This document shows, one piece after another, positions 1 to 63,221 of a DNA stretch of 63,221 nt. Position 1 is the stretch's first letter; each line of letters starts with the position of its first letter. Source of the stretch: Burkholderiaceae bacterium (GTDB lineage Bacteria; Pseudomonadota; Gammaproteobacteria; Burkholderiales; Burkholderiaceae_C); NCBI GenBank assembly GCA_030654805.1, contig JAURWR010000090.1:1-63221 (forward strand), read 5' to 3'. The notes under the pieces are model-generated. The model made no database searches. It was not told where the DNA came from and was given only the letters and a program-made list of their open reading frames with translations. Position numbers and translations under genes: made by a program.

Positions 1-2
1 AA

Positions 3-290
3 GTAAGGCAGATTGAAAATGAATTGAATGCAGGAATCAACTTACTAAGAACAGTCAAGAGCGAAGAAAAACTATGGCAATTTCGCAGTAAAAAATTAAT
101 TGAACGGCAATCAAGAACACTTTTTTCCGCGGCATACTACTTGCGCGATAAGGCTTGGCTAAGTGGCATGCAGGCCCTCTGGAAATCCTTTTTCTTGAGT
201 CCAAGCATAAAGCACCTGAAGTTGGCTTTGAAATATTTTCTTCCAATGTACCTGCTCAAGAAAAAGAGTTGCGAAGATATACAATCATGA
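3..290 (+). CDS. C-terminal end of an unidentified protein, possibly a glycosyltransferase (partial)
   Basis: The reading frame is open from the left edge of the window and closes with TGA at 288-290, so only about 95 C-terminal residues are seen. They are rich in Lys, Arg and Leu and end in a basic amphipathic stretch (YLLKKKSCEDIQS). Such tails are common at the end of family 2 glycosyltransferases, and the gene points towards a polysaccharide locus, but no catalytic motif lies in view. The segment is clearly more AT-rich than the genes from 0.4 kb onward, which would fit an acquired gene. It is convergent with the glycosyltransferase at 361-1383, about 70 bp away, and no clear terminator was seen between them. 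Confidence 0.5.
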   Translation, partial: VRQIENELNAGINLLRTVKSEEKLWQFRSKKLIERQSRTLFSAAYYLRDKAWLSGMQALWKSFFLSPSIKHLKLALKYFLPMYLLKKKSCEDIQS

Positions 291-360
291 ACCCTTGAGC
301 TTCTTGATGTAAAAAGTTTTTTATAATCGGATCGCGTTAATATAAGAAATCGCTTGCACG

Positions 361-1383
361 TCACAAATCAAATTTATCAGGTGACATCTGCCATTTTCCT
401 GACAAGTAAAGATTGAGGTTAACTCTGAACGGTTCCGTCAGTCTATAATCCCGATCACCGAGCAGTTGTCCTACATTATTCGCCAAACTGCGAATCATGA
501 CGATAATGGGAACATAAAGGCTTGATCCACTGGTCTTGGTTCTTAACCGAACGGATACTAATACCGGTTTGACCAGCGTGAAGAAAATGAATGCCAAGAT
601 GCCGGCCGCGACTAGGAAGAACCAAGGATACACAGGCGTGAGCAGAAGGGGCAAGATCCAGAGCGCATGGTTGCGCAAGTGGTAAGTGATGGTTCGAATA
701 TCCGCGCTCCCGATACGACCCGTACCTCTCCCGTACAGGTAGTACTGCTTGCAGAGCTTGCGTAAGTTCGGGCGCGGGCGCCAAGACACGACCGCTTTCT
801 CGGCGAGTGCGACTCGGCAACCAAGCGCCTTGGCGCGCAGCGAGAATAAGGTGTCTTCAGCGGTGTAAAGCCACTCAGGATAGCCCCCCACTCGTGTCCA
901 GACCATCTTGCGAAACGCCGAGTTTCGGCCGTGAAACATTCGCTCACTCTCGGTCGCCGGATTTACCGAAGTCGATAGCAGGCCCGCGAACTCCTCGAAC
1001 CGGTTCGCACCGATGATCCTTCGCTCGCCAGTCACGGCGTCATAGTCCGAATTGACCAGCAGGGGGTTCACCAGTTCCTCAAGCCAATTCGGCTCCGGAC
1101 GACAGCCTCCATCGGTGACCGCAACGATGCTGCAGTTGGAGCGGTGGATCGCAATGTTTCGGCCGCGCGCGATGTTGACTCCTGGCTCGACATGCAGTTT
1201 CAGGATCGGGTGCGCTTGCGCGTATGTCTTGAGAAGATCTACTGTCCCGTCGGTGGACCCGCCATCGACGACAACGATTTCGTCGGGCTGCCGTGTCTGA
1301 GCCAGAAAGGCGTCCAGCAACACACAGATGCTGTCGCGCTCGTTGAGCACGGTGGTGATTACGGCAATGGTTTCTGCGCTCAT
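361..1383 (-). CDS. Family 2 glycosyltransferase with C-terminal membrane segments
   Basis: This 340-residue protein has a GT-A nucleotide-sugar fold. Near the N-terminus are VLNERDS and VVVDGGSTDGT, then TDGGCRP (the DXD-like metal site) and a YTAEDTLFS segment that carries the usual acidic acceptor region. Hydrophobic stretches at about residues 240-285 suggest one or two C-terminal membrane segments. It should add a sugar to a lipid-linked intermediate on the cytoplasmic face of the inner membrane. The ATG at 1383 was chosen because it overlaps the stop of the upstream acetyltransferase gene (ATGA) and starts directly before the GT fold; longer readings upstream have no family character. 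It is the last gene of the long minus-strand XrtA operon. The sugar is unknown. Confidence 0.85.
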   Translation of the reverse strand: MSAETIAVITTVLNERDSICVLLDAFLAQTRQPDEIVVVDGGSTDGTVDLLKTYAQAHPILKLHVEPGVNIARGRNIAIHRSNCSIVAVTDGGCRPEPNWLEELVNPLLVNSDYDAVTGERRIIGANRFEEFAGLLSTSVNPATESERMFHGRNSAFRKMVWTRVGGYPEWLYTAEDTLFSLRAKALGCRVALAEKAVVSWRPRPNLRKLCKQYYLYGRGTGRIGSADIRTITYHLRNHALWILPLLLTPVYPWFFLVAAGILAFIFFTLVKPVLVSVRLRTKTSGSSLYVPIIVMIRSLANNVGQLLGDRDYRLTEPFRVNLNLYLSGKWQMSPDKFDL

Positions 1384-2507
1384 GTCTCGTTCTTTGCACC
1401 AGCTTGGTCGCTGGGTGGCCGAGTGTCGAAGTAGTCCCCGTCCAACCCACTGCGAAACCAGCCGTGGATAGCTTCTTGGCTCAACGTGGACTGGCTGTGA
1501 ACCTGGTACCGGTTCCCATTTGAGGGAATAGGCTCGTAGCCCAACGACTGGAACAGCGGGGTCAGTCGATTGGAAGCGACCTCTAGGCTCACCCATGTCA
1601 TCCCGGTGCTCCGCCAATTCCGAACGGCGAGGAAAAGGAAGGCTCGCAGCGCCGCTTCGTCATAATTGTCGAGAAACAGATCACGCAGCACGGCGCAGGA
1701 GACGTGATTCGAGTATTGCTGTTGGTGCCAAACCGCATAGCCGCGCAGTTGGTGTCGCGCATCACGCAAAGCCACCAAGGATAAGGGTTGGGTCGGAAAA
1801 TCGAACACACGCCAATTCAGATACTTGCTGCTACGCTCCAGACACGACGCATGGTTGAGCCGTGCGCGGGCCCACAGTTCGTCAAACTCTTCGGTGCACA
1901 CGTTCATGGGCTCCAAGCGGAAGCCTCGCGCATCGCCCAAAGGAATCTCCACACCGTGTAGAAAGGCATCCGTGGCGCCACCGACCAGCGAGCCCAAGGT
2001 GCTGCCTAGGCGTGACTGCATCGACCCCACGAAACTGACCCGAAGGCGAAAGAAGTCGTCCGCCACCCCACCTACCGCGACAAAACCCTGCTTGGCATAG
2101 ATCTTCTGAGTGATGTTGCCTGCGGAAGTGCTCCCGGTGAGTGAGGCAACCTCGCGGCTATTGGCGATCATCCTGCCACCCAAGCCGCAGCCACGATAGG
2201 CTGGCTCAATGCATGTATGCGCAGCAAAGGCCATCACGGTGGGCTGCCCGCCGATCCACCATGGCTGAGCAAACATGGCCCGGAAAGCGATTAGCTTGCC
2301 AGCATCCCGGACCGCCACACCGATGCCATCCAGCTGGTGCTGCCATGGATTGTTCAAGACTCTTGCGTCGAACCAGTTCTGAACCGCGCTGACGTTGCCT
2401 TCGAAGTGATCGAAGGAGCGGCGAGCGATGTCGATGCACTCGGGGATATCCGGCACACGAAGGCGGGATATTTCCAACCTGGCAGTCGATGCACCTCGAT
2501 CAGACAT
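1380..2507 (-). CDS. GNAT-type N-acetyltransferase
   Basis: The 375-residue product begins with an acetyltransferase-like domain. The segment PAYRGCGLGGRMI at about residues 115-127 matches the acetyl-CoA pyrophosphate loop (Q/R-x-x-G-x-G/A), and AKQGFVAVGG follows as the typical end of the fold. The C-terminal half may be a second, degenerate GNAT repeat (ALRAFLFLAVRNWRSTG, FQSLGYEPI). It probably N- or O-acylates a sugar nucleotide or glycan intermediate in the cytoplasm. It overlaps the genes on both sides by a few bases, so it is translated as part of the operon. The acceptor cannot be told from sequence. Confidence 0.75.
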   Translation of the reverse strand: MSDRGASTARLEISRLRVPDIPECIDIARRSFDHFEGNVSAVQNWFDARVLNNPWQHQLDGIGVAVRDAGKLIAFRAMFAQPWWIGGQPTVMAFAAHTCIEPAYRGCGLGGRMIANSREVASLTGSTSAGNITQKIYAKQGFVAVGGVADDFFRLRVSFVGSMQSRLGSTLGSLVGGATDAFLHGVEIPLGDARGFRLEPMNVCTEEFDELWARARLNHASCLERSSKYLNWRVFDFPTQPLSLVALRDARHQLRGYAVWHQQQYSNHVSCAVLRDLFLDNYDEAALRAFLFLAVRNWRSTGMTWVSLEVASNRLTPLFQSLGYEPIPSNGNRYQVHSQSTLSQEAIHGWFRSGLDGDYFDTRPPSDQAGAKNET

Positions 2508-3723
2508 GTGAAGGCTTGACCGAGCACAACGCCCACCGAGTCAACAATTCGCCGGGCAGCGCCAGGCCCGAGAGCTTGAGCAGTTTCCACAAACGACCTG
2601 AATGACGCAGCCGGCGCCAGAAACACGGAAACCGTTCATTGAAATGCCGGGCGACCCATTGGGGGTCTTGCTCCTTCAGCACCCTCAACAGTTCACAAGA
2701 TGAAAGAAACCTGATCGTCGGCATCAGGCTCAACGCTCCTGCAATCAGCTTTTCCAGCTCTTCTAGGCTGGTCCTGTGCACGGCAGTATCCCGACAGAAG
2801 TTGACGCGATGGTTCTCCAAGATGCACGGACGTCCCTCGGAACTGGCGCGACCAAGGGCATGCAACGCGTAGCCAGCATCACGGCCACGGGCTGGCTCAA
2901 AGTAGTCGTAGCGCACAAGATAGGTGATGTCACCGGAGCAGTCGCCGTTGGCAAACTTTGCTCCGTCCGCGATGTGTGAGCCATCAGCAGCAAGAAACGT
3001 GTAGCGCTGGCCCGGCGTGACGATGCACTGAATGCCGTTGGCTGCCCAGGCGCGCTCGACGTAAGGCGTCCAGATGAAAGTGGGCGGCACAACGACGCGC
3101 GGCGTGCTACCGATAACACGCTTGTAGATCTCGATCTCTTCCTTCACGGCTAGATCGACAGCATGTTGCGGCAGCGACCTAGACGGGAGGGATGAAGCGT
3201 CTGTCCACCTACTCTGAAGGTGAGGTGGCAGTTCCTCCGTCCATGCAGGCACCGGCTGGCTGAGCCAGGACCGGACCTTCGGATCGACACTCCCCATCAG
3301 CGTGTTGGGCCAGAAATGCTCGCTGGCGTGCAATTGAAGGGAGAACACTCCTTCGGCCTCGCCTTGCTTGAGCGCATCAAGAACCGTGGAAAGTGATGGC
3401 TCATCTAGACAAGTTCGCTGGTAAGGCCCCTTCTCTGCAGCAATGGCCTTGCCATCGGGCACGGACAATACGACGGCCAGACTCATGACCGGGACCTGAC
3501 CCGATGTGTCCTGGAAGCCCCCAAGCAGCGCAGCCATGTCATTCAAGGCGGTCGCCTGCGCCGGAGGACCGGCACCCCAATCATCGCTTTCGAGGACCAA
3601 GACGGGGCACCGCAGGACGGGCTCCCGCCACAGTCGACCGATGTCGCGCAGATACCAAAGCAGTATCGCCGCAAGCGCGGCAAGCCACAGCACCGGCAAG
3701 GTCCAGAGCAACAGAAAGCTCAA
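2500..3723 (-). CDS. Membrane-anchored protein resembling polysaccharide deacetylases
   Basis: This 407-residue protein starts with one membrane segment (about residues 3-25). It then shows features that recall the NodB deacetylase barrel: VLESDDWG (acidic motif with a DD pair), LQLHASEHFW (histidine motif) and VVVPPTFIWTPYVERAW (the P-x-F-x-W/R region), with ENHRVNF near the end. The match is loose, so the catalytic assignment is inferred and a related non-deacetylase role is possible. Its ends overlap the neighbouring genes by 4-8 bp, which indicates translational coupling. A second, typical deacetylase is encoded at 16876-17784, so this one may act on a different residue or step. Confidence 0.55.
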   Translation of the reverse strand: MSFLLLWTLPVLWLAALAAILLWYLRDIGRLWREPVLRCPVLVLESDDWGAGPPAQATALNDMAALLGGFQDTSGQVPVMSLAVVLSVPDGKAIAAEKGPYQRTCLDEPSLSTVLDALKQGEAEGVFSLQLHASEHFWPNTLMGSVDPKVRSWLSQPVPAWTEELPPHLQSRWTDASSLPSRSLPQHAVDLAVKEEIEIYKRVIGSTPRVVVPPTFIWTPYVERAWAANGIQCIVTPGQRYTFLAADGSHIADGAKFANGDCSGDITYLVRYDYFEPARGRDAGYALHALGRASSEGRPCILENHRVNFCRDTAVHRTSLEELEKLIAGALSLMPTIRFLSSCELLRVLKEQDPQWVARHFNERFPCFWRRLRHSGRLWKLLKLSGLALPGELLTRWALCSVKPSHV

Positions 3724-5024
3724 GGCACAGCGCCCATGCGTACGTCTGGCTTGGCCACAGCTTGCGCAGCAGCATTGGAGCCGACACTGCGGCTAGGCTC
3801 GACGACGACCATGTAATGAACGACAACGACAATCGCAATCAGATGGTAGAGGTAATCGAAATAGGCGAGCCCCAAGAATGCGCCCGCTGACATATAAGCA
3901 ACCATCGAAACTTGGATCATCGCGGCAAGATCCTTCGCCCACAATAATTCAGGTTGGTTCTTGGCATAACGCATGGTCGAATTGCACGTCATCCAAGTCA
4001 GTGCTAGCAACGACAGAAAAATGATCAGCCCGGGCCAGCCATGCTCCCCCAGCACCTCGAAATAGATGCTGTGTACGTCCCGCACGTTGGTGGGGTCCGG
4101 AGCGTACCGTTGGAACACGCTCGGTATCCACGTCTCGAAGCCGCCACCAAAGATGCGGTCAGTCGCGATGTGCACGGCGGTCCACCACGAATTGATCCGC
4201 CCCTGCGCAGATTGGTCCTGATCGTAGGTTTCGATGGTGTGCATGCGCGCGTACCACTCTTCCGGCATGATGCTCATCCCCGCCAACCCAGCGAATGCAA
4301 CCATCGCTGCGGTCCTGATCTTGTTACGACTCTTCAGCCAGAACATGATCCCGGTGAGGATGAGTGCAACCAAGGCGCCGCGAGATTGCGTGCCGAAGGC
4401 GGAAATAGCCGTCAAGATCATGCCAACCATCAACCCGGGCTTGAGCCACTTGTGCTTCTCGTGCAGATACAAGTAGTACATGAGAGGAATGGTCATCACC
4501 ATTGCCAGCGCTAGTTCATTGTTGCCTGCGATGAAGGTCCCCTCCGGCCCCTGCACTCTGTGCACCCCACCCTTCGCTATCGTGAAGATTCCACCTTTGA
4601 CGCCATAGAAACCCAGCGAAAAGACGATCGCCCAAACCAGAAGGTTCACTTTTTCGCGCGAGGTCAACAGCAACAGGGTCATGAATGTCAGGATCTGAAT
4701 CTTGATGACTTTTTCATACTGGAGCCCAGCCTCATTGGAGTTGAAAGCCTGGGTCGTCGTGATGCCCATCCATACGATGAAGATCACCAGCACGACAATC
4801 TCGCGGCTCCAAACCATGCGTTTGGCTTCCTTCGAGACCAGCATCCCGATCAGAGTGACTAGCGCGACGATCATCACCACCGGCATGGTGAGCATGAAGC
4901 CGTAGCAAAGCCTGTGCGGGTTCATGTAACCCAGCCCGGCCATCAGTACGATGCCCCAGAACGGGCGCTTCAGAATAAACGGCAATGACCCGAAGACGAT
5001 GAACGCTACCAGCAGGTCACGCAT
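3720..5024 (-). CDS. O-antigen ligase/polymerase-like membrane protein of exosortase A loci
   Basis: The 434-residue protein is strongly hydrophobic, with about ten membrane segments. It has the large periplasmic loop expected of O-antigen ligases and Wzy polymerases (about residues 250-325, GRINSWWTAVHIATDRIFGG... and DVHSIYFEVLGEHG). The H-S-x-Y/F-x-E-x-L-G-E-H-G block is a hallmark of this superfamily, and the family in XrtA loci is usually called an O-glycosylation ligase. It would polymerise the glycan or transfer it to a protein or lipid acceptor in the periplasm. The ATG at 5024 lies inside the end of the upstream gene, giving an 8-bp overlap. Confidence 0.85.
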   Translation of the reverse strand: MRDLLVAFIVFGSLPFILKRPFWGIVLMAGLGYMNPHRLCYGFMLTMPVVMIVALVTLIGMLVSKEAKRMVWSREIVVLVIFIVWMGITTTQAFNSNEAGLQYEKVIKIQILTFMTLLLLTSREKVNLLVWAIVFSLGFYGVKGGIFTIAKGGVHRVQGPEGTFIAGNNELALAMVMTIPLMYYLYLHEKHKWLKPGLMVGMILTAISAFGTQSRGALVALILTGIMFWLKSRNKIRTAAMVAFAGLAGMSIMPEEWYARMHTIETYDQDQSAQGRINSWWTAVHIATDRIFGGGFETWIPSVFQRYAPDPTNVRDVHSIYFEVLGEHGWPGLIIFLSLLALTWMTCNSTMRYAKNQPELLWAKDLAAMIQVSMVAYMSAGAFLGLAYFDYLYHLIAIVVVVHYMVVVEPSRSVGSNAAAQAVAKPDVRMGAVP

Positions 5025-6402
5025 GACTCACCTCACCCTGTGACGCAATCTCGACGCGGCTGACCACGTAGCGGAATTTTCCGGAACGCTCTGGCGGGAT
5101 GTCATCCACTTGCTCCACTGCCACGTGCACCGCATCGCCCAGACGAGCGCGAATCTTGCGCGGGAGGTCTTCCAGCAGCGCGGCATCAAAGCCGGGGTCG
5201 GTGACGAGCAAAACGCGGGTCTCCAGTTGGCTTTCCTGGATGATCTTGAACTGGCGAAGCCCCGGAAGGTCACGCAGAACGTAGATCAGCGCCAGTCCGT
5301 GCATCACTGTACCGTCAGCAGCCACGACGAAATCGGTGGTGCGGCCCTGGATTTCTCGCAGCATTGGCAGGCCACGCCCACAAGCACAGCGGCTGTCGTC
5401 CAACACCGCCACGTCGCCAGTTCGATACCGTATGAACGGGTACTCGCGCGTTGCAAGGTGTGTGACAACGACCTCGCCGGCCTGACCGGGTGGAAGCACT
5501 TTGCCTTCTCGGTCAACGATTTCGACGATCACATCCTCGGTCGTGAGATGCATGCCGCCGTGCGGACACTCATGGGCGATGAATCCTGCGTCCCGTCCAC
5601 CGTAACCGTTGGCTACCGGGCAACCGAACACGCGACTGATGGTGGCGCGTTGCTCGTCGTACAAACGCTCGCTGGTAACGAAGGCCACCTTGATGCCGAG
5701 GTCGTCCATTCGCTGGCCGCAGCGCTCGGCGTGACGGGCAATGTGGGTCAGGGCGCTGGGGTAGCCAAACAGCATCTTGGGCCGACGCGCACGGATCGCA
5801 GCGATAAACCCGTCCAGCTTGGCTTCACTCATCTCGAAAGCTGGCAAGAGTTCGGTACGCAGCAGTCTGTCGCGCAACGCGCGGATGCGGTCCTGACTCC
5901 CCAGTTCGATGGGCGAGCCCCAGACGACGATTTCAGGATCGCCAATGTCCACACCCCACCAGCACGTCGCCCGCCACTTGGCGGCTACGTCATGGCTGAC
6001 ACGCTCATTTCCGATGAAGAAAATCAGCGGCTCGCCAGAGCTTCCTCCCGTGTTGAAACGCGCCAAGCCGCGAACATGCGCGTGCTTCAAGTGTTCCACG
6101 TGAGTGCGGATCAACGGCTTCGTGAGAAAGGGGAGTCGCTGGAGGTCAGCCACGCTGCCAAGCTGCGTCGGATCGAATCCCTGCGTGCGAAAGAGGTCTC
6201 GGTAGTACGGCACATGGCGCCCTGCCTCCGAGAGCAGCGATCGCAGTCGCTCCAATTGAAGAGACAACAGCTGGTCCGCAGACCACCACTGCGTTTCTTC
6301 CAGCTGCCGGTGCGCTGCCACGGTCGAATGATCCTTCAGTCGCTCGTGCAGCGGGAACAGCACTTTGGATATGAACGCGGTGTAGAGGCCGGACATGTTC
6401 AT
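5017..6402 (-). CDS. CapK/PaaK-like adenylate-forming ligase family protein
   Basis: At 461 residues it has the size of phenylacetate-CoA ligase and CapK-type proteins. Visible features are the phosphate-binding segment RFNTGGSSGEPLIFF, the YGGRDAGFIAHECPHGGMHLTTEDVIVEIVD region (metal-binding Cys/His and acyl-adenylate site) and the RTGDVAVLDDSRCACGRGLPML segment near the C-terminal hinge. Members are found in capsule and exopolysaccharide loci, where they are thought to activate a carboxylic acid for attachment to the glycan. The substrate is unknown, and true CoA-ligase activity is not certain for capsule-linked members. It follows the glycosyltransferase gene by 6 bp and overlaps the O-ligase gene. 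Confidence 0.8.
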   Translation of the reverse strand: MNMSGLYTAFISKVLFPLHERLKDHSTVAAHRQLEETQWWSADQLLSLQLERLRSLLSEAGRHVPYYRDLFRTQGFDPTQLGSVADLQRLPFLTKPLIRTHVEHLKHAHVRGLARFNTGGSSGEPLIFFIGNERVSHDVAAKWRATCWWGVDIGDPEIVVWGSPIELGSQDRIRALRDRLLRTELLPAFEMSEAKLDGFIAAIRARRPKMLFGYPSALTHIARHAERCGQRMDDLGIKVAFVTSERLYDEQRATISRVFGCPVANGYGGRDAGFIAHECPHGGMHLTTEDVIVEIVDREGKVLPPGQAGEVVVTHLATREYPFIRYRTGDVAVLDDSRCACGRGLPMLREIQGRTTDFVVAADGTVMHGLALIYVLRDLPGLRQFKIIQESQLETRVLLVTDPGFDAALLEDLPRKIRARLGDAVHVAVEQVDDIPPERSGKFRYVVSRVEIASQGEVSHA

Positions 6403-6408
6403 CTGACC

Positions 6409-7674
6409 TCAGTGTGGTGCAACGCGAGCGCCGACTGCATCACCTTTGGAGTGCCAATGCAGGTTACGAAAAAGACTAACCAGTGCTTCGACACGCTGAT
6501 CCCACGTGTTGTCTTCAGCGTAGCGCCGGATAACCTGTGTATCCCACCGGGCTCGCAAAGCTTGTTCTATCGCCACCTGCAGGCGATCGGCCTCGCCGAA
6601 TGGCACCACCATGCCAAGTTCGGGGCGACACACCACCTCGGAATTTCCGCCGACGTCCGTCGTGACGACCGGCACTCCGCAGGCCATCGCCTCGAGGAAA
6701 ACGTTGGCCCAGCCTTCATTGCGTGTGGACAGCACGAACACGTCGGCGGCAGAGAGCGGCTCGCGTAAATGTTCTGGGGCCAAAGGGCCCATGAAGCGCA
6801 CTGCGCCGACCAAGCCGAGCTCCGCAACCTGGCGCTTCAGCTGGGCACCCATGTCACCTTCGGGGCTGGGGCCACCGACCACCAGATAGACAAGCCCCGG
6901 AAAGTGCGCGCGCAAGGCGGGCAGCAATTCGATGACTCGATGAAAGCCTTTGCGCTCCACGAGCCCACCGACGGTCACGAGTACGGGTCCACTGTCGGGC
7001 AGACCGAGAGCGCGGCGAGCCTCGGATCGTCCCAATGGACTGAATTTTTGAAGGTCTACACCATTGCCAACGACGAGTACCTTCTCCTCGGCAACACCCA
7101 GTCGGATGGCAACACGGCGCAGCGACTGCGAAACTGCAATCAAGCGGGTGGCTCGTTGAAGTGCGAGCGCAAGTCGCGGAGCCAGTGAGGCATCTTGCGC
7201 ATGGCGCTGCTCGGTACCGCGCAGGGTGATGGTGACGGGCACGTTCAGCCAGCGGCCCAGCATCGTGGCCGCGTAGCCGTCGGGGTATCCAAAGTGAGCG
7301 TCGATCAGATCGAGGCGGCCTTTGCGCTTGAGCTGCCAGAGGCGGGGAAACGTCCCGAGGGCCATGGAAAAGCCGTCCAACCCTTTCAAGAAGCCGGGTA
7401 CAGACAAGAATCTCGGCAACCACACATCGACCCCGGACTGCCTCTCATACGACGGAGCAGCGGGCCGAAAGCCGGGACGCCAACGCCTAAGCAAACCTTG
7501 AAACGGGAACCACGGCCTGGGAGAAACCACGCTCAACGGCACATGCGAACCCACGCGGAACATGCGCTCGCGGATGAAGAGGCCGGCTCCGGGCTCGGCG
7601 CTGTTCGGAAACAGGCTGCTCAACACCACGACGTGAGGTGAAGCAGTCTTGTTGAAATTCGAAGCTGTAGACAT
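6409..7674 (-). CDS. Family 4 glycosyltransferase (GT-B)
   Basis: The product is 421 residues from the chosen ATG at 7674, whose start MSTASNF is followed by the expected first beta strand (VVVLSSLFPN). The C-terminal nucleotide-binding half carries VTVGGLVERKGFHRVIELL and the EX7E region AADVFVLSTRNEGWANVFLEAMACGVPVVTTDVGGN, all typical of family 4. It should transfer a sugar from a nucleotide donor to the growing lipid-linked oligosaccharide in the cytoplasm. A longer reading up to 7818 would overlap the methyltransferase gene by more than 130 bp and has no family similarity, so the shorter start is preferred. It lies in the XrtA operon; specificity is unknown. Confidence 0.88.
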   Translation of the reverse strand: MSTASNFNKTASPHVVVLSSLFPNSAEPGAGLFIRERMFRVGSHVPLSVVSPRPWFPFQGLLRRWRPGFRPAAPSYERQSGVDVWLPRFLSVPGFLKGLDGFSMALGTFPRLWQLKRKGRLDLIDAHFGYPDGYAATMLGRWLNVPVTITLRGTEQRHAQDASLAPRLALALQRATRLIAVSQSLRRVAIRLGVAEEKVLVVGNGVDLQKFSPLGRSEARRALGLPDSGPVLVTVGGLVERKGFHRVIELLPALRAHFPGLVYLVVGGPSPEGDMGAQLKRQVAELGLVGAVRFMGPLAPEHLREPLSAADVFVLSTRNEGWANVFLEAMACGVPVVTTDVGGNSEVVCRPELGMVVPFGEADRLQVAIEQALRARWDTQVIRRYAEDNTWDQRVEALVSLFRNLHWHSKGDAVGARVAPH

Positions 7675-7681
7675 GTGCCGA

Positions 7682-8641
7682 TTACCCTGCTTCCTTGCGG
7701 AAGACCAGCCAGAAGCCGAGCCAGCACAGATCCTCATCACTGACACCACGAAAAGGATCGGCCAAGCGGGGCCGCACCGCAGCAACATCCTCAATCGAGG
7801 CAAGCTTGGTGGCTTCAAGCACGAGCAGCTTCACTGGCAATTCGGCAACCAATGAGCGATATCTGTCGATGCGCCAGCGATTGGGGACACCCTTCTGCGA
7901 ATACATCAGACTCCAGAGCCTGGACGACCACTCAAGGAAGTCGAGCGGATTGGACTTGTGAAGTCCGTGGCTGCGGAGGTCGACCAGATGCACGGCCGTG
8001 GCACCTGGGCGCATTGCCGTCGACATGTCCTTGAAGGTGGCGTCAAGGTCGTTGACATGCTCGAGCACGGCGCGCGAGAACACCAGGTCCACGGCATTGA
8101 TCAAGCCGGAAAGGCCTCCAGGTCGAACCAGATACTCGATACGGCGGGGATCGAAACCAGCCTGAGGATCGTTCTTGTCCTTGAGGCATCCGACGAGGCG
8201 GTCGCGCTCAGCACCCTGGCTGCCGTCGATCAAATGACCCAGGACGCGGGCGTTCTTTTCCGACAGGTTGACAAGCGGGAAACGGTCAACGCAATAGAGC
8301 TTCTCTGCACCCCGAGCAATCATGAGTGCAGCCACACCAGGCAAATCGCCAGGTCCGTACTCCATCAGCGTCTTGCCAGCAAGGAAGGAGGCATGGCTTG
8401 CCTGAGGAATGGCCAACTTCTCGAAGTAGGCCTCCGCACTCTGGCGAAAGTACTGCGAGATATCGCCCGAACTTTCCTCCGCTGCGTCGCCCCGTCCGGT
8501 CTGGCCCGTCAGACGCACATAGGCAGCCGGCGCAAAACGCGCCAACTGATTCGTGGCTGCGGCCCGCGCAATGCGCACCGCATCGCTGACCGACAAACGG
8601 CCACCATTGCTGGATCTGTCGAGCGATGTAGCAATTGACAT
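7682..8641 (-). CDS. Class I SAM-dependent methyltransferase
   Basis: The 319-residue protein shows a Rossmann SAM-binding motif at LMEYGPGDLPGVAAL (residues about 92-106), the acidic end of strand 2 in KLYCVDRF, and a motif-IV-like segment AVDLVFSRAVLEHVNDLDATF in which the ERAVLEHV-type pattern is common to glycan and lipid methyltransferases. It probably O-methylates a sugar or terminal residue of the exopolysaccharide. It sits 2 bp from the upstream glycosyltransferase gene and 7 bp from the downstream one. Substrate assignment is inferred from context only. Confidence 0.8.
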   Translation of the reverse strand: MSIATSLDRSSNGGRLSVSDAVRIARAAATNQLARFAPAAYVRLTGQTGRGDAAEESSGDISQYFRQSAEAYFEKLAIPQASHASFLAGKTLMEYGPGDLPGVAALMIARGAEKLYCVDRFPLVNLSEKNARVLGHLIDGSQGAERDRLVGCLKDKNDPQAGFDPRRIEYLVRPGGLSGLINAVDLVFSRAVLEHVNDLDATFKDMSTAMRPGATAVHLVDLRSHGLHKSNPLDFLEWSSRLWSLMYSQKGVPNRWRIDRYRSLVAELPVKLLVLEATKLASIEDVAAVRPRLADPFRGVSDEDLCWLGFWLVFRKEAG

Positions 8642-8642
8642 G

Positions 8643-9854
8643 TCAGGCGGCCGCCTCAGTCAATAGCTCGAATACTGGTCGATACCGTGCGACTGAGCTC
8701 GACCAGCTGCGCTCACGCTCAACGAACTTGCGCCCTGCCAGCCTCAAGCGAGGCCAATCTGCCCGGTGCTCGAGCAGCGTATCAACCGCATCGGCCAGGG
8801 CATCCCGGCTACCCGCCTTGAAGAGCCAGCCCGTTTCTCCATGGCATATCAGTTCCTTGTGACCGCCCACGTCGCTGGCCACAAGCAGACGGCCTTGCGC
8901 CATCGCCTCCAGCGGCTTGAGCGGCGTCACGAGTTCGGTCAGGCGCATCGAATGCCGCGGGTAGACAAGGACATCCACCAGGTCGTAGTAACGCTGCACT
9001 TCGGCATGCGGGACGCGTCCGGTGAACACGACCTTGTCGGCCACTCCGAGCGCGACGGCCTGCGCACGCAGCGCCGCATCCTGCGGCCCGCCGCCGACCA
9101 GCAGCAGGCGCAGCTCGGGACGTCGGCGGAGCATCTGCGGTAGTGCGTCTAGAAGCAGATCGAGCCCTTCGTAGGCATAGAACGATCCGATGAAACCGAG
9201 CACAGTCGCCCCCTGCAGACCCAGATCGGCCTTGAGCGATTCATCGGGCGTGCCTTCGGTGTCGAACGCGTCGATATCGACAGCATTCGGAATCACCGTG
9301 ACCTTCGATGCAGGAATGCCACGCGCGGCGATATCGCTGCGCAGGCCTTCACAGATGGTGAACACATGTTGTGCCTGACGCAGCGCATGGGTCTCGAGCC
9401 GGCGAGTCAGGCGGTATCGCAGGCTGCCTTCGATCGTGGTGCCGTGATCGACAGCCGCGTCCTCCCAGAACGCACGAACTTCGTAGACGACGGGGATGCC
9501 GAGCTGGCGACCGACACGCAGCGCGGGGATGGCATTCAGCACGGGGGAGTGCGCATGGAGGATATGCGGACGAACCTGCTGCGCAACTTCCAGCAAGCGG
9601 GATTGCGTCTGTTTCATCATCGCGATTTCGGCCAGGCCCGGCAGCCGGGCTCCTGACGGCACAGACGTGCGATAGAAATGCCAGCCGTCGACGGTTTCCT
9701 CGGGAGCCGAAGACTCCGTGTGCTTCGGGCTGGTCAGATGATGCGTTTCCCAACCGAGGAGTCTCTGCTCACGAAGGATGGACAAGGTGCGGAACGTGTA
9801 CCCGCTGTGCAGCGGAATCGAATGATCCAGCACGTGAAGAACTCGAAGGGTCAT
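8643..9854 (-). CDS. Family 4 glycosyltransferase, exosortase A-associated type
   Basis: This 403-residue GT-B enzyme starts RVLHVLDHSIPLHSGYTFR, the N-terminal signature of a family seen almost only in XrtA loci, and it carries VLGFIGSFYAYEGLDLLLDAL and the donor-site region RLTELVTPLKPLEAMAQGRLLVASDVGGHKELI. It should act in the cytoplasm on the lipid-linked repeat unit. The start overlaps the end of the asparagine-synthase-like gene (ATGA at 9851-9854), so translation is coupled. Confidence 0.9.
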   Translation of the reverse strand: MTLRVLHVLDHSIPLHSGYTFRTLSILREQRLLGWETHHLTSPKHTESSAPEETVDGWHFYRTSVPSGARLPGLAEIAMMKQTQSRLLEVAQQVRPHILHAHSPVLNAIPALRVGRQLGIPVVYEVRAFWEDAAVDHGTTIEGSLRYRLTRRLETHALRQAQHVFTICEGLRSDIAARGIPASKVTVIPNAVDIDAFDTEGTPDESLKADLGLQGATVLGFIGSFYAYEGLDLLLDALPQMLRRRPELRLLLVGGGPQDAALRAQAVALGVADKVVFTGRVPHAEVQRYYDLVDVLVYPRHSMRLTELVTPLKPLEAMAQGRLLVASDVGGHKELICHGETGWLFKAGSRDALADAVDTLLEHRADWPRLRLAGRKFVERERSWSSSVARYRPVFELLTEAAA

Positions 9855-11809
9855 GCCAGTGCCACCGCCGCGTGCATGTCACCGATGCTCGGCGCCGAAG
9901 CGTCATCGACCACATTGCGCAAGAAGGCCTCGAACATCAGCAAGGTCCACAGCGGCGCGCTGTGGTCGCTCGCGCCACTCTGATGTGCCTCGACCAGATG
10001 CTGCAGGTACGGCCGATCGAACCAGCCTGTCGATGCCAGACGTTCGCCGAGCACCGCGTCGCGAACACGCTGCTTCAGCGGACCGCGGAACCAGCGCGCG
10101 AGCGGCACGCTGAATCCCATCTTCGGGCGGTACAGGACATCGTCCGGCAACTGCGGCTCCATCGCCTTCTTCAGCAGGAACTTACCTTCCTGACCACGGA
10201 CCTTCATCGATGACGGCAGGGTCGCCAGCCATTCGATCAGCTTGTGATCCATCAGCGGCTCGCGCACCTCAAGGGAATGAGCCATGCTGGCGCGGTCGAC
10301 CTTGGTGTTGATGTCGCCGACCAGGTAGGTCTTCAAGTCGAGATACTGGATCAGCGCCAGCGGGTCGTCAGTGCGTGCACGGCCGGCGTGGAAGTCGAAT
10401 ACCTCTTGCGCGCTGTAGCCCGCCAGCTCGCGCTTCAGCGCAGGACTGAATAGCTTGGCGCGCATCGGGCCACGCAGGATCGACACCGAGTGAAAGTAGG
10501 CCTCGACCGCAGTACGAGACATACCTTCAAAGGTGGTTTTTGCCCGAAGCACGCGCGGTGCCCAGTCGGCCTTCGGGTAGACGCGACCCAGCAATCCGAA
10601 CAGCGGCTGGCGGATCCCGGCAGGCAAGGCCGAGCGCATGCGTTCTTCCATCAGGTGCAATCGGTAACGCCGGTAACCGCCGAAAGTTTCGTCCCCGCCA
10701 TCTCCCGACAGCGCGACGGTCACGTGCTTGCGCGCCAGCTGGCACACGCGGTAGGTCGGGATGGCGGAACTGTCGGCGTAAGGTTCGTCGTACAGGCGCG
10801 CCAGGGTGTCGATGAGATCGAAATCGTCGGACTTCACCGTCTCGACACGATGATTGGTGGCATAGCGCGATGCCACCATCGCAGCGAATTCGCTCTCGTT
10901 GAATTTCGGGTCGTCGAACGCGATGGAGCAGGTATTGACCGGACCGTCAGACAGCCCCGCCATGGTCGCCACCACCGCGCTGGAATCGACGCCGCCCGAC
11001 AGGAATGCGCCCAGCGGCACCTCCGAAATCATGCGCAGGCGCACGGATTCCTGAAGCTGCCGCTGCAATTCGGCGCAGGCATCCTCCTGGCCAATGGGGT
11101 TGTCCAGCGTGAAGTTCACATCCCAGTATTCACGCGGCTCACCCACCGGCTCGCCGCGACGAATGGCCAGCGCGTGCGCAGGTGGCAGCTTGCGCGCCTG
11201 GCGAAACACGGTGCGCGGCTCGGCAACGTAACCGAGCGCGAAATACTCTTCGATGGCGAGCGGGTCGATGTCGCGTTTCAGGGCGCTGCCCTGCGGCCCC
11301 CGATAGGCCAGCAGCGACTTCAGCTCGCTGCCGAACAGCAGGGTGCCGTCGTCCAGCAGCGCGTAGTACAGCGGCTTGACGCCCATGCGATCGCGAGCCA
11401 TGAAGAGGGTCTGGCGATTGCGGTCCCACAGCACGAATGCGAACATGCCACGAAAGCGCTCGACACAAGCCTCGCCCCACTGCTCCCAGGCGTGCACGAT
11501 GACCTCGGTATCGCTCTTGGTGTGAAAGCGGTGTCCGGCGGCCTGCAGTTCGGGGATCAGCTCCTGATAGTTGTAGATCTCGCCGTTGAAGACCACCACC
11601 ACCGAACCGTCTTCATTGAACAGCGGCTGTTGACCCGTGGCCAAGTCGATGATGGACAACCGCCGGTGGCCGAAACCCACACCCGGCTCGGTGTGCAGGC
11701 TGCCCTCATCGGGGCCGCGGTGAAACTGGGAGTCGTTCATGCGCTGCAGGACAGCTCGGTCGAGTTCGCGTGAACCCCGAGTGTCGAAAATGCCGGTGAT
11801 GCCGCACAT
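9851..11809 (-). CDS. Asparagine synthase-like glutamine amidotransferase of XrtA loci
   Basis: At 652 residues the protein has the two-domain layout of class B asparagine synthetases. Cys2 is the glutaminase nucleophile (MCGITGIFD), with FHRGPDEG and GHRRLSIIDL further on. The synthetase domain has the pyrophosphate loop GAFLSGGVDSSAVVATMA and the SGDGGDETFGGYRRY segment. Enzymes of this type in exopolysaccharide loci are thought to amidate a carboxylate, for example on a uronic acid or a linked amino acid, using glutamine. The ATG at 11809 is fixed by the requirement for Cys at position 2 after Met removal. The acceptor is not known. Confidence 0.92.
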   Translation of the reverse strand: MCGITGIFDTRGSRELDRAVLQRMNDSQFHRGPDEGSLHTEPGVGFGHRRLSIIDLATGQQPLFNEDGSVVVVFNGEIYNYQELIPELQAAGHRFHTKSDTEVIVHAWEQWGEACVERFRGMFAFVLWDRNRQTLFMARDRMGVKPLYYALLDDGTLLFGSELKSLLAYRGPQGSALKRDIDPLAIEEYFALGYVAEPRTVFRQARKLPPAHALAIRRGEPVGEPREYWDVNFTLDNPIGQEDACAELQRQLQESVRLRMISEVPLGAFLSGGVDSSAVVATMAGLSDGPVNTCSIAFDDPKFNESEFAAMVASRYATNHRVETVKSDDFDLIDTLARLYDEPYADSSAIPTYRVCQLARKHVTVALSGDGGDETFGGYRRYRLHLMEERMRSALPAGIRQPLFGLLGRVYPKADWAPRVLRAKTTFEGMSRTAVEAYFHSVSILRGPMRAKLFSPALKRELAGYSAQEVFDFHAGRARTDDPLALIQYLDLKTYLVGDINTKVDRASMAHSLEVREPLMDHKLIEWLATLPSSMKVRGQEGKFLLKKAMEPQLPDDVLYRPKMGFSVPLARWFRGPLKQRVRDAVLGERLASTGWFDRPYLQHLVEAHQSGASDHSAPLWTLLMFEAFLRNVVDDASAPSIGDMHAAVALA

Positions 11810-11814
11810 GCTGT

Positions 11815-12993
11815 TCAGTTCCGATTCACGTCGTGAGGTCCTCTTTCCGCAAGCAACTGCTCATAGAGGCGTTGATATGCACCCACCATCGCCGGCAGAC
11901 TGAACTGCTGCTCCACGCGTCTGCGCCCTGCTCCGCCCATCGCCTGGGCACGGGCCGGTTCGGCAGCCATTCGAAGCAATCCGTCAGCCAGCAACTCGGC
12001 ATTGCCCGCAGCCACCAGATCGCCGGTGCTGCCGCTGAGGACCAATTCGGCATTGCCGCCGACATCTGTAGCCAAAACAGGCAGACCACAGGCCATGCAC
12101 TCAAGGATGGTATTCGACACACCCTCTGCCAAGGAAGGCAGCACGAAGCAATCGAGCCCGCGCATGACATTTGGCACGTCCGCACGCTCGCCGGGCAACC
12201 AGGCCAGATGACCCACGCCCGCCGCGTCCAGCAGCGCCTGCGCCTCCGTGCGCAGCGGACCCTCGCCGACCATCACCAGGCGCATCCGATCGCGTTGTTC
12301 AGGCTGCAGCTGAAGCGCACGCACAAAAGCCTGAGCGAGCAGCGTCTGGGCCTTGACCGTCTGCATGCGACCCACCGTACCGAACACAAACAAATCCGGA
12401 CCTGAGAAGGGGCAACCGGGAATCGTGGGGCGCAGCCCGCTGCGTGGATGAAAGCGCTGGACATCGACGCCGTTGTAGATCTGCGCGATGCGCTTTTCCG
12501 GCACGCCGACCTTCTGATGAAGGTAGCTGCCCAGATCACGCGAAAGCGCCACATAGTGGTTCACGAAGGGCCGGTAAACACGACGCATCCACTGGTAACG
12601 GCGCCGGGTGCCATCCAGGTCATCGACATCGCGGCCGTGCTCTCCATGAATGCGAACCGGCACCCCTGCCAGCGTGGACGGCACCTGACACTCCAGGGCC
12701 GCCAGGTTTCGGGTATGCACGACTGCGGGCCGCATTTCCGCGAAGAGACGCTGCAGCCTGGGGTAGAGCTTCAGGCCGTGTCCCGGCGCCTTGTGCAGGG
12801 AAATCAGTGCAACGTCATCACGCTGGATGCGGGAAGCAAACTCGGGGACCACTTCGGTGAGGGCCACCACCGCATGCCTGAACACCGACGCGGGCATGTG
12901 GTTGATGAGGTTCACGACACCGTTTTCGAGACCCCCTGTGTCGAATCGATAGACCAGGTGCAGGACCAGGGGCCGCGAATCGAGTCGGTTCAT
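11815..12993 (-). CDS. Family 4 glycosyltransferase, PEP-CTERM/EpsH1-associated type
   Basis: The 392-residue enzyme begins LVLHLVYRFDTGGLENGVVNLIN, the start of the sugar transferase group specific to exosortase loci (TIGR03088-like). It also carries VFGTVGRMQTVKAQTLL and the donor-site block GLDCFVLPSLAEGVSNTILECMACGLPVLATDVGGN. It is a cytoplasmic retaining GT-B glycosyltransferase. A 38-bp gap separates it from the exosortase gene and 5 bp from the amidotransferase gene. The sugar transferred is not known. Confidence 0.9.
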   Translation of the reverse strand: MNRLDSRPLVLHLVYRFDTGGLENGVVNLINHMPASVFRHAVVALTEVVPEFASRIQRDDVALISLHKAPGHGLKLYPRLQRLFAEMRPAVVHTRNLAALECQVPSTLAGVPVRIHGEHGRDVDDLDGTRRRYQWMRRVYRPFVNHYVALSRDLGSYLHQKVGVPEKRIAQIYNGVDVQRFHPRSGLRPTIPGCPFSGPDLFVFGTVGRMQTVKAQTLLAQAFVRALQLQPEQRDRMRLVMVGEGPLRTEAQALLDAAGVGHLAWLPGERADVPNVMRGLDCFVLPSLAEGVSNTILECMACGLPVLATDVGGNAELVLSGSTGDLVAAGNAELLADGLLRMAAEPARAQAMGGAGRRRVEQQFSLPAMVGAYQRLYEQLLAERGPHDVNRN

Positions 12994-13031
12994 TGACAGT
13001 TCCGCTCGCTGTAATTCAACGCAGCCGGGAT

Positions 13032-14609
13032 TCAGCGTGCATCACGAGTTTTCTGCAGGAGTGCATTCAATGGTTCTAGGTTGTCTTGGACGAATGCCTT
13101 GAGCGTCCCGTTCGAGGCCTCCACGCTGTCGCCATCCGCATACAGGACGATGGCAGCGCCTTCGTCACCCCGGCCCTCCAAGCGAGCAAGCCCACCGTGG
13201 ATCTTGGCAGCCACATCGCCCGCAACAAACTGCCCGTCGATCCAGTAGACGCGCCAGACGACGAGATGCGGCCGGCGCTCGGTGGCGGACTGAGACTTGC
13301 CAAGGATCTCGGCCGTGCTGAAGGTGATTGATTGCGTCCCGAGGGTCATGCCCCGGGGCCCGCCAACCATCAGGTTCCAGTCGCTCCTCATCGGCACCAG
13401 CACATTGGTCGAACTGACCAGTTTGCGTTCATCGCTCTGACCACGGTAATACGCGATGTGCAGTCCCACCGTGCCCGCCGGAGCCGCATAGGCCTGCGCA
13501 GCTTCAGAGGATGGATTGATGAAGATCGGCGCCCAGGAGACGATATTCGCTCCGTTCTCAGACCAACCACCTCCCAGTTGAGCGGGCAACTCGATCACCG
13601 CTTCGGAAGCGGAACTCTCGGATCGCTGCACGCCAAACAAGGCAATGTGAGGCAAGGCCGCAACGAAGACTCCGGCGAGCATCCATGCGAACAATGGGCT
13701 GGCGCGCCCTGCAGATGCTTGCCCGGAGTGACTGCCCTTCGTGGACGATTGAACTCCCGATGGTCCTGGATCCGGCTCGGACCACCGTGATCCGACCAAG
13801 AACATCAGGAAGATGATCACGCCAAAGAAGACCCAGCCATAAACAATGTGATCCACGCCGGTGGCGAGCTTGTTGCCCGAGAAATGAGCCAGCATCACGA
13901 TCATGTAGGCACGCAGCCAGTTGGCCAGCACGGGCATCACCAACGAGAACAGCATGAAGGCAGCACGCCGCCCATGCGACTGGTAATTGAGGTAGGCAAA
14001 CAGCGTCCCCACCATGAAGGACGCCATCAAATAACGAACACCGCTGCATTCGTCGATCACCGACCAGTTGCCGCTCGGTATGACGAACTGCTGGCCTTCC
14101 CGGAACACCGGCACCCCGGAGATCTGCAGCGCAGACACGGTGAAGTCTGCGGTGAGGTGCATCATGGTCGGAACAACGAACTCGCCGAACGGCACCGCGA
14201 AGAACAGGAACAGCAACGGAAAAAGGATCGCGGAAGCCACCTCGAGCCCCAAAACGAGCGGAACGGCCATCAAGAGCATCGCCACCAGCGCGAACTGCGA
14301 TGCAACATCGACGAGGATCAGATCGGACAGCAGCCAGATCAGGGCTGTCGCCAGCATCGGCACCAGCAGCCAGGGCTGCGGACCAGGCGTTAAGTCGGCC
14401 AGGCGGTCACGCTGGCGCCAGACCAGCCACAAGACGATGGGAACAACCAGCAAGCAGTGCGCAAAAGTCTCCGATCGCCACCAGATGCCCGTCATGACCA
14501 GAGCGGTATCGCGATAGAGCAACAGGATGGCAGCCGCAAGCAGCAGGAACGCAGGCAGCGCGGTGCGCCATCCGGAAGCGATGCGAAGGTCGGCAGGTAC
14601 GGCACTCAT
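13032..14609 (-). CDS. xrtA: Exosortase A fused to an EpsI domain
   Basis: The 525-residue protein has about eight membrane segments in its first 280 residues, with the exosortase catalytic residues visible: Cys188 in DECSGVRY, Arg233 in NWLRAY and His254 in VDHIVYGW. A linker rich in Ser and Gly is followed by one more membrane segment and a C-terminal periplasmic EpsI-like domain (about residues 310-525, with AYYRGQSDERKLVSSTN). Exosortases cleave PEP-CTERM tails and probably hand the protein to a glycan or lipid anchor, by analogy with sortase and archaeosortase. The fusion of XrtA with EpsI is common in this group. The downstream neighbours are the asparagine-synthase-like and glycosyltransferase genes of the same locus. 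Confidence 0.95.
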   Translation of the reverse strand: MSAVPADLRIASGWRTALPAFLLLAAAILLLYRDTALVMTGIWWRSETFAHCLLVVPIVLWLVWRQRDRLADLTPGPQPWLLVPMLATALIWLLSDLILVDVASQFALVAMLLMAVPLVLGLEVASAILFPLLFLFFAVPFGEFVVPTMMHLTADFTVSALQISGVPVFREGQQFVIPSGNWSVIDECSGVRYLMASFMVGTLFAYLNYQSHGRRAAFMLFSLVMPVLANWLRAYMIVMLAHFSGNKLATGVDHIVYGWVFFGVIIFLMFLVGSRWSEPDPGPSGVQSSTKGSHSGQASAGRASPLFAWMLAGVFVAALPHIALFGVQRSESSASEAVIELPAQLGGGWSENGANIVSWAPIFINPSSEAAQAYAAPAGTVGLHIAYYRGQSDERKLVSSTNVLVPMRSDWNLMVGGPRGMTLGTQSITFSTAEILGKSQSATERRPHLVVWRVYWIDGQFVAGDVAAKIHGGLARLEGRGDEGAAIVLYADGDSVEASNGTLKAFVQDNLEPLNALLQKTRDAR

Positions 14610-14627
14610 GGTGATGATTCCAGTCGG

Positions 14628-15845
14628 TCAGGCCGCCAGCGATTGCCGGACGCACAACGGGGCAAGGTGGCGCTCGAACGCCGACAGGTGTGCATCCCAG
14701 CTGTAGTCACGCTGCACACACAGCCGGCCGGCAAGGCCGATGCTGGCGGCTCGCGCAGGTTCGCAAAGCAACGCATCCACCTCGCGAACAAACGCGTCGG
14801 CGTCGGCAGCACAGACCAGTTCGACGTCAGGCCGCGCCGCGATGGCTCCGGCACATTCCTGCGCCGCCACCACCGGCCGGCCCATCGCCATGGCCTCGAG
14901 AATCTTGTTCTGGATGCCCCGCGCCAGGCGAAGCGGTGCCACGACGACGGCAGCGTGTTGAAGATATGGACGCATGTCGGGTACGGTGCCTGTGACACTG
15001 ACGGCGGGACCAGCCAAGGCACGAACAGCAGGGCTCGGATTGCGGCCCGCAATGTGCAATCTCAGCGTCGGCCATCGATCTCGAAGTCGAGGCAGCACGT
15101 CGCGGGTGAACCAGGTAACGGCATCGATGTTGGGCCAATAGTCCATGGCGCCGGTGAAGACAAGTGGGATTTCGTCGACAGAGAAAGGCGATTCGCGCGC
15201 TGGATCCGGCGAAAAATATTCGGCATCGACCCCGTTGCACATAGCTTCGCACTTGCCGGCACTTTCGGGCGCCATGCTGCGGAAGAGTGCAGTTTCCTTC
15301 TCTGTCACGAAGAACGAGCGTGTCGCGCGTGAAGCGAGCGTCCGTTCGTAGGCGAGCAGTTCCCGACCCTCACGCCGGTAAAGCCACGACATCGGCCAGC
15401 GGTGATGCGCTGCGTATTCAGTCCACTTGGCTGAGTCGACATCGACAAAATCGACCAGCATCGGTAAGCCCGTCCCCTCGGCGTGCTGAGCCATGGACGA
15501 CGAGAAGATCACCGCAGCATCGATGCGCTCTCTGCGCGTGGTGTTGCGCACCCATTGCTGGAGAGCGGCATCGCGGTAGTAGCGCAGTGTGAGTGCTTCA
15601 CCATCCATCAGGCCAGCCAGACTGGAGATGCGGGCGCGTGCCGGATGCAGCCTGGTGACATGCAATTCGGCACACAGGCTTCGCAGCGTTTCGACGTGGG
15701 CCTCATCCTCTGGATCGTCGACGAATGTCCCGACGAAGACACGATGGCTCGCAACCAGGTGCTTCAACAGGTGGTACGACCGTACCTTGTCACCCTTGTT
15801 CGGTGGATACGGCAGTCGGTGCACCAGGTACAGCAGATTGGCCAC
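14628..15845 (-). CDS. Glycosyltransferase, PEP-CTERM/EpsH1 system type
   Basis: The protein (405 residues from a GTG at 15845) begins ANLLYLVHRLPYPPNKGDKVRSYHLL, which is the start of a TIGR03087-like sugar transferase group. Its donor-binding half has VFTGAMDYWPNIDAVTWF and VVVAPLRLARGIQNKILEAMAMGRPVVAAQ. GTG is preferred over longer readings because it lies 6 bp after the FemAB stop and directly precedes the conserved first strand. The enzyme is expected in the cytoplasm, acting on the lipid-linked glycan. Confidence 0.88.
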   Translation of the reverse strand: MANLLYLVHRLPYPPNKGDKVRSYHLLKHLVASHRVFVGTFVDDPEDEAHVETLRSLCAELHVTRLHPARARISSLAGLMDGEALTLRYYRDAALQQWVRNTTRRERIDAAVIFSSSMAQHAEGTGLPMLVDFVDVDSAKWTEYAAHHRWPMSWLYRREGRELLAYERTLASRATRSFFVTEKETALFRSMAPESAGKCEAMCNGVDAEYFSPDPARESPFSVDEIPLVFTGAMDYWPNIDAVTWFTRDVLPRLRDRWPTLRLHIAGRNPSPAVRALAGPAVSVTGTVPDMRPYLQHAAVVVAPLRLARGIQNKILEAMAMGRPVVAAQECAGAIAARPDVELVCAADADAFVREVDALLCEPARAASIGLAGRLCVQRDYSWDAHLSAFERHLAPLCVRQSLAA

Positions 15846-15850
15846 GCCGA

Positions 15851-16888
15851 CTACCCAAGATTGCGAACGACGAAGGGCCCGAGCCAGTTCGCCAGGCCGA
15901 TCGGCATGCGACGCCATGCTTCGATCATCAGACGAAACTTGGCATTGGCCGGGTTGTTCTGCGGCACTGCATCGCGCTTGTAGAGGCGATATTCGTAATG
16001 CAGTGGCGAGGGTTCGAAGCCCCAGTTCTTCTTGAACGAGAAAGAACCCGTTCCCTGCTTGCTGCGGCCGTAATCGAAGACCTTGATGCCTCTCGCGCAC
16101 GACATCCGCATCAGTTCCCAGTACTTGAAGTCGTTCGCCGCGAGGTCACGTGCAGATTCATCGTCGCCGGCGTAATACGGGAGGACTTCGTCACGAAAGT
16201 AGAAGCTGAGGACCGTGCTCAAGGCCCGACCGTCGGGAGCGCTGACGGTCAGCACGTCGCAGTCCGCACCGAACTGATCACGCAAGGCCTGAAAGTACTT
16301 CTTGGGAAGCGCCGGGGTCCCGTGGCGGTGAACGTTGTCGGCATACAGCGCGAAGAATCGATCGACGCCTGGATCGATGTCGCTTCGCAGTTCATTCTTG
16401 ATGCCCTTGCGCACCATCGCCCGCTGCTTGCGAGGGATGGCAAGCATGTTGGCCTCGTCTTCGGGCAGGATGGCCTTGCGAAACGTGACGTAGAGGTCCT
16501 GCTTGGGCCAGTCGTCATGTCGGGCGTCGACGTGCCGCAGCTCAAGGTGATCAACACCCAATTGCTGCGCAATTCGTTGAGCCTCGTCTTCCAGGGCGCT
16601 TGCAGCGGCCGAGTCCGTCGCCGCCACACCGCCGTAGACCGCAAACGGCAGGCTGACCAGCGAGTTGCCGAACAGCATCGACTTGACATGCGCAAGTGGC
16701 AGCACTCCGTCGATGGTCCCGTCGGTTTCCGAATAGAGAAAGTAGGTGTCGTGGCGAAACACGGTCGCCATGATCTGCTGCCAGCCTGCGCGATGAAAGA
16801 AGGTCGCGGTCGGACAGGACAGGACGAATCGATCCCACCGCATCGCGGTCTCGGCATCGTGCAGGGACAGACTCTTTACGCTTGGCAC
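15851..16888 (-). CDS. FemAB-like acyl/aminoacyl transferase of XrtA loci
   Basis: The protein has two GNAT-like halves, as in the FemAB family. Visible markers are RWDRFVLSCPTATFFHRAGWQQIM at the start and, in the second half, AFRKAILPEDE... and DYGRSKQGTGSFSFKKNWGFEPSPLHYEYRL, the latter almost diagnostic for the exosortase-linked group. FemAB proteins use aminoacyl-tRNA to add amino acids; here the acceptor may be an amino sugar of the polysaccharide, but this is inference. The GTG at 16888 overlaps the deacetylase gene by 13 bp; no ATG lies between it and the conserved region, so the start remains somewhat uncertain. Confidence 0.85.
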   Translation of the reverse strand: MPSVKSLSLHDAETAMRWDRFVLSCPTATFFHRAGWQQIMATVFRHDTYFLYSETDGTIDGVLPLAHVKSMLFGNSLVSLPFAVYGGVAATDSAAASALEDEAQRIAQQLGVDHLELRHVDARHDDWPKQDLYVTFRKAILPEDEANMLAIPRKQRAMVRKGIKNELRSDIDPGVDRFFALYADNVHRHGTPALPKKYFQALRDQFGADCDVLTVSAPDGRALSTVLSFYFRDEVLPYYAGDDESARDLAANDFKYWELMRMSCARGIKVFDYGRSKQGTGSFSFKKNWGFEPSPLHYEYRLYKRDAVPQNNPANAKFRLMIEAWRRMPIGLANWLGPFVVRNLG

Positions 16889-17784
16889 GGATGGGACACC
16901 GAGGGCTGGCTGACTGCAAGCGGAACAGCTCGATTCAGAAAAATGTGATCCATTCGACCCCACCGGAAATCGCTCAACAGGCAATTCAGACGCTGCTCCA
17001 TGCGGTCGATGTTCACGTAGTGTCGAAACCGCGTCTTGCTGTCGATGCCATCGATGCGAGGCTGATCTATGTCGATTTCCCAAGGATGAAAGTAGAAGAC
17101 CGCAGACTCCCCATCGCGGGCATGAACCTGCCTCAGCATCCAGCGGGACACCGCATACGGCAGCAGCCTGAAATACCCACCACCGCTGGCAGGCAAGTTG
17201 CGGCCGAAGAGACGCAAGGTGGTGATCGGGATTTCCATCAAAGTGTCGTTGACTCGGTACGCGAAACGCGGCGCGTCAGGCATGCCGTAGTGATCGTGCT
17301 GGATCGGATAGATGCTGGAGCTGTAGCGGTAACCCGCACGGGCCAGGCAATCGAACGCCCAGAGGTTGTTGGTGCCGATTGAAAAACTCGGCGCCCGGTA
17401 CCCGGTCACTGCGGTCCCGCAGACATCCTCGAGAACCTGCTTGGCGCGCTCGATATCCGCCTTGAAGTCTGCCTCATTGAGGTCCGTCGCGCGTTGGTGC
17501 CCGTAGCCGTGGCTGGCAACTTCGTGACCTTGGTCCGCAATCTGGCGAATCAGCCGGGGGTAGCGGTCGGCTATCCAACCCAGGGTGAAGAACGTGGCCC
17601 GGGTCTGGTGCCGATCCAGAATCGAAAGGATGCGATCGACGTTGCGTTCGACCCGGCATTCCAGAAGATCCCAATCGCTTCTGGCGATGTAGGGAGCGAA
17701 GGCGGAAACCTGGAAGTAGTCCTCGACGTCGATCGTCAGGGCGTTGCTGATGGGAGCGTCCCGACTCGCGGCGGGCGGCTGCAT
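16876..17784 (-). CDS. Polysaccharide deacetylase, XrtA-associated
   Basis: This 302-residue NodB-fold protein has the catalytic set in view: TIDVEDYFQV (Asp19, Glu21-Asp22), ATFFTLGWIADRYP, EVASHGYGHQ (metal-binding His92 and His96), GYRAPSFSIG (the Arg-Ala-Pro motif) and FYFHPWEID (C-terminal His). It should remove N-acetyl groups from GlcNAc-type residues, in keeping with the adjacent UDP-GlcNAc 2-epimerase gene. No signal peptide is seen, so it may act on cytoplasmic intermediates. ATG at 17784 is set by the 1-bp stop/start overlap with the epimerase gene. Confidence 0.92.
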   Translation of the reverse strand: MQPPAASRDAPISNALTIDVEDYFQVSAFAPYIARSDWDLLECRVERNVDRILSILDRHQTRATFFTLGWIADRYPRLIRQIADQGHEVASHGYGHQRATDLNEADFKADIERAKQVLEDVCGTAVTGYRAPSFSIGTNNLWAFDCLARAGYRYSSSIYPIQHDHYGMPDAPRFAYRVNDTLMEIPITTLRLFGRNLPASGGGYFRLLPYAVSRWMLRQVHARDGESAVFYFHPWEIDIDQPRIDGIDSKTRFRHYVNIDRMEQRLNCLLSDFRWGRMDHIFLNRAVPLAVSQPSVSHPCQA

Positions 17785-18947
17785 CACCGACTCACGGCCA
17801 ACGGGCTCAGCCAGCGCCAAAGATCGCTGGCGATGCGATCGGCTGCATGGCCATCCCACAATTCGGGGACCCGTCCGCGTTTGCCTTGTCCGTTCAGGAT
17901 CTCGGCAACAGCTCGCAGGATCGCCTGCGAATCGGTGCCGACCAGGGTATTGGTGCCCTGCTCGATGGTGATCGGACGCTCGGTATTGGCGCGCAACGTC
18001 AGGCACGGAACGCCGAGTGCGGTGGTTTCTTCCTGCAAGCCTCCGGAATCGGTCAGTACCAGCGTGGCAGCGGACATCAGCCCGAGCATTTCCAGATAGC
18101 CCTGTGGTGGCAGCAGCACGAATCGCTTGGGATCGATGAGATTGCCAAGTTCAAACTTGTCGATGTTGCTGCGGGTGCGCGGGTGCAGGGCGAAGACGAG
18201 CGGCAGGTCATGCGCGACCTGCCCCAGCGTGCCAAGCAGCAGACGCAGTGTCTCTGGATCGTCGACATTCGACGGACGGTGCAAGGTCACCACGCCGTAG
18301 CCCTTGGGGTGGTCGAGGACCGCAGGATCGATGTCGTGCGCACGCAAGGTATCGGCAGCACTTCGCGCATGCTTTAGATTGGCCATCAACGAGTCGATCA
18401 TCACGTTGCCGCAAAAAATCACCCGTTCGGCTGGAACGCCTTCGGACAGCAGATTGCCTTCGGCACTGCGCTCGGTCGTGTAGAGACGATCGGCGATCTG
18501 GTCCGTGACGACACGGTTGATCTCTTCCGGCATCTGGCGGTCATAGCTGCGCAGCCCTGCTTCAACGTGGGCAACAGGCACGCCTTTCTTGACCGCAACC
18601 AGCGTGCACGCCAGCGTCGAATTCACATCGCCCACCACCACCACGCACGACGGTCGATGCGCGTCGAGCACGGGCTCAAACCGCCGCATGACCTCGGCAG
18701 TCTGAACCGCATGACTGCCCGAACCGACGTCCAGATTGATGTCGGGAACGGGCAAACCCAAGTCGGTGAACAACCGACCGCTCATGTCCTGGTCGTAGTG
18801 CTGCCCCGTGTGGACCAGCAGCGCGGGCAGCGGCGGAACGTGACTTGCCAGCGCGCGCAGGATCGGCGCCATCTTCATGAAATTGGGGCGCGCACCGACG
18901 ATGCACATCACCGGTCCGAAAGCCTTATCTGCCGATTGAAGAGTCAT
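17784..18947 (-). CDS. wecB: UDP-N-acetylglucosamine 2-epimerase (non-hydrolysing)
   Basis: The 387-residue enzyme interconverts UDP-GlcNAc and UDP-ManNAc. The family motifs are plain: VGARPNFMKMAPIL near the N-terminus, HTGQHYDQDMSG, HVEAGLRSYDRQMPEEINR (catalytic acidic and His residues), TLHRPSNVDD, and LVLTDSGGLQEETTALGVPCLTLRANTERPIT near the C-terminus. It supplies an activated ManNAc-type precursor for the exopolysaccharide. Its start overlaps the end of the ATPase gene by 4 bp (ATGA). Confidence 0.93.
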   Translation of the reverse strand: MTLQSADKAFGPVMCIVGARPNFMKMAPILRALASHVPPLPALLVHTGQHYDQDMSGRLFTDLGLPVPDINLDVGSGSHAVQTAEVMRRFEPVLDAHRPSCVVVVGDVNSTLACTLVAVKKGVPVAHVEAGLRSYDRQMPEEINRVVTDQIADRLYTTERSAEGNLLSEGVPAERVIFCGNVMIDSLMANLKHARSAADTLRAHDIDPAVLDHPKGYGVVTLHRPSNVDDPETLRLLLGTLGQVAHDLPLVFALHPRTRSNIDKFELGNLIDPKRFVLLPPQGYLEMLGLMSAATLVLTDSGGLQEETTALGVPCLTLRANTERPITIEQGTNTLVGTDSQAILRAVAEILNGQGKRGRVPELWDGHAADRIASDLWRWLSPLAVSR

Positions 18948-20050
18948 GTGCTGGACTGATCGGAAGTCGACCTGGTCGAACTGATCGCACCGACCAGCTT
19001 TTGAAGCAAGCCCAGGATTTGAACATTCTGCCGCTCCAGCCGAAGGATGCTTCTTTCGACGCGCTGCAACTGGTCGAGTCGTTGCTCCGCGACCAACGTG
19101 GCCAACTGACCTGACATGGCCTCGCTGGCTTCAGCCGTCAGGTCGAGCTTGGACAAATCGACGTCTGGCGGGACATCCAGGGCCACTGCTTGCGCAGCAG
19201 AGCCGACCGCAGACATGCCCTTTGGCTTCACAGGAACCGCCGACTCCTCGGCGGTCTCGCTCACGACTTCGTCCACGTCCGAGCGGCTGAAATGAGTCTT
19301 CTCGGACAGGAAACCCAACAACAGAAGGCGATCGCAGAGTGAGTTGATTCGGCGCGGAATACCTTGAGTGGACTTGTAGATACCCTCGAACGCTGCCGGC
19401 TCGAAACTGGGCTTGCCGCGCGAGCCTGAACAGGCCAACCTGTGCTCGATGTAACGCTGGGTTTCTTCCGCATCAAGCGGACCGATGTGGCAGGTGGCTG
19501 CGACACGCTGCCTGAATTGCTCCATTTCCGGGCGCTGCAGGATCTCGCGAAACTCTGGTTGACCGACCATGAAACTCTGCAGCAGCGCTTGATTCCCGAA
19601 CTGGAAATTCGACAGCATGCGCAACTCTTCAACGGCCTGTGGCGTCAGATTTTGGGCCTCATCGACGATGAGCAGACAGCGCTTGCCTTGACTGGTCTGG
19701 CTCACCAGAAACGCTTCCAGGGTGATCAGCAACTCCGCCTTGGAAACGTCCTTGACATGAAAGCCGAACGCAGCACCAACCATTCGAAGCGTGTCTTCAG
19801 CGCCCAATTGAGTGGTGACCAAATGGCCGATCACCACATCACTGCCATGCAGACTATCGATCAAGGTGCGCAGAATCGTCGTCTTGCCGGCGCCGATTTC
19901 ACCGGTGATCACCACAAAACCTTCATGGCGTGATACCCCGTATTCGAGGTACGCCTTGGCACGGCTGTGCTGCTTGCTCCCGAAATAGAAGCTGGGATCG
20001 GGGTTGAGTTGGAAGGGCTTGCTGGTCAACCCATAGAACGCTTCGTACAT
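18944..20050 (-). CDS. ExeA-like AAA ATPase of XrtA loci
   Basis: The protein (368 residues) opens MYEAFYGLTSKPFQLNPDP, the start of ExeA/GspA-type ATPases. It has Walker A GEIGAGKTT (residues 50-58), Walker B LLIVDEAQN (126-134) and the sensor-like GIPRRINSLCDRLLLLG. The C-terminal 80 residues look like a coiled coil rather than the peptidoglycan-binding domain of ExeA. It is a conserved member of exosortase A loci, possibly a motor or assembly factor for the export machinery at the inner membrane. Partner proteins are unproven. Confidence 0.9.
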   Translation of the reverse strand: MYEAFYGLTSKPFQLNPDPSFYFGSKQHSRAKAYLEYGVSRHEGFVVITGEIGAGKTTILRTLIDSLHGSDVVIGHLVTTQLGAEDTLRMVGAAFGFHVKDVSKAELLITLEAFLVSQTSQGKRCLLIVDEAQNLTPQAVEELRMLSNFQFGNQALLQSFMVGQPEFREILQRPEMEQFRQRVAATCHIGPLDAEETQRYIEHRLACSGSRGKPSFEPAAFEGIYKSTQGIPRRINSLCDRLLLLGFLSEKTHFSRSDVDEVVSETAEESAVPVKPKGMSAVGSAAQAVALDVPPDVDLSKLDLTAEASEAMSGQLATLVAEQRLDQLQRVERSILRLERQNVQILGLLQKLVGAISSTRSTSDQSST

Positions 20051-20052
20051 GA

Positions 20053-21570
20053 CTAGAACCTCACCCTCACATTTGCGATGAGAGCGCTCTCGTTATAGGG
20101 GTTGGTTGAGCTACCGAATAACGACCTGCGTGCTGAAAGCGAAAAGTCGACAAACGGACTCCATCGATTGGTCCAGGTTGCCGTCAGCGAACGAAGATCT
20201 GTGCTGCGGCTGTCCACGCTTCCGCTGGACTTGGACTGAGATACATCAACACTCAGCGCCTGCTGCGGTGTCAGTCGATGCGACGCATTGATGCTGAAAC
20301 CGTTCTGATGCACGATGTTGCCGTTTGCCAAATCGCCTGCTCCCGATGCGGTTGAATTTACCGCTCGCGATTCACTGCGAAACGCGGAAAAAAGAAGTGT
20401 GGTTCGCAGTCCGAGCAAAGCCACAGAAAAATTCTTGTGCCGTTGGATAGACGCGGTAGAGGTCAACAATCCACCGTTTGCCAAAGTCGCTCGAGTCAAA
20501 CCGTTGTTCTGCAAGAACGCATCGACGAGTGCAGCACGCTGAACGGGATCAGGGGCGATCGATGCGAACTGCGCGAACAACAGGTCGAAAACGGTCACTG
20601 GGTTTGCAGCCCCGGCGGTCAGCGGGGTGATATTGACATCCTGCCCGTTGGTGAATGTCCAGACAGTACGGGGCGTACGGTGCTCGAAGCGCACGTTGTA
20701 GGCATTACCAAAGAATCGGTGGTCTCGGGTAGCCTCCAAACGGGTTCGCTGAGTTGGCGCCCAAGTGCCACCCCATCCCCATGTGTTGTACTGCTCGGTG
20801 CCGACTGTCGCGAGGTCGTTGCTCTCGCGGCCAGCGCGAGCAGAAAGTTGCACTTCCGGCGTGACCGTGTAGAACAAAGTACCATTCAGGCTGTCGTTCT
20901 TGCGACTGCCTCTGTTTCCGAACTCCGAGGTTTGTCGTGAATAAGCCGCAGACCACCCAAGTCTTGCGAAGGTCGCCGAGTCTGAACTGAAGCGCAGAGA
21001 TGTCGTTTGACTCGTGGAATCGGCATTGGAGCTTTGGCTGCTCGTAGATGCCCATGACCAGCGTGCCTCGTAGTTGGCGATACCACCCAACCGGCCACGA
21101 ACATAAGGCGCGACCGAATAATTGAAAACCTCGGACCGATTGGAGTCAATCAATGCCGAGTCGGACGACCTCGTGCCGAAAGCCGAGGTGCTTTGTTGCG
21201 ACACGCTGGCGCTAGCATTCACAAAGGCCCAGTCATCGACTGCTTCATAAGTACCTTGGGCACGCAACGCCTGCTGCACTTCATTTGATGAAGATTCGCG
21301 CGCATAGAGGAGCCCATGAAGCGAGTAATCGAATGATCCTTTGAGGCGGCCGGAGCTGCTGCTCAGACGAACCTGTGGCGAAACTTCAGTGATGAGGTCA
21401 GAGCGTGCATCGGTACTCTGCATTCGCACGTTGCTGGTCAAGGTTTCACGCAGACTGACTGAAGGCTCTACTGAAAAGCCACGGCCCTCCAGCGCATTGA
21501 CGGCTGGGGAGACCGCTCCGAGCATGCCGATCATCGAAGGCAGTATGCGTAGTCCCAAGCACCTGAACAA
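20053..21570 (-). CDS. Outer-membrane beta-barrel candidate of XrtA loci
   Basis: The protein (about 500 residues) has a signal peptide and then many alternating Ser/Thr/aromatic strands ending in a terminal aromatic (ANVRVRF*), as in outer-membrane barrels; this group is known from PEP-CTERM loci (TIGR03016-like). Repeated strands with charged turns are visible throughout. It may form the outer-membrane part of polysaccharide secretion, while the Wza-like lipoprotein supplies the periplasmic part. The start is uncertain: a TTG at 21570 yields a proper signal peptide with Arg residues (FRCLGLRILPS...), whereas the ATG at 21534 gives a shorter leader without positive charge. No clear ribosome binding site decides between them. 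Confidence 0.8.
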   Translation of the reverse strand: MFRCLGLRILPSMIGMLGAVSPAVNALEGRGFSVEPSVSLRETLTSNVRMQSTDARSDLITEVSPQVRLSSSSGRLKGSFDYSLHGLLYARESSSNEVQQALRAQGTYEAVDDWAFVNASASVSQQSTSAFGTRSSDSALIDSNRSEVFNYSVAPYVRGRLGGIANYEARWSWASTSSQSSNADSTSQTTSLRFSSDSATFARLGWSAAYSRQTSEFGNRGSRKNDSLNGTLFYTVTPEVQLSARAGRESNDLATVGTEQYNTWGWGGTWAPTQRTRLEATRDHRFFGNAYNVRFEHRTPRTVWTFTNGQDVNITPLTAGAANPVTVFDLLFAQFASIAPDPVQRAALVDAFLQNNGLTRATLANGGLLTSTASIQRHKNFSVALLGLRTTLLFSAFRSESRAVNSTASGAGDLANGNIVHQNGFSINASHRLTPQQALSVDVSQSKSSGSVDSRSTDLRSLTATWTNRWSPFVDFSLSARRSLFGSSTNPYNESALIANVRVRF

Positions 21571-21610
21571 CGGCCGGTAGGAAGGCTGAATCTGCCCCCC
21601 ACTTGAACAA

Positions 21611-22534
21611 TCACACGGTCGACTTACCACTTGGTGTCCCGTACCCGTACCCGTACCCGTACCCGTATCCGCTCTCAGCGGCTCCGCGAACCTTGTTGAG
21701 AACCAAACTGATGTTGGAACAGGTCTTAATCGTCGAAAGCGCGTGCTGCACATCGGATTGCAAGGTCCTTTCAGCTTGAACGATCACAAGAACCTGCCCC
21801 ATCTGGGTAGCAAGGACGCGGGCTTCTGTCGTGAGCAGCAAGGGGGGCGAATCGAAAATGATGATCCGATCTGAATATCTCTGCGCCATGTCATCAAGCA
21901 GAGAGCGCATTGCATCGCTTGCCAGCAACTCGGTTGCTTTCGGATGTGGTGTCCCGCTGGGCAGAATCGTCAGCTTGTCGATGTTGGTCTTCAACAAGAC
22001 ACTCTGCATATCAACTTTGCCTTCGAGTAGATCGAGAAGCCCCGGCCCCGGCGGAATCCCCAGCATACGAAGCACAGAAGGTCGGGCGACGTCCGCATCT
22101 ACCAGCATCACTGTGTTGTCGAGCTCCATCGCGAGGCTCATCGCCAAGTTCACCGAGCTGAAACTCTTGCCCTCTCCGGCGAGGGAACTGGTCACCATGA
22201 TCAGATTGCCGTGCTTCAGACCCCCTGCTTCCTGTGCTTTCACATTCGCAAGGAGCGGTCGCTTGATCAGCCGGAATTGATCCGCAAGGTGCGATCGCGG
22301 CGAATTGGGGGTGACGATGCCCGCAGCACTGAGAGAGTCGAGATCGAGAGTCACCTGTTTCGACGTCTGACCAACTGACTCCACTCGATGTTCGACTTGC
22401 CTATTCACGGACTGCGCAAGCGATCCCGGCGTCGCGGAAAAAGCAGCTGCTAAGGGCAGCGGGTCGGGAACGACAGCCCCAGCACGGCGCAGTTGCTCCA
22501 GACGTTGTGCTGCCTGTTCAATCAAACTGGTCAT
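21611..22534 (-). CDS. Tyrosine autokinase (BY-kinase), XrtA-associated
   Basis: The 307-residue cytoplasmic kinase has Walker A in VTSSLAGEGKSFSS (Lys123), Walker A' in VMLVDADVARPS and Walker B in IIIFDSPPLL. Its C-terminus ends in five YG dipeptides, encoded by hexanucleotide repeats; this would serve as the tyrosine cluster that is autophosphorylated. It follows the chain-length gene by 6 bp and should work with it to set the polymer length. The N-terminal 90 residues are an adaptor-like region predicted to be flexible. Confidence 0.92.
   Translation of the reverse strand: MTSLIEQAAQRLEQLRRAGAVVPDPLPLAAAFSATPGSLAQSVNRQVEHRVESVGQTSKQVTLDLDSLSAAGIVTPNSPRSHLADQFRLIKRPLLANVKAQEAGGLKHGNLIMVTSSLAGEGKSFSSVNLAMSLAMELDNTVMLVDADVARPSVLRMLGIPPGPGLLDLLEGKVDMQSVLLKTNIDKLTILPSGTPHPKATELLASDAMRSLLDDMAQRYSDRIIIFDSPPLLLTTEARVLATQMGQVLVIVQAERTLQSDVQHALSTIKTCSNISLVLNKVRGAAESGYGYGYGYGYGTPSGKSTV
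21641..21670 (-). repeat. Hexanucleotide tandem repeat coding a (Tyr-Gly) tail
   Basis: On the plus strand four perfect copies of GTACCC are followed by one GTATCC variant. In the kinase frame they read as Tyr-Gly units. Each copy is 6 bp, so a gain or loss changes the number of tyrosines by one and keeps the frame. Confidence 0.9.
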
Positions 22535-22540
22535 GTCGAT

Positions 22541-24121
22541 TCACCCTTGCCTTGCCACGATCAGCGACATGCCGATCAATCCGACCAAGAAAACACCGAC
22601 CAGCCCGCCCGAAGAAAGAATAAATTTAAGGCGATCCACCCTGCTGCGCTTGTGATCAACATCGCTAGCGACCATCGAAACCATGCCCAAAAGAGGAAAA
22701 TCGAACTTGGAGCGCAATTCACTGGCGCTGTGAAAGACAGGACGGAGTTGGCTTGCACCAAAAGCCACAAGAAAACCGGAAGCGATAGCAGCGACCATTG
22801 CCATCAGTACAAGGATCAAACGGTTGGGTGACACCGGTTTATCCGATACGCGAGGAGGATCAATCAATCTGAAATCTACGCCACCGGTCGCCGAATCAAG
22901 ATCACCCGACATTTCAGCTGTTTCACGACGCTTTACCAAATCTTCGTAATTTCGCTTATTGATTTCATAGTCTCGATTTAGTTGGGTTGCTTCAGCCTCG
23001 ATTTGCGGAGCAATCTTTAGCAGCTCGCGCGCCTGCTTATAGCGCGAGCTGAATTCAGCCACCCGCGCCTTGAGCGCCGCAACTTGAAGCTCCGAGTTCG
23101 CCATCATCTTGTTCAATTCTTGATAAACAAGATTGTTGCCAACAGGAGACGCAGATGGATTTGCTGTGGCTGCCTTGCGCAGCTCACTCAACTCCTTCTT
23201 TTTCTGGTCTTCCAATTCGCGAATCAACTTGCGTGTGGAAACCACATCTGGATGCTGCTCGGTGTAACGCTGCAGCAGCATGTCAAGATTTCTCTTTTGA
23301 GAATCAATTCGAGAATCTATTTCTGGCGTCGAAATACCGAACGTGGAGTCATCTGCTGGCGACTCTGTTGAAGCAGCATTCGTATTTTGAGACTTTTCGT
23401 TCTCTATTTGCTGGCGACTCGCTTGAACAGCCTGCTCGGCTTCACGCAACTCCAACTTGGCTTGCTCCAACTGCTCTCTCATCTGGCCGAGACGCCCGAC
23501 AGAGTCCATCCCATCTTTGCTTTGCATTTCTATATTTCGAATTCTGAAATCCTTCAGTCGAGCTTCAGCATCTAAGAGTTTCCCTTCATAGGCCTTGATT
23601 TGATCATTGATGAAAGCCTTGGCCGAGTCAGTATCTTTCCGAGCCGACCCCAAACTGGATTCAATGAAAATAGAAACGAACGACTGAATGACTTTCTGCG
23701 CCTTTGCCGAATCAGAGTCCCGATAAGCGAGCGTATAGAGATTGTCGCGCCCTACTGATTTGATTTGAAGTGACCCCATCAGATCAGTCACCAAAGCGTC
23801 TTGCTGGGTCTTTGACTGCGCCTTGAGATCCAAATCGGCCATTCGAACCAACTTCTCGACGTTCGGGCGACTGATTAATGTACGACTCAACATGGCCACC
23901 TGCTGATCCACATTAGGCTGGACGGCAAGGCCGGACATCAATGGCTTCAATATGGTGTCGGTATTGACGAATACGCGAGAAGAAGCTTCATACTGGTCTG
24001 GGATTGCAAATGCAGCGACAGCACCAGCTATTCCAACCAGCCAAGCCACTCCGACCGATAGCCACCGAAATCGCCACATGCTCCGCGCGATTGTTGACAA
24101 CTGAGCAAGCAACTCTTCCAT
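22541..24121 (-). CDS. Chain-length determinant protein (Wzz/GumC type), XrtA-associated
   Basis: The 526-residue inner-membrane protein has an N-terminal membrane segment (about residues 16-37) and one near the C-terminus (about 430-455), with a long periplasmic coiled coil between them (residues about 170-400). The motif PPRVSDKPVSPNRLILVLMAMVAAI preceding the second membrane segment is the proline-rich signature of polysaccharide co-polymerases. A second hydrophobic segment at the very end (about 505-523) is less usual. It controls chain length together with the autokinase encoded downstream. The region is more AT-rich than the genes nearer to 0-20 kb. Confidence 0.92.
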   Translation of the reverse strand: MEELLAQLSTIARSMWRFRWLSVGVAWLVGIAGAVAAFAIPDQYEASSRVFVNTDTILKPLMSGLAVQPNVDQQVAMLSRTLISRPNVEKLVRMADLDLKAQSKTQQDALVTDLMGSLQIKSVGRDNLYTLAYRDSDSAKAQKVIQSFVSIFIESSLGSARKDTDSAKAFINDQIKAYEGKLLDAEARLKDFRIRNIEMQSKDGMDSVGRLGQMREQLEQAKLELREAEQAVQASRQQIENEKSQNTNAASTESPADDSTFGISTPEIDSRIDSQKRNLDMLLQRYTEQHPDVVSTRKLIRELEDQKKKELSELRKAATANPSASPVGNNLVYQELNKMMANSELQVAALKARVAEFSSRYKQARELLKIAPQIEAEATQLNRDYEINKRNYEDLVKRRETAEMSGDLDSATGGVDFRLIDPPRVSDKPVSPNRLILVLMAMVAAIASGFLVAFGASQLRPVFHSASELRSKFDFPLLGMVSMVASDVDHKRSRVDRLKFILSSGGLVGVFLVGLIGMSLIVARQG

Positions 24122-24198
24122 TATTTAATTCGTCTATATCTAATTAATTTAGAAATATCTTATTGGAATTGACCAATAAACTCTGAATCATCAATATT

Positions 24199-24834
24199 TC
24201 AAAAGAAACTTTGGGGGATTATAATAATATCCCCCGGTTTCATTTCAACATTGGCAGAAACATCACCTCGCTTAACCAAATCTTTTAATCGAACCGAATA
24301 CTGCTTATTGGATTCGCCTGTGCGCAAGATGATCGCATCATTTCCTGCAGCAAAGTCCGTGAGTCCACCTACAGCGATCATTACATCCAACACGGTCATT
24401 TTTTGCTTGTAAGGAAGAGCCTGCGGCCGAGCGGCCTCACCGACGACGCGAATCTGTTGGTCATAGGGGCCAACAAAGCCCGTCACGATGACAGTAACGA
24501 CAGGATCTCGAACATATTTGCCGAGCATTTTTTCTATTTCGCGCGCTATTTCGACAGGATTCTTCCCCTGTGCAACGAGTTCATCGATCAGCGGCGTCGA
24601 GAATTTCCCATCAGGCCTCACAGGAACCGACATTGACAACTCAGGATTGCGCCAGACGATGATGTTGAGGTTGTCACCCGGGCCAATGATGTAGCTGTAA
24701 TCCTCTGTCGATGCTGTTGCAGGCGCAGGTTGCAGCTTGTCCGAAAGACTTCCACAACCGGACAAGATGGCGACGATAAATACCATCGACACATCGCGAA
24801 GCAGTCGTGACCGCAGTTCGAAAAAAGCACTCAT
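24199..24834 (-). CDS. Polysaccharide export lipoprotein (Wza/EpsA-like), XrtA-associated
   Basis: The 211-residue precursor has a lipobox at ILSGCGSLSDK (Cys28), so the mature protein is probably anchored in the outer membrane. A Poly_export domain follows (YIIGPGDNLNIIVWRNPELS...RPDGKFSTPLIDELVAQG) and then a SLBB-like domain (VVGEAARPQALPYKQKMTVLDVMIAVGGLTDFA). It is shorter than Wza because it lacks the C-terminal outer-membrane helix; another protein should complete the channel, possibly the barrel encoded at 20053-21570. The ATG at 24834 is preceded by AAGGGA at good distance; longer readings have no family similarity. It is the first gene of the long minus-strand operon. Confidence 0.93.
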   Translation of the reverse strand: MSAFFELRSRLLRDVSMVFIVAILSGCGSLSDKLQPAPATASTEDYSYIIGPGDNLNIIVWRNPELSMSVPVRPDGKFSTPLIDELVAQGKNPVEIAREIEKMLGKYVRDPVVTVIVTGFVGPYDQQIRVVGEAARPQALPYKQKMTVLDVMIAVGGLTDFAAGNDAIILRTGESNKQYSVRLKDLVKRGDVSANVEMKPGDIIIIPQSFF

Positions 24835-25075
24835 CGTCTTTCCCTTCAATCGAAAAATAACTTGTACCGTGCAGAGGACATTAGTGATTGATCCCAGCTG
24901 ACATCCCTCGACACATGAATATGCGTGATTACACAGAGTTACCATGATGACACGACGCAAGGGCACCCTGCAACGGAGAAGGCGAGCGCACATAGCAAGT
25001 TGCCGCCTATCGTGAATTAGGCACGTGGACTGTGTCAGGAGGACGCCAACTTGCCGGTTCGGGTTTTGTCGGGCC
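24835..25075 (-). promoter_or_regulatory. Leader region of the XrtA polysaccharide operon
   Basis: This 241-bp gap between the prsK-like gene and the export gene must hold the promoter of the main operon, unless transcription reads through from prsK. Because PrsR is a sigma-54 type activator, a GG-N10-GC element was looked for; none fits well. A near match (GGC...TTGC, one base too short) is seen at about 25000-25015 on the minus strand, but it is not convincing. Confidence 0.35.
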
Positions 25076-27181
25076 TCATTTTGGCCTCATGACTTCTAGA
25101 TCGGAGCCCCCACGGCCACCGAACAGCGGAATCAGCAGGGTCACTTCAGTCCCCCTATCGGGAACACTCACAACCGAAATTTTTCCGCCCAATTCCTGGA
25201 TGTATTGCGAGCTTTCATAGGCACCAATTCCCATGCCTGTGGGCTTGGTCGACTGAAAGGGCTTGAACAACCGTTCGCGAATGAATTCTGGCGTCATTCC
25301 ATGCCCGGTGTCTCCAACAACGACACGCGCCCGATCACCCTGCTTGTCCACTTGAAGCCAAACGCGTCCTTTTGTATCTGTGGCATCAATCGCGTTGTGC
25401 ACAAGATGTCCAATAACGCGTTCGATCCGGTCTTCGTGTCCACGAGACACGACGGATTCGGCGCAGCGCACTTCAAGATGCCGACCTCGACGGTTAGAAA
25501 CTGACTCTATTCGATTTATGACGCTTCCCAGATCGACACCAAACGTCGTTCCCGCCGGGGTAGTACCTTCCCGCAATTGCACCATCAGTTGACGCATTTT
25601 CTCGAGAGAATTTTCAACCGTATCGAGCATGTCCTTTTGAAATTCCGGGTTTGCATGCAAACGCTTTGCGTTCTTCATCATCAGCGAGAGCTGAGTAACG
25701 ATGTTCTTCAAATCGTGCACTACAAATGCTGACATTCGGTTAAATGCATCGAATTTACTGACCTCCAACAACGCCTCAGTGGCCACCATCTGAGCGAGAA
25801 AACTTGCAGCCTGTCGGCTTGCAGTTTTCAAGAGATCATAGACTTCCCAATTCGTATCAAACGGTATGCGTGCTCGTTGCAGAACGACAAATCCGATCAT
25901 TTTCTCGCTAACGATGAGGGGAACAACCAACCATGCCTGATCCATTGATTGAAGCCAATTTGGCAACGGCATTGATCCATACCGCCCAGGAAATGAACGG
26001 TACTCCTCTATATTGACTATAGTATTCTTGCTTTCCAACATCCTACACAGATCCGAAGAAGATTTCTCAACTTCAAGCTTAGCGTCCAAATTCAAGCGGG
26101 CAGTCTGTTGATAGACGGAATCAGTCGCGTCCTTCATCCAAAGCCCGCCACCTGGACTTTCAACCAAATCGGCAAGTCCCTGAATCACCTGTCGACCCAT
26201 TTCCTGGGGGGTATTCTGAGAGCACAGGGCTTGGGTAAACTTAAGCCACTCTTCCCTGTAGTCATAGCGATAACGAAAGAAATTCCTGCTCAAGATAAAA
26301 CGAAGCTTGGCGCGGACAGAGCCTGAGATCCCCAGCAAGATCAGTAGCATCAATGATGCAAACACAACGCCAATCTGCAGCGCCCTCCCCCAATCCCCGC
26401 CAAAGAACTTGACGTAGTAACCGACTCCAGAGATAAAAAGTAAATACGCGCCACAGATGAGCAATGTTGCGGAGTGAAAGGCTGCAGTCCTAGAAATTCG
26501 AAGCTGTGACGTCCAGTCTCGCAAGCGCGTGGTCGAGATAAACAAGAGTGGGGTCATCAACCCGTGAATCACACCTCGGATGCTGTAAGAATCCACATCT
26601 ACTTTGCCGAAGATCACAGCCTGTGAATACATATACAGATCAAAGGCAAAGAAACCCGCCAACCCAGCACTGATTGGCTTGACACTCCAGCGGGAATCCA
26701 ACGGGACGTTACGGAACACCTGCTCGACGAGAACCAATCCATAGATGGCAAGCGCCATGGAGGTCATCGGGATCAGGCGTGCTACGACCCACGGCAGGTT
26801 GCCCCCCCAAGCCTCGATGCACTGAACTAGCGTTGCCGTTCCGACGAGGGTGAGTGCTCCCGCAGTGAGCGCAGATGTAGTCGACGCGGCGCCCATCGCT
26901 GGCCGCCGAATCGACAAGAGGAACGCAAACCAAAGGCCATAGCGGGCCACATCTAGCAGAGATGAAAGCGCTGCTAGCTGCGGTTCGTGAAACACAACGC
27001 CGGCAGCCGCGCAAGCCCCCCACAACGCAGTGGACGCAACGGCGCCAACAAGCGATAGCGCAGCCCGAGTACGGATCGAACGCCCATATCCGACGCCGAC
27101 AAGGTGCAGCGCAAACGCCAGATGCGCCACACCCACCACCCCGAAGCTCCAAGCCGTAAACATAGCGCTGCGTGAATCCAT
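25076..27181 (-). CDS. prsK: PEP-CTERM system sensor histidine kinase PrsK
   Basis: About 701 residues: roughly eight N-terminal membrane helices (to about residue 290), a GAF-like domain (about 330-480) and a C-terminal kinase core. The H-box is VVHDLKNIVTQLSLMM, and the ATP-binding domain shows GDTGHGMTPEFIRERLF and TGMGIGAYESSQYIQELGG. This layout is the PrsK family that accompanies exosortase A loci, and its partner is the PrsR regulator encoded at 29985-31379. Start ATG at 27181 (MDSRSAM) is preferred; a longer reading to 27271 is possible. The signal sensed is unknown. Confidence 0.92.
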   Translation of the reverse strand: MDSRSAMFTAWSFGVVGVAHLAFALHLVGVGYGRSIRTRAALSLVGAVASTALWGACAAAGVVFHEPQLAALSSLLDVARYGLWFAFLLSIRRPAMGAASTTSALTAGALTLVGTATLVQCIEAWGGNLPWVVARLIPMTSMALAIYGLVLVEQVFRNVPLDSRWSVKPISAGLAGFFAFDLYMYSQAVIFGKVDVDSYSIRGVIHGLMTPLLFISTTRLRDWTSQLRISRTAAFHSATLLICGAYLLFISGVGYYVKFFGGDWGRALQIGVVFASLMLLILLGISGSVRAKLRFILSRNFFRYRYDYREEWLKFTQALCSQNTPQEMGRQVIQGLADLVESPGGGLWMKDATDSVYQQTARLNLDAKLEVEKSSSDLCRMLESKNTIVNIEEYRSFPGRYGSMPLPNWLQSMDQAWLVVPLIVSEKMIGFVVLQRARIPFDTNWEVYDLLKTASRQAASFLAQMVATEALLEVSKFDAFNRMSAFVVHDLKNIVTQLSLMMKNAKRLHANPEFQKDMLDTVENSLEKMRQLMVQLREGTTPAGTTFGVDLGSVINRIESVSNRRGRHLEVRCAESVVSRGHEDRIERVIGHLVHNAIDATDTKGRVWLQVDKQGDRARVVVGDTGHGMTPEFIRERLFKPFQSTKPTGMGIGAYESSQYIQELGGKISVVSVPDRGTEVTLLIPLFGGRGGSDLEVMRPK

Positions 27182-27567
27182 AGCATTTACAGAGAAAGCG
27201 TTCCCAGTAGGTTGATAGTTGAGAGCGATCTCTACCCTGGCATCGCAAACATCACTGGAGATTCTCACCAATTCGTCGAATATCGATCGTTGAGTGATTG
27301 TCCGGGACGACCTTCAGCAGGGTCCGGTGCGAACGCACAGCGACATGATGTGCCTCTACGTGACCGAACCCCAGTCATCGACACGACCGGGCGTGCATTA
27401 ATTCTTCGCGTACGTGCGAAACGTCTCGCCAGACCCCCAACTCAGGGGATGCCTGCACAGGGTCGGCAAACAATAATGAACCGACCAAAAGCTCACATTC
27501 GTGAGCGTGTCGATTGGCGTTTTCCGCCAGCTCGACACGAGCTGTGGCCCCAGGGAGACAAACCGCC
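27182..27567. other. Divergent intergenic region between prsK and the glycosylphosphotransferase gene
   Basis: 386 bp without a credible gene. It must contain the promoters of two divergent genes. I looked for sigma-54 (GG-N10-GC) and sigma-70 patterns and found no good match. CAGGGAGA lies just before the ATG at 27568 as a ribosome binding site. Confidence 0.5.
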
Positions 27568-28968
27568 ATGCGCGTATACCAGCACAACGTACTGCCTAGC
27601 GCGCCAGCAGGGATGGTGGTGGATCTGTCTCTGTGCTTCGCTGCAGTCCTATTTGCAGCGTCGACGCTGACGAGCAGGTACATGACGATTCCAGACGCCG
27701 TCCCGGAACTGCCGTTGATATTGTTCGGTGCCACCTTCTTCTCGTTGATTATGGCCCTGATGTATGCGCTCGTTGGTTTGTATAGGCCGAAAGCCATCTC
27801 CCTTTCGGCGAAAGCCACCCGCACTATTCTTGCCGTTTGTGTTGGAGGTTACCTCACCAGCCTCACGCTTCGGATAGTGGCCGATCGGGGTTACATCGAA
27901 CAACTCATTCCTGCAGCAATAGCCTATTTAGCAGTTGGAATCGTACTTTCGCGAGGATGTTTTTTTGTAATGCAACGAGTGACCACCCTGCCTTCGGTTT
28001 TGATTGTCGGGACTGGCGAGGAAGCACAGGCCATAGCTTCTGACTTACGTGCACCAGGTCGCACTGCACGCAATGTCATCGGATTCTTTTCGACTTCAGA
28101 CGAAAATAAAGTTTCTGAAACAATGCCGCAAGGTGGTCGCATTTTTTCAAATAGATCCTCCCTCATTGATATTGCAAATCGCTACGCAGTTTCAGAGATA
28201 ATTGTCGCCGTTCGTGAACATCGAGGGGGCGGCATTCCAATGGATCAATTATTGGAATGTCGAATTCGCGGTATTTCAGTTCTCAATTTAGCTGGTTTTT
28301 GTGAAAGAACCAAACGCGAAGTTCGACTCGACAGCCTGAAAGCGAGCTGGTTGATCTATGAAAAAGGGTTCATTCAAGGTGGTTTTCGCCGATTTATAAA
28401 GCGATTGTTTGATATTCTCACATCAACTATATTGCTTATTATTACGGCGCCAGTAATGGTGTTTGCGATCATTGCTATTTGGTTGGATAGCCCTGGGCCA
28501 ATAATTTATCGTCAGACCCGTGTGGGGCTGGGTGGTCGGGTTTTCATGTGCATGAAGTTTCGAAGCATGCGAATCGATGCCGAGAAGGATGGAGTAGCAA
28601 AATGGGCATCGAAAAATGACCCTCGAATCACACGAGTTGGGTCATTCATGCGAAAAACTCGTATTGATGAATTGCCTCAACTCTTCAGCGTCTTAATGGG
28701 CGAGATGAGCTTGGTGGGTCCGCGTCCGGAGCGTCCTACCTTTGTGGATCATCTGAAAGTAGAAGTACCATTTTACGAATTACGCCACTCCGTGAAACCA
28801 GGTATCACAGGTTGGGCCCAAGTACGCTATCACTACGGCGGTTCGTTAGACGACGCCCGAAAGAAACATCAATTTGATCTGTACTACGTCAAGAATAATT
28901 CTCTTTTATTAGATATAATTGTCCTAATAGAAACAGTCAGCGTTGTATTGTTCCGAGAGGGTCAATAA
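27568..28968 (+). CDS. Polyprenyl glycosylphosphotransferase of the XrtA system (EpsB/WcaJ-like)
   Basis: The 466-residue enzyme starts the lipid-linked repeat by transferring a sugar-1-phosphate to undecaprenyl phosphate. It has about four N-terminal membrane segments (to residue ~125), a CoA-binding-like Rossmann domain (VLIVGTGEEAQAIASDL...), a membrane segment at about 285-310 and the catalytic C-terminal domain with YRQTRVGLGGRVFMCMKFRSM, the basic-acidic RIDELPQLFSVLMGEMSLVGPRPERP and GITGWAQVRYHYGG. ATG at 27568 follows CAGGGAGA. The 3' third is more AT-rich than its neighbours. The PEP-CTERM-type family (TIGR03013-like) fits its place beside prsK. Confidence 0.93.
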   Translation: MRVYQHNVLPSAPAGMVVDLSLCFAAVLFAASTLTSRYMTIPDAVPELPLILFGATFFSLIMALMYALVGLYRPKAISLSAKATRTILAVCVGGYLTSLTLRIVADRGYIEQLIPAAIAYLAVGIVLSRGCFFVMQRVTTLPSVLIVGTGEEAQAIASDLRAPGRTARNVIGFFSTSDENKVSETMPQGGRIFSNRSSLIDIANRYAVSEIIVAVREHRGGGIPMDQLLECRIRGISVLNLAGFCERTKREVRLDSLKASWLIYEKGFIQGGFRRFIKRLFDILTSTILLIITAPVMVFAIIAIWLDSPGPIIYRQTRVGLGGRVFMCMKFRSMRIDAEKDGVAKWASKNDPRITRVGSFMRKTRIDELPQLFSVLMGEMSLVGPRPERPTFVDHLKVEVPFYELRHSVKPGITGWAQVRYHYGGSLDDARKKHQFDLYYVKNNSLLLDIIVLIETVSVVLFREGQ

Positions 28969-29183
28969 AATTATATTTAACCTCATCAATTAGTATCAAT
29001 CGATACTGCGCGAACCGTTCACTTCACACGCCAGGACCGAATCAGCCGCTTCAACGTGATGGAATAAACGCATTCGACACAGAAATCACAGGCGACCCAA
29101 GAGCATCCCCACCAACTCGTCGTTTCATTTTCTGGTTAACAGTCGCTCACCTCTATTGGGCGGCACAGCGGAGTAGTCTGGAA

Positions 29184-29975
29184 ATGAAGTCGCTTGGCGT
29201 AGCGCTGTCACCTGCGTTGAAAGGCCTTCTGGGCTTAGCCATCCTTGTCGTGTCGCTCGTTGTGGATGCGGCGGACGAGCTTCCGAATTTGATCGCCAGG
29301 ATCAAGCCATCGGTCTTGGCTGTAGGGTTCTACCAGGAAACACAGAACCCACGTTTCGCCTTCAGGGGCTCGGGGTTTATCGTGGCAAGCGGAAACCTTC
29401 TGGTGACAAACGCCCACGTCATTGCTCGTTCGGAAGAAATCGACCGTGAGAGCGTCCTGGTAGTCCATTCGCGAGGAAGCGCGGGTCAAGCCGGAATTCG
29501 GCGCGCCGTGGTAATCCACCTCGACAAAGCTCACGATCTGGCGTTATTGCGTTTCGACGGCAGCCCGTTGCCTGCTGTTGACCTTGGCAAGCCAGATTCA
29601 ATCCGCGAGGGTCAATTGGTGGCATTCATGGGCTTCCCACTGGGCAGCGCCCTGGGCCTAACGCCAGTGACCCACCGCGGCTCGGTGTCGGCTATCACCT
29701 CGGTGGCGCTGCCAAGCCCAACAGCGCGGCAACTCGATGCACGAGCAATCAACCGCATCAAGGAAGGCGCCTTCGAATTCATTCAACTCGACGCCACCGC
29801 ATACCCAGGCAACAGCGGTGGGCCATTGTTTGACTTGGACACCGGGACTGTCGTCGGCGTTGTGAACATGGTGGCTCTCAAGGGCACACGTGAATCTGCA
29901 TTAACTCATCCTTCGGGCATCAGTTACGCGATCCCGGTGGAATTCGTGCTTCAAATGATGGCCGCAGCACGTTGA
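29184..29975 (+). CDS. Secreted trypsin-like serine protease (XrtA locus)
   Basis: The 263-residue protein has an N-terminal signal peptide (about residues 1-29, ending VVDAA). The catalytic triad of S1C proteases is visible: His in LLVTNAHVIAR, Asp in KAHDLALLRF and Ser in YPGNSGGPLF. No PDZ domain follows, unlike in DegP/HtrA. It stands between the glycosylphosphotransferase gene and the convergent prsR, 215 bp from the former. A role in processing secreted or PEP-CTERM proteins in the periplasm is possible but inferred only from position. The upstream gap of 215 bp shows no clear terminator or promoter. Confidence 0.88.
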   Translation: MKSLGVALSPALKGLLGLAILVVSLVVDAADELPNLIARIKPSVLAVGFYQETQNPRFAFRGSGFIVASGNLLVTNAHVIARSEEIDRESVLVVHSRGSAGQAGIRRAVVIHLDKAHDLALLRFDGSPLPAVDLGKPDSIREGQLVAFMGFPLGSALGLTPVTHRGSVSAITSVALPSPTARQLDARAINRIKEGAFEFIQLDATAYPGNSGGPLFDLDTGTVVGVVNMVALKGTRESALTHPSGISYAIPVEFVLQMMAAAR

Positions 29976-29984
29976 ATCGCCAGA

Positions 29985-31379
29985 TTACTTGGCGATAGGC
30001 GGTTCGACACCCTTCCACTGGATCGCCAGGCGACGCATCAAGTCGTAAAGCGTCGGGCGTGTGACGCCCAGTATTTCTGAGGCTTTCACGAGATTGCCGT
30101 CCGAGCGCGCCAGGGCCACGACAATGGCGCCCCGCTCAGCCTTGTCGCGCACAGCGCGCAGATCCAGACCTGCCTCGTCATCGGACTCGGCACCTGAGAT
30201 ATTCGGTAGTCCGAGATCTTCGGAAGTCACCCGGTTGCCTTCCGCCATGATCGATACCCGCTTGATGGCATTGAGCAACTCTCGAACATTGCCCGGCCAG
30301 CCATAGGTCTCGATCGCTGCCAGCGCGTCGTCGGTGTAACCCATGGTGCTGCGATTCTGTTCGCGCGCAAATCGCCGCAGAAAGGCCTGCGCCAGCATCA
30401 CAGCATCTCCCTGGCGTGCACGCAGCGGAGGAATGTCGACCACGATCTCTGCCAGCCGGTAATACAGGTCCTGCCGGAAGCGGCTGGTCTTGATGAATTC
30501 AGCCAGATCCTGATGGGTTGCGCAAACCACCCTCACGTCGACCGGAATCTCCTGGCGGCCGCCAATGCGCTCGATCGTCCGCTCCTGCAGGAAGCGCAGC
30601 AACTTGGCCTGCAGCGCCATCGGAAGATCGCCGATTTCGTCGAGCATCAGCGTGCCACCGTGGGCCGTCTCGATTCGTCCGACCGTGGTTTTTGCGGCCC
30701 CAGTGAAAGCGCCCTTTTCGTAGCCGAACAATTCGCTCTCGAGCAGGTTCTCGGGTATCGCTGCGCAGTTGATAGCAACAAACTTTCCCGTGCGCTTGGA
30801 CGCGTGATGCAGCGACTGCGCGAGCACCTCCTTGCCGGTACCGCTTTCGCCGAGCAGCAGCACGGTCGCATTGCTAGGGGCGACCTTTTCTATGGTCCGG
30901 CAGATCCGAAGCAACCCTTGATCTCGCGTGATCAGTCCGCCCTGCGCGTCCGGCTGCTGCATTTCCCGCAGCCGGCGGTTTTCCCTTTGCAGATCAAAAA
31001 GGCAAAAGGCCCTGCTGATGATCAGCCCCAGCACGTCGGGGTCGAAGGGTTTGGCCAGGAAGTCGTAGGCACCGAGATCGATCGCCCGCAACGCGTTGGA
31101 TTGGTCGTTCTGCCCCGTCAACACGATGACTTTCACGTCCGGGTTGAGCTCGATCATTTGTGCCAATAGCTTGAACCCTTCATCCACGGAATCCGGGTTG
31201 GGCGGCAGTCCCAGGTCCATCGTCACGACGGCCGGAGAATGACGTCGAAACTGAGCCAGCGCGCCAACCCGGTCGTCGGCAGTAACCGACTCGAATCGAT
31301 CCAGCGACCACTTGATCTGCTTCTGAAGCGCAGGGTCATCCTCCACAATCAGCAGCAAGGGTCGCGTATCCGATGTCAT
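29985..31379 (-). CDS. prsR: PEP-CTERM-box response regulator PrsR (sigma-54 activator)
   Basis: A 464-residue NtrC-type regulator. Its receiver domain has [11 protein letters not shown] and the phosphoacceptor Asp in VVTMDLGLP, and the AAA+ domain has Walker [13 protein letters not shown], the sigma-54 contact loop GAFTGA and Walker [13 protein letters not shown] Fis-type helix-turn-helix ends the protein ([24 protein letters not shown]). It is expected to activate sigma-54 promoters of the exopolysaccharide and PEP-CTERM genes when phosphorylated by PrsK. ATG at 31379 gives the usual receiver start; an upstream reading to 31463 has no similarity. The gene is convergent with the protease gene, 9 bp apart. 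Confidence 0.94.
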
Positions 31380-31589
31380 GGCAATGGAAGAGGTAGTGGG
31401 CGGTTTTGCACAACAAAAAACGCTGCCGAGCACAGTCTTTCGCCAGCAACGAGAAGCGTACACGGCTCTCTTGCCATGCAGAGCAAGTCAGCTCGGCAAG
31501 AAGAGTCAACAATCGTGGCATATCAAGCATATGCGGGGCCGGCAACGAGTTGCCAGTGGTCAGGCCGACAACCGGGGAGTCAAACGCCG

Positions 31590-32213
31590 ATGCAGCAAGC
31601 AGGCAGTCTGTTCGTGGTCGCCGCGCCCAGCGGCGCCGGAAAATCCAGCCTGGTCAAGGCCTTGCTGGAACTCGATTCTCATTTGGGCGTGTCGGTGTCG
31701 CACACCACACGAGCCCCGCGGGGCCAGGAGCAGGATGGCCGTGAATACCATTTCGTCGATGAGCCAACCTTCCGCTCGAAAATCGTGGCTGGAGAGTTCC
31801 TCGAATGGGCGAAAGTCCACGGCAATCTCTACGGCACTTCCCGGGCGGCAATCGAAAGCCGCATTTCGCAGGGCCACGATGTGGTTCTGGAGATCGACTG
31901 GCAAGGTGCCCTTCAGATCAAACGGCTTTTCCCAAGCGCGGTACTCGTGTTCATCCTGCCACCGAGCTACGAGGAACTTGCTCAACGCCTGAACCGCCGT
32001 GGCGAGGATCACCCGGATGTGATCGCGCAGCGTCTCGTGAACGCACGGATTGAGGTTGCCCAGGCCCGACATTTCGACTTTGTTATCATCAACGCCCTGT
32101 TCGAGACGGCGGTTTTCGACCTGAAAACCATCGTTCATTCGCAGCGACTGCGTTACGCGGTACTGGCGAAGAACAAACCGGCCGTCTTCCGTGCGCTGAA
32201 CCTACTTGATTGA
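31590..32213 (+). CDS. gmk: Guanylate kinase
   Basis: The 207-residue enzyme phosphorylates GMP to GDP. It has the P-loop [12 protein letters not shown] near the N-terminus, [20 protein letters not shown] (GMP-binding region) and the lid segment [19 protein letters not shown] at 31590 is preceded by GGGGAG at normal distance; longer readings into the prsR leader lack family similarity. It is followed 44 bp later by rpoZ and then spoT, an order conserved in proteobacteria. The 210 bp between prsR and gmk should hold their divergent promoters. Confidence 0.96.
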
Positions 32214-32257
32214 GGTCTCGCCGGGGCCGCGACACCGTCACCTATCTGGAGCACTGC

Positions 32258-32461
32258 ATGGCCCGCATTACCGTTGAAGATTGCCTCGTTCATATTCCCA
32301 ACCGTTTTCAACTGGTGCTCGCCGCTACCTATCGCGCCCGCATGCTGAGCCAGGGGCACGCACCCAAGATCGAAACCAAGAACAAGCCAGGCGTGACCGC
32401 GCTGCGCGAGATCGCTGCGGGCGAGGTCGGCATCGAGATGCTGCGCAAGGTCCCGGTCTGA
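32258..32461 (+). CDS. rpoZ: RNA polymerase omega subunit
   Basis: The 67-residue protein begins [21 protein letters not shown] and carries the [11 protein letters not shown] and [21 protein letters not shown] segments typical of omega. It helps assemble the beta-prime subunit and, with DksA, the response to (p)ppGpp, which makes the next gene, spoT, a logical neighbour. ATG at 32258 was chosen by family length; an in-frame TTG at 32210 would extend into the gmk stop region. Confidence 0.97.
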
Positions 32462-32488
32462 ACGACCGCTGCCCTGCCCGCTGCGTCA

Positions 32489-32510
32489 ACGGCCCTGTGG
32501 GGCCGTTTTT
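32489..32510 (+). terminator. Rho-independent terminator after rpoZ
   Basis: A stem of ACGGCCC and GGGCCGT with the loop TGTG is followed by a run of five T. It lies 28 bp after the rpoZ stop and before the spoT start at 32579, so part of the transcription probably ends here. Confidence 0.75.
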
Positions 32511-32578
32511 CGTTGTACCGCCTCACGCTTCATGGCAGTTGAGCGTCAGATGCGATCAATAAGCGATAAATTCGCAAA

Positions 32579-34858
32579 ATGGGCATCCCGACCATCGAAA
32601 CCGTCAAAGAGGCTCTGACTTTCAAGGCCTCCTGGCGTCGACCGCCGGCCGACGCCGTTCCGACCGATGCCGCCGCCGCGTCGTTCGATGCGCTGACCAA
32701 CAAGCTCGATTACCTCGACCCGGCAGACATTCGTCGGGTGCGGGATGCCTATCGCTTCGCAGACGAAGCGCACCTCGGCCAATTCCGCGTCAGCGGCGAG
32801 CCCTACATCACACATCCGATCGCCGTGGCCGGGCTGTGCGCCGAATGGAAGCTCGACGCCCAGGCGATCATGGCCGCGTTGATGCACGACGCGATGGAAG
32901 ACTGCGGCATCACCAAGGCCGAATTGATCGAGCGCTTCGGCGCGCCGACGGCCGAACTGGTCGACGGGCTGACCAAGCTCGACAAGCTGCAGTTCTCCAC
33001 CCGAGAGGAATCGCAGGCCGAGTCCTTCCGCAAGATGCTCCTGGCCATGGCTCGCGATGTGCGCGTGATCCTGATCAAGCTGGCAGACCGTCTGCACAAC
33101 ATGCGCACGATGGAGGCGATGGCTGCGGACAAGCGCGCGCGCATCGCACGCGAAACGCTGGACATTTACGCGCCGATCGCGCACAGGCTCGGCCTGAACC
33201 AGACGTATCGACAACTTCAGGAACTCTCATTCCAGCATCTGAGTCCTTGGCGACACACGACACTGTCCAAAGCGTTGCTGAAGGCGCGTGGCAACCGCCG
33301 CGATGTTGTCGAGCGCATCCAACGGGATGTCGAGAAATCATTCGCCCAGGCAAAGTTGAAGGTCCAGGTTTTCGGCCGCGAGAAAACCCTGTTTTCGATC
33401 TACCGAAAGATGCTTGAAAAGCACCTGAGCTTTGCCCAGGTCAGCGACATCTTCGGCTTCCGCATCGTGGTGTCCACGCTGCCCGAGTGCTACCTCGCAC
33501 TCGGCGTTCTGCACCAGTTGTACAAGCCATTGCCAGGGCGATTCAAGGACTACATCGCCATCCCGAAGGCCAATGGCTACCAGTCGCTGCACACCACGCT
33601 GGTGAGCCCGCTGGGAACGGCGGTCGAGTTCCAGATTCGGACAGAACCAATGCACGCCGTAGCCGAAAAAGGTATCGCGGCGCATTGGATGTACAAGACC
33701 AAGCACAGCGGGCAGACCAACGCCCAGGAAGCACAGCGACTTGGCGCGATGTGGTTGCAGTCGCTGATCGACATCCAGGATGAGACGCGCGACGCCACCG
33801 AGTTCCTCGAGCACGTGAAGATCGATCTGTTCCCCGACGCGGTCTACGTGTTCACGCCGAAGTCGAAGATCCTGGCGCTGCCGCGCGGCGCCACACCGGT
33901 CGATTTTGCGTATGCCATCCACTCCGATGTCGGCGATCACTGCGTGGCAGCGAAGATCAATGGCGAACCGGTGGCGCTGCGCACCGAACTGCGAAGTGGT
34001 GACGTCGTCGACATCGTCATCGCGCCCGGTGCCCGGCCGAATCCGGGTTGGCTGAACTTCGTTCGCACCGGCCGTGCAAGATCAAAGATCAGGCACCACC
34101 TGAAAACCATGGAGCAGGAGGAATCGCAAGACCTCGGCTCGAAGATGCTGGCGCAAGCCCTTCGCGCCGAGGGCATGGAGATGCCGCCAGACGATGCCGC
34201 CGGCACCATCTCGCCGCTCTGGGCGTCGATGCTGCGATGGAGCGGAAACCGCACCCGCGATGAACTGTTGACCGACATTGGGGTGGGTCGCAAGATCGCC
34301 TCGATCGTGGCCAAGCGCCTTTCGCGGCTGCTGACCGAACGCGGCGTACGCCCTGATGCGGTGACGCTCACGCTGGGTCGCTACGGTGCAGACGAGGCCC
34401 CTTCCCAGGGCATGGTACTGATCGACGGCAGCGAAGGCGCATCGGTCCAGCTGGCCACCTGCTGCCGACCGATTCCGGGCGACTCGATCCTGGGTTATCT
34501 GGGCCGCGGAGAGGGCCTGCAGATCCACACCGCAGAGTGCTCTGTCGGAAAACGTTTGCTTGGGCGTGACAGCGAAGGCTGGCTGAAGGTCGACTGGGCC
34601 GAACAACCGACGCGCTCGTTCGAGACCGGCGTCTCGCTGCTGCTGAGAAACGGCAAGGGCATCCTGGCCGAGGTGGCCACCTCGGTCGCTGCAGCCGAGG
34701 CCGACATCACGCACATCGACATGGGTGAACAGGCCGCAGCTGAACTCGCCGAGTTGAAGCTGCTGTTGGCTGTACGCGACCGATTGCATCTCGCCGACGT
34801 GATTCGAACGCTGAAACGCTCGCCAGCCGTCTTGCGGATCAACCGCATCAAACCCTGA
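32579..34858 (+). CDS. spoT: Bifunctional (p)ppGpp synthetase/hydrolase SpoT
   Basis: The 759-residue protein makes and degrades the alarmone (p)ppGpp. Its N-terminal HD domain shows YITHPIAVAGLCAEWKLD and the catalytic HDAMEDCG, so hydrolase activity should be intact. The synthetase domain has GRFKDYIAIPKANGYQSLHTTL; the RFKD form of the active-site loop is typical of bifunctional enzymes rather than RelA (ExDD). A TGS domain (VYVFTPKSKILALPRGATPVDFAYAIHSD), a helical region with a conserved Cys motif (LATCCRPIPGDSILGYL) and a C-terminal ACT-like domain follow. It stands in the common gmk-rpoZ-spoT order. Confidence 0.96.
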   Translation: MGIPTIETVKEALTFKASWRRPPADAVPTDAAAASFDALTNKLDYLDPADIRRVRDAYRFADEAHLGQFRVSGEPYITHPIAVAGLCAEWKLDAQAIMAALMHDAMEDCGITKAELIERFGAPTAELVDGLTKLDKLQFSTREESQAESFRKMLLAMARDVRVILIKLADRLHNMRTMEAMAADKRARIARETLDIYAPIAHRLGLNQTYRQLQELSFQHLSPWRHTTLSKALLKARGNRRDVVERIQRDVEKSFAQAKLKVQVFGREKTLFSIYRKMLEKHLSFAQVSDIFGFRIVVSTLPECYLALGVLHQLYKPLPGRFKDYIAIPKANGYQSLHTTLVSPLGTAVEFQIRTEPMHAVAEKGIAAHWMYKTKHSGQTNAQEAQRLGAMWLQSLIDIQDETRDATEFLEHVKIDLFPDAVYVFTPKSKILALPRGATPVDFAYAIHSDVGDHCVAAKINGEPVALRTELRSGDVVDIVIAPGARPNPGWLNFVRTGRARSKIRHHLKTMEQEESQDLGSKMLAQALRAEGMEMPPDDAAGTISPLWASMLRWSGNRTRDELLTDIGVGRKIASIVAKRLSRLLTERGVRPDAVTLTLGRYGADEAPSQGMVLIDGSEGASVQLATCCRPIPGDSILGYLGRGEGLQIHTAECSVGKRLLGRDSEGWLKVDWAEQPTRSFETGVSLLLRNGKGILAEVATSVAAAEADITHIDMGEQAAAELAELKLLLAVRDRLHLADVIRTLKRSPAVLRINRIKP

Positions 34859-34876
34859 CTGCGCTCGCGAGTCAGG
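34854..34876. other. Stem-loop spanning the convergent spoT and greB stop codons
   Basis: CCTGACT and AGTCAGG form 7-bp arms around a 9-base loop and include both stop codons (TGA at 34856-34858; TCA at 34872-34874). It may act as a shared 3' end or as an RNase-protecting structure. It has no T run, so it is not a classical intrinsic terminator. Confidence 0.4.
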
Positions 34877-35441
34877 CGGAGCCGGCACCAGCGATCGGGT
34901 AGCTGACCGCCAGAACCTCGACGAGGTCTACCCCGGCAGGGGTCTGCACCTTCACCTCGTCGCCCACACGGGCCCCCAGCAGCGCACGCGCCATCGGGGC
35001 AATCCAGCTGATTTCGCCGGCTGCGCTGTCGGCTTCGTCGACGCCCTTGATCGTCACGGTGCGCTCTTCGTCGCGCGAATTCACGTAGCGCACGGTGGAC
35101 CCGAAAAACACCTGATCGGCACCGTGATGCACGGATGGATCGACCACCTCGGCAATGTCCAGCCGCTTGGTCAGGAAACGGATGCGGCGGTCGATCTCGC
35201 GCAGGCGCTTCTTGCCGTAAAGGTAATCGCCGTTCTCCGATCGATCACCGTTCTTCGCGGCCCAGGACACGATATCGACCACCTTGGGACGCTCGACATC
35301 AAGCAGGTTCAGCAACTCGGCGCGCAGCCGGGCATACCCTGCGGGTGTGACGTAGTTCTTGACGCCAACCGGCATCGCAGGCGCACCGGAATCGTCCTCG
35401 TCCTCGGCGTCATCGGATTCTCTGGTGAAGGCTTTGTTCAT
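34872..35441 (-). CDS. greB: Transcription elongation factor GreB
   Basis: The 189-residue protein begins MNKAFTRESDD, as GreB proteins do. An N-terminal coiled coil (YVTPAGYARLRAELLNLLDVERPKVVDIVSWAAKNGDRSENGDYLYGKKRLREIDRRI in effect) carries the acidic tip (NGDRSENGDY), and a C-terminal domain has VFFGSTVRYVNSRDEERTVTIKGVDEAD and ISWIAPMARALLGARVGDEV. It rescues backtracked RNA polymerase by stimulating transcript cleavage. ATG at 35441 fits the family length; a reading to 35564 adds 41 unrelated residues. The N-terminus contains an acidic insertion (DDAEDEDDSG) common in betaproteobacteria. Confidence 0.95.
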   Translation of the reverse strand: MNKAFTRESDDAEDEDDSGAPAMPVGVKNYVTPAGYARLRAELLNLLDVERPKVVDIVSWAAKNGDRSENGDYLYGKKRLREIDRRIRFLTKRLDIAEVVDPSVHHGADQVFFGSTVRYVNSRDEERTVTIKGVDEADSAAGEISWIAPMARALLGARVGDEVKVQTPAGVDLVEVLAVSYPIAGAGSA

Positions 35442-35734
35442 GGAATTGAAATGCCCGCATGATTTGGCGCTGGCGCCGAACAGTCCGCCCCGCTCGATCG
35501 CGCGGAACGGGAGACAGGAGCAGGGGCCGCGCCATCTGTCACAGCGAGCCCGGTCACCACACAACCCAGACGCTGCTGCGACGGGATGTAAACAATAGTA
35601 AGGACAAACTTGCGAAGCTGGACACGCACTGAGCGTGCTCTAGACTGACCGTTCCCGCCGGACTCGGACATGAATATTGCTTAACCGGTGTGTCACTGCT
35701 CAGTGTCGGCAAGTCAAGAACGGACTGTTATCGC

Positions 35735-37162
35735 ATGAGCCTCTCTCAATTGACCTTGATTCTCCGAGCCCGATGGCGTTCAGCGTTCATCGTGTTCGTG
35801 CTGGTCGTCGGACTCGTCGTGGCCTTCACGCTGACCCAGAGCAAGACGTACACCGCCACGGCTGCTGTCGTTCTCGACGTCAAGTCACCCGACCCGATCG
35901 CCGGCATCGTGCTTCCCGGGATGAACGTGTCCGGCTACATGGCGACCCAGGTCGATATCCTGCAAAGCGAGCGCGTGATGCTGCGTGCCATTCGTGCGCT
36001 GCACATCGACGAAGACGCCCATTTTCGCGCCGCATGGCAGCAGCAGACCGAGGGGAGAGGCAACTTCAACGCCTGGCTCGCTGACGGGTTGGGCAAGAAG
36101 CTGGACGCGAGACCGGGGAAGGATTCAAACGTCATCCTGGTGTCGTACACGTCCCGCGACCCGCATCTGGCTGCACGCATTGCCAATGCCATCGTCAAGT
36201 CCTACATCGAGACGACCCTCGAGTTGCGCACCGAGCCCGCCAAGCAGTTCAATGCCTTGTTCGACGAGAGCACCAAAGAGCTGCGTGAATCGCTGGAGGT
36301 CGCCCAAACACGACTGTCCAAGTTCCAGCAGAAGAAGGGCATCGTCGCCACCGACGAGAGACTCGACATCGAAAACGCGCGCCTCTCCGAGCTGTCGACT
36401 CAACTCGTGGAACTCCAGGCCGTCGCCAACGACTCTCGCAGCAGGCAGAACCAGGCGAGCCGGATGGCCGATCAGATGTCGGAGATCGTGAGCAACCCGA
36501 TGGTCGTGTCCCTCACCTCCGACCTCTCGCGTCAGGAGGCGCGGCTGAACGAAATCAGCGAACGCTTCGGTCCGCAGCACCCGCAGGTTCAAGAACTGCG
36601 CGCGAGCATCAAGCAGATGCGGGATCGACTGGCGCTCGAGAAGAGTCGCATCACCGGCAGCCTGACGGCCAACAACTCGGTCAATCAAGCGCGACTCGAA
36701 AACCTGCGCAACGCACTGGACGCCCAGAGAAACAAGGTGCTGCAGATGAGAGGCCTTCGCGACGAGGCCGCCGTTCTGCAGCGGGACGTCGAAAACGCCC
36801 AGAAGGTGTACGACGCCGGCTTCGGCAAGCTCAGCCAGAGCACCCTGGAAAGCCAGGCCACGCAAACCAATGTGTCGGTGGTCAAGGTCGCGACCGAGCC
36901 GCCCTTCCCGTCGTCGCCGCGCGTGATGCTCAATCTGACCGTCGGGCTCCTGCTCGGCCTCGTCCTGTCGATCGCCACGGCTGCGCTGCGCGAAGTCCGC
37001 GACTGGCGCCTTCGCAGCGAGGCCGATGTCACCGACACGATGAAACTGCCGCTGCTCGGTGTCGTGCCGGATCGGCGCAGCGGCAAGCTCCCGCGTGAAG
37101 CACGCTCGCTGCGCGCCGTGGCCGAACGCGTGCTGGGCCGGCCCTCCCTGATCGGTAACTGA
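35735..37162 (+). CDS. epsF: Chain-length determinant protein EpsF-like (Wzz type)
   Basis: A 475-residue polysaccharide co-polymerase with membrane segments near residues 15-37 and 405-425 and a long periplasmic coiled coil between them (about 165-380). The N-terminal Wzz domain (LTLILRARWRSAFIVFVLVVGLVV... then MNVSGYMATQVDILQSERVMLRAI) and the proline-containing segment before the second membrane helix (EPPFPSSPRVMLNLTVG) are in place. It is the first gene of the second polysaccharide locus and is followed 6 bp later by its kinase partner. ATG at 35735 is preferred over 35690. A 293-bp gap to greB should hold the promoter; no clear consensus is seen, only a short inverted repeat CACGC-N5-GCGTG at 35623-35637. 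Confidence 0.92.
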   Translation: MSLSQLTLILRARWRSAFIVFVLVVGLVVAFTLTQSKTYTATAAVVLDVKSPDPIAGIVLPGMNVSGYMATQVDILQSERVMLRAIRALHIDEDAHFRAAWQQQTEGRGNFNAWLADGLGKKLDARPGKDSNVILVSYTSRDPHLAARIANAIVKSYIETTLELRTEPAKQFNALFDESTKELRESLEVAQTRLSKFQQKKGIVATDERLDIENARLSELSTQLVELQAVANDSRSRQNQASRMADQMSEIVSNPMVVSLTSDLSRQEARLNEISERFGPQHPQVQELRASIKQMRDRLALEKSRITGSLTANNSVNQARLENLRNALDAQRNKVLQMRGLRDEAAVLQRDVENAQKVYDAGFGKLSQSTLESQATQTNVSVVKVATEPPFPSSPRVMLNLTVGLLLGLVLSIATAALREVRDWRLRSEADVTDTMKLPLLGVVPDRRSGKLPREARSLRAVAERVLGRPSLIGN

Positions 37163-37168
37163 GCATCC

Positions 37169-38086
37169 ATGCGCGGCATTCGCCCGAACGGGCTCCCATC
37201 CCTCACTTCCGCGCCATCGAACGAGCCGGTGGACGACAAGGACGATCGCGTGCTTGATCGGTCCATCGGTGACTTCATCCGCCAGGTTCGCGACCTCAGC
37301 GAAGCACAGGTCGAGCAGATCCTCAGTCACCAGCGCGCGCATGGCATCCGCTTCGGCGAGGCTGCGGTGGCGCTCAAGCTCGCCACTCGCGACGACGTTC
37401 TGTGGGCGCTGTCGCAACAGTTCCATTACCCCTACGCGCCCGGTGACGGCGCCACCTTCAACTCTGAACTGATCGCTGCAGTCGATCCTTTTCACAGTCA
37501 GACCGAATCGTTCCGGAACATTCGCAGCCAGTTGATGCTGGGCGCCATGGCGCCCGATCAGCCGAGGCACGCACTGGCGGTGCTGAGCCCGAACGTCGGT
37601 GACGGCAGGAGTTTTTTCGCGGCCAATCTGGCGGTGGTCTTCAGCCAGCTGGGCGCGCGAACGCTGCTCATCGACGCTGACATGCGCACACCCCGGCAGC
37701 ATGTCCTGTTCGGGCTGCCCAACGATTACGGCTTGAGCAGCATCCTGTCCGGCCGAGCCGAATCGAACGCCATCCACATGTTGCAGGACCTTCCCAGCCT
37801 GTTCGTGTTGCCGGTCGGTACGCTGCCGCCGAACCCGCTCGAGTTGCTGCAGCGGCCCGCGTTCGGCCTGCTCATCCATGAGCTCCTCGGCAAGTTCGAT
37901 CACATCGTCGTCGACACGCCGTCGAGCACGCACGGCGCCGATTGCCGTGTGCTGGCAGCCAAGTGCGGCGTCGCGATGATCGTCGGACGACGCGGCACGA
38001 CGCGCATGAAGGCACTGCACGGCCTGGTCGGCGAAGTCACCCGCGGGCCGGCGAAGTTTGCAGGAGTGGTCATCAATGACCACTGA
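37169..38086 (+). CDS. epsG: EpsG-like chain-length kinase with an atypical Walker A and no tyrosine tail
   Basis: The 305-residue protein is related to BY-kinases: SPNVGDGRSFFAANLAVVF is the Walker A region (Arg147 where Lys is usual), LLIDADMRTPRQ the Walker A' region and HIVVDTPSSTHGADCR the Walker B region. The first 90 residues resemble the small helical domain of this kinase group. There is no C-terminal tyrosine cluster; the protein ends FAGVVINDH. The Arg form is typical of the EpsG group, so the protein may regulate chain length without classic tyrosine-tail phosphorylation. It is 6 bp downstream of epsF and overlaps the next gene. Confidence 0.88.
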   Translation: MRGIRPNGLPSLTSAPSNEPVDDKDDRVLDRSIGDFIRQVRDLSEAQVEQILSHQRAHGIRFGEAAVALKLATRDDVLWALSQQFHYPYAPGDGATFNSELIAAVDPFHSQTESFRNIRSQLMLGAMAPDQPRHALAVLSPNVGDGRSFFAANLAVVFSQLGARTLLIDADMRTPRQHVLFGLPNDYGLSSILSGRAESNAIHMLQDLPSLFVLPVGTLPPNPLELLQRPAFGLLIHELLGKFDHIVVDTPSSTHGADCRVLAAKCGVAMIVGRRGTTRMKALHGLVGEVTRGPAKFAGVVINDH

Positions 38087-39122
38087 GTCGGTACGCACCG
38101 TTCTGGTGGTCATCCCCACGCTCAACGAAGTTCGCAACTTGCCCGATGTGGTGCGCTCTCTTTGCCAGGACCTCCCCACCCATGCACGGGTCACCTTGGT
38201 GGTCGCCGACGGCGGCAGCACCGATGGCACCGTGGAACTGACCCGTCGAATGAGCGAGGCCGATCCGGTCCTGCACCTGCTGGCCAACCCGCGGCGCATC
38301 CAGAGTGCGGCCGTCAACCTCGCCGCGCAGGTGTTCGGCCGGGATGCGGATGTGCTCGTTCGCTGCGATGCGCATGCGCACTATCCGGTCGGCTTCGTGC
38401 GCCAGTTGCTGGAGACGCTCGACCGCACGCAGGCCGATGCCGTGGTCGTCCCCATGGATTCCTCCGGGACGACCTGTTTTCAACGGGCTGTCGCCTGGGT
38501 CTCGAACACCTGGGCCGGCACCGGCGGTTCGGCGCATCGCGGTGGACGGCGCAGCGGCTTCGTCGACCACGGGCACCATGCCGCGTTTCGCATGTCGTCG
38601 TTCCTGCGCGCAGGCGGTTACGACGAGAGCTACACCCACAACGAAGACGCCGAACTGGACTGCCGGCAGCGCAAGTTCGGCAGCAGGGTGTACCTGGATT
38701 CCGAGATTCGGCTGGGATACCACCCACGTGACACGGTTCGAGGCCTGGCGAGGCAGTATTTTTCGTACGGCAAAGGGCGCTCGCGCACGGTGAGGCGCCA
38801 TCCGGGTTCGATGCGCGCACGTCAACTGGCGCTGCCGGCCAACCTGGTGATCTCGGCATTGGCGGTTGCGTTGGCGCCGATGTATCCGCTGGCGCTGGCC
38901 TGGCCGCTCGCCTATGTGGCGGCGCTGGCATTCACATCCGTTTCAATCGCATGGCGGCAGCGGTCCGTGTGTGGCCTTCTCAGTGGATTCGCGGCAGGCA
39001 CCATGCACGTGTGCTGGGCTGCCGGGTTCTTTTCGGGGCTGGTCTTCGTGCGGGAATCGGCCTGGCAGCCCGAACCCGCTTCCGCGCGCTCCATGAGCCC
39101 CGGTGAGCGGGTGACGCCATGA
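38076..39122 (+). CDS. Family 2 glycosyltransferase
   Basis: A 348-residue GT-A enzyme with VVIPTLNEVRNLPDVV, VVADGGSTDGTVEL, RCDAHAHYP (DXD site) and YTHNEDAELDCRQ (acceptor-side acidic pair), followed by hydrophobic segments at about residues 250-310. Its layout (DGGSTDGT, DAHAHYP, EDAELD) is close to the exopolysaccharide and succinoglycan-type enzymes. It overlaps epsG by 11 bp and the next gene by 4 bp, so it is translated as part of the operon. The ATG at 38076 directly precedes the GT fold. Confidence 0.88.
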   Translation: MTTESVRTVLVVIPTLNEVRNLPDVVRSLCQDLPTHARVTLVVADGGSTDGTVELTRRMSEADPVLHLLANPRRIQSAAVNLAAQVFGRDADVLVRCDAHAHYPVGFVRQLLETLDRTQADAVVVPMDSSGTTCFQRAVAWVSNTWAGTGGSAHRGGRRSGFVDHGHHAAFRMSSFLRAGGYDESYTHNEDAELDCRQRKFGSRVYLDSEIRLGYHPRDTVRGLARQYFSYGKGRSRTVRRHPGSMRARQLALPANLVISALAVALAPMYPLALAWPLAYVAALAFTSVSIAWRQRSVCGLLSGFAAGTMHVCWAAGFFSGLVFVRESAWQPEPASARSMSPGERVTP

Positions 39123-40308
39123 CCGATCGACGTGCGCTCAGCGTGCTTCTGGTGGATCCGTCGCTGTTCACCGCGCCCTACGATGCCGCGCTGACCGAAG
39201 GCCTGATCGCAGCGGGCGTCAGCCCGATCTGGGTCACCCGGCCGACGCGCGCGGGAGATCGACAGGAACTGCCCGTCGAGCGGACCGACCCGTTCTTCTA
39301 CAAGCGTGTCGACGAGGCCACGTGGCTGCCTGCAAAGCTCAAACCGTTGGCCAAGGGTGCGGCGCACCTCGCCGGATTGATCACGCTGCTTCGAAAGATC
39401 AGAGCGGACCGGCCCGACGTCGTGCACTTCCAATGGACCGTGGTGCCGCCGCTCGATGCACTGGCGATGGCGTTGATCCGTCGCTGGTGCCCGCTCGTGC
39501 TCACCGTGCACGACACCGTGCCATTCAATGGCGAGCGTCTCTCGTTGCTCCAGAACCTCGGTTTCGACCTGCCGATGCGGCTGGCGCACCGCGTGATCGT
39601 TCACACCGACAGCGGCCGCCAGACCTTGATCGCGCGCGGCATACCGCCCGAAAAGATCGCCACCATTCCCCACGGTGCATTGCAGCTTCAGGTGCCGCTG
39701 CCGCCACGCACCGAGCGACCCGACGGGCGCTACAGCTTTGTTCTGTTCGGCGAGATCAAGCCCTACAAGGGAGTCGACGTGCTGGTCGAGGCCGTCCACC
39801 GATTGCCCGACGAGGTCCGCCGCCAGACGAGGTCCGCCGCCAGACGCGTGTCGTCATCGCGGGCCGTCCGCGCATGGACCTCGCGCCGCTCGAAGCGCGC
39901 ATCGCGGCGCTCGGCCTCGCAGACACGATCGAGTTGCGGCCGCAGCGCCAAAGCGAAGAGGCCATGGCAGCACTCTTCGTCGAGGCCGACAGCTTCGTGT
40001 TTCCGTACCGCCAGATCGATGCAAGCGGCGTCTGGTTCCTGACCCAAGCGCTGGGCCGCTGGATGATCGCGAGCCGCGTCGGGATCTTTGCGGCCGACCT
40101 CGCCGAAGGCCGACAAGGCGTGCTCGTACCGCCGGGAGACGCGGCCGCACTGGCGGCAGCGATGGAGCACGCCGTGCGCCAGCGGCTCACAGGGCACGGC
40201 ATTCCTGCGGGCGACCAATGGGCCACGATCGGCAACGCCACCCGCGATGTGTATGAAGCCCTGCTGCCGGCGCGAAGTAGCGCCGCGCTCGTCGAGGCCC
40301 GGTCATGA
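39119..40308 (+). pseudogene. Family 4 glycosyltransferase gene broken by a 17-bp tandem duplication
   Basis: The first part reads MTDRRALSVLLVDPSLF... to FGEIKPYKGVDVLVEAVHRLPDEVRRQTR in one frame, a normal GT-B start and donor domain entrance. In the next frame the sequence continues TRVVIAGRPRMDLAPLEARIAALGL... to VEADSFVFPYRQIDASGV and DVYEALLPARSS, the rest of a glycosyltransferase. The switch falls at an exact 17-bp direct repeat (39809-39842); removing one copy gives a single reading of about 390 residues across the junction (DEVRRQTRVVIAGRP). As written, the first frame runs on to a stop at 40042 with about 70 unrelated residues and no C-terminal domain. The end overlaps the next gene (ATGA), as in an intact operon. 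It may be a true mutation, a reversible variant or an assembly error. Confidence 0.9.
39809..39842 (+). repeat. 17-bp perfect tandem duplication causing a frameshift
   Basis: The unit GACGAGGTCCGCCGCCA occurs at 39809-39825 and again at 39826-39842; GACG follows at 39843. Because 17 is not divisible by three, the glycosyltransferase reading frame is lost after it. Confidence 0.95.
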
Positions 40309-41159
40309 CAGAGCGTCTGCCGCATTGGCTGCATGCCTGCATGGCCTTGATGCTGGCCGGGTTCGCGGCCAGCTCGCTCGCCGTCGCCATCGATCCCGCG
40401 GTGCCGACCCCGATCGCCGATCAGGGCTACCGCCTCGTCAAGGACTGGACCTTCGGCCGCACGGTTCGCAACGCCGACGAGTTGCGCGACAACTTCCACA
40501 CCCGCTTCATCTACGAGAACGGCACGCTCGACACGCTCAAGGGCGAATGGCAGCGCTACCGCGACAACGACAACCACGAGTTCAGGGGCGGGCGTTTCGC
40601 GCTGGTCGCCCGGGTCCCGAAGGATCTTCAGCCCGGGCAGATCGAAAGCGGCCTGCTGCGCTCCCGATGGAGCGGCCAATACGGCTACGTCGAAGGCCGC
40701 ATGAAGGTGCCGACCGGCCGCGGCCTGTGGCCCGCCTTGTGGCTGAACCCGCAGGACCAGGTCTGGCCGCCCGAGATCGACATCGTCGAGATCGTCGACA
40801 ACGGCCGCGACACCACGAAGAACAGCTTTCATTTCCTGCACAGCGGCGATGGCAAGGGCCAGCCGGCGCAGGCCTCGCTGCTCGACAAGTTCGGCGCCTA
40901 TCGCCCGGGGTTCGACTACGCCGACGGTTTCCACACCTTTGCCGTCCTGTGGGAGCCCGGTCGCGTGCGCCACTTCGTCGACGAGAAGCTCGTCGTCGAT
41001 CGCCCTTTCGACTGGAAGCACAAGGGCGGCGCCGACGCCGGAGCGGCACACGTGCTGGTCAACCTGGCCGTCGGCGGTGAATGGCCCGGGCCGCCGTTGC
41101 GCATCGACGATTTCCCGGCCCGTCTCGAGATCGACTTCATCCGGGTCTGGCAGAAGTGA
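40305..41159 (+). CDS. Secreted glycoside hydrolase family 16 enzyme
   Basis: The 284-residue precursor has an N-terminal signal peptide (about residues 1-28), so the enzyme should act in the periplasm or outside the cell. The family 16 catalytic motif is present as EIDIVE, with Glu157 as nucleophile, Asp159 and Glu162 as acid/base; YGYVEGRMKVPTGRGLWPALWL before it and the C-terminal RLEIDFIRVWQK are also typical of laminarinase/glucanase-like members. In exopolysaccharide loci such enzymes trim or depolymerise the polymer, setting its size or release. It is between the broken glycosyltransferase gene and the polymerase gene, both close by. Confidence 0.92.
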   Translation: MTERLPHWLHACMALMLAGFAASSLAVAIDPAVPTPIADQGYRLVKDWTFGRTVRNADELRDNFHTRFIYENGTLDTLKGEWQRYRDNDNHEFRGGRFALVARVPKDLQPGQIESGLLRSRWSGQYGYVEGRMKVPTGRGLWPALWLNPQDQVWPPEIDIVEIVDNGRDTTKNSFHFLHSGDGKGQPAQASLLDKFGAYRPGFDYADGFHTFAVLWEPGRVRHFVDEKLVVDRPFDWKHKGGADAGAAHVLVNLAVGGEWPGPPLRIDDFPARLEIDFIRVWQK

Positions 41160-41168
41160 GGCGCTGCC

Positions 41169-42485
41169 ATGGCTGAAGGCCTCCACCTCCCCCTGTTTCG
41201 ATGGCAGCCCTCGCGGGACGCGCAAGCATCCCGCGCGCAGGCCGCTGCGACCGTTCCGACGAGCGAGGCACGCCCCCCGACCGCCCTGCGCTGGGCGATG
41301 ACGGCCCTGTTCGCAGGCATGGTCATGACAGACCGCTTCGGCATCGCCATCGGATCGTTTCCACTCGGGCTGACCATGCCGCTCGCCTACGTGCTGCTGG
41401 CGGTCCTGCTGCTCAACGGCAGGCTGGCGCTCGACGCCCTGTCGCTCGCCCTGTTCGCTGGCCTCACCACGGTGGGCGTCCTGAGCTTCCTGCTCAACGC
41501 CACGATCGACGGCGGCAACCGAACATCGGTCTTGTCGCTGTGGCTGATGCTCGCCATCTACCTGCCCTTCGTGTTCAACCAGGTGCGACAGCCCGACACC
41601 CAGGGACACTGGCTGTGGATGATGCGCACCGCAGGCAATGTGCTGCTGATCGTGGCGATCGCCGGCATCGTGCAGTTCTATGCGCAGTTCGTCATTCGCA
41701 CGCCCTGGTTGTTCGATATCTCGAAGCTGATCCCGGACCCGATCCGCGCGCAAGGCATCTACAACAGTGCGATCCCGGTCGGGTCGATCTTCAAGGCCAA
41801 CGGCCTGTTCTGTCGCGAGCCTTCCAATTTCTCCTTCTGGATGGCCTTCGGCCTGCTGATCGAACTGGCCTTGTTCAAGCGTGTCAAGCGCATGCTGTGC
41901 TTCGGGCTGGCCCTGCTGCTCTCCTATTCGGGCACCGGCCTGCTGACGCTCGCGTTCGGCCTGCTGTTTCCATTCCGGCCCCGGCTGCTGGCCTGGGTGG
42001 GCGCCGGGCTGGTGTTGATCCTCGGCAGCAATGCCCTCGCCGGAGACCCGCTCAACCTGGCCTTCACCTTCTCCCGATTCGGCGAATTCAGCGCACGCGG
42101 CAGCAGCGCCTACGCCCGCTATGTGGCACCGATGTTTCTCGTGGATGCCAGCTTCGAGACCACCCCCTGGGCTGTCTGGCTGGGCCATGGGCCGGGCACG
42201 ATCCAGCAGAGCGTCGCCGCGTTCGACTCCCACGACCCGACCTGGGCCAAGCTGTTGTTCGAGTACGGGATCGTCGGCTTCGTCGTTTGCGTCGGCTTCG
42301 TGGCCTATCGGCTCGGCCGGTTTCCGGCGCCATTCCAGTTCCGTTCGGTCCTGTTCGCGAACTGGCTCGTCATGGGCGGTTATCTGCTGACCCCGGAGAC
42401 CGTCTATGTGCTCTACGTGGTGCTCGGGATGTGGCCGGGTCCGGCGCAGCAGGGTCTGGCGCTGGCTTCGGCGGACGCCGCATGA
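41169..42485 (+). CDS. O-antigen ligase/Wzy-like polymerase
   Basis: A 438-residue membrane protein with about ten to eleven hydrophobic segments and a large periplasmic loop (about residues 300-360, with RYVAPMFLVDASFETTPWAVWLGHGPGTI and FDSHDPTWAKLLFEYGIVG). The pattern H-D-x-T-W-x-K-L-x-F-E-Y-G recalls the H-N-x-x-L-x-x-x-x-E-x-G motif of Wzy proteins. It is the candidate polymerase for the second polysaccharide. It overlaps the next gene by 4 bp. Confidence 0.82.
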   Translation: MAEGLHLPLFRWQPSRDAQASRAQAAATVPTSEARPPTALRWAMTALFAGMVMTDRFGIAIGSFPLGLTMPLAYVLLAVLLLNGRLALDALSLALFAGLTTVGVLSFLLNATIDGGNRTSVLSLWLMLAIYLPFVFNQVRQPDTQGHWLWMMRTAGNVLLIVAIAGIVQFYAQFVIRTPWLFDISKLIPDPIRAQGIYNSAIPVGSIFKANGLFCREPSNFSFWMAFGLLIELALFKRVKRMLCFGLALLLSYSGTGLLTLAFGLLFPFRPRLLAWVGAGLVLILGSNALAGDPLNLAFTFSRFGEFSARGSSAYARYVAPMFLVDASFETTPWAVWLGHGPGTIQQSVAAFDSHDPTWAKLLFEYGIVGFVVCVGFVAYRLGRFPAPFQFRSVLFANWLVMGGYLLTPETVYVLYVVLGMWPGPAQQGLALASADAA

Positions 42486-43573
42486 CTTCGCTCCACGACA
42501 ACAAGCCAACGCAGCCCGCGAGCGGGAGCGAACTGCGGCTCACGGTCATCATCCCGAACTACAACTACGCCGAGTTCGTCGGGCAGGCCATCGACAGCGC
42601 CTTGGCGATCGATTGGCCTGCGGTGCAGGTCATCGTGGTCGACGACGGTTCGACCGACGCCTCGCGCGAGGTCATCGCCCGGTATGCCGGCCGCATCGAG
42701 ACGGTGCTGCAAGCCAACGCCGGGCAGTACATGGCCTACAACGCCGGCTACCGGCTGGCCCGTGGCGACGTCGTCATCTTCCTCGACTCCGACGATCTTC
42801 TCGACCGCTCGGTGATGCGAGAAATCGCCGCGATCTGGCGGCAAGGCCTGAGCAAGGTTCAGTTCCGATTGCAGGTGGTCGACGGCGCTGCACGGCCGCT
42901 CGGCAGCACGTTCCCGCAGTTCCATGGCGTGCCCCCACCGGACGAGCTTCGTCGCTGGGCTGCTGCGACCACCACCTACCCTACGCCGCCCGGATCGGGC
43001 AACGCCTACTCCCGCACCTACCTCGACCAGATCCTTCCGCTGGATGAGGCCTGTGGTCGGCCCGGCGACTCGTGCTGCGTCGCCGCCGCGCCGTTCCTTG
43101 GTGACGTGGCCACGATCGACGCGCCGCTGGGCAAGTACCGCGTGCACGGGCGCAACGACGGCGCGGCCTCCCGGCTCGACGCCAAGCAATTCCACCTGCA
43201 TGTCGTGCGCGCGCGGCAGCGAAGCGTCTATGTCCAGCGCATCGCACGCCGCGTGGGGATCGATATCCCCGACAGCGCCCTCGACCTCAGCCTGCACTAC
43301 CTGCCCTACCGTCTGGCCTCGCTGCGACTCTCGCAATCGACCCACCCGATCGAGGGCGACAGCGCTTCGGCGGTGTTCCGCGATGTGCTGCGCGCACTGC
43401 CAACGCCACAGGGCCTGTCACCGAAGGCGCGGCTGATCATCGGCTTGTGGGCTGCGCTGGTCGTGCTGCTGCCTCGCAAGGCCGGGAACCGCCTGATCCT
43501 CTGGCGGTTCGTGCCGGCCGAACGGCCGCAGACGTTGCGTTCCACGCTGTTGAAGCTCGGGGTGATCCGATGA
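42482..43573 (+). CDS. Family 2 glycosyltransferase
   Basis: The 363-residue enzyme has VIIPNYNYAEFVGQAIDSALA, VIVVDDGSTDASREV, and FLDSDDLLDRSV (DXD site), a GT-A layout, and then a mostly helical C-terminal half with no convincing membrane helix. It should add a sugar to the lipid-linked repeat unit. Both ends overlap neighbouring genes by 4 bp (ATGA). The donor is unknown. Confidence 0.9.
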   Translation: MTSLHDNKPTQPASGSELRLTVIIPNYNYAEFVGQAIDSALAIDWPAVQVIVVDDGSTDASREVIARYAGRIETVLQANAGQYMAYNAGYRLARGDVVIFLDSDDLLDRSVMREIAAIWRQGLSKVQFRLQVVDGAARPLGSTFPQFHGVPPPDELRRWAAATTTYPTPPGSGNAYSRTYLDQILPLDEACGRPGDSCCVAAAPFLGDVATIDAPLGKYRVHGRNDGAASRLDAKQFHLHVVRARQRSVYVQRIARRVGIDIPDSALDLSLHYLPYRLASLRLSQSTHPIEGDSASAVFRDVLRALPTPQGLSPKARLIIGLWAALVVLLPRKAGNRLILWRFVPAERPQTLRSTLLKLGVIR

Positions 43574-44838
43574 AGGCCGAAAGCCTGCGCGTTCTCTTCG
43601 TCTCTGCGGTACCCACCGATCCGCCGGACGCTGGCAACCGGGTGCGCATCATGACCTTGACGCAAAGCCTGATCGCAGCGGGACACGAAGTTCACTTCGC
43701 CTACTTCCCCATGGAGTCCTGCGATCTGCCGGCCATGCAGGCGCGCTTCGGCCCTGACCGGCTGCATGTCTTGCATTCACGCCTGCAGCCGCCGATGGGT
43801 GGAATTCTTTCTCGTGCAGCACGAAAGCTGGGCCGCCTCATGAACATCGAGCAGGCCTTCGTCTGGGGTCTCGACGATTGGTACGACGAGCGAGCCAACA
43901 CCGAATTGGCTGCCCTGCATTCGCTGCATCACTACGACGCGGTGTTCGTCGAATATGTCTTCGCGTCGAAAGCGCTCGAAGCTTTCCCACCGGATTGCCT
44001 GCGGGTGCTCGATACGCACGATTGTTTCGGCTTGCGGCACCGGCTCTATCTGAAGGCCGGGATGAGACCTCAATGGTTCTCCACCAGCGTGGCAGATGAA
44101 GACTCCGGGTTCCGCCGAGCAGACATCGTGCTCGCCATCCAAGCGAGCGAGGCCCGCGATTTCAAAGCGCGTGTTGCAGGAAGCGAAACCCGGGTGCTGC
44201 AAGTCGGCCATCTGATCGACATCGCTGACGCAGCCCCCCCTTCAAGACGCGAAGCAGCCGTTTTTCTCGGATCTGGCAACCCCATCAATGTGGCCGGTGC
44301 TCGCTACTTCATCGATCGAGTGCTGCCGATCGTGCGTCGAACGAAACCGGGGTTTGAGCTGTTGCTCGCCGGCGCAGTGTCGGCTGGATTCGAGATTCAA
44401 GACGGGGTCGTAAAGCTCGGTTTCGTGCCGAATCTGCAGGATGCATTCGGTGCGGCCATGATCGCCGTGAATCCTGTGCTGGTGGGTACCGGAGTCAACA
44501 TCAAACTGCTTGATGCGATGGCAGCGGCCATGCCCATCGTGACCACTCGGTCGGGGGCGCGAGGCGTCGAGGAACTCGACGGCCATGCGCTCTTCGTTGT
44601 CGACGATGACGACCCTGAAGCGTTTGCCGATCGAATCCTCGAACTGATCGACGACGCAGATGCGTGTCGCCGGCTCTCCGCAAGCGCACGTTCAGCAGCA
44701 GAACAGTGGAACGCTGCGCAGGTCAGCACGCTGGTGAACGCCCTGGTCAGGAAGTCGGCTCGATGCGCCGTACGTGACGCAGCCGAACCTTCGCGGGCAC
44801 GGCACGCCTTCGATCCCTTCAACGTGGGAGGAACGTGA
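43570..44838 (+). CDS. Glycosyltransferase (GT-B, group 1-like)
   Basis: The 422-residue protein starts RVLFVSAVPTDPPDAGNRVRIMTLTQSLIAAGHEV, an N-terminal domain as in TIGR03087-type enzymes. It carries AAVFLGSGNPINVAGARYFID and MIAVNPVLVGTGVNIKLLDAMAAAMPIVTTRSGARGVE in the donor-binding half. A run of seven C lies in the coding sequence at about 44234-44240 and stays in frame here. The gene overlaps the next by one base. Confidence 0.86.
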   Translation: MKAESLRVLFVSAVPTDPPDAGNRVRIMTLTQSLIAAGHEVHFAYFPMESCDLPAMQARFGPDRLHVLHSRLQPPMGGILSRAARKLGRLMNIEQAFVWGLDDWYDERANTELAALHSLHHYDAVFVEYVFASKALEAFPPDCLRVLDTHDCFGLRHRLYLKAGMRPQWFSTSVADEDSGFRRADIVLAIQASEARDFKARVAGSETRVLQVGHLIDIADAAPPSRREAAVFLGSGNPINVAGARYFIDRVLPIVRRTKPGFELLLAGAVSAGFEIQDGVVKLGFVPNLQDAFGAAMIAVNPVLVGTGVNIKLLDAMAAAMPIVTTRSGARGVEELDGHALFVVDDDDPEAFADRILELIDDADACRRLSASARSAAEQWNAAQVSTLVNALVRKSARCAVRDAAEPSRARHAFDPFNVGGT

Positions 44839-46040
44839 TGCCGAAGGTGGTCTGTCTGCTGCAGGCAATCGCTCGCACGCTCTGGTCGGGCACGGGTGAA
44901 CGCACGGGCATCAAGGGCTTTCATGCATTCGACGGTCTGCGCGGCTACATGGCTTGGTGGGTCGTGATCGGTCATGGTCTGCACTTGTGCGGCCTTCAGA
45001 ACATTGCACCGGCCTTTCTTTCCAGCGGTGACCATGCCGTGAACGTGTTCGTGAGCCTGAGTGGCTTCGTCATTTCACATCTGCTCCTGGAAAGGCGCGA
45101 GCCTTATGGCAGATATCTGGTGCGACGGGCATTTCGCATCTTCCCCATCTACTGGTTCGCGCTGGTTTGCGCCCTGTTGCTGGCGCAGATGTATGGCACT
45201 GTGTATGCAGGCGACTGGGTCTTCCAGCACGAGATGCGAGCGGCGCGCGCTATCGCCACGGAAGCAGAGTTCAGCAAGTACTTTCTGCTGCACGTCAGCC
45301 TGCTGCACGGCTTGGTGCCCGATACTTGGTTGCCATTCAGCTCGACGGCATTTCTCGCCCCGGCGTGGAGTCTGTCGCTGGAATGGCAGTTCTACCTCGT
45401 CGCCCCGTTTGTGGTCGCTGGCCTCGCAAGGCCAGGTATTTCAAGGCTTCTCACGCTTTTACTTCTGAGCGCGGCGTGGGTGTTATTCAAGAAAGTGCTT
45501 CCTTTGCAATGGCAGTACCCGGCAGTGCTTCCACTTTCCATACATTTCTTCATGCTCGGCATCCTGTCGCGGGTATTCCTTCCGGTGCTGTCGAACATCG
45601 GTTTCTGGTTACTTCCCGTCGTCCTGCTGATGGCTGGGTTGGCTCCCCATTCAGTGAGTACAGAGGTGGCTGTATGGGGCGTCTTCCTTGCCGCTGCTTG
45701 CCTTCAGCTGCGCACATCGCAAGCGAAGGGAGACATCCAGGCCCCCTCCGGGTTCTCCAGGCTCTTGGAATTCGTCACATCAAACTCGGCAGCGCGTTGG
45801 CTGGGAGAGTTTTCCTATTCGACGTACCTCATTCACATCGCTCTTTTTTCGCTGGTCGGCGGGATTGCTGCGAAGCTCGGCGGCGCATGGACTCAGCACC
45901 TTGCCATGGTCAGCACGTCCATTGCCATCGTCCTTCTCATACCGCTGAGTTACTGGCTGTACCGGTTCATAGAAAAACCTTTCATCCGCTGGGGCGCCGC
46001 GTTGGCGAAACCCAAGGGCATTTCACTCAAGGCGGGGTGA
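44838..46040 (+). CDS. Acyltransferase family 3 (OafA-like) membrane protein
   Basis: The 400-residue integral membrane protein begins with the hallmark GFHAFDGLRGYMAWWVVIGHG and has RRAFRIFPIYW further on, with about ten membrane helices. Members O-acetylate sugars of exopolysaccharides and O-antigens, taking the acyl group from cytoplasmic acyl-CoA. ATG at 44838 shares one base with the previous stop; an upstream GTG at 44835 would add one residue. This is a second acylation enzyme in the locus besides the MBOAT protein at 52525-53964. Confidence 0.9.
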   Translation: MPKVVCLLQAIARTLWSGTGERTGIKGFHAFDGLRGYMAWWVVIGHGLHLCGLQNIAPAFLSSGDHAVNVFVSLSGFVISHLLLERREPYGRYLVRRAFRIFPIYWFALVCALLLAQMYGTVYAGDWVFQHEMRAARAIATEAEFSKYFLLHVSLLHGLVPDTWLPFSSTAFLAPAWSLSLEWQFYLVAPFVVAGLARPGISRLLTLLLLSAAWVLFKKVLPLQWQYPAVLPLSIHFFMLGILSRVFLPVLSNIGFWLLPVVLLMAGLAPHSVSTEVAVWGVFLAAACLQLRTSQAKGDIQAPSGFSRLLEFVTSNSAARWLGEFSYSTYLIHIALFSLVGGIAAKLGGAWTQHLAMVSTSIAIVLLIPLSYWLYRFIEKPFIRWGAALAKPKGISLKAG

Positions 46041-46044
46041 GCCG

Positions 46045-47088
46045 ATGCTGAAATCGATGCTTCTCGGATCAGTCGACTGGGCCGTCAAGCCGTTTCCAAG
46101 CGTCCAGCACCGGTTGACTGACTGGAAAACCAACGTCAAGCGTTGGGCAAAGCTCAAGTACTTTGCGAGCGACGTCGTTCACGCCAAGCGGTTCATGTTC
46201 TGGTCCGAGCGCGATTCGTCTTACGCGAAGCTCAGTTCCGAGTTGCTTTTTCAGTTTCACAAACTCGAAAAAGGGCTGTGCATCCCGGGCAAAAAGCGCT
46301 TCTTTGGTCGCGACCCGGTCATTGCGACATGCCTTCTGGTGAAGCGTTGGCAAGAGCGTGGGTTCTCGATGCAAGACCCGGTTTTCATCGGTGCGGTCGA
46401 AACATTGAGGGCCTATCGGACGCGCTTGGATGAAACACCTGCGAACGCGGAAGATGCGCCGCTGATTCACCGCCTGTTGAGCAGTTGCTTGAGCCTCACG
46501 ACCGAGGCGCCGCAGTTTTCCACACCACAAGCCCATCGCAGAACCGAGGGCGCAGCCGATGTATTCGACCGACTGTGCCGGGACCGCCGGAGCGTGCGTT
46601 CGTATGCCTCCATCGTGGTACCGCTGCCCTTGTTGCACGAGGCCATTGCAACTGCACAGCTCAGCCCGAGTGCATGCAATCGGCAACCGTGGAGAGTGCA
46701 TGTCTACCGCGATGCTGCGCAGATCAAACAGATGCTGGCCTTGCAGAATGGCAATTCCGGCTTTGGTCACCTGCTGTCAACGCTGCTCGTTATCTGTGCC
46801 GACAGTCGTTCCTTCTTTGACGCATCCGAGAGGCATGAGCCCTATGTGGACGCCGGCTTGTTCGCGATGAGTTTGATCCTCGCTCTGCAGGCCCGCGGAT
46901 TGGCCAGTTGCTGCCTGAACTGGTGCGTCGCACCGGACGTCGATGCCGAGGCGCATGCGAGGGGTGAATTGCCTGAGCATGAGAAGGTGATCATGTACCT
47001 GGCTGTCGGCTATGCATCGCCGGATGCCCTGGTACCGAGGTCGCCAAGGCGCGACGTCGGTTCCATGATGACGATCCACGGCGCATGA
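46045..47088 (+). CDS. Nitroreductase-like flavoprotein with an N-terminal extension
   Basis: The C-terminal half (from residue about 178) is a nitroreductase fold: RDRRSVRSYASIVVPLP (FMN phosphate contacts), LSPSACNRQPWRVHVY, and AGLFAMSLILALQARGLASCCLNW. The N-terminal 170 residues are not part of the flavin domain and contain the motif FHKLEKGL. Similar proteins occur in several exopolysaccharide loci near pyruvyltransferases, but the reaction is not known; oxidation or reduction of a sugar or its substituent is possible. It lies 4 bp after the acyltransferase gene and 31 bp before the flippase gene. Confidence 0.8.
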   Translation: MLKSMLLGSVDWAVKPFPSVQHRLTDWKTNVKRWAKLKYFASDVVHAKRFMFWSERDSSYAKLSSELLFQFHKLEKGLCIPGKKRFFGRDPVIATCLLVKRWQERGFSMQDPVFIGAVETLRAYRTRLDETPANAEDAPLIHRLLSSCLSLTTEAPQFSTPQAHRRTEGAADVFDRLCRDRRSVRSYASIVVPLPLLHEAIATAQLSPSACNRQPWRVHVYRDAAQIKQMLALQNGNSGFGHLLSTLLVICADSRSFFDASERHEPYVDAGLFAMSLILALQARGLASCCLNWCVAPDVDAEAHARGELPEHEKVIMYLAVGYASPDALVPRSPRRDVGSMMTIHGA

Positions 47089-47119
47089 ATCGGCCCTCAC
47101 CCAATCGCAAGGGGATCCA

Positions 47120-48586
47120 TTGACCAACGACTTGCGCGCCAAGGTCAGATCGGGCGTCTTGTGGTCCGCCGTCCAGAACTGGGGGGTGCGGCTGAGTTCG
47201 CTCCTGCTGTTCATGGTGGTCGCACGCTGGTTGTCTCCGGAACAGCTTGGTCTTTTTGCGGCAGCGACCGTGGTGATCGCATTTCTCAACCTGCTGGCCG
47301 AACAGGGCCTCGGTGAGGCGCTGGTCCAGCGCGAAGAGATCACGCAGGAACAGATCAACTCGGTGTTCTGGCTCAACATGGGTGCGTCGCTGCTGATCGT
47401 CGGTTTTCTGTGGTTCGTTGCGCCGCTGATCGCAGGGTTCATGAAGCTGCCCGAACTGGTCTCGATCCTGCGCGTCGCTTCGTTGTCAATGCCACTGACC
47501 GCGGCTTCGTTCGGTCAGTTGGCCATGCGCAGGAGGCGCTTCGAGTACCGATGGCTCGCAAAGACGGTGCTGGCATCCACGATGGTCTCGAGCGCGGTAG
47601 CCCTGGCGATGTTGTTTGCCGGCCTCGGCGTCTGGAGTCTGGTGGCCCAGAGCCTCACCACTGCCGCCGTGATCACTGCCTTGTTGTGGATCAGGCCGAG
47701 CTGGCACCTCACGATGAAGACCGATTTCTCCGCCACGCGTCCCATGATGGGTTACGGCGCGAAGCGGGTCTCGACTTCCCTGCTCGACTTCGCCAATACG
47801 CGATACATCGAACTGTTCCTGGCCTCCACCTTGGGGCCTGCATCGCTTGGGCTGTACACGGTCGGCGTGCGTGTCTATCAGGCGCTCATGCAGGTCTTCA
47901 GTTCGACCATTCTCGAAGTGGCGCACAACGGTTTCTGTCGCATGGCAGCGGACAGGCCAGGCTTGATCCGTTCCTATTTTCAGAGCATCGCAGCCACTGC
48001 GGCGATCGTGATGCCGGTGTTCATTCTGATTGCGGCGGTGGCCCCGTCGCTGACGGTCACGCTGTTCGGTGCACGCTGGGTCGCCAGTGCAGAGGTCACT
48101 CGATGGGTGGCCTTGCTGGGTGCCGTTCAAGTCTTGCAGGTCTATAACGGCACGGTCTACAACGCCATCGGCCGGCCTGGCGTGGGGCTGCAGTTCATGA
48201 TCGTCAAGGTGATGTTGACTTTCGGTGCGCTGTTCCTTGCCAGGGACGCCGGCCTGCAAGTCCTTCTCCACGCCTACGTGGCCAGCCAGTTGGCAACCAC
48301 CCCCCTGAGTTTCTGGCTCGTGCGGCGATTGATCGGTGTGTCGTTGACGGAGCTGTTTCGGACTCTGTGGCCATTTGTGCTGTCCAGCGCAGTCATGGCC
48401 GTCATGGCGCTCGGCGTCGCTTCGCTGCTCGAAGCGAGGTCGGTCCCCGCTCCACTGGTCTTGCTGGTTGCATGCGCTGCTGCTGTCAGCGTGTACCTCC
48501 TCTGCCTGCAATTTTTCGCACCTGCGGCACTGCAGACGGGCCTTCGGTTCCTTCGACCAGGACGGCAGTCCACTGCTGTCGCTTGA
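47120..48586 (+). CDS. wzx: Lipopolysaccharide/exopolysaccharide flippase (Wzx-like)
   Basis: The 488-residue protein has about 12-14 membrane segments and begins LRAKVRSGVLWSAVQNWGVRLSSLLLFMVVARWLSPEQLGLFA, typical of the MATE/MVF-related Wzx group. GYGAKRVSTSLLDFANTRYIELFLAST is a further hallmark. It should flip the finished lipid-linked repeat across the inner membrane. The start is TTG at 47120, with AAGGGGA at good distance; no ATG lies near. Confidence 0.93.
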   Translation: MTNDLRAKVRSGVLWSAVQNWGVRLSSLLLFMVVARWLSPEQLGLFAAATVVIAFLNLLAEQGLGEALVQREEITQEQINSVFWLNMGASLLIVGFLWFVAPLIAGFMKLPELVSILRVASLSMPLTAASFGQLAMRRRRFEYRWLAKTVLASTMVSSAVALAMLFAGLGVWSLVAQSLTTAAVITALLWIRPSWHLTMKTDFSATRPMMGYGAKRVSTSLLDFANTRYIELFLASTLGPASLGLYTVGVRVYQALMQVFSSTILEVAHNGFCRMAADRPGLIRSYFQSIAATAAIVMPVFILIAAVAPSLTVTLFGARWVASAEVTRWVALLGAVQVLQVYNGTVYNAIGRPGVGLQFMIVKVMLTFGALFLARDAGLQVLLHAYVASQLATTPLSFWLVRRLIGVSLTELFRTLWPFVLSSAVMAVMALGVASLLEARSVPAPLVLLVACAAAVSVYLLCLQFFAPAALQTGLRFLRPGRQSTAVA

Positions 48587-48623
48587 ATCTTTAGCCAAAC
48601 CAGCGCTGAACTCTCAACACGCC

Positions 48624-49919
48624 ATGCCCCTCGAATACCTGAAACAACTCCGCCGGCGCTTTTTCGCATGGCGTGACATTTCCGCACTGATAAGGCAACT
48701 CGCTCATCACGTGCGCGGCATGCCCGAGCCGAGCGAATCCATGGCGCTGCGGCGCCTGTTGATATTGCCCAGCGATCCCTGGACGCTGGTCGGTGCCAAA
48801 GGTGACGAAGCCATGATGCAAGCGGTGGTCGGCCGTCTTCGGCAATACAGCTCCGACCTGCAGGTCGGCGTGATCACGGCAACGCCAGTCGCTCATGCGG
48901 CAGCGGGTCAACTCGGATTCGTGTCAGTTCCCGCGTGGGACTGCAGCCTCGGTGAAGTAGCAAGCCAGATCGAGGCATTCCATCCCGATGCGATGGTGGT
49001 GCTGGGCGCCGACGTACTGGATGGCTACTACAACCCGGTCACGACAAGCCGAATGCTGCTGATGGCTGATGCCGCTGCTCGGCACGGTGTTCGCGTTTCG
49101 ATCCTGGGCTTCAGCTTCAACAATCGACCGAACAGTCTGGTCAAACCGGTGTTCGAGGGCCTGAGCAAGCGCATGGCGATCAACGTACGGGATCGTGTTT
49201 CATTCGATCGCTTCCGCGCATTCTGCAATGCGCCATGCCGCCTCGTTGCGGACTCTGCCTTCATGCTGGAAGCAGACTTCAGCGGCGACACCGTGCAGGC
49301 GGTAGAGCGTTGGTCGACGAGTCGGCGAGCGGCAGGCGATGTCATTTTGGGTTTCAACATGCACCCGATGCTTTTCCGCCATGCCAGTTCGGCACAGATC
49401 AATGCTCTGGTGGGCAGCGCCGTGAGCGCACTTCGCGCTGTGGCGCAACGCCGCCGTGTGTCCGTGCTGCTGCTGTCTCACGACTACCGTGGGCACGATG
49501 GCGACGATGTCTGTCTGGCCCCGATTGCGCTGGCGCTGGCTGACGAGCTCGGCCCGCAGCTGAACTACCCGACTACTCAGTTCTCGGCAGCACAGCTGAA
49601 GGCCATGGCCAGCTTCACCGATGGCGTCGTGACCGGTCGCATGCATCTGGCGATCGCGACGCTGGGCATGGGCCGTCCGGTCGCTGCGTTGACCTACCAG
49701 GACAAGTTCCAGGGACTGTTCGCGCATTTCGAATACCCCGAGCGCTTTCTGCTAACGCCTGCAGCCGCTGCACAAGCCAGCAGCCTGACCGCCATGGTGG
49801 AAGAGTTTGTGGACCGTTTGCCGGAGTTGACAAAGTGCGTGCGGGATCATCTGCCCGCAGTCAGAGAGGCATCCTTCCTCAATCTGGAGCGTGTGCTGCC
49901 GAGTAACGCGGTCGCGTGA
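48624..49919 (+). CDS. Polysaccharide pyruvyltransferase family protein
   Basis: The 431-residue protein has the pyruvyltransferase layout: LLILPSDPWTLVGAKGDEAMMQAVV near the N-terminus, GVRVSILGFSFNNRP in the middle, and VVTGRMHLAIATLGMGRPVAALTYQDKFQGLF with the conserved Arg-Met-His at the C-terminal side. It would add a ketal-linked pyruvate from phosphoenolpyruvate and give the glycan a negative charge. The ATG at 48624 is the first in a sensible position after the flippase gene; the upstream part of the longer reading has no similarity. The next gene is convergent, 57 bp away. Confidence 0.86.
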   Translation: MPLEYLKQLRRRFFAWRDISALIRQLAHHVRGMPEPSESMALRRLLILPSDPWTLVGAKGDEAMMQAVVGRLRQYSSDLQVGVITATPVAHAAAGQLGFVSVPAWDCSLGEVASQIEAFHPDAMVVLGADVLDGYYNPVTTSRMLLMADAAARHGVRVSILGFSFNNRPNSLVKPVFEGLSKRMAINVRDRVSFDRFRAFCNAPCRLVADSAFMLEADFSGDTVQAVERWSTSRRAAGDVILGFNMHPMLFRHASSAQINALVGSAVSALRAVAQRRRVSVLLLSHDYRGHDGDDVCLAPIALALADELGPQLNYPTTQFSAAQLKAMASFTDGVVTGRMHLAIATLGMGRPVAALTYQDKFQGLFAHFEYPERFLLTPAAAAQASSLTAMVEEFVDRLPELTKCVRDHLPAVREASFLNLERVLPSNAVA

Positions 49920-49976
49920 AGCCATCGTGATTGGCGCATGGAGAGGCCGCCGACGCCGATGGCAACAGCGCGTCAC

Positions 49977-51197
49977 TCACCCGCGAGTGCGCAGCAGCGA
50001 GTCGACCGCCTCCCCGACGATCTTTCGAAAGCGCTCCTCTGTCAGCGTGGTCGTGATGCGCTGGTAACCACAGCGCGCGATCTCACTGGCTCGTTGCGGT
50101 GTGCGCAGCATGGCCACGCAATGGCGTGCCAGCCCGGCCGGGTCCGCCGCCGTCAGCACGTCGTCACCGGGCCTGAACAGCGGGTGGTGACCCTCCACCA
50201 CCAACGGCGTGGCGATGACCATGCGGCCGTACAGATACGGCTCCAGCGCCTTGATGTTCGTGCCCGCGCCGGACCGCATCGGCACCACGCAGGCGGTGGC
50301 CCGCGCATAGGCGTCGGCCAGCGAATCGACAAACCCGAGCGTCTCGACGCTGGGGTGCCGGCGCCACCGCTCCAGGCGGTCATCGGCGCCGCTGCCAACG
50401 ATCAAAAAATGCGCCTCCGGTACCTCACGCAACACGATCGGCCAGATGGCGTCGAGAAACCAGTCGACCGCATCGTGATTCGGCATGTAGTCCAGCAGGC
50501 CGACGAACATCAGAGCCGGTTGTTCCGGGGGTGAAAAGTCAGGCGGTCCTTCACGATCGGCGGCTGGCGGCAGGTTGGGCAGCACAGCGCCCGGTAGCCA
50601 TCCGAACACCTCACGCTCGGCATCGCGACAAAACAGATAGTGCGCGTGGCGCCACGACGCTCCTTTGAGTCGCGTGCGCACGATGATTCGATCATTGAAC
50701 AAGCGAAGCAACACGCCGACCCAGCTTTTCACAGTGCGCAACGCGTACCAGGGCGGGTCGTAGACGGCATCGTCGAAGTCGACGATCAACGGCACACCGC
50801 AGGGCAGTTCGAGCTTCATGGCGGGTCGCACGTAGCGACTGACCAGCAGGTCATATGCAGCCAGGTCGACATGCTGCGCAACCTGGCTGCTGACATCGCT
50901 GGAGGTCAGGTCGAAGCGCGGGCGACTGAGCAAGCCGCGCTGCACGATTTGCAGGTCCATCACCTTGACACCGTCCAGATCGGTCACGGTCAGAGACGCC
51001 TCGGCATCTGCGACATCCACGAAGCTGAGAACAAGCACGTCGACGGTGCCGTGGAGCTTCAGGGCATCGACAAGAAAACGCGAGCGTTTGGCCGAACCCC
51101 ACCTTTGAAGCGGAGAGATGTAGGTCAGCAACAGTATCTTCGGGCGCCGCGCTGGTGTGTCCAGCACTGCGGCAGGGTCGGTGAGCGACGGCTTCAT
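49977..51197 (-). CDS. Glycosyltransferase (GT-B), on the opposite strand within the second locus
   Basis: The 406-residue protein starts KILLLTYISPLQRWGSAKRSRFLVDAL and has LMFVGLLDYMPNHDAVDWFLDAIWPIV and ACVVPMRSGAGTNIKALEPYLYGRMVIATPLVVEGH, the TIGR03087-like pattern seen also at 14628-15845 and 43570-44838. ATG at 51197 (MKPSLTDP) is preferred to the longer reading to 51257. It is transcribed against its neighbours, from a region shared with the plus-strand SGNH gene, so it may be controlled separately. Confidence 0.88.
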   Translation of the reverse strand: MKPSLTDPAAVLDTPARRPKILLLTYISPLQRWGSAKRSRFLVDALKLHGTVDVLVLSFVDVADAEASLTVTDLDGVKVMDLQIVQRGLLSRPRFDLTSSDVSSQVAQHVDLAAYDLLVSRYVRPAMKLELPCGVPLIVDFDDAVYDPPWYALRTVKSWVGVLLRLFNDRIIVRTRLKGASWRHAHYLFCRDAEREVFGWLPGAVLPNLPPAADREGPPDFSPPEQPALMFVGLLDYMPNHDAVDWFLDAIWPIVLREVPEAHFLIVGSGADDRLERWRRHPSVETLGFVDSLADAYARATACVVPMRSGAGTNIKALEPYLYGRMVIATPLVVEGHHPLFRPGDDVLTAADPAGLARHCVAMLRTPQRASEIARCGYQRITTTLTEERFRKIVGEAVDSLLRTRG

Positions 51198-51715
51198 CGG
51201 GTCCCCCAGCGGCCCACTCTCGATCGGCGACGCTGCACCCGTCGTGGCACGGCCCACAGCGTCAACCGGTGCAGGCCGCAGGATTCCGTTGTTCCGGCCG
51301 CTGGGGTCGAGGAGCTCATCTTTGGTAATCAGTCAGTCAGTATCAAAAGAAAAATTGAACGTTGGCTCAGGCTCAGCCGCACGCTGACGTGGCCGGTCAC
51401 GTCAGCGCGAGCGGCAAACCGGGCACCCACATCAGGGCAAGCGCCAAGACGATTGTGTGCAAATGCCGGTGCAGCCGAGCCCTTCGCAACATTTGGTATC
51501 CATAAAGCCCGCAACTTCGATGCCGGGATAGGGCACATTCGGCGCCCGAGGCGCCATTGGGTGCTTGGCGGGGTGCATTTCAGCGACTTCGTGTTCGGCG
51601 AGCGCGGTAGCCATGCTCCGAGACGTCACCTGTGGGTGAGTCGTCGGCCTCGTGGCGAGGGCCGACCACAGCACATTGGCCCGCATCCTGCAACCGGTCC
51701 GGCAAACTCCTGTCA
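51198..51715. other. 518-bp divergent intergenic region
   Basis: No credible gene is seen. It should contain the promoters of the minus-strand glycosyltransferase and the plus-strand acyl-modification genes. The short direct repeat CAGTCAGTCAGT lies near 51330. The 11-base sequence CGCAACATTTG at 51485-51495 recurs at 59981-59991, also upstream of a plus-strand gene. No strong sigma-70 or sigma-54 pattern was found. Confidence 0.45.
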
Positions 51716-52513
51716 ATGGTCAACATGAATTTTTTCGCGAAGCCATTTTTCCTCTCGCTGTCATTGGCCTCGTTCCTGGTCATCGTTCATGCCGAGACCG
51801 GTGCGAATGCGCCAGACACGTTCGCCGCTCCAGCCTCAGCAATATCGGCCTCCGGCCCCACCCCCTTCCCCACCGACGCCAAGGATTGGCCCGGCAAGGG
51901 CGTGATCCGCGTCTTTGGCTGGATGACCGACAACCGCAAGGCGTTCTGGCTCGAGCGCGAGCGCAAGCAGGGCAGCGTGGTTTTTGCGGGCGATTCGCTG
52001 ATCGGCGGCTGGAGCGGTCTGGCCAGGGATCTGCCGGGTCTTCCCGTGGCCAACCGGGGCATCGGCGGCGAAGTCACGCGCGGGTTGCTGTTTCGCTTCA
52101 AGGAAGACGTGCTGGACTTGCACCCCCGGGCCATCGTCCTGCTGAGCGGCACCAACGATCTGAGCGCACTGCAAGACGTTCAGCAAACACGCAGCAACCT
52201 CGTCGAGGTGCTGGACCGGGCCGAGCGCTCGTCACCCGGCGTGCCGATCGTGCTGTGCACACTGCCGCCGCGCAACCAGCCGAAGGCTCCGGTCGATCCG
52301 AAGCGGCTGATCGAACTCAACTCACTCATCAAATCGGCAGCACAGGGCCGCGCCCACGTGGTGGTCCTCGACCTGTACGCGCTGCTGGCCGACCCGGATG
52401 GCACACCGCACGCCGAGTATTTTGCGGCTGACAAACTGCACATCTCGCCCGCTGGCTACAAGGTCTTCGGTGATGCGCTGGCGCCGCTGTTCAAGCAGTT
52501 CAAGCGGGACTGA
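51716..52513 (+). CDS. Secreted SGNH/GDSL hydrolase
   Basis: This 265-residue precursor has an N-terminal signal peptide (about residues 1-30, ending HAETG), so it is periplasmic. The SGNH blocks are all present: VVFAGDSLIGGW (Ser nucleophile), VANRGIGGEVT (block II Gly), LLSGTNDLS (block III Asn) and FAADKLHISPAGY (block V Asp-x-x-His). Together with the MBOAT and AlgJ-like genes behind it, it may remove or transfer acyl groups on the polysaccharide. ATG at 51716 or 51725 are both possible. The downstream gene follows after 11 bp. Confidence 0.9.
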   Translation: MVNMNFFAKPFFLSLSLASFLVIVHAETGANAPDTFAAPASAISASGPTPFPTDAKDWPGKGVIRVFGWMTDNRKAFWLERERKQGSVVFAGDSLIGGWSGLARDLPGLPVANRGIGGEVTRGLLFRFKEDVLDLHPRAIVLLSGTNDLSALQDVQQTRSNLVEVLDRAERSSPGVPIVLCTLPPRNQPKAPVDPKRLIELNSLIKSAAQGRAHVVVLDLYALLADPDGTPHAEYFAADKLHISPAGYKVFGDALAPLFKQFKRD

Positions 52514-52524
52514 GAGACGCGACC

Positions 52525-53964
52525 GTGGCTTTCACCTCGCCGAGCTTCATCGCTTTCATCCTGGTTGTGGTGCTGCTCACCCACGCGCTGCCGTCTCCGG
52601 CCGGTCGCAGCGGCGTCTTGCTGCTGGCCAGCCTCGTGTTCATCGGCAGCTATGTCGACAGCATCGGTCAGGTCGGCCCGCTGGCGGCCTTTCTGCTGCT
52701 TGGCTATCTCGTCGTCGAGGGCGTGCGGCGGAGCCGCTCTGCGGCCAGTCTGTGGTTGGGACTGGTCGGCGTGATCGCGAGCTTCATCGTGTTGAAGAAA
52801 TTCAGCTTCCTGGGCGACTCGCTGGTGCTGCCGTTCCCCTACCTGATCGTCGGGCTGTCCTACGTGCTGTTTCGCGTGCTGCACCTGATGATCGATGCGA
52901 AGCAGGGCGAACTCGCTGCGCCCATCGCACCGCTCCATTTCTTCAACTACACCTGCAACTTTCTCTCCTTCATTGCCGGTCCCATTCAGCGATACGGTGA
53001 CTACGCCCTGCAAAAAGACCGGGCACGGGTGCTCGATGAAGAGACGGTGTTTCACGCCTTCGCCCGCGTGATCAAGGGCTTCCTGAAAGTCGGCGTGGTG
53101 TCGGCGATCTTCAATTACCTGTTCAGCAGCATGTCGGGTCGGTTGCTGGACACCGGGCTGGCGCCCGCGCTGCCGCTGATGTGCGGCCTGTTCGTGGCTG
53201 CGGCGCTCTTCTACACGGTCTACCTGTATGCCAACTTCGCCGGCTACATGGACATCGTCATCGGCGTCGGCACGTTGATGGGCCAGGAGTTGCCGGAAAA
53301 CTTCAACCGGCCTTTCACCGCGCGCAGCTTCCTCGACTTCTGGTCGCGCTGGCACATGACGCTGTCGGACTGGTTCAAGACCTATGTCTTCAATCCGCTG
53401 ATGAAGGTGCTGGCCACCCGCTTCACGTCTCCCAAAGCAGGCCCCTACCTCGGTGTGGTGGCGTTCTTCGTGACGTTCCTGATCATGGGGGTCTGGCACG
53501 GCACGACATCGGTGTTCGTCGTGTATGGGTTGCTGATGGGCGCGGGCGCCAGCGTCAACAAGCTGTGGCAGGTGGTCATGACGAAGCGGCTGGGCAAGAA
53601 GGGCTACAAGGCACTCGCCGACCGGACGGCCTTCATCTACCTGTCTCGCGGCCTCACGCTGGCCTACTTCGCGCTGGCGCTGACCTGCCTCTGGGTGGAC
53701 ATGCGCCAGTTGTCGTGGCTGGCAGGCCATCTCGGCGTCTTCGGCCTCGCATCGTGCTACCTCGGCCTGGCGGTCGCGGCAGGGGCCGCCTTCTTCGCCT
53801 GGGACAGGTTTGCGGCGCTGTTGACGCCGTTCAGCCAGGCCGTGACGCATCGGTCCGGCGGCGTGATCGTGCGCAACCTGTCGCTCGCCTTCCAGATCCT
53901 GCTGATCGTCACCGTCGCCTCGTTCTTTCACAAGGCGCCGGAGTTCGTCTACCGGGCCTTCTGA
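52525..53964 (+). CDS. MBOAT family O-acyltransferase (AlgI-like)
   Basis: The 479-residue membrane protein has about eleven hydrophobic segments and the family signature FLDFWSRWHMTLSDWFKTYVFNPL (His277) and MGVWHGTTSVFVVYG (His325, matching the catalytic His of AlgI). It also has NFAGYMDIVIGVGTLMGQELPENFNRPF. Such proteins move an acyl group across or within the membrane to a periplasmic acceptor, with AlgJ/AlgX-type SGNH proteins as partners. It starts with GTG at 52525 and overlaps the next gene (TGATG). The acyl donor here may come from the carrier-protein module downstream. Confidence 0.93.
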   Translation: MAFTSPSFIAFILVVVLLTHALPSPAGRSGVLLLASLVFIGSYVDSIGQVGPLAAFLLLGYLVVEGVRRSRSAASLWLGLVGVIASFIVLKKFSFLGDSLVLPFPYLIVGLSYVLFRVLHLMIDAKQGELAAPIAPLHFFNYTCNFLSFIAGPIQRYGDYALQKDRARVLDEETVFHAFARVIKGFLKVGVVSAIFNYLFSSMSGRLLDTGLAPALPLMCGLFVAAALFYTVYLYANFAGYMDIVIGVGTLMGQELPENFNRPFTARSFLDFWSRWHMTLSDWFKTYVFNPLMKVLATRFTSPKAGPYLGVVAFFVTFLIMGVWHGTTSVFVVYGLLMGAGASVNKLWQVVMTKRLGKKGYKALADRTAFIYLSRGLTLAYFALALTCLWVDMRQLSWLAGHLGVFGLASCYLGLAVAAGAAFFAWDRFAALLTPFSQAVTHRSGGVIVRNLSLAFQILLIVTVASFFHKAPEFVYRAF

Positions 53965-55052
53965 TGAAGCTCGTCATCAAGCAGATCGTCCAATTGATCG
54001 GCGCGCTGATCGCGTTGTACGGGGTGTTGCTGGTTGTCAGCCTGCTGCTGGTGCCACGCTCCGACACCGGCCCGCGCCTGAATGCGGGGCAGGCTTCGTC
54101 CTCGCTGTTCCTGACCGAGCCGAAGTACGTGTTCATGGCGCGCAGCCAGTTGAACTCGGTCGCTGACAAGGTGCTGTTGCTGGGCGCGTCGAACATGCTC
54201 GTCGGCTTCAAGCAGGCGCAGGTGCAGGCCCTGTTGCCGGACATCGAGGTGCACAACCTGTCGGTGGGCGGATCCAACATCGGCCAGGTCAGCCAGATCG
54301 TCGATCTGATCCGCGAAGTGCAAAGCCCCGAGGCACGCCGACACAACACCTACGTCATCGGCCTGTGGTACGGGGTCTTCGCCTCGGACAAGGCGCGCTG
54401 GAACACCCCGGATCGGCATGCGGGAGACACCGACATCGACATCGAGCGCTATCGCTATGGCTTCTACCGGCGCACCGATGCCGGCGCCGTTCCTGTGTTG
54501 CCGCCGGGATATCTCGACGCAGGCGTGCTGCTGATCCACCCCTACCTCGTGCTGGACCGGACGGCTCGCGACTTGACGCGGTCGCTGCGCGAGTTCATGG
54601 CGGCCAAGCCACCGTCGATGACGGATGCGCAACGCAACGCGGTGGTGATCGATGACGCCGACCAGCGCAAGTACCTCGCCTTCTGGCGTGACTACATGGG
54701 CTCGACCGACACGCTCGGCGACGCCCCGTTTCAAGTCCTGCAACGCACGGTCGAGGGCATCCTGGCCGAAGGCGGCCGCGTGATCCTGGTCGACATGCCG
54801 ATTCCCCGGTGGCATGCCCGGGCGTCGCCGCTTTCCGCCGACTACCGCACGCACCTTGACTCGCTGCTGAGCGGTCTGCAAGGACACGCCGAAGTCACCG
54901 TTCTGAGGATCGACGGCGCCGATGCCGATGAAGACTTCAGCGACGAAGTCCACCCCAAGCCGCGCGTGACCGAGCACTGGGCGCAGCATCTGGCCGCTGC
55001 CATCAAGGCCAGCACGGCCTTGAACCGGTCGCCATCGGCCAGCGCACGCTGA
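53964..55052 (+). CDS. AlgJ/AlgX-like SGNH-fold protein, membrane-anchored
   Basis: The 362-residue protein has one N-terminal membrane segment (about residues 8-28) and a periplasmic SGNH-like domain. Block I reads LLLGASNMLVGF, so the usual Asp of GDS is Ala while the Ser remains. Block II is NLSVGGSNIGQVSQ, and the catalytic Asp/His pair is likely FSDEVHPKPRVTEHW. It is the expected partner of the MBOAT protein and may carry the acyl group to the polysaccharide. Both genes overlap, which suggests coupled synthesis. The Ala replacement is noted as unusual. Confidence 0.75.
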   Translation: MKLVIKQIVQLIGALIALYGVLLVVSLLLVPRSDTGPRLNAGQASSSLFLTEPKYVFMARSQLNSVADKVLLLGASNMLVGFKQAQVQALLPDIEVHNLSVGGSNIGQVSQIVDLIREVQSPEARRHNTYVIGLWYGVFASDKARWNTPDRHAGDTDIDIERYRYGFYRRTDAGAVPVLPPGYLDAGVLLIHPYLVLDRTARDLTRSLREFMAAKPPSMTDAQRNAVVIDDADQRKYLAFWRDYMGSTDTLGDAPFQVLQRTVEGILAEGGRVILVDMPIPRWHARASPLSADYRTHLDSLLSGLQGHAEVTVLRIDGADADEDFSDEVHPKPRVTEHWAQHLAAAIKASTALNRSPSASAR

Positions 55053-55107
55053 ACACCTTCGATCCGACCCGCCCCCATCCACTCCCGAATCTTCAAGGAA
55101 CCCCGCC

Positions 55108-55350
55108 ATGAGCACCGATGCCCTCTATGCCAAGCTGACCGCCATCTTTCACGATGTGTTCGACGATGAAAGCATCGTGGTGACACCGGAGCTGACCGCC
55201 GACGACGTCGACGAATGGGACAGCCTCAGCCACATCCGGCTCGTGCTGGCGATCGAGAAGAAGTTCGGTCTGAAGTTCTCCGCCGCCGAAGTCGGCCGTT
55301 TGAAGAACGTCGGCGAGTTCGCTTCGCTGATCGTGACCAAGACGGCATGA
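55108..55350 (+). CDS. Acyl carrier protein
   Basis: The 80-residue protein is acidic and has the phosphopantetheine attachment motif EWDSLSHIRLV, with Ser39 as the modified residue. AAGGAA precedes the ATG at 55108. It is likely the carrier for the acyl group handled by the FkbH-like, MaoC and SDR enzymes encoded next to it and finally delivered to the MBOAT protein, since similar carrier proteins accompany FkbH enzymes. The next gene overlaps by 4 bp (ATGA). Confidence 0.93.
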   Translation: MSTDALYAKLTAIFHDVFDDESIVVTPELTADDVDEWDSLSHIRLVLAIEKKFGLKFSAAEVGRLKNVGEFASLIVTKTA

Positions 55351-55778
55351 CCCACGCACCTCCCTCGCGGGTGCTGGCGCTCGGCGAGCTGGTCGAGGGC
55401 TTGCAAGCCTGCGTCGATTTCTCGGTCACGGCGACGCAGATGCAGCAGTTCGCTGAACTCTCCGGCGACTTCAATCCACTGCATACCGACGACGAGTTCG
55501 CCCGCGCCAAGGGCTTCGACGGCGCCGTCGTGTACGGCGCGCTGATGGTGGCCAAGGTGTCGCAGCTGATCGGCATGCAATTGCCCGGGCGCGACAGCGT
55601 GTGGGCCAGCGTCGCGCTCGACTTCCGCAAGCCGCTCTATGTCGGGCAGGCCGCACAGGTCGAAGGCGTGGTCACGGAGGTGTCGGAGTCGACCGGGATG
55701 GTGGTGCTCAAGGTCACGGTTCGCGCCGCTGGCAAGGTGCTCGCCAAAGGCACGGCGGAGGTGGTCGTTGGACGTTGA
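55347..55778 (+). CDS. MaoC-like (R)-specific enoyl hydratase
   Basis: The 143-residue protein has a hot-dog fold with the hydratase 2 motif AELSGDFNPLHTDDEFA, including catalytic Asp41 and His46. Such enzymes add water to trans-2-enoyl thioesters to give (R)-3-hydroxyacyl thioesters, or the reverse. Here it may act on a thioester bound to the neighbouring carrier protein. Start and stop overlap or abut the flanking genes. Confidence 0.9.
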   Translation: MTHAPPSRVLALGELVEGLQACVDFSVTATQMQQFAELSGDFNPLHTDDEFARAKGFDGAVVYGALMVAKVSQLIGMQLPGRDSVWASVALDFRKPLYVGQAAQVEGVVTEVSESTGMVVLKVTVRAAGKVLAKGTAEVVVGR

Positions 55779-55785
55779 CCTGAGC

Positions 55786-56469
55786 ATGGCGCGGCCCGCC
55801 GCCGAAAGATGGTTCCTGGTCTCCGGTGGCTCAGGCGGCATCGGAGCCGCCGTGTGCGATCAGCTCGCTGCGCGCGGCTTCACCCCCGTCGTGGGTTACC
55901 ACCGCAACGCGGCCGGGGCCGAGTCCGTCGCACAACGAACCGGTGGCCACACGCTGGCGCTCGACCTCGGCGACGAAGCCTCCATCCTGGCGGCGGTGGC
56001 GCACCTCGAAACCGCACCGATGCTCTGCGGCGTAGTGCTCGCCGGTTCGCCGCCGCTCTCGCTGGTGCCGTTCGGCAAGATCACCGCCGACGAGATGCAG
56101 CAGCAGTGGCAGGTCAACGTGCTGGGCCCGCAGCGACTGCTCGCCGAGCTGGTTCGACGTTGTTTTCGAAAACACAAGCAAGGATCGGTGGTGGGCGTGC
56201 TGACACGTGCCATGGGCGACGGCATCGCTGGCGCCGCCTCGGGCATGGGGGCGTATGTGATCGCCAAGCACGGCATGGCCGGCATGCTGGCCATGCTCGC
56301 TGCCGACTACCCCTGGCTGCGCGTGGGAGCCGTGAAACCCGGCTACACGGAAACACGCATGCTGGCTGCTTTCGATGAGCGCTTTCTCGCCATGCAGCGC
56401 GAGAAAGCCCCGTTCCAGACGCCCGAGCAGGTGGCGTCGCTGATTCTCGAGGAGGCCCTCGGCTCATGA
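55786..56469 (+). CDS. SDR-family oxidoreductase
   Basis: The 227-residue protein begins with a cofactor-binding Rossmann motif WFLVSGGSGGIGAAV (residues 9-23). The active-site Tyr157 and Lys161 are in AYVIAKHG and Asn111 in VNVLG. The Ser usually found 12-13 residues before the Tyr is missing: Gly144/Asp145 are there, and the nearest candidates are Thr140 and Ser152. It may still reduce or oxidise a carrier-bound acyl group, but activity should not be taken for granted. ATG at 55786 was chosen; a TTG at 55768 is possible. It overlaps the FkbH-like gene by 4 bp. Confidence 0.85.
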   Translation: MARPAAERWFLVSGGSGGIGAAVCDQLAARGFTPVVGYHRNAAGAESVAQRTGGHTLALDLGDEASILAAVAHLETAPMLCGVVLAGSPPLSLVPFGKITADEMQQQWQVNVLGPQRLLAELVRRCFRKHKQGSVVGVLTRAMGDGIAGAASGMGAYVIAKHGMAGMLAMLAADYPWLRVGAVKPGYTETRMLAAFDERFLAMQREKAPFQTPEQVASLILEEALGS

Positions 56470-58406
56470 GCAACGCTCTCTATTCGCAACTCGCATGGCT
56501 GCCCGCGGCACCCGATGATTTCTCCGCCTCGTGCCGCCACTTGCTGAGCGAACCAACCGAGCTGGGCACGCGCCTGCAGCGTCTGGCCAACCACGCGCTG
56601 GACGAGAACCAGCTGAACCGCCTGGCCAAGGTGATCGACAAGGCACGCGAGGCCGGCCACTCGCTCGCGCCGCTGACGCCGTTTCGCATCGGCCTCATCA
56701 GCAACGCGACCTCGCACTTCATCGTGCCAGCGCTCGTTGCCAGCGCCGCCCGCCACGGCATCGCGCTGGAATGCATCGAGGCCGACTACGACCAGGTGAT
56801 GCAGGCCGCGTTGTCACCCGATTCACCGATCCACCGGGCGCAATGCGACGCCGTGCTCGTGGCCGTCGACCACCGCGGCCTGCCGCTGGCCGCCACGCCG
56901 GGGGATGCACAGGCGGCGCAGGCCGCCGTGGAGGCGGCACTCGGCCACCTGAACATGATCCGCAACGGCCTGCGCAGCCACAGCAAGGCGATCTGCATCG
57001 TGCAGACGCTGCCGCGGCCCGTGGAATCGTCGTTCGGCAGCTTCGATTTCGTGCTGCCGGGCACGCCGCGTCAACTGATCGACGAGGTCAATCGCGGCAT
57101 CGCGCTGAGCGTGGCCGGCACCGAAGACCTGCTGCTCGATGTGGCCCACATCGCCGAGACGGTGGGGCTGGCCGACTGGCACGACACGACGCTGTGGAAC
57201 ATGGCGAAACTGCCGTTCGCCAGCGCCTTCCTGCCGCTCTATGCGGACCATGTGTGCCGCCTGATCGCGGCCGTGCGCGGCAAGAGCCGCAAGTGCCTGA
57301 TCCTGGACCTCGACAACACGCTGTGGGGCGGTGTGATCGGCGACGACGGCCTCGAAGGCATCGTCATCGGCCAGGGCGATGCCACCGGTGAAGCGCACCT
57401 GCAGGTTCAGCGCACCGCCCTCGCGCTGCGTGACCGCGGCGTGGTGCTGGCTGTGTCGTCGAAGAACACCGACGAGATCGCGCGCCAGCCGTTTCGCAAA
57501 CACCCCGAGATGCTGCTGCGCGAAGACCACATCGCGGTCTTCCAGGCCAACTGGAACGACAAGGCGACCAACATCAAGGCGATCGCCGAGGAGTTGTCGC
57601 TCGGCCTCGACGCGATGGTGTTCCTCGATGACAACCCGGTCGAGCGGGGTCTGGTGCGTCGGATGCTTCCGCAGGTGGCCGTGCCCGAATTGCCCGACAA
57701 CGCGGCGCTCTACGCCCGCACGCTGCTGGCGGCGGGCTACTTCGAGGCCATCGCGTTTTCCGGCGAAGACCGGCAGCGCGCCGAGTTCTACCAGGACAAC
57801 GCGCGCCGCGTAACGCTGCAGAAACAGGCGGGTGACGTCGATGCGTACCTGGTGTCGCTGAACATGCAGATGACGCTGCAACCCTTCGACGACACCGGGC
57901 GCGCGCGCATCGCGCAGCTCATCAACAAGTCGAACCAGTTCAACCTGACGACACGGCGCTACACCGAGGCCGATGTGGCGGCGGCACAAAGCGATGCCGA
58001 GGTCTTCACATTGCAGGTCCGGCTGGCTGACACCTTCGGCGACAACGGCATGATCAGCGTGCTGATCTGCCGCCGCCAGGGCGACGACTGGCACATCGAC
58101 ACCTGGCTGATGAGTTGCCGCGTGCTGGGCCGCAAGGTGGAAGTCGCCGTGCTGCAAGAGCTGATCGCTCAGGCCGGCGCGCGGGGTGTGCAGCGGCTGA
58201 TCGGCAACTACCTGCCGACCGAGAAGAACAAGCTGGTCGAGGAGCACTACGCCAAGCTCGGCTTCACGCTGCTGGAGACGCTGGACGCGGGCGGCACGGT
58301 GTGGGAGTTGCGCGTCGACGGCGCCGCGTCGGCAGCGCTGCCGATCGCGATTCAGCGGATCGGTTTCGCGTCGACCGCCGAGACTTTGGACGCGGCGCAT
58401 TCTTGA
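56466..58406 (+). CDS. FkbH-like HAD-family acyl-carrier loading enzyme
   Basis: The 646-residue protein has three parts. An N-terminal SGNH/flavodoxin-like region (to about residue 250) is followed by a HAD domain with LILDLDNTLWGGVIGDDG (Asp281 and Asp283), AVSSKNTDEIA and MVFLDDNPVERGLV. A GNAT-like C-terminal region contains NKSNQFNLTTRRYTEADV and DTFGDNGMISVLI. FkbH enzymes dephosphorylate 1,3-bisphosphoglycerate and load a glyceryl group onto a carrier protein; the same architecture here, next to an ACP gene, suggests the same or a related acyl. Its 3' end overlaps the convergent glycosyltransferase gene by 55 bp. Confidence 0.92.
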   Translation: MSNALYSQLAWLPAAPDDFSASCRHLLSEPTELGTRLQRLANHALDENQLNRLAKVIDKAREAGHSLAPLTPFRIGLISNATSHFIVPALVASAARHGIALECIEADYDQVMQAALSPDSPIHRAQCDAVLVAVDHRGLPLAATPGDAQAAQAAVEAALGHLNMIRNGLRSHSKAICIVQTLPRPVESSFGSFDFVLPGTPRQLIDEVNRGIALSVAGTEDLLLDVAHIAETVGLADWHDTTLWNMAKLPFASAFLPLYADHVCRLIAAVRGKSRKCLILDLDNTLWGGVIGDDGLEGIVIGQGDATGEAHLQVQRTALALRDRGVVLAVSSKNTDEIARQPFRKHPEMLLREDHIAVFQANWNDKATNIKAIAEELSLGLDAMVFLDDNPVERGLVRRMLPQVAVPELPDNAALYARTLLAAGYFEAIAFSGEDRQRAEFYQDNARRVTLQKQAGDVDAYLVSLNMQMTLQPFDDTGRARIAQLINKSNQFNLTTRRYTEADVAAAQSDAEVFTLQVRLADTFGDNGMISVLICRRQGDDWHIDTWLMSCRVLGRKVEVAVLQELIAQAGARGVQRLIGNYLPTEKNKLVEEHYAKLGFTLLETLDAGGTVWELRVDGAASAALPIAIQRIGFASTAETLDAAHS

Positions 58407-59623
58407 AAATTCGCCGAGGCGTGTTTCAGCAAGACCTGCCACTTCCGTTGCAAAACCGGGTGGGAAAAGTTCAGCCGGACGAAGCCGCGAGCGGCCGTTC
58501 CGAGACGATGGCAGGCGTCCGCATCGTTGGTCAACCGCTGAATGGCCCTGGCGAACTCGCCGGGTGTTTGCGTCACGATGCACTCGGTGCCAGGCGTGAT
58601 GCCCAGCCCCGCCACGGCCTGCTCGGTGGCGATGACGGCCAGACCGTTCGCCATGGCCTCCAGCACTTTGGTCTTGATGCCGCCTTCAGCCACGATCGGC
58701 GCCACGAAGACCGCGTACCGACCGAGGGTCGAGACCAGGTCATCGACGTAGCCGAGATAGACCGTGCGTCCGAACGGGTCCCGGGGCCGCAGCGCGACCG
58801 GCGCGTTTCCGACGACGTGCAGCGCAATGGCGCAGCCTGAACGTTCCAGCTCCGGCGCGATGTGCTCCAGGTAGTGCGTGACCGCGTCCAGGTTGAGCTG
58901 GTAGTCCAGCCCGCCGACGAAAGCCACGGCATGCGTGTGGCGGCCGGCGTGATCGATGCGCGCGGCATCGGCGATGTCGATGCCCATCGCCGTGTCGTGC
59001 ACCACGCGCCCCAATCGACGGGCCAGCTGGGCGGCCTCGATCGACGACACCAGCGTGACCGCATCGGCCCGCATGCCGTAGTGAACTTCTTGTGAGGCAA
59101 TTCGGCGCGCCTCGACACGCAGGAGACGGTGCGCGGCCCACGCGGCCAGACGGCGCAGCGGTGCCGGCAGCCGCTGCGAGAAATAGCCCAGCAGGTTGTG
59201 GCCTCGACCGGCTGCGGCAAGCGCCGCGTAGCGGTCGGAGAGCAGGTCGTCCAGATCGAGGATCCACGGCACGCGCAACCGGGCACAGAACTGCGCGGTG
59301 CGGATCATGTCGGCCACCACGACGTCGTATCGACCGCTGACCACCAGGTCGGCAATCCGCTGCTGTGCGGGCCGGCTCCAGTAGAGGCACTCGTTCAGAC
59401 TTTTTCGGCCCAGCAGGAAATGCCGGACGAGATTGGCGCCGACCTGCACGACACCCGGCCCCGGGATCGGGATGCCGCTGCTGCCGAGACCCGGTGAGCC
59501 GATCACCGCGATGTCGACCTGGTGCCCCAACGCTGTGCAGCTGCGCATGATCGTGCGGAGAACGAGCTTGCGCCCGGTCTGCGGGTCGTCGACATCGCGA
59601 GTCGCGACCAGGAGGACCTTCAC
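58352..59623 (-). CDS. Glycosyltransferase (GT-B), convergent to the FkbH-like gene
   Basis: A 423-residue protein from a GTG at 59623, whose first strand KVLLVATRDVDDPQTGRKLVLRTIM is typical of this group. The donor domain has AVAFVGGLDYQLNLDAVTHYLEHIAPEL and VFVAPIVAEGGIKTKVLEAMANGLAVIATEQAVAGLG. GTG is chosen because the upstream part of the longer reading has no similarity; the ribosome binding site is weak. Its last 55 bp overlap the end of the FkbH-like gene on the other strand. Confidence 0.86.
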   Translation of the reverse strand: MKVLLVATRDVDDPQTGRKLVLRTIMRSCTALGHQVDIAVIGSPGLGSSGIPIPGPGVVQVGANLVRHFLLGRKSLNECLYWSRPAQQRIADLVVSGRYDVVVADMIRTAQFCARLRVPWILDLDDLLSDRYAALAAAGRGHNLLGYFSQRLPAPLRRLAAWAAHRLLRVEARRIASQEVHYGMRADAVTLVSSIEAAQLARRLGRVVHDTAMGIDIADAARIDHAGRHTHAVAFVGGLDYQLNLDAVTHYLEHIAPELERSGCAIALHVVGNAPVALRPRDPFGRTVYLGYVDDLVSTLGRYAVFVAPIVAEGGIKTKVLEAMANGLAVIATEQAVAGLGITPGTECIVTQTPGEFARAIQRLTNDADACHRLGTAARGFVRLNFSHPVLQRKWQVLLKHASANFQECAASKVSAVDAKPIR

Positions 59624-60040
59624 GCGGCGGGACCGCGTGGCGAACGCCGACAAGAGTGCACGAATGTTCCGATCAAAAACGAGCCCCGCAACGACCGAGT
59701 CTGCCCCAACCGCGGCCCGCGCGACGCGCTGTTCAGCGCTTGCGCAAGGCGATCGCCGACGTGCTGGGTCGAGCTTCGCTGCGAATGCAGCATGAACTGC
59801 AAGCAATTGACGCGCCCCATCGCCGCACATGCCACGCGTGGCAAGCACAGATCACGGCCGCTGCGTGAAGTGCCCCCTCAGATATCCATTCGAAAAATGT
59901 GTCAACACGACTAACACGTAAGCACATGCAAGGGGATGAGCCTGACACATAAAAACAGTGCAAAACTTCTCATGACGCACCGCAACATTTGTGGAACGCA
60001 TGTTGCTCGTACGGTGTAAGCCGCAATCTGGGAGATCGAA
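59624..60040. other. 417-bp divergent intergenic region
   Basis: No credible gene. It holds the promoters of the glycosyltransferase (minus) and the sugar-phosphate transferase (plus). Part of it, from about 59890 on, is more AT-rich than the coding DNA. An inverted repeat at 59982-60006 is described separately. Confidence 0.5.
59982..60006. promoter_or_regulatory. Inverted repeat, possible operator
   Basis: GCAACAT and ATGTTGC are perfect 7-bp arms separated by 11 bp, 34 bp upstream of the sugar-transferase ATG. The size fits a dimeric repressor or activator site. TTGTGG within the spacer could be a -35 element, but no good -10 was seen at 17 bp. Confidence 0.4.
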
Positions 60041-60718
60041 ATGTTTGCTGCTGGTGCTTCCTCAAGTGACTCACTGTCGTTGCTGCGCCCATCACATCGG
60101 GCCGGCAACGTCAGCGCCGTTTATGCCGCTGTCAACAAGCTGGTCGCGCTGCTGCTCTTGTGTCTCTTCGCCCCGTTGATGCTGGTGATCGCGTTGCTGA
60201 TCGCCCATCGGGACGGAATGCCCATCTTCTTTGGCCACTACCGGGTCGGAGTGACTGGGAAACTGTTTCGATGCCTGAAATTTCGCACCATGTACCGCGA
60301 CTCCTCTCAAATGCTGGCCGACCTGTTGCGAGACGACCCGGCAGCGCGCGCAGAGTGGGCGCGTGACCACAAGCTCGGCAACGATCCGCGCATCACTCCG
60401 GTGGGAAATTTCCTGCGCCGCACCAGCCTGGACGAGTTGCCGCAACTGATCAATGTCGTGCGCGGCGAAATGATGCTCGTCGGTCCACGCCCGATCACCG
60501 TCGGAGAGCTGTGCCGATACGGCCGCGTTCGTTGGGACTACCTGAGCGTGCTGCCGGGCATGACCGGTCTGTGGCAGGTCAGTGGACGCAGCGAAACAAC
60601 TTATGAAGAACGGGTCGCGCTCGATCTCCAGTACGTGGAGAAGCGATCGGTGTGGATGGACGTCATGATCTTGCTGAAGACCGTCAAGGTGGTTCTGGTG
60701 CGAGACGGCTCTCGGTGA
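60041..60718 (+). CDS. Monotopic sugar-1-phosphate transferase
   Basis: The 225-residue protein has one hydrophobic segment (about residues 35-55) and the catalytic core of bacterial sugar transferases: YRVGVTGKLFRCLKFRTMYRDS, DPRITPVGNFLRRTSLDELPQLINVVRGEMMLVGPRPI and GMTGLWQVSGRS. It should transfer hexose-1-phosphate to undecaprenyl phosphate and begin the second polysaccharide. Compared with the enzyme at 27568-28968 it lacks the N-terminal membrane and CoA-binding-like domains. ATG at 60041 follows GGGAGATCGA. The two initiating enzymes support two distinct glycans. Confidence 0.93.
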   Translation: MFAAGASSSDSLSLLRPSHRAGNVSAVYAAVNKLVALLLLCLFAPLMLVIALLIAHRDGMPIFFGHYRVGVTGKLFRCLKFRTMYRDSSQMLADLLRDDPAARAEWARDHKLGNDPRITPVGNFLRRTSLDELPQLINVVRGEMMLVGPRPITVGELCRYGRVRWDYLSVLPGMTGLWQVSGRSETTYEERVALDLQYVEKRSVWMDVMILLKTVKVVLVRDGSR

Positions 60719-60758
60719 AGTTGATTCACTCGATATTGAATTTCGAGCAGCGACTTCG

Positions 60759-61907
60759 GTGAAAGTCTCTCGCCCTGTCGATCACCATGTCGTGCACCTC
60801 GTCGGGGCGGTGAACGACACGGTGTTCTCTTTGCTGGGTGCGATGACCCAGGTGCAGGCGGAACTCGGGGTCGATCAGACCGTCATCCTGGTCGATGAGC
60901 CTGCGCAGAGATATCTGCTCCCGCGGTTTCACCCTTCCATCCGTCTGGTGCTGATATCCGCCCAGCTGGGGCCGCTGCGGCGCATCCGACGATCGCTGCG
61001 ATGCCTGTTGGAGGTGGTGAACAGCCAACCCACTCGTGCGCTGCACCTGCACGGGTTCATTCCGAGTCTGGTGGGCACTTACGCAGCGCGGTTTCATGGC
61101 CTGTCGCAGACGCTCTATTTTTCGCCGCACGGTTCGCGTTTGCTGAAACCCATCGCCGCAGTCAGCGCGTTGACCCGTCTGGCGTTCAAGTCAGTGGCCC
61201 GACTGTCGGATCAACGCACCATTGCGAACTCTGCCTTCGATGCCAGTGCACTGGTGAGCGTCACCAACGAAAAAGTCCAGATCGTCGAGAGCCCGGTGGA
61301 CTCCGTGTTCTTTGCAGCCACGCGCCACGAGGTGCGCCGTCCGCTGTTGACGACAGTCAGTCGGAATCGCAATCACGAGGCGGCGGCCATGTTTGCGCAA
61401 CTCGCCGTGCTGCTCAGCGAAGAGTCGCTGCAAGTGAGCTGCAATTGGCTGGGCACAGCCGACGCGGATTCACTGGCTCGCCTGTCCGCTGCCAACGTGG
61501 CCGTATTCGACATCACCGATGCGGCCGAGCGCGCCAGCCGCCTGTCGTCTGCCTGGGTGTATGTGGCTTTTGTCGGCGAACTGGGCTTCCCGCTGTTCCT
61601 GGCCGAAGCCATGGCGGCGGGTCTGCCCTGTGTCGTCTGGGACACGCCGTACCACCGGGACGTGATCGAAGATGGTCGAACCGGCTATTGCTGCACCTCC
61701 TACCCGCAGTTGCTGGCCTGCGTCGCACGACTGATCGACTCGCCCGAAGAGCGGCAGCGGCTCGGTTCAGCAGCCCGTGAAGAAGCTCACCGTCGATTCA
61801 ACAGCAAGACGTTTCGCGATGCGTTTCTCGCGGCTTATCAAGCCACACCACCGAGGCTGGAAGCCATCGCCCAGTCGAATCAGCCCTTGGGAAAACCTTC
61901 CCTCTGA
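60759..61907 (+). CDS. Family 4 glycosyltransferase
   Basis: The 382-residue GT-B protein has VVHLVGAVNDTVFSLLGAMTQVQAELG at the start and, in the donor domain, the block AAERASRLSSAWVYVAFVGELGFPLFLAEAMAAGLPCVVWDTPYHRD (EX7E-like). The GTG at 60759 is used; no strong ribosome binding site is visible and an earlier start is not excluded. It probably follows the sugar-phosphate transferase in the first steps of the repeat. Its 3' end overlaps eutC by 28 bp on the other strand. Confidence 0.82.
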   Translation: MKVSRPVDHHVVHLVGAVNDTVFSLLGAMTQVQAELGVDQTVILVDEPAQRYLLPRFHPSIRLVLISAQLGPLRRIRRSLRCLLEVVNSQPTRALHLHGFIPSLVGTYAARFHGLSQTLYFSPHGSRLLKPIAAVSALTRLAFKSVARLSDQRTIANSAFDASALVSVTNEKVQIVESPVDSVFFAATRHEVRRPLLTTVSRNRNHEAAAMFAQLAVLLSEESLQVSCNWLGTADADSLARLSAANVAVFDITDAAERASRLSSAWVYVAFVGELGFPLFLAEAMAAGLPCVVWDTPYHRDVIEDGRTGYCCTSYPQLLACVARLIDSPEERQRLGSAAREEAHRRFNSKTFRDAFLAAYQATPPRLEAIAQSNQPLGKPSL

Positions 61908-62860
61908 TTCAGAGTCCTGAGAGCCGCTGGCATCGATGGGCGTGAGGGGTTGCCCGGAATGCAAGCAGGTCCATGCTCTCCGAGCAAGAAGTTCGGCCGC
62001 GTCTCGATCACCTCGCCAGCGGCACCACTTTCGTCCTTGAGTGCCACCCCGGTGAGCTGACGGCTGCGTGCCTGTTCCAGCAGGTAGACGAGACGTTGCG
62101 CGGCAGCGTGGTAGCCCAGGCCTTCGGGACGCACGTTCGAGATGCAGTTGCGCTCGGCGTCGTTGCGGCCCGGGCGCGGCGCCCACGTCAGGTACAGGCC
62201 CAGGCTGTCGGGGGAGCTGAGGCCCGGGCGCTCGCCGATCAGCACCACGACGAGCTGGCTGTCGAGCAGTTCGCCGATGTCGTCGCCGATCGCCACGCGC
62301 CCCTGTTCGACCACCGCGACCGGCGCAATCGTCCAGCGCGGTGTGCGACTGCCCTCGGGTCCGTTCAGCAGCGCCAGCACCTCGGACAGCAACGGTGCCG
62401 CATGGCGTTGCACCGCGAGTGCCGACAGGCCATCGACCACCGCGAACGCGAGGTCATGCAAAGCAAGGCCCTGCCCTCGCCGTTGCGAGCGCAGCGCTTC
62501 GAGCCGCTGGCGCGACGCGGCGCCGAGCTGGCGTCCCAGATCGGGGCGCTGCAAATAGTTCGCCCGCGTCGCCGCCGCGCTGTGCAGCGGCACCGTCGCC
62601 AGACCCAGCGCCTCGATGTCGGCGCACAGCGTCTGCACCTCCAGCGGGCGGTGCACGGCATCGCGCGCCTGGGCATGGGCCAGTTGAAAGTCGAGTTGAG
62701 CCGCCGTGGGGAGGCTGACGCCGGTGCGGCCGAGTCCGATGCGTGCCGGAGTGAATCGCTTCAGCACGCTCCACGGATTGGCAACCACCGATGTTTCGGC
62801 AGCCGTGACCGCCCGAGCGATCGTCGTGTCGCAAGGCAGGGCCTTCGGGTCGATGGGCAT
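61880..62860 (-). CDS. eutC: Ethanolamine ammonia-lyase small subunit
   Basis: The 326-residue protein matches the adenosylcobalamin-dependent ammonia-lyase light chain. Visible are RIGLGRTGVSLPTAAQLDFQLAHAQARDAVH, LALHDLAFAVVDGLSALAVQRHA, IGDDIGELLDSQLVVVLIGERPGLSSPDSLGLYLTWAPRPGRNDAERNCISNVRPEGLGYHAAAQRL (the core cobalamin-binding part). With EutB it converts ethanolamine to acetaldehyde and ammonia. The gene follows eutB by 24 bp. No microcompartment genes are in view. It is not part of the polysaccharide loci. Confidence 0.96.
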   Translation of the reverse strand: MPIDPKALPCDTTIARAVTAAETSVVANPWSVLKRFTPARIGLGRTGVSLPTAAQLDFQLAHAQARDAVHRPLEVQTLCADIEALGLATVPLHSAAATRANYLQRPDLGRQLGAASRQRLEALRSQRRGQGLALHDLAFAVVDGLSALAVQRHAAPLLSEVLALLNGPEGSRTPRWTIAPVAVVEQGRVAIGDDIGELLDSQLVVVLIGERPGLSSPDSLGLYLTWAPRPGRNDAERNCISNVRPEGLGYHAAAQRLVYLLEQARSRQLTGVALKDESGAAGEVIETRPNFLLGEHGPACIPGNPSRPSMPAALRTLNQREGFPKG

Positions 62861-62884
62861 CGCATCAGGCTCTGGTGGACGATC

Positions 62885-63221
62885 TCAACGCAGCGTCGGG
62901 CTCGGCAGTGCATGCTCGAACGCGGCAGGCACCCCGCTCGCGTGATGCGCCAGGCGGGCGTTCTCGTTCGGCTGGAACACCCCCATGCGTTCGAGCCAGC
63001 TCTCGAACTCCGGCGCGGGCCGCAGCCCGAGCACGCGACGCGCATACAGCGCGTCGTGAAAGGAGGTGGTCTGGTAGTTCAGCATCACGTCGTCGGAACC
63101 GGGGATGCCCATGATGAAGCTGCAACCGGCGACGCCCAGCACGGTCAGCAGCACGTCCATGTCGTTCTGGTCGGCCTCGGCGTGGTTGGTGTAGCAGATG
63201 TCGCAGCCCATCGGCAGGCCG
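62885..63221 (-). CDS. eutB: Ethanolamine ammonia-lyase large subunit (C-terminal part)
   Basis: The frame is open to the right edge of the window, so only about 111 C-terminal residues are present. They include GLPMGCDICYTNHAEADQNDMD, IMGIPGSDDVMLNYQTTSFHDALYARRVLGLRPAPEFE and WLERMGVF, which are typical of EutB. The large subunit holds the catalytic barrel for ethanolamine deamination, and eutC follows as its partner. Confidence 0.95.
   Translation of the reverse strand, partial: GLPMGCDICYTNHAEADQNDMDVLLTVLGVAGCSFIMGIPGSDDVMLNYQTTSFHDALYARRVLGLRPAPEFESWLERMGVFQPNENARLAHHASGVPAAFEHALPSPTLR

Follow-up and report, generated by a model that had tools for sequence, protein, structure and literature searches.

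Teichoic-acid D-alanylation by the Dlt proteins (DltA, DltB, DltC, DltD and DltX), carrier-free O-acetylation of polysaccharides by MBOAT-SGNH pairs and the FkbH-dependent loading of carrier proteins are the closest described counterparts of the locus analyzed here. The so-called acyl-shuttle motif FXYXXF has been described for MBOAT-SGNH systems in a 2025 mechanism paper, which states, in the sections available, that pathways other than Dlt are devoid of a carrier protein and of a DltX-like microprotein (PMC12148441). FkbH loading domains appear in the accessible part of a tool paper as giving D-lactate-ACP (PMC7901079). Aeruginosin-type clusters also contain an MBOAT protein, for which a role in modifying a different portion of the peptide has been proposed (PMC10143770). 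Among the substituents of EPS, glyceryl and lactyl groups are mentioned (PMC4432689), and the promonan work concerns, as far as its accessible text goes, an AT3 enzyme and not an MBOAT protein (PMC11340318). Among the open-access papers listed in our searches we found no prior description of an FkbH-ACP-MBOAT system, and open-access searches on bryostatin, FkbH and lactyl, on gellan glyceryl genes, on DltB together with glyceryl and on lactyl in P. stutzeri yielded nothing useful.

In the window, i.e. the whole analyzed stretch of 63,221 nucleotides from a Burkholderiaceae bacterium, seven tightly packed genes occupy positions 51716-58406 within an exopolysaccharide cluster. They were initially annotated as plus-strand genes in the order SGNH hydrolase, MBOAT, second SGNH protein, ACP, MaoC, SDR and FkbH, and this is borne out by the coordinates as well as by Pfam and NCBIfam families. 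The first gene (51716..52513, ATG at 51716) codes for a secreted SGNH/GDSL hydrolase (Lipase_GDSL_2 PF13472, 2.9e-24) in whose translation GDS, GTND and DKLH blocks can be recognized by eye, as can a signal-like stretch at the N-terminus; it is possibly a terminal O-acyltransferase or a trimming esterase. The MBOAT acyltransferase (52525..53964, GTG start; PF03062, 1.1e-17) consists of a DltB-like core and C-terminal helices bearing the shuttle motif. A second, membrane-anchored SGNH protein, recognized as such by shared motifs and fold and putatively DltD-like (53964..55052), starts with the ATG at 53964, which overlaps the MBOAT stop (TGATG). The ACP (55108..55350; PP-binding PF00550, 1.1e-4) carries a DSL phosphopantetheine site (Ser39). 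Its frame is overlapped by 4 nt by that of the MaoC/PhaJ-type hydratase-dehydratase (55347..55778; PF01575, 4.8e-17), followed by the SDR reductase (55786..56469, start probably ATG at 55786; adh_short PF00106, 2.6e-20) and the HAD-type enzyme FkbH (56466..58406; FkbH_N, 2.8e-8), which overlaps the SDR by 4 nt. The FkbH domain TIGR01686 scores 295 bits against a curated cut-off of 147. An adenylating enzyme such as the D-alanine ligase DltA is not found among the seven genes; FkbH is there instead. The genome itself (3.87 Mb, listed as 100% complete with 3.87% contamination) contains one FkbH match and one MBOAT match.

We interpret the cassette, with a probability of about 0.7, as a carrier-fed MBOAT-SGNH system for O-acylation of an exopolysaccharide, which would use a C3 acyl group derived from FkbH and a relay similar to that of Dlt, by which Gram-positive bacteria modify their cell walls. 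FkbH, standing in for DltA of the Dlt pathway, would charge the ACP with D-glyceryl taken from 1,3-bisphosphoglycerate, an intermediate of glycolysis. MaoC may then dehydrate glyceryl-ACP (2-H and 3-OH) to enolpyruvyl/pyruvyl-ACP and the SDR may reduce the 2-keto group of pyruvyl-ACP, giving lactyl-ACP. From the ACP the DltB-like MBOAT would transfer the acyl group to Tyr476 of its own FVYRAF motif, and the serine of the DltD-like SGNH protein would accept it and hand it to the polysaccharide, presumably an exopolysaccharide, with the secreted hydrolase at 51716..52513 possibly assisting or trimming.

The initial annotation had staked its reading beforehand on the adjacency of these genes elsewhere, and FkbH, ACP and MBOAT genes indeed adjoin each other in other genomes. 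We took the best 80 of at least 526 confirmed FkbH candidates from named genomes, picked by FkbH similarity only, so that nearer relatives may exist; adding the window and two further loci reached via their MBOAT gives a set of 83. Of the best 80 of at least 526 loci, 54 have an MBOAT gene no further than 6 kb from FkbH (57/83) and 76 have an ACP at this distance (79/83); in 52 of the 83 the MBOAT is encoded on the FkbH strand. A dedicated carrier, which alginate-type systems are said to lack (PMC12148441), is encoded in the window operon and in most of these loci. The neighbourhood of FkbH, ACP and MBOAT was found in many genera of several phyla, usually accompanied by an SGNH gene. No MBOAT is present within 6 kb in 26 of the 83 loci, and in 17 of these the sequence extends 6 kb or more to either side. 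The residues expected for loading are strictly kept: the DxDxT (HAD motif), two Lys, a DD pair and Cys551 of FkbH are invariant in 83/83 rows, as is the ACP Ser in 79/79, and FkbH is the proposed enzyme for charging the ACP with glyceryl from 1,3-bisphosphoglycerate. As an unselected check, 399 genomes of the order were examined, of which just 112 contain an MBOAT of any kind; four of 17 FkbH genes (G113, G055, G143 and G254) lay within 6 kb of an MBOAT gene. These 17 are the genes over the cut-off from 16 genomes, with the window excluded and two pieces of G113 counted as one. The other 13 have no MBOAT at this distance, and three of them are on contigs shorter than 7 kb.

Alginate-type O-acetylation from acetyl-CoA, with ACP, MaoC, SDR and FkbH forming an unrelated pathway that is adjacent by chance, would agree with the MBOAT tail motif, since according to the available text this is common also to acetyl-CoA users such as PatA (PMC12148441). 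The recurrence of the same neighbourhood in many genera and several phyla, as well as beside four of 17 unselected FkbH genes, argues against it. So does the search around 28 further MBOAT loci from this order, where flanks of up to 1.5 kb contained no ACP match; one of them (L005), a FkbH locus, has its ACP just beyond the flank searched, and another, L038/L009, with an MBOAT and no FkbH, shows a weak ACP match in a wider stretch (E 0.003). We regard acetylation as highly improbable. Given the neighbourhood counts, the grouping of the genes in the block is not due to chance. Comparative genomics lends good support to the predicted carrier relay, and the co-occurrence of FkbH, ACP and MBOAT supports the earlier proposal that a carrier-bound acyl group, glyceryl or an altered one, may be passed to the MBOAT and on to the glycan.

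The labels AlgI-like and AlgJ-like, given initially to the transfer pair, were set aside, since those searches that gave a specific answer pointed to DltB and DltD. For the MBOAT the only NCBIfam match is DltB (TIGR04091) with 175 bits, under the equivalog cut-off of 375. Its family profile matched only DltB in the PDB (2.5e-68), and DltB occupies Foldseek ranks 1-3 for the model (pLDDT 89.7). AlgI and PatA are absent from the PDB match lists of the MBOAT, so the preference for DltB over AlgI is a result about the nearest solved structure and not about phylogeny. H277 is conserved in 56 and H325 in all of 57 rows. Judged from its fold and profile, the protein probably works like DltB, although with a score below the equivalog cut-off it is not filed as DltB. 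For the second SGNH protein neither Pfam nor NCBIfam gave a match, and a PDB search with its alignment at 0.1 found nothing. In comparison with four relatives G75-x-S77 and D328-x-x-H331 are invariant (five sequences). Its model is of low confidence (pLDDT 61.5, 4 sequences); Foldseek ranks 1-8 are all DltD with E 2.7e-4 to 1e-3, PatB following at rank 42. We propose it as the putative final transferase to the glycan. Since DltB and DltD come out on top wherever a search gave a specific answer, the best model for the pair is the Dlt relay, which itself employs a carrier protein and does not figure in the initial annotation.

The MBOAT ends with FVYRAF (53944..53961, plus strand), an instance of the acyl-shuttle hexapeptide FXYXXF as given in the available text of PMC12148441, and Tyr476 is the proposed acyl acceptor by virtue of this motif. 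The Tyr is found in 50 of 57 rows, six being gapped and one belonging to a frame-broken ORF. As a background count for the relaxed detection of microproteins we used 16,303 short ORFs in 1.59 Mb, of which 52 end in [FIL]xYxxF: 44 MBOAT tails, one of them from the frame-broken MBOAT of L088, five hydrophobic microproteins and three others. Loci with an intact MBOAT but no tail number five, and these are precisely the ones that encode the DltX-like microproteins. In two of them (L034, L097) the motif is an exact FXYXXF, in L056, L081 and L084 the first residue is I or L. FkbH-MBOAT loci appear to have a carrier protein and, in five cases, also a DltX-like microprotein, contrary to the statement on non-Dlt pathways in the available sections of PMC12148441, and the tyrosine-shuttle model can be tested independently on them.

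Whether the acyl group is altered before transfer would depend on MaoC and SDR. The nearest solved structure to MaoC is the (R)-specific enoyl-CoA hydratase 1iq6 (2.2e-18), with catalytic-type D41 and H46 present. The YxxxK motif is present in the SDR as Tyr164 and Lys168 (with position 55765 taken as the start). Family matches of the SDR include 3-oxoacyl-ACP reductases; a PDB search at 1e-13 found nothing. In other genomes ACP, MaoC, SDR and FkbH occur together also in L047, L051 and L056, and MaoC-SDR fusions lie beside FkbH-ACP in 12 loci according to our fusion rule. These counts include L082, whose fused frame is an incomplete ORF on the opposite strand; L088 ends at the contig end, and the MaoC profile drifted toward the fused form during iteration. 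Since pairwise alignments of fused proteins with the window proteins are short (21-155 residues), fusion was judged by Pfam in four proteins (L049, L077, L087 and L125) and not by identity. A 30-bit MaoC match in L105 was discarded as chance. In L125 a polyketide synthase frame opens with MaoC-SDR-FkbH-ACP-KS. The lactyl-ACP route is proposed because of this recurrence beside FkbH-ACP, the fused loci and the polyketide synthase opening. Bryostatin-type polyketides have a lactyl starter, from which the idea of a dehydration by MaoC originates; an account of glyceryl dehydration by a PhaJ-type MaoC was not found in the literature consulted.

MaoC and SDR had been taken as parts of the cassette. 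They do recur beside FkbH-ACP, but both are absent from 44 of the 57 FkbH-MBOAT loci (neighbourhoods of the best 80 of at least 526 FkbH candidates, the window and two), so that the lactyl reading rests on the subset having both. L051 and L052, for instance, are 84% identical in FkbH and 82% in MBOAT, and MaoC and SDR are seen in L051 only. Bradyrhizobium, a cultivable relative from the environment, has the core with no MaoC or SDR close by. In a FkbH tree of 98 rows (quick, no mixture model) the presence of MaoC/SDR changes at least 19 times, with MaoC-only and polyketide synthase loci scored as present, and that of MBOAT at least 15 times; owing to long-branch warnings and 27 open forks the tree was used for these counts only. 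The core must handle an acyl group without MaoC and SDR in the 44 loci, which would suit a transfer of plain glyceryl via FkbH, ACP, MBOAT and SGNH, with MaoC and SDR serving another pathway or proofreading. L-glycerate esters are moreover known on gellan, according to the accessible text of PMC9104527. Against plain glyceryl in the window stand the position of MaoC and SDR between ACP and FkbH with frames overlapping or nearly touching, the joint occurrence of the four genes in L047, L051 and L056, and the fusions in other FkbH loci and in the polyketide loading module, and we consider it rather unlikely. Still less likely, MaoC and SDR might furnish the ACP, from fatty-acid or PHB metabolism, with 3-hydroxybutyryl or a similar (R)-3-hydroxyacyl group, FkbH being a second, separate source or acting on another substrate. 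The nearest structure of MaoC and the family matches of the SDR are in line with this, yet the scan of the seven genes and of genes flanking them revealed no ketosynthase, and L125 has MaoC and SDR in one chain with FkbH and ACP before the KS. We infer that MaoC and SDR form an optional tailoring step, which points to lactyl over plain glyceryl; for lactyl as the actual acyl group we see roughly even odds, plain glyceryl ranking next.

In a wider sense, we incline slightly toward a second widespread class of carrier-fed MBOAT-SGNH glycan acylation in Gram-negative and other bacteria, which would draw its acyl group from glycolysis via FkbH. A transfer core, with the shuttle tail fused or on a DltX-like microprotein, would be combined with swappable tailoring genes (MaoC and SDR for lactyl, possibly a methyltransferase for O-methylglyceryl), giving varied small hydroxy-acid esters on the polysaccharides of related bacteria. 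Such loci would explain at the level of genes how bacterial polysaccharides come to bear hydroxy-acid esters, and would offer a swappable route to altered chemistry of bacterial gums.

Compared with the Dlt system, as far as the available text of two sources goes, the locus shares a predicted acyl thioester on a small carrier protein and the FXYXXF shuttle motif, which in five relatives is located on a separate microprotein as in DltX (PMC12148441, PMC11035591). A DltB-like MBOAT is likewise common to both, and the second SGNH protein is a candidate counterpart of DltD. It differs in having FkbH in place of the ligase DltA, in the predicted hydroxy acid (lactyl or glyceryl) instead of D-alanine, in its presumed exopolysaccharide acceptor and in the fusion of the window shuttle motif to the MBOAT. 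With PatA-PatB, AlgI-AlgJ-AlgX and WssH-type O-acetylation it has in common an MBOAT with a C-terminal FXYXXF, an SGNH partner and a presumed polysaccharide acceptor, and the alginate-type features, both conserved histidines (H277 and H325) and FVYRAF, are present in the window. Those systems use acyl-CoA and no carrier, according to the accessible text of PMC12148441, whereas the window has an ACP and a presumed loading enzyme. Tetronate and methoxymalonyl FkbH-ACP loading and the FkbH loading domains of NRPS/PKS also combine FkbH with a stand-alone ACP, and partner enzymes tailor the carrier-bound C3 unit, as described in the available parts of PMC7489565 and PMC10143770. In these cases the unit feeds a natural product and not a membrane acyltransferase and glycan, and the tailoring enzymes differ from the MaoC and SDR of the window. 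The loading module of L125 unites MaoC, SDR, FkbH and ACP, all four of which also occur in the window, within a single frame before the KS; in the window the proteins are separate, and the MBOAT, not a ketosynthase, would take the acyl group.

All seven genes of the cassette (SGNH hydrolase, MBOAT, second SGNH protein, ACP, MaoC, SDR and FkbH) are present and closely packed on the plus strand at 51716-58406, as the initial annotation had described, with overlaps or short gaps between genes. The MBOAT gene overlaps that of the second SGNH protein at 53964, ACP and MaoC as well as SDR and FkbH overlap by 4 nt each, and the longest intergenic gap is 55 nt, from SGNH to ACP. Glycosyltransferase genes on the minus strand flank the cassette at 49977-51257 and 58352-59848; as called, the second overlaps FkbH at its 3' end. 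This neighbourhood is an exopolysaccharide cluster, which also encodes Wzz-type proteins, an export protein, glycosyltransferases, a GH16 hydrolase, a polysaccharide-flippase-family protein (47120-48586), a pyruvyl-transferase-family protein (48375-49919), an AT3-family acyltransferase (44835-46040) and a bacterial sugar transferase (60041-60718). The AT3 and pyruvyl-transferase-family genes may add further acyl and pyruvyl groups to the polysaccharide.

We determined the conservation of the gene grouping by scanning an FkbH alignment against a named-genome collection with one genome per species (84,980 species). This confirmed at least 526 candidates; a set of 83 was formed from the best 80 of 526, the window and two loci found via MBOAT (L033, L034). 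In this set, built on the best 80 of 526, ACP lies within 6 kb of FkbH in 79/83 loci (within 300 bp in 70) and MBOAT in 57/83 (52 within 2 kb), with a same-strand MBOAT in 52/83. The FkbH-ACP-MBOAT part of the gene grouping proposed as a check on the initial annotation thus recurs in other genomes: without the three added loci, ACP is found in 76/80 and MBOAT within 6 kb in 54/80 of these best 80 of 526 FkbH-selected loci. Records of the MBOAT-bearing loci are titled Acidobacteriaceae, Eremiobacterota, Nitrospina, Magnetococcales, Verrucomicrobia, Myxococcaceae, Omnitrophota and many Proteobacteria. An SGNH-like gene lies near MBOAT in 44 of the 57 by a cluster or motif rule, and L056 has an additional sub-threshold Pfam GDSL match. 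Against a strict association, MBOAT is missing within 6 kb of FkbH in 26/83 loci, of which 17 extend 6 kb or more on each side.

As a control without selection for MBOAT linkage we used 399 genomes of the window's order. Seventeen non-window FkbH genes exceeded the cut-off, in 16 genomes, and four of them (in genomes G113, G055, G143 and G254) have an MBOAT within 6 kb, judged by coordinates; about 0.02 pairs are expected by density, a rough estimate from ~145 MBOAT genes in ~1.6 Gb. MBOAT occurs in 112/399 genomes. Among the 13 FkbH genes without MBOAT, at least three (L125, L127, L128) form domains within frames of megasynthase size, and three (L128, L135, L136) come from contigs shorter than 7 kb. 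Conversely, no ACP match was found by tblastn (1e-2) in flanks of up to 1.5 kb at 28 MBOAT loci of the order (L005-L032), with the caution that L005 corresponds to the G055 locus, where the ACP falls just outside the flank searched, and that a wider stretch of the FkbH-less G138 MBOAT locus (L038) gave a weak ACP match (E 0.003). This match, around 11701-11892, might reflect another carrier-fed variant or chance. The window's own genome gave a single match each for FkbH and MBOAT. Since FkbH is absent from all 11 genomes of the same family that the order sample lists, the distribution of the cassette is patchy.

Modules of FkbH, ACP, MBOAT and SGNH were seen in Sphingomonadaceae and other Alphaproteobacteria (L062, L064-L068, L075), several of them together with a methyltransferase-type gene; they are candidate sources of hydroxy-acid esters in sphingan-like gums. 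1,3-Bisphosphoglycerate should give D-glycerate. The glycerate of gellan is described as L in a passage of PMC9104527, so these genes do not readily explain gellan.

FkbH shows no variation in its DxDxT motif, two lysines, DD pair or Cys551 across the alignment (83/83), and the ACP serine is conserved in 79/79 rows. MBOAT His325 is conserved in 57/57 and His277 in 56/57 (Asn in L033). MaoC D41 and H46 are found in 19/21 rows; the two without them are L082, a partial ORF, and L105, a chance match. The window SDR has the YxxxK pair, and G-x-S and D-x-x-H of the second SGNH protein are invariant among five sequences. The best PDB match of the window ACP (55108-55350) is 2lml, a 'putative acyl carrier protein' (1.2e-19), which we take to be an ACP from Geobacter for which a part in lipopolysaccharide synthesis has been proposed.

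The tailoring genes are more variable. In the set built on the best 80 of 526, MaoC and SDR are fused in 12/83 loci by our rule (one partial, one cut), three of them checked by Pfam (L049, L077, L087); the other 71 comprise five with separate MaoC and SDR, three with MaoC only, one with SDR only and 62 with neither. The SDR-only locus, L040, has an FkbH 96% identical to the window's, and its contig starts inside MaoC. Profiles gave three further fusion-type matches near FkbH in the order sample (L122, L124, L126). In the order-sample genome G148, a polyketide synthase frame (L125:1-10518, minus strand) opens with a loading module whose four activities match those of the window genes; its domains are, in order, MaoC (23-100), SDR (308-495), FkbH (750-1066), PP-binding (1180-1244) and KS (1299-1671). 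No ketosynthase was found ahead of these domains in the frame; the simplest reading is therefore that MaoC and SDR work on the C3 unit loaded by FkbH. Dehydration would convert glyceryl to pyruvyl, and reduction would convert pyruvyl to lactyl, which is probably the acyl group delivered in the window organism. Bryostatin is a precedent for FkbH-type lactyl loading. A table entry in PMC7901079 gives D-lactate-ACP as the outcome of FkbH loading from 1,3-bisphosphoglycerate.

L051 and L052 share 84% (FkbH), 82% (MBOAT) and 75% (ACP) identity, yet only L051 has MaoC and SDR, L052 being viewed 5.7 kb upstream of FkbH (contig start) and 10 kb downstream. The closest MBOAT relatives of the window among the loci examined, L044 and L074 from Bradyrhizobium (MBOAT 52-54%, SGNH 39-40%, ACP 65%), are without MaoC and SDR within 6 kb. 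Transfer core and tailoring genes therefore seem to move separately. FkbH, ACP and the MaoC/SDR fusion occur without MBOAT within 6 kb in L063, L087 (Mycobacterium sp. 1245111.1) and L089, so the FkbH-ACP-MaoC-SDR part probably feeds other acceptors too; another acceptor or acyltransferase is expected there. Near FkbH, 17 loci have a member of a methyltransferase-type family and seven have one of a glyoxalase/epimerase-like family, each family being named from one or two members. O-methylation of FkbH-loaded glycerate is said to occur in cyanobacterial peptides in a passage of PMC10143770. The small glyoxalase/methylmalonyl-CoA-epimerase-like protein (cluster c10, under the NCBIfam cut-off; L059, L060, L071, L078, L052, L044, L119) may have an epimerisation role with a glyceryl- or lactyl-ACP.

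The MBOAT resembles that of the Dlt pathway for D-alanylation of teichoic acids, and the second SGNH protein may resemble DltD of that pathway. DltB is the sole NCBIfam match of the MBOAT (175 bits, under the DltB cut-off) and alone matched a 44-sequence MBOAT profile in the PDB (2.5e-68). The MBOAT model (pLDDT 89.7) has DltB at Foldseek ranks 1-3, with TM 0.70-0.71 on the query and 0.80-0.81 on DltB. AlgI and PatA are absent from these PDB and Foldseek match lists, which does not exclude kinship with them. The model of the second SGNH protein is poor (pLDDT 61.5); its Foldseek ranks 1-8 are all DltD, with PatB at rank 42.

According to PMC12148441, PatA acetylates the tyrosine in its own C-terminal FXYXXF, DltX is a microprotein with the same motif, and non-Dlt pathways have neither a carrier protein nor a DltX-like microprotein. 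The window MBOAT C-terminus reads FVYRAF. Among 57 aligned MBOATs the shuttle tyrosine is present in 50, gapped in six and lost in one, a frame-broken ORF (L088). One gapped sequence, L092, is truncated by the contig end; the other five are short (about 400-430 aa), and all five are accompanied by a hydrophobic microprotein ending in [FIL]xYxxF, DltX-like and outside a Dlt system (L034:10872-10985, L097:14375-14494, L056:11843-11959, L081:13233-13334 and an L084 ORF ending at 11808, start uncertain). Among 16,303 background ORFs of 25-60 aa in 1.59 Mb, 52 end in this motif: 44 MBOAT tails (that of L088 included), the five microproteins and three others. The best 18-residue hydropathy is 1.81-2.73 for the microproteins, whereas the three others reach at most 1.07.

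In summary, comparative genomics supports the earlier proposal that a carrier-bound acyl group is passed to the MBOAT and on to the glycan, and sharpens it: the compared sequences support a Dlt-like carrier-fed relay with FkbH as the predicted loader. Its parts and relay logic are already known; the combination was not found in the open-access literature searched. Dlt is itself a carrier-fed relay; in the cassette the proposed loader is FkbH.
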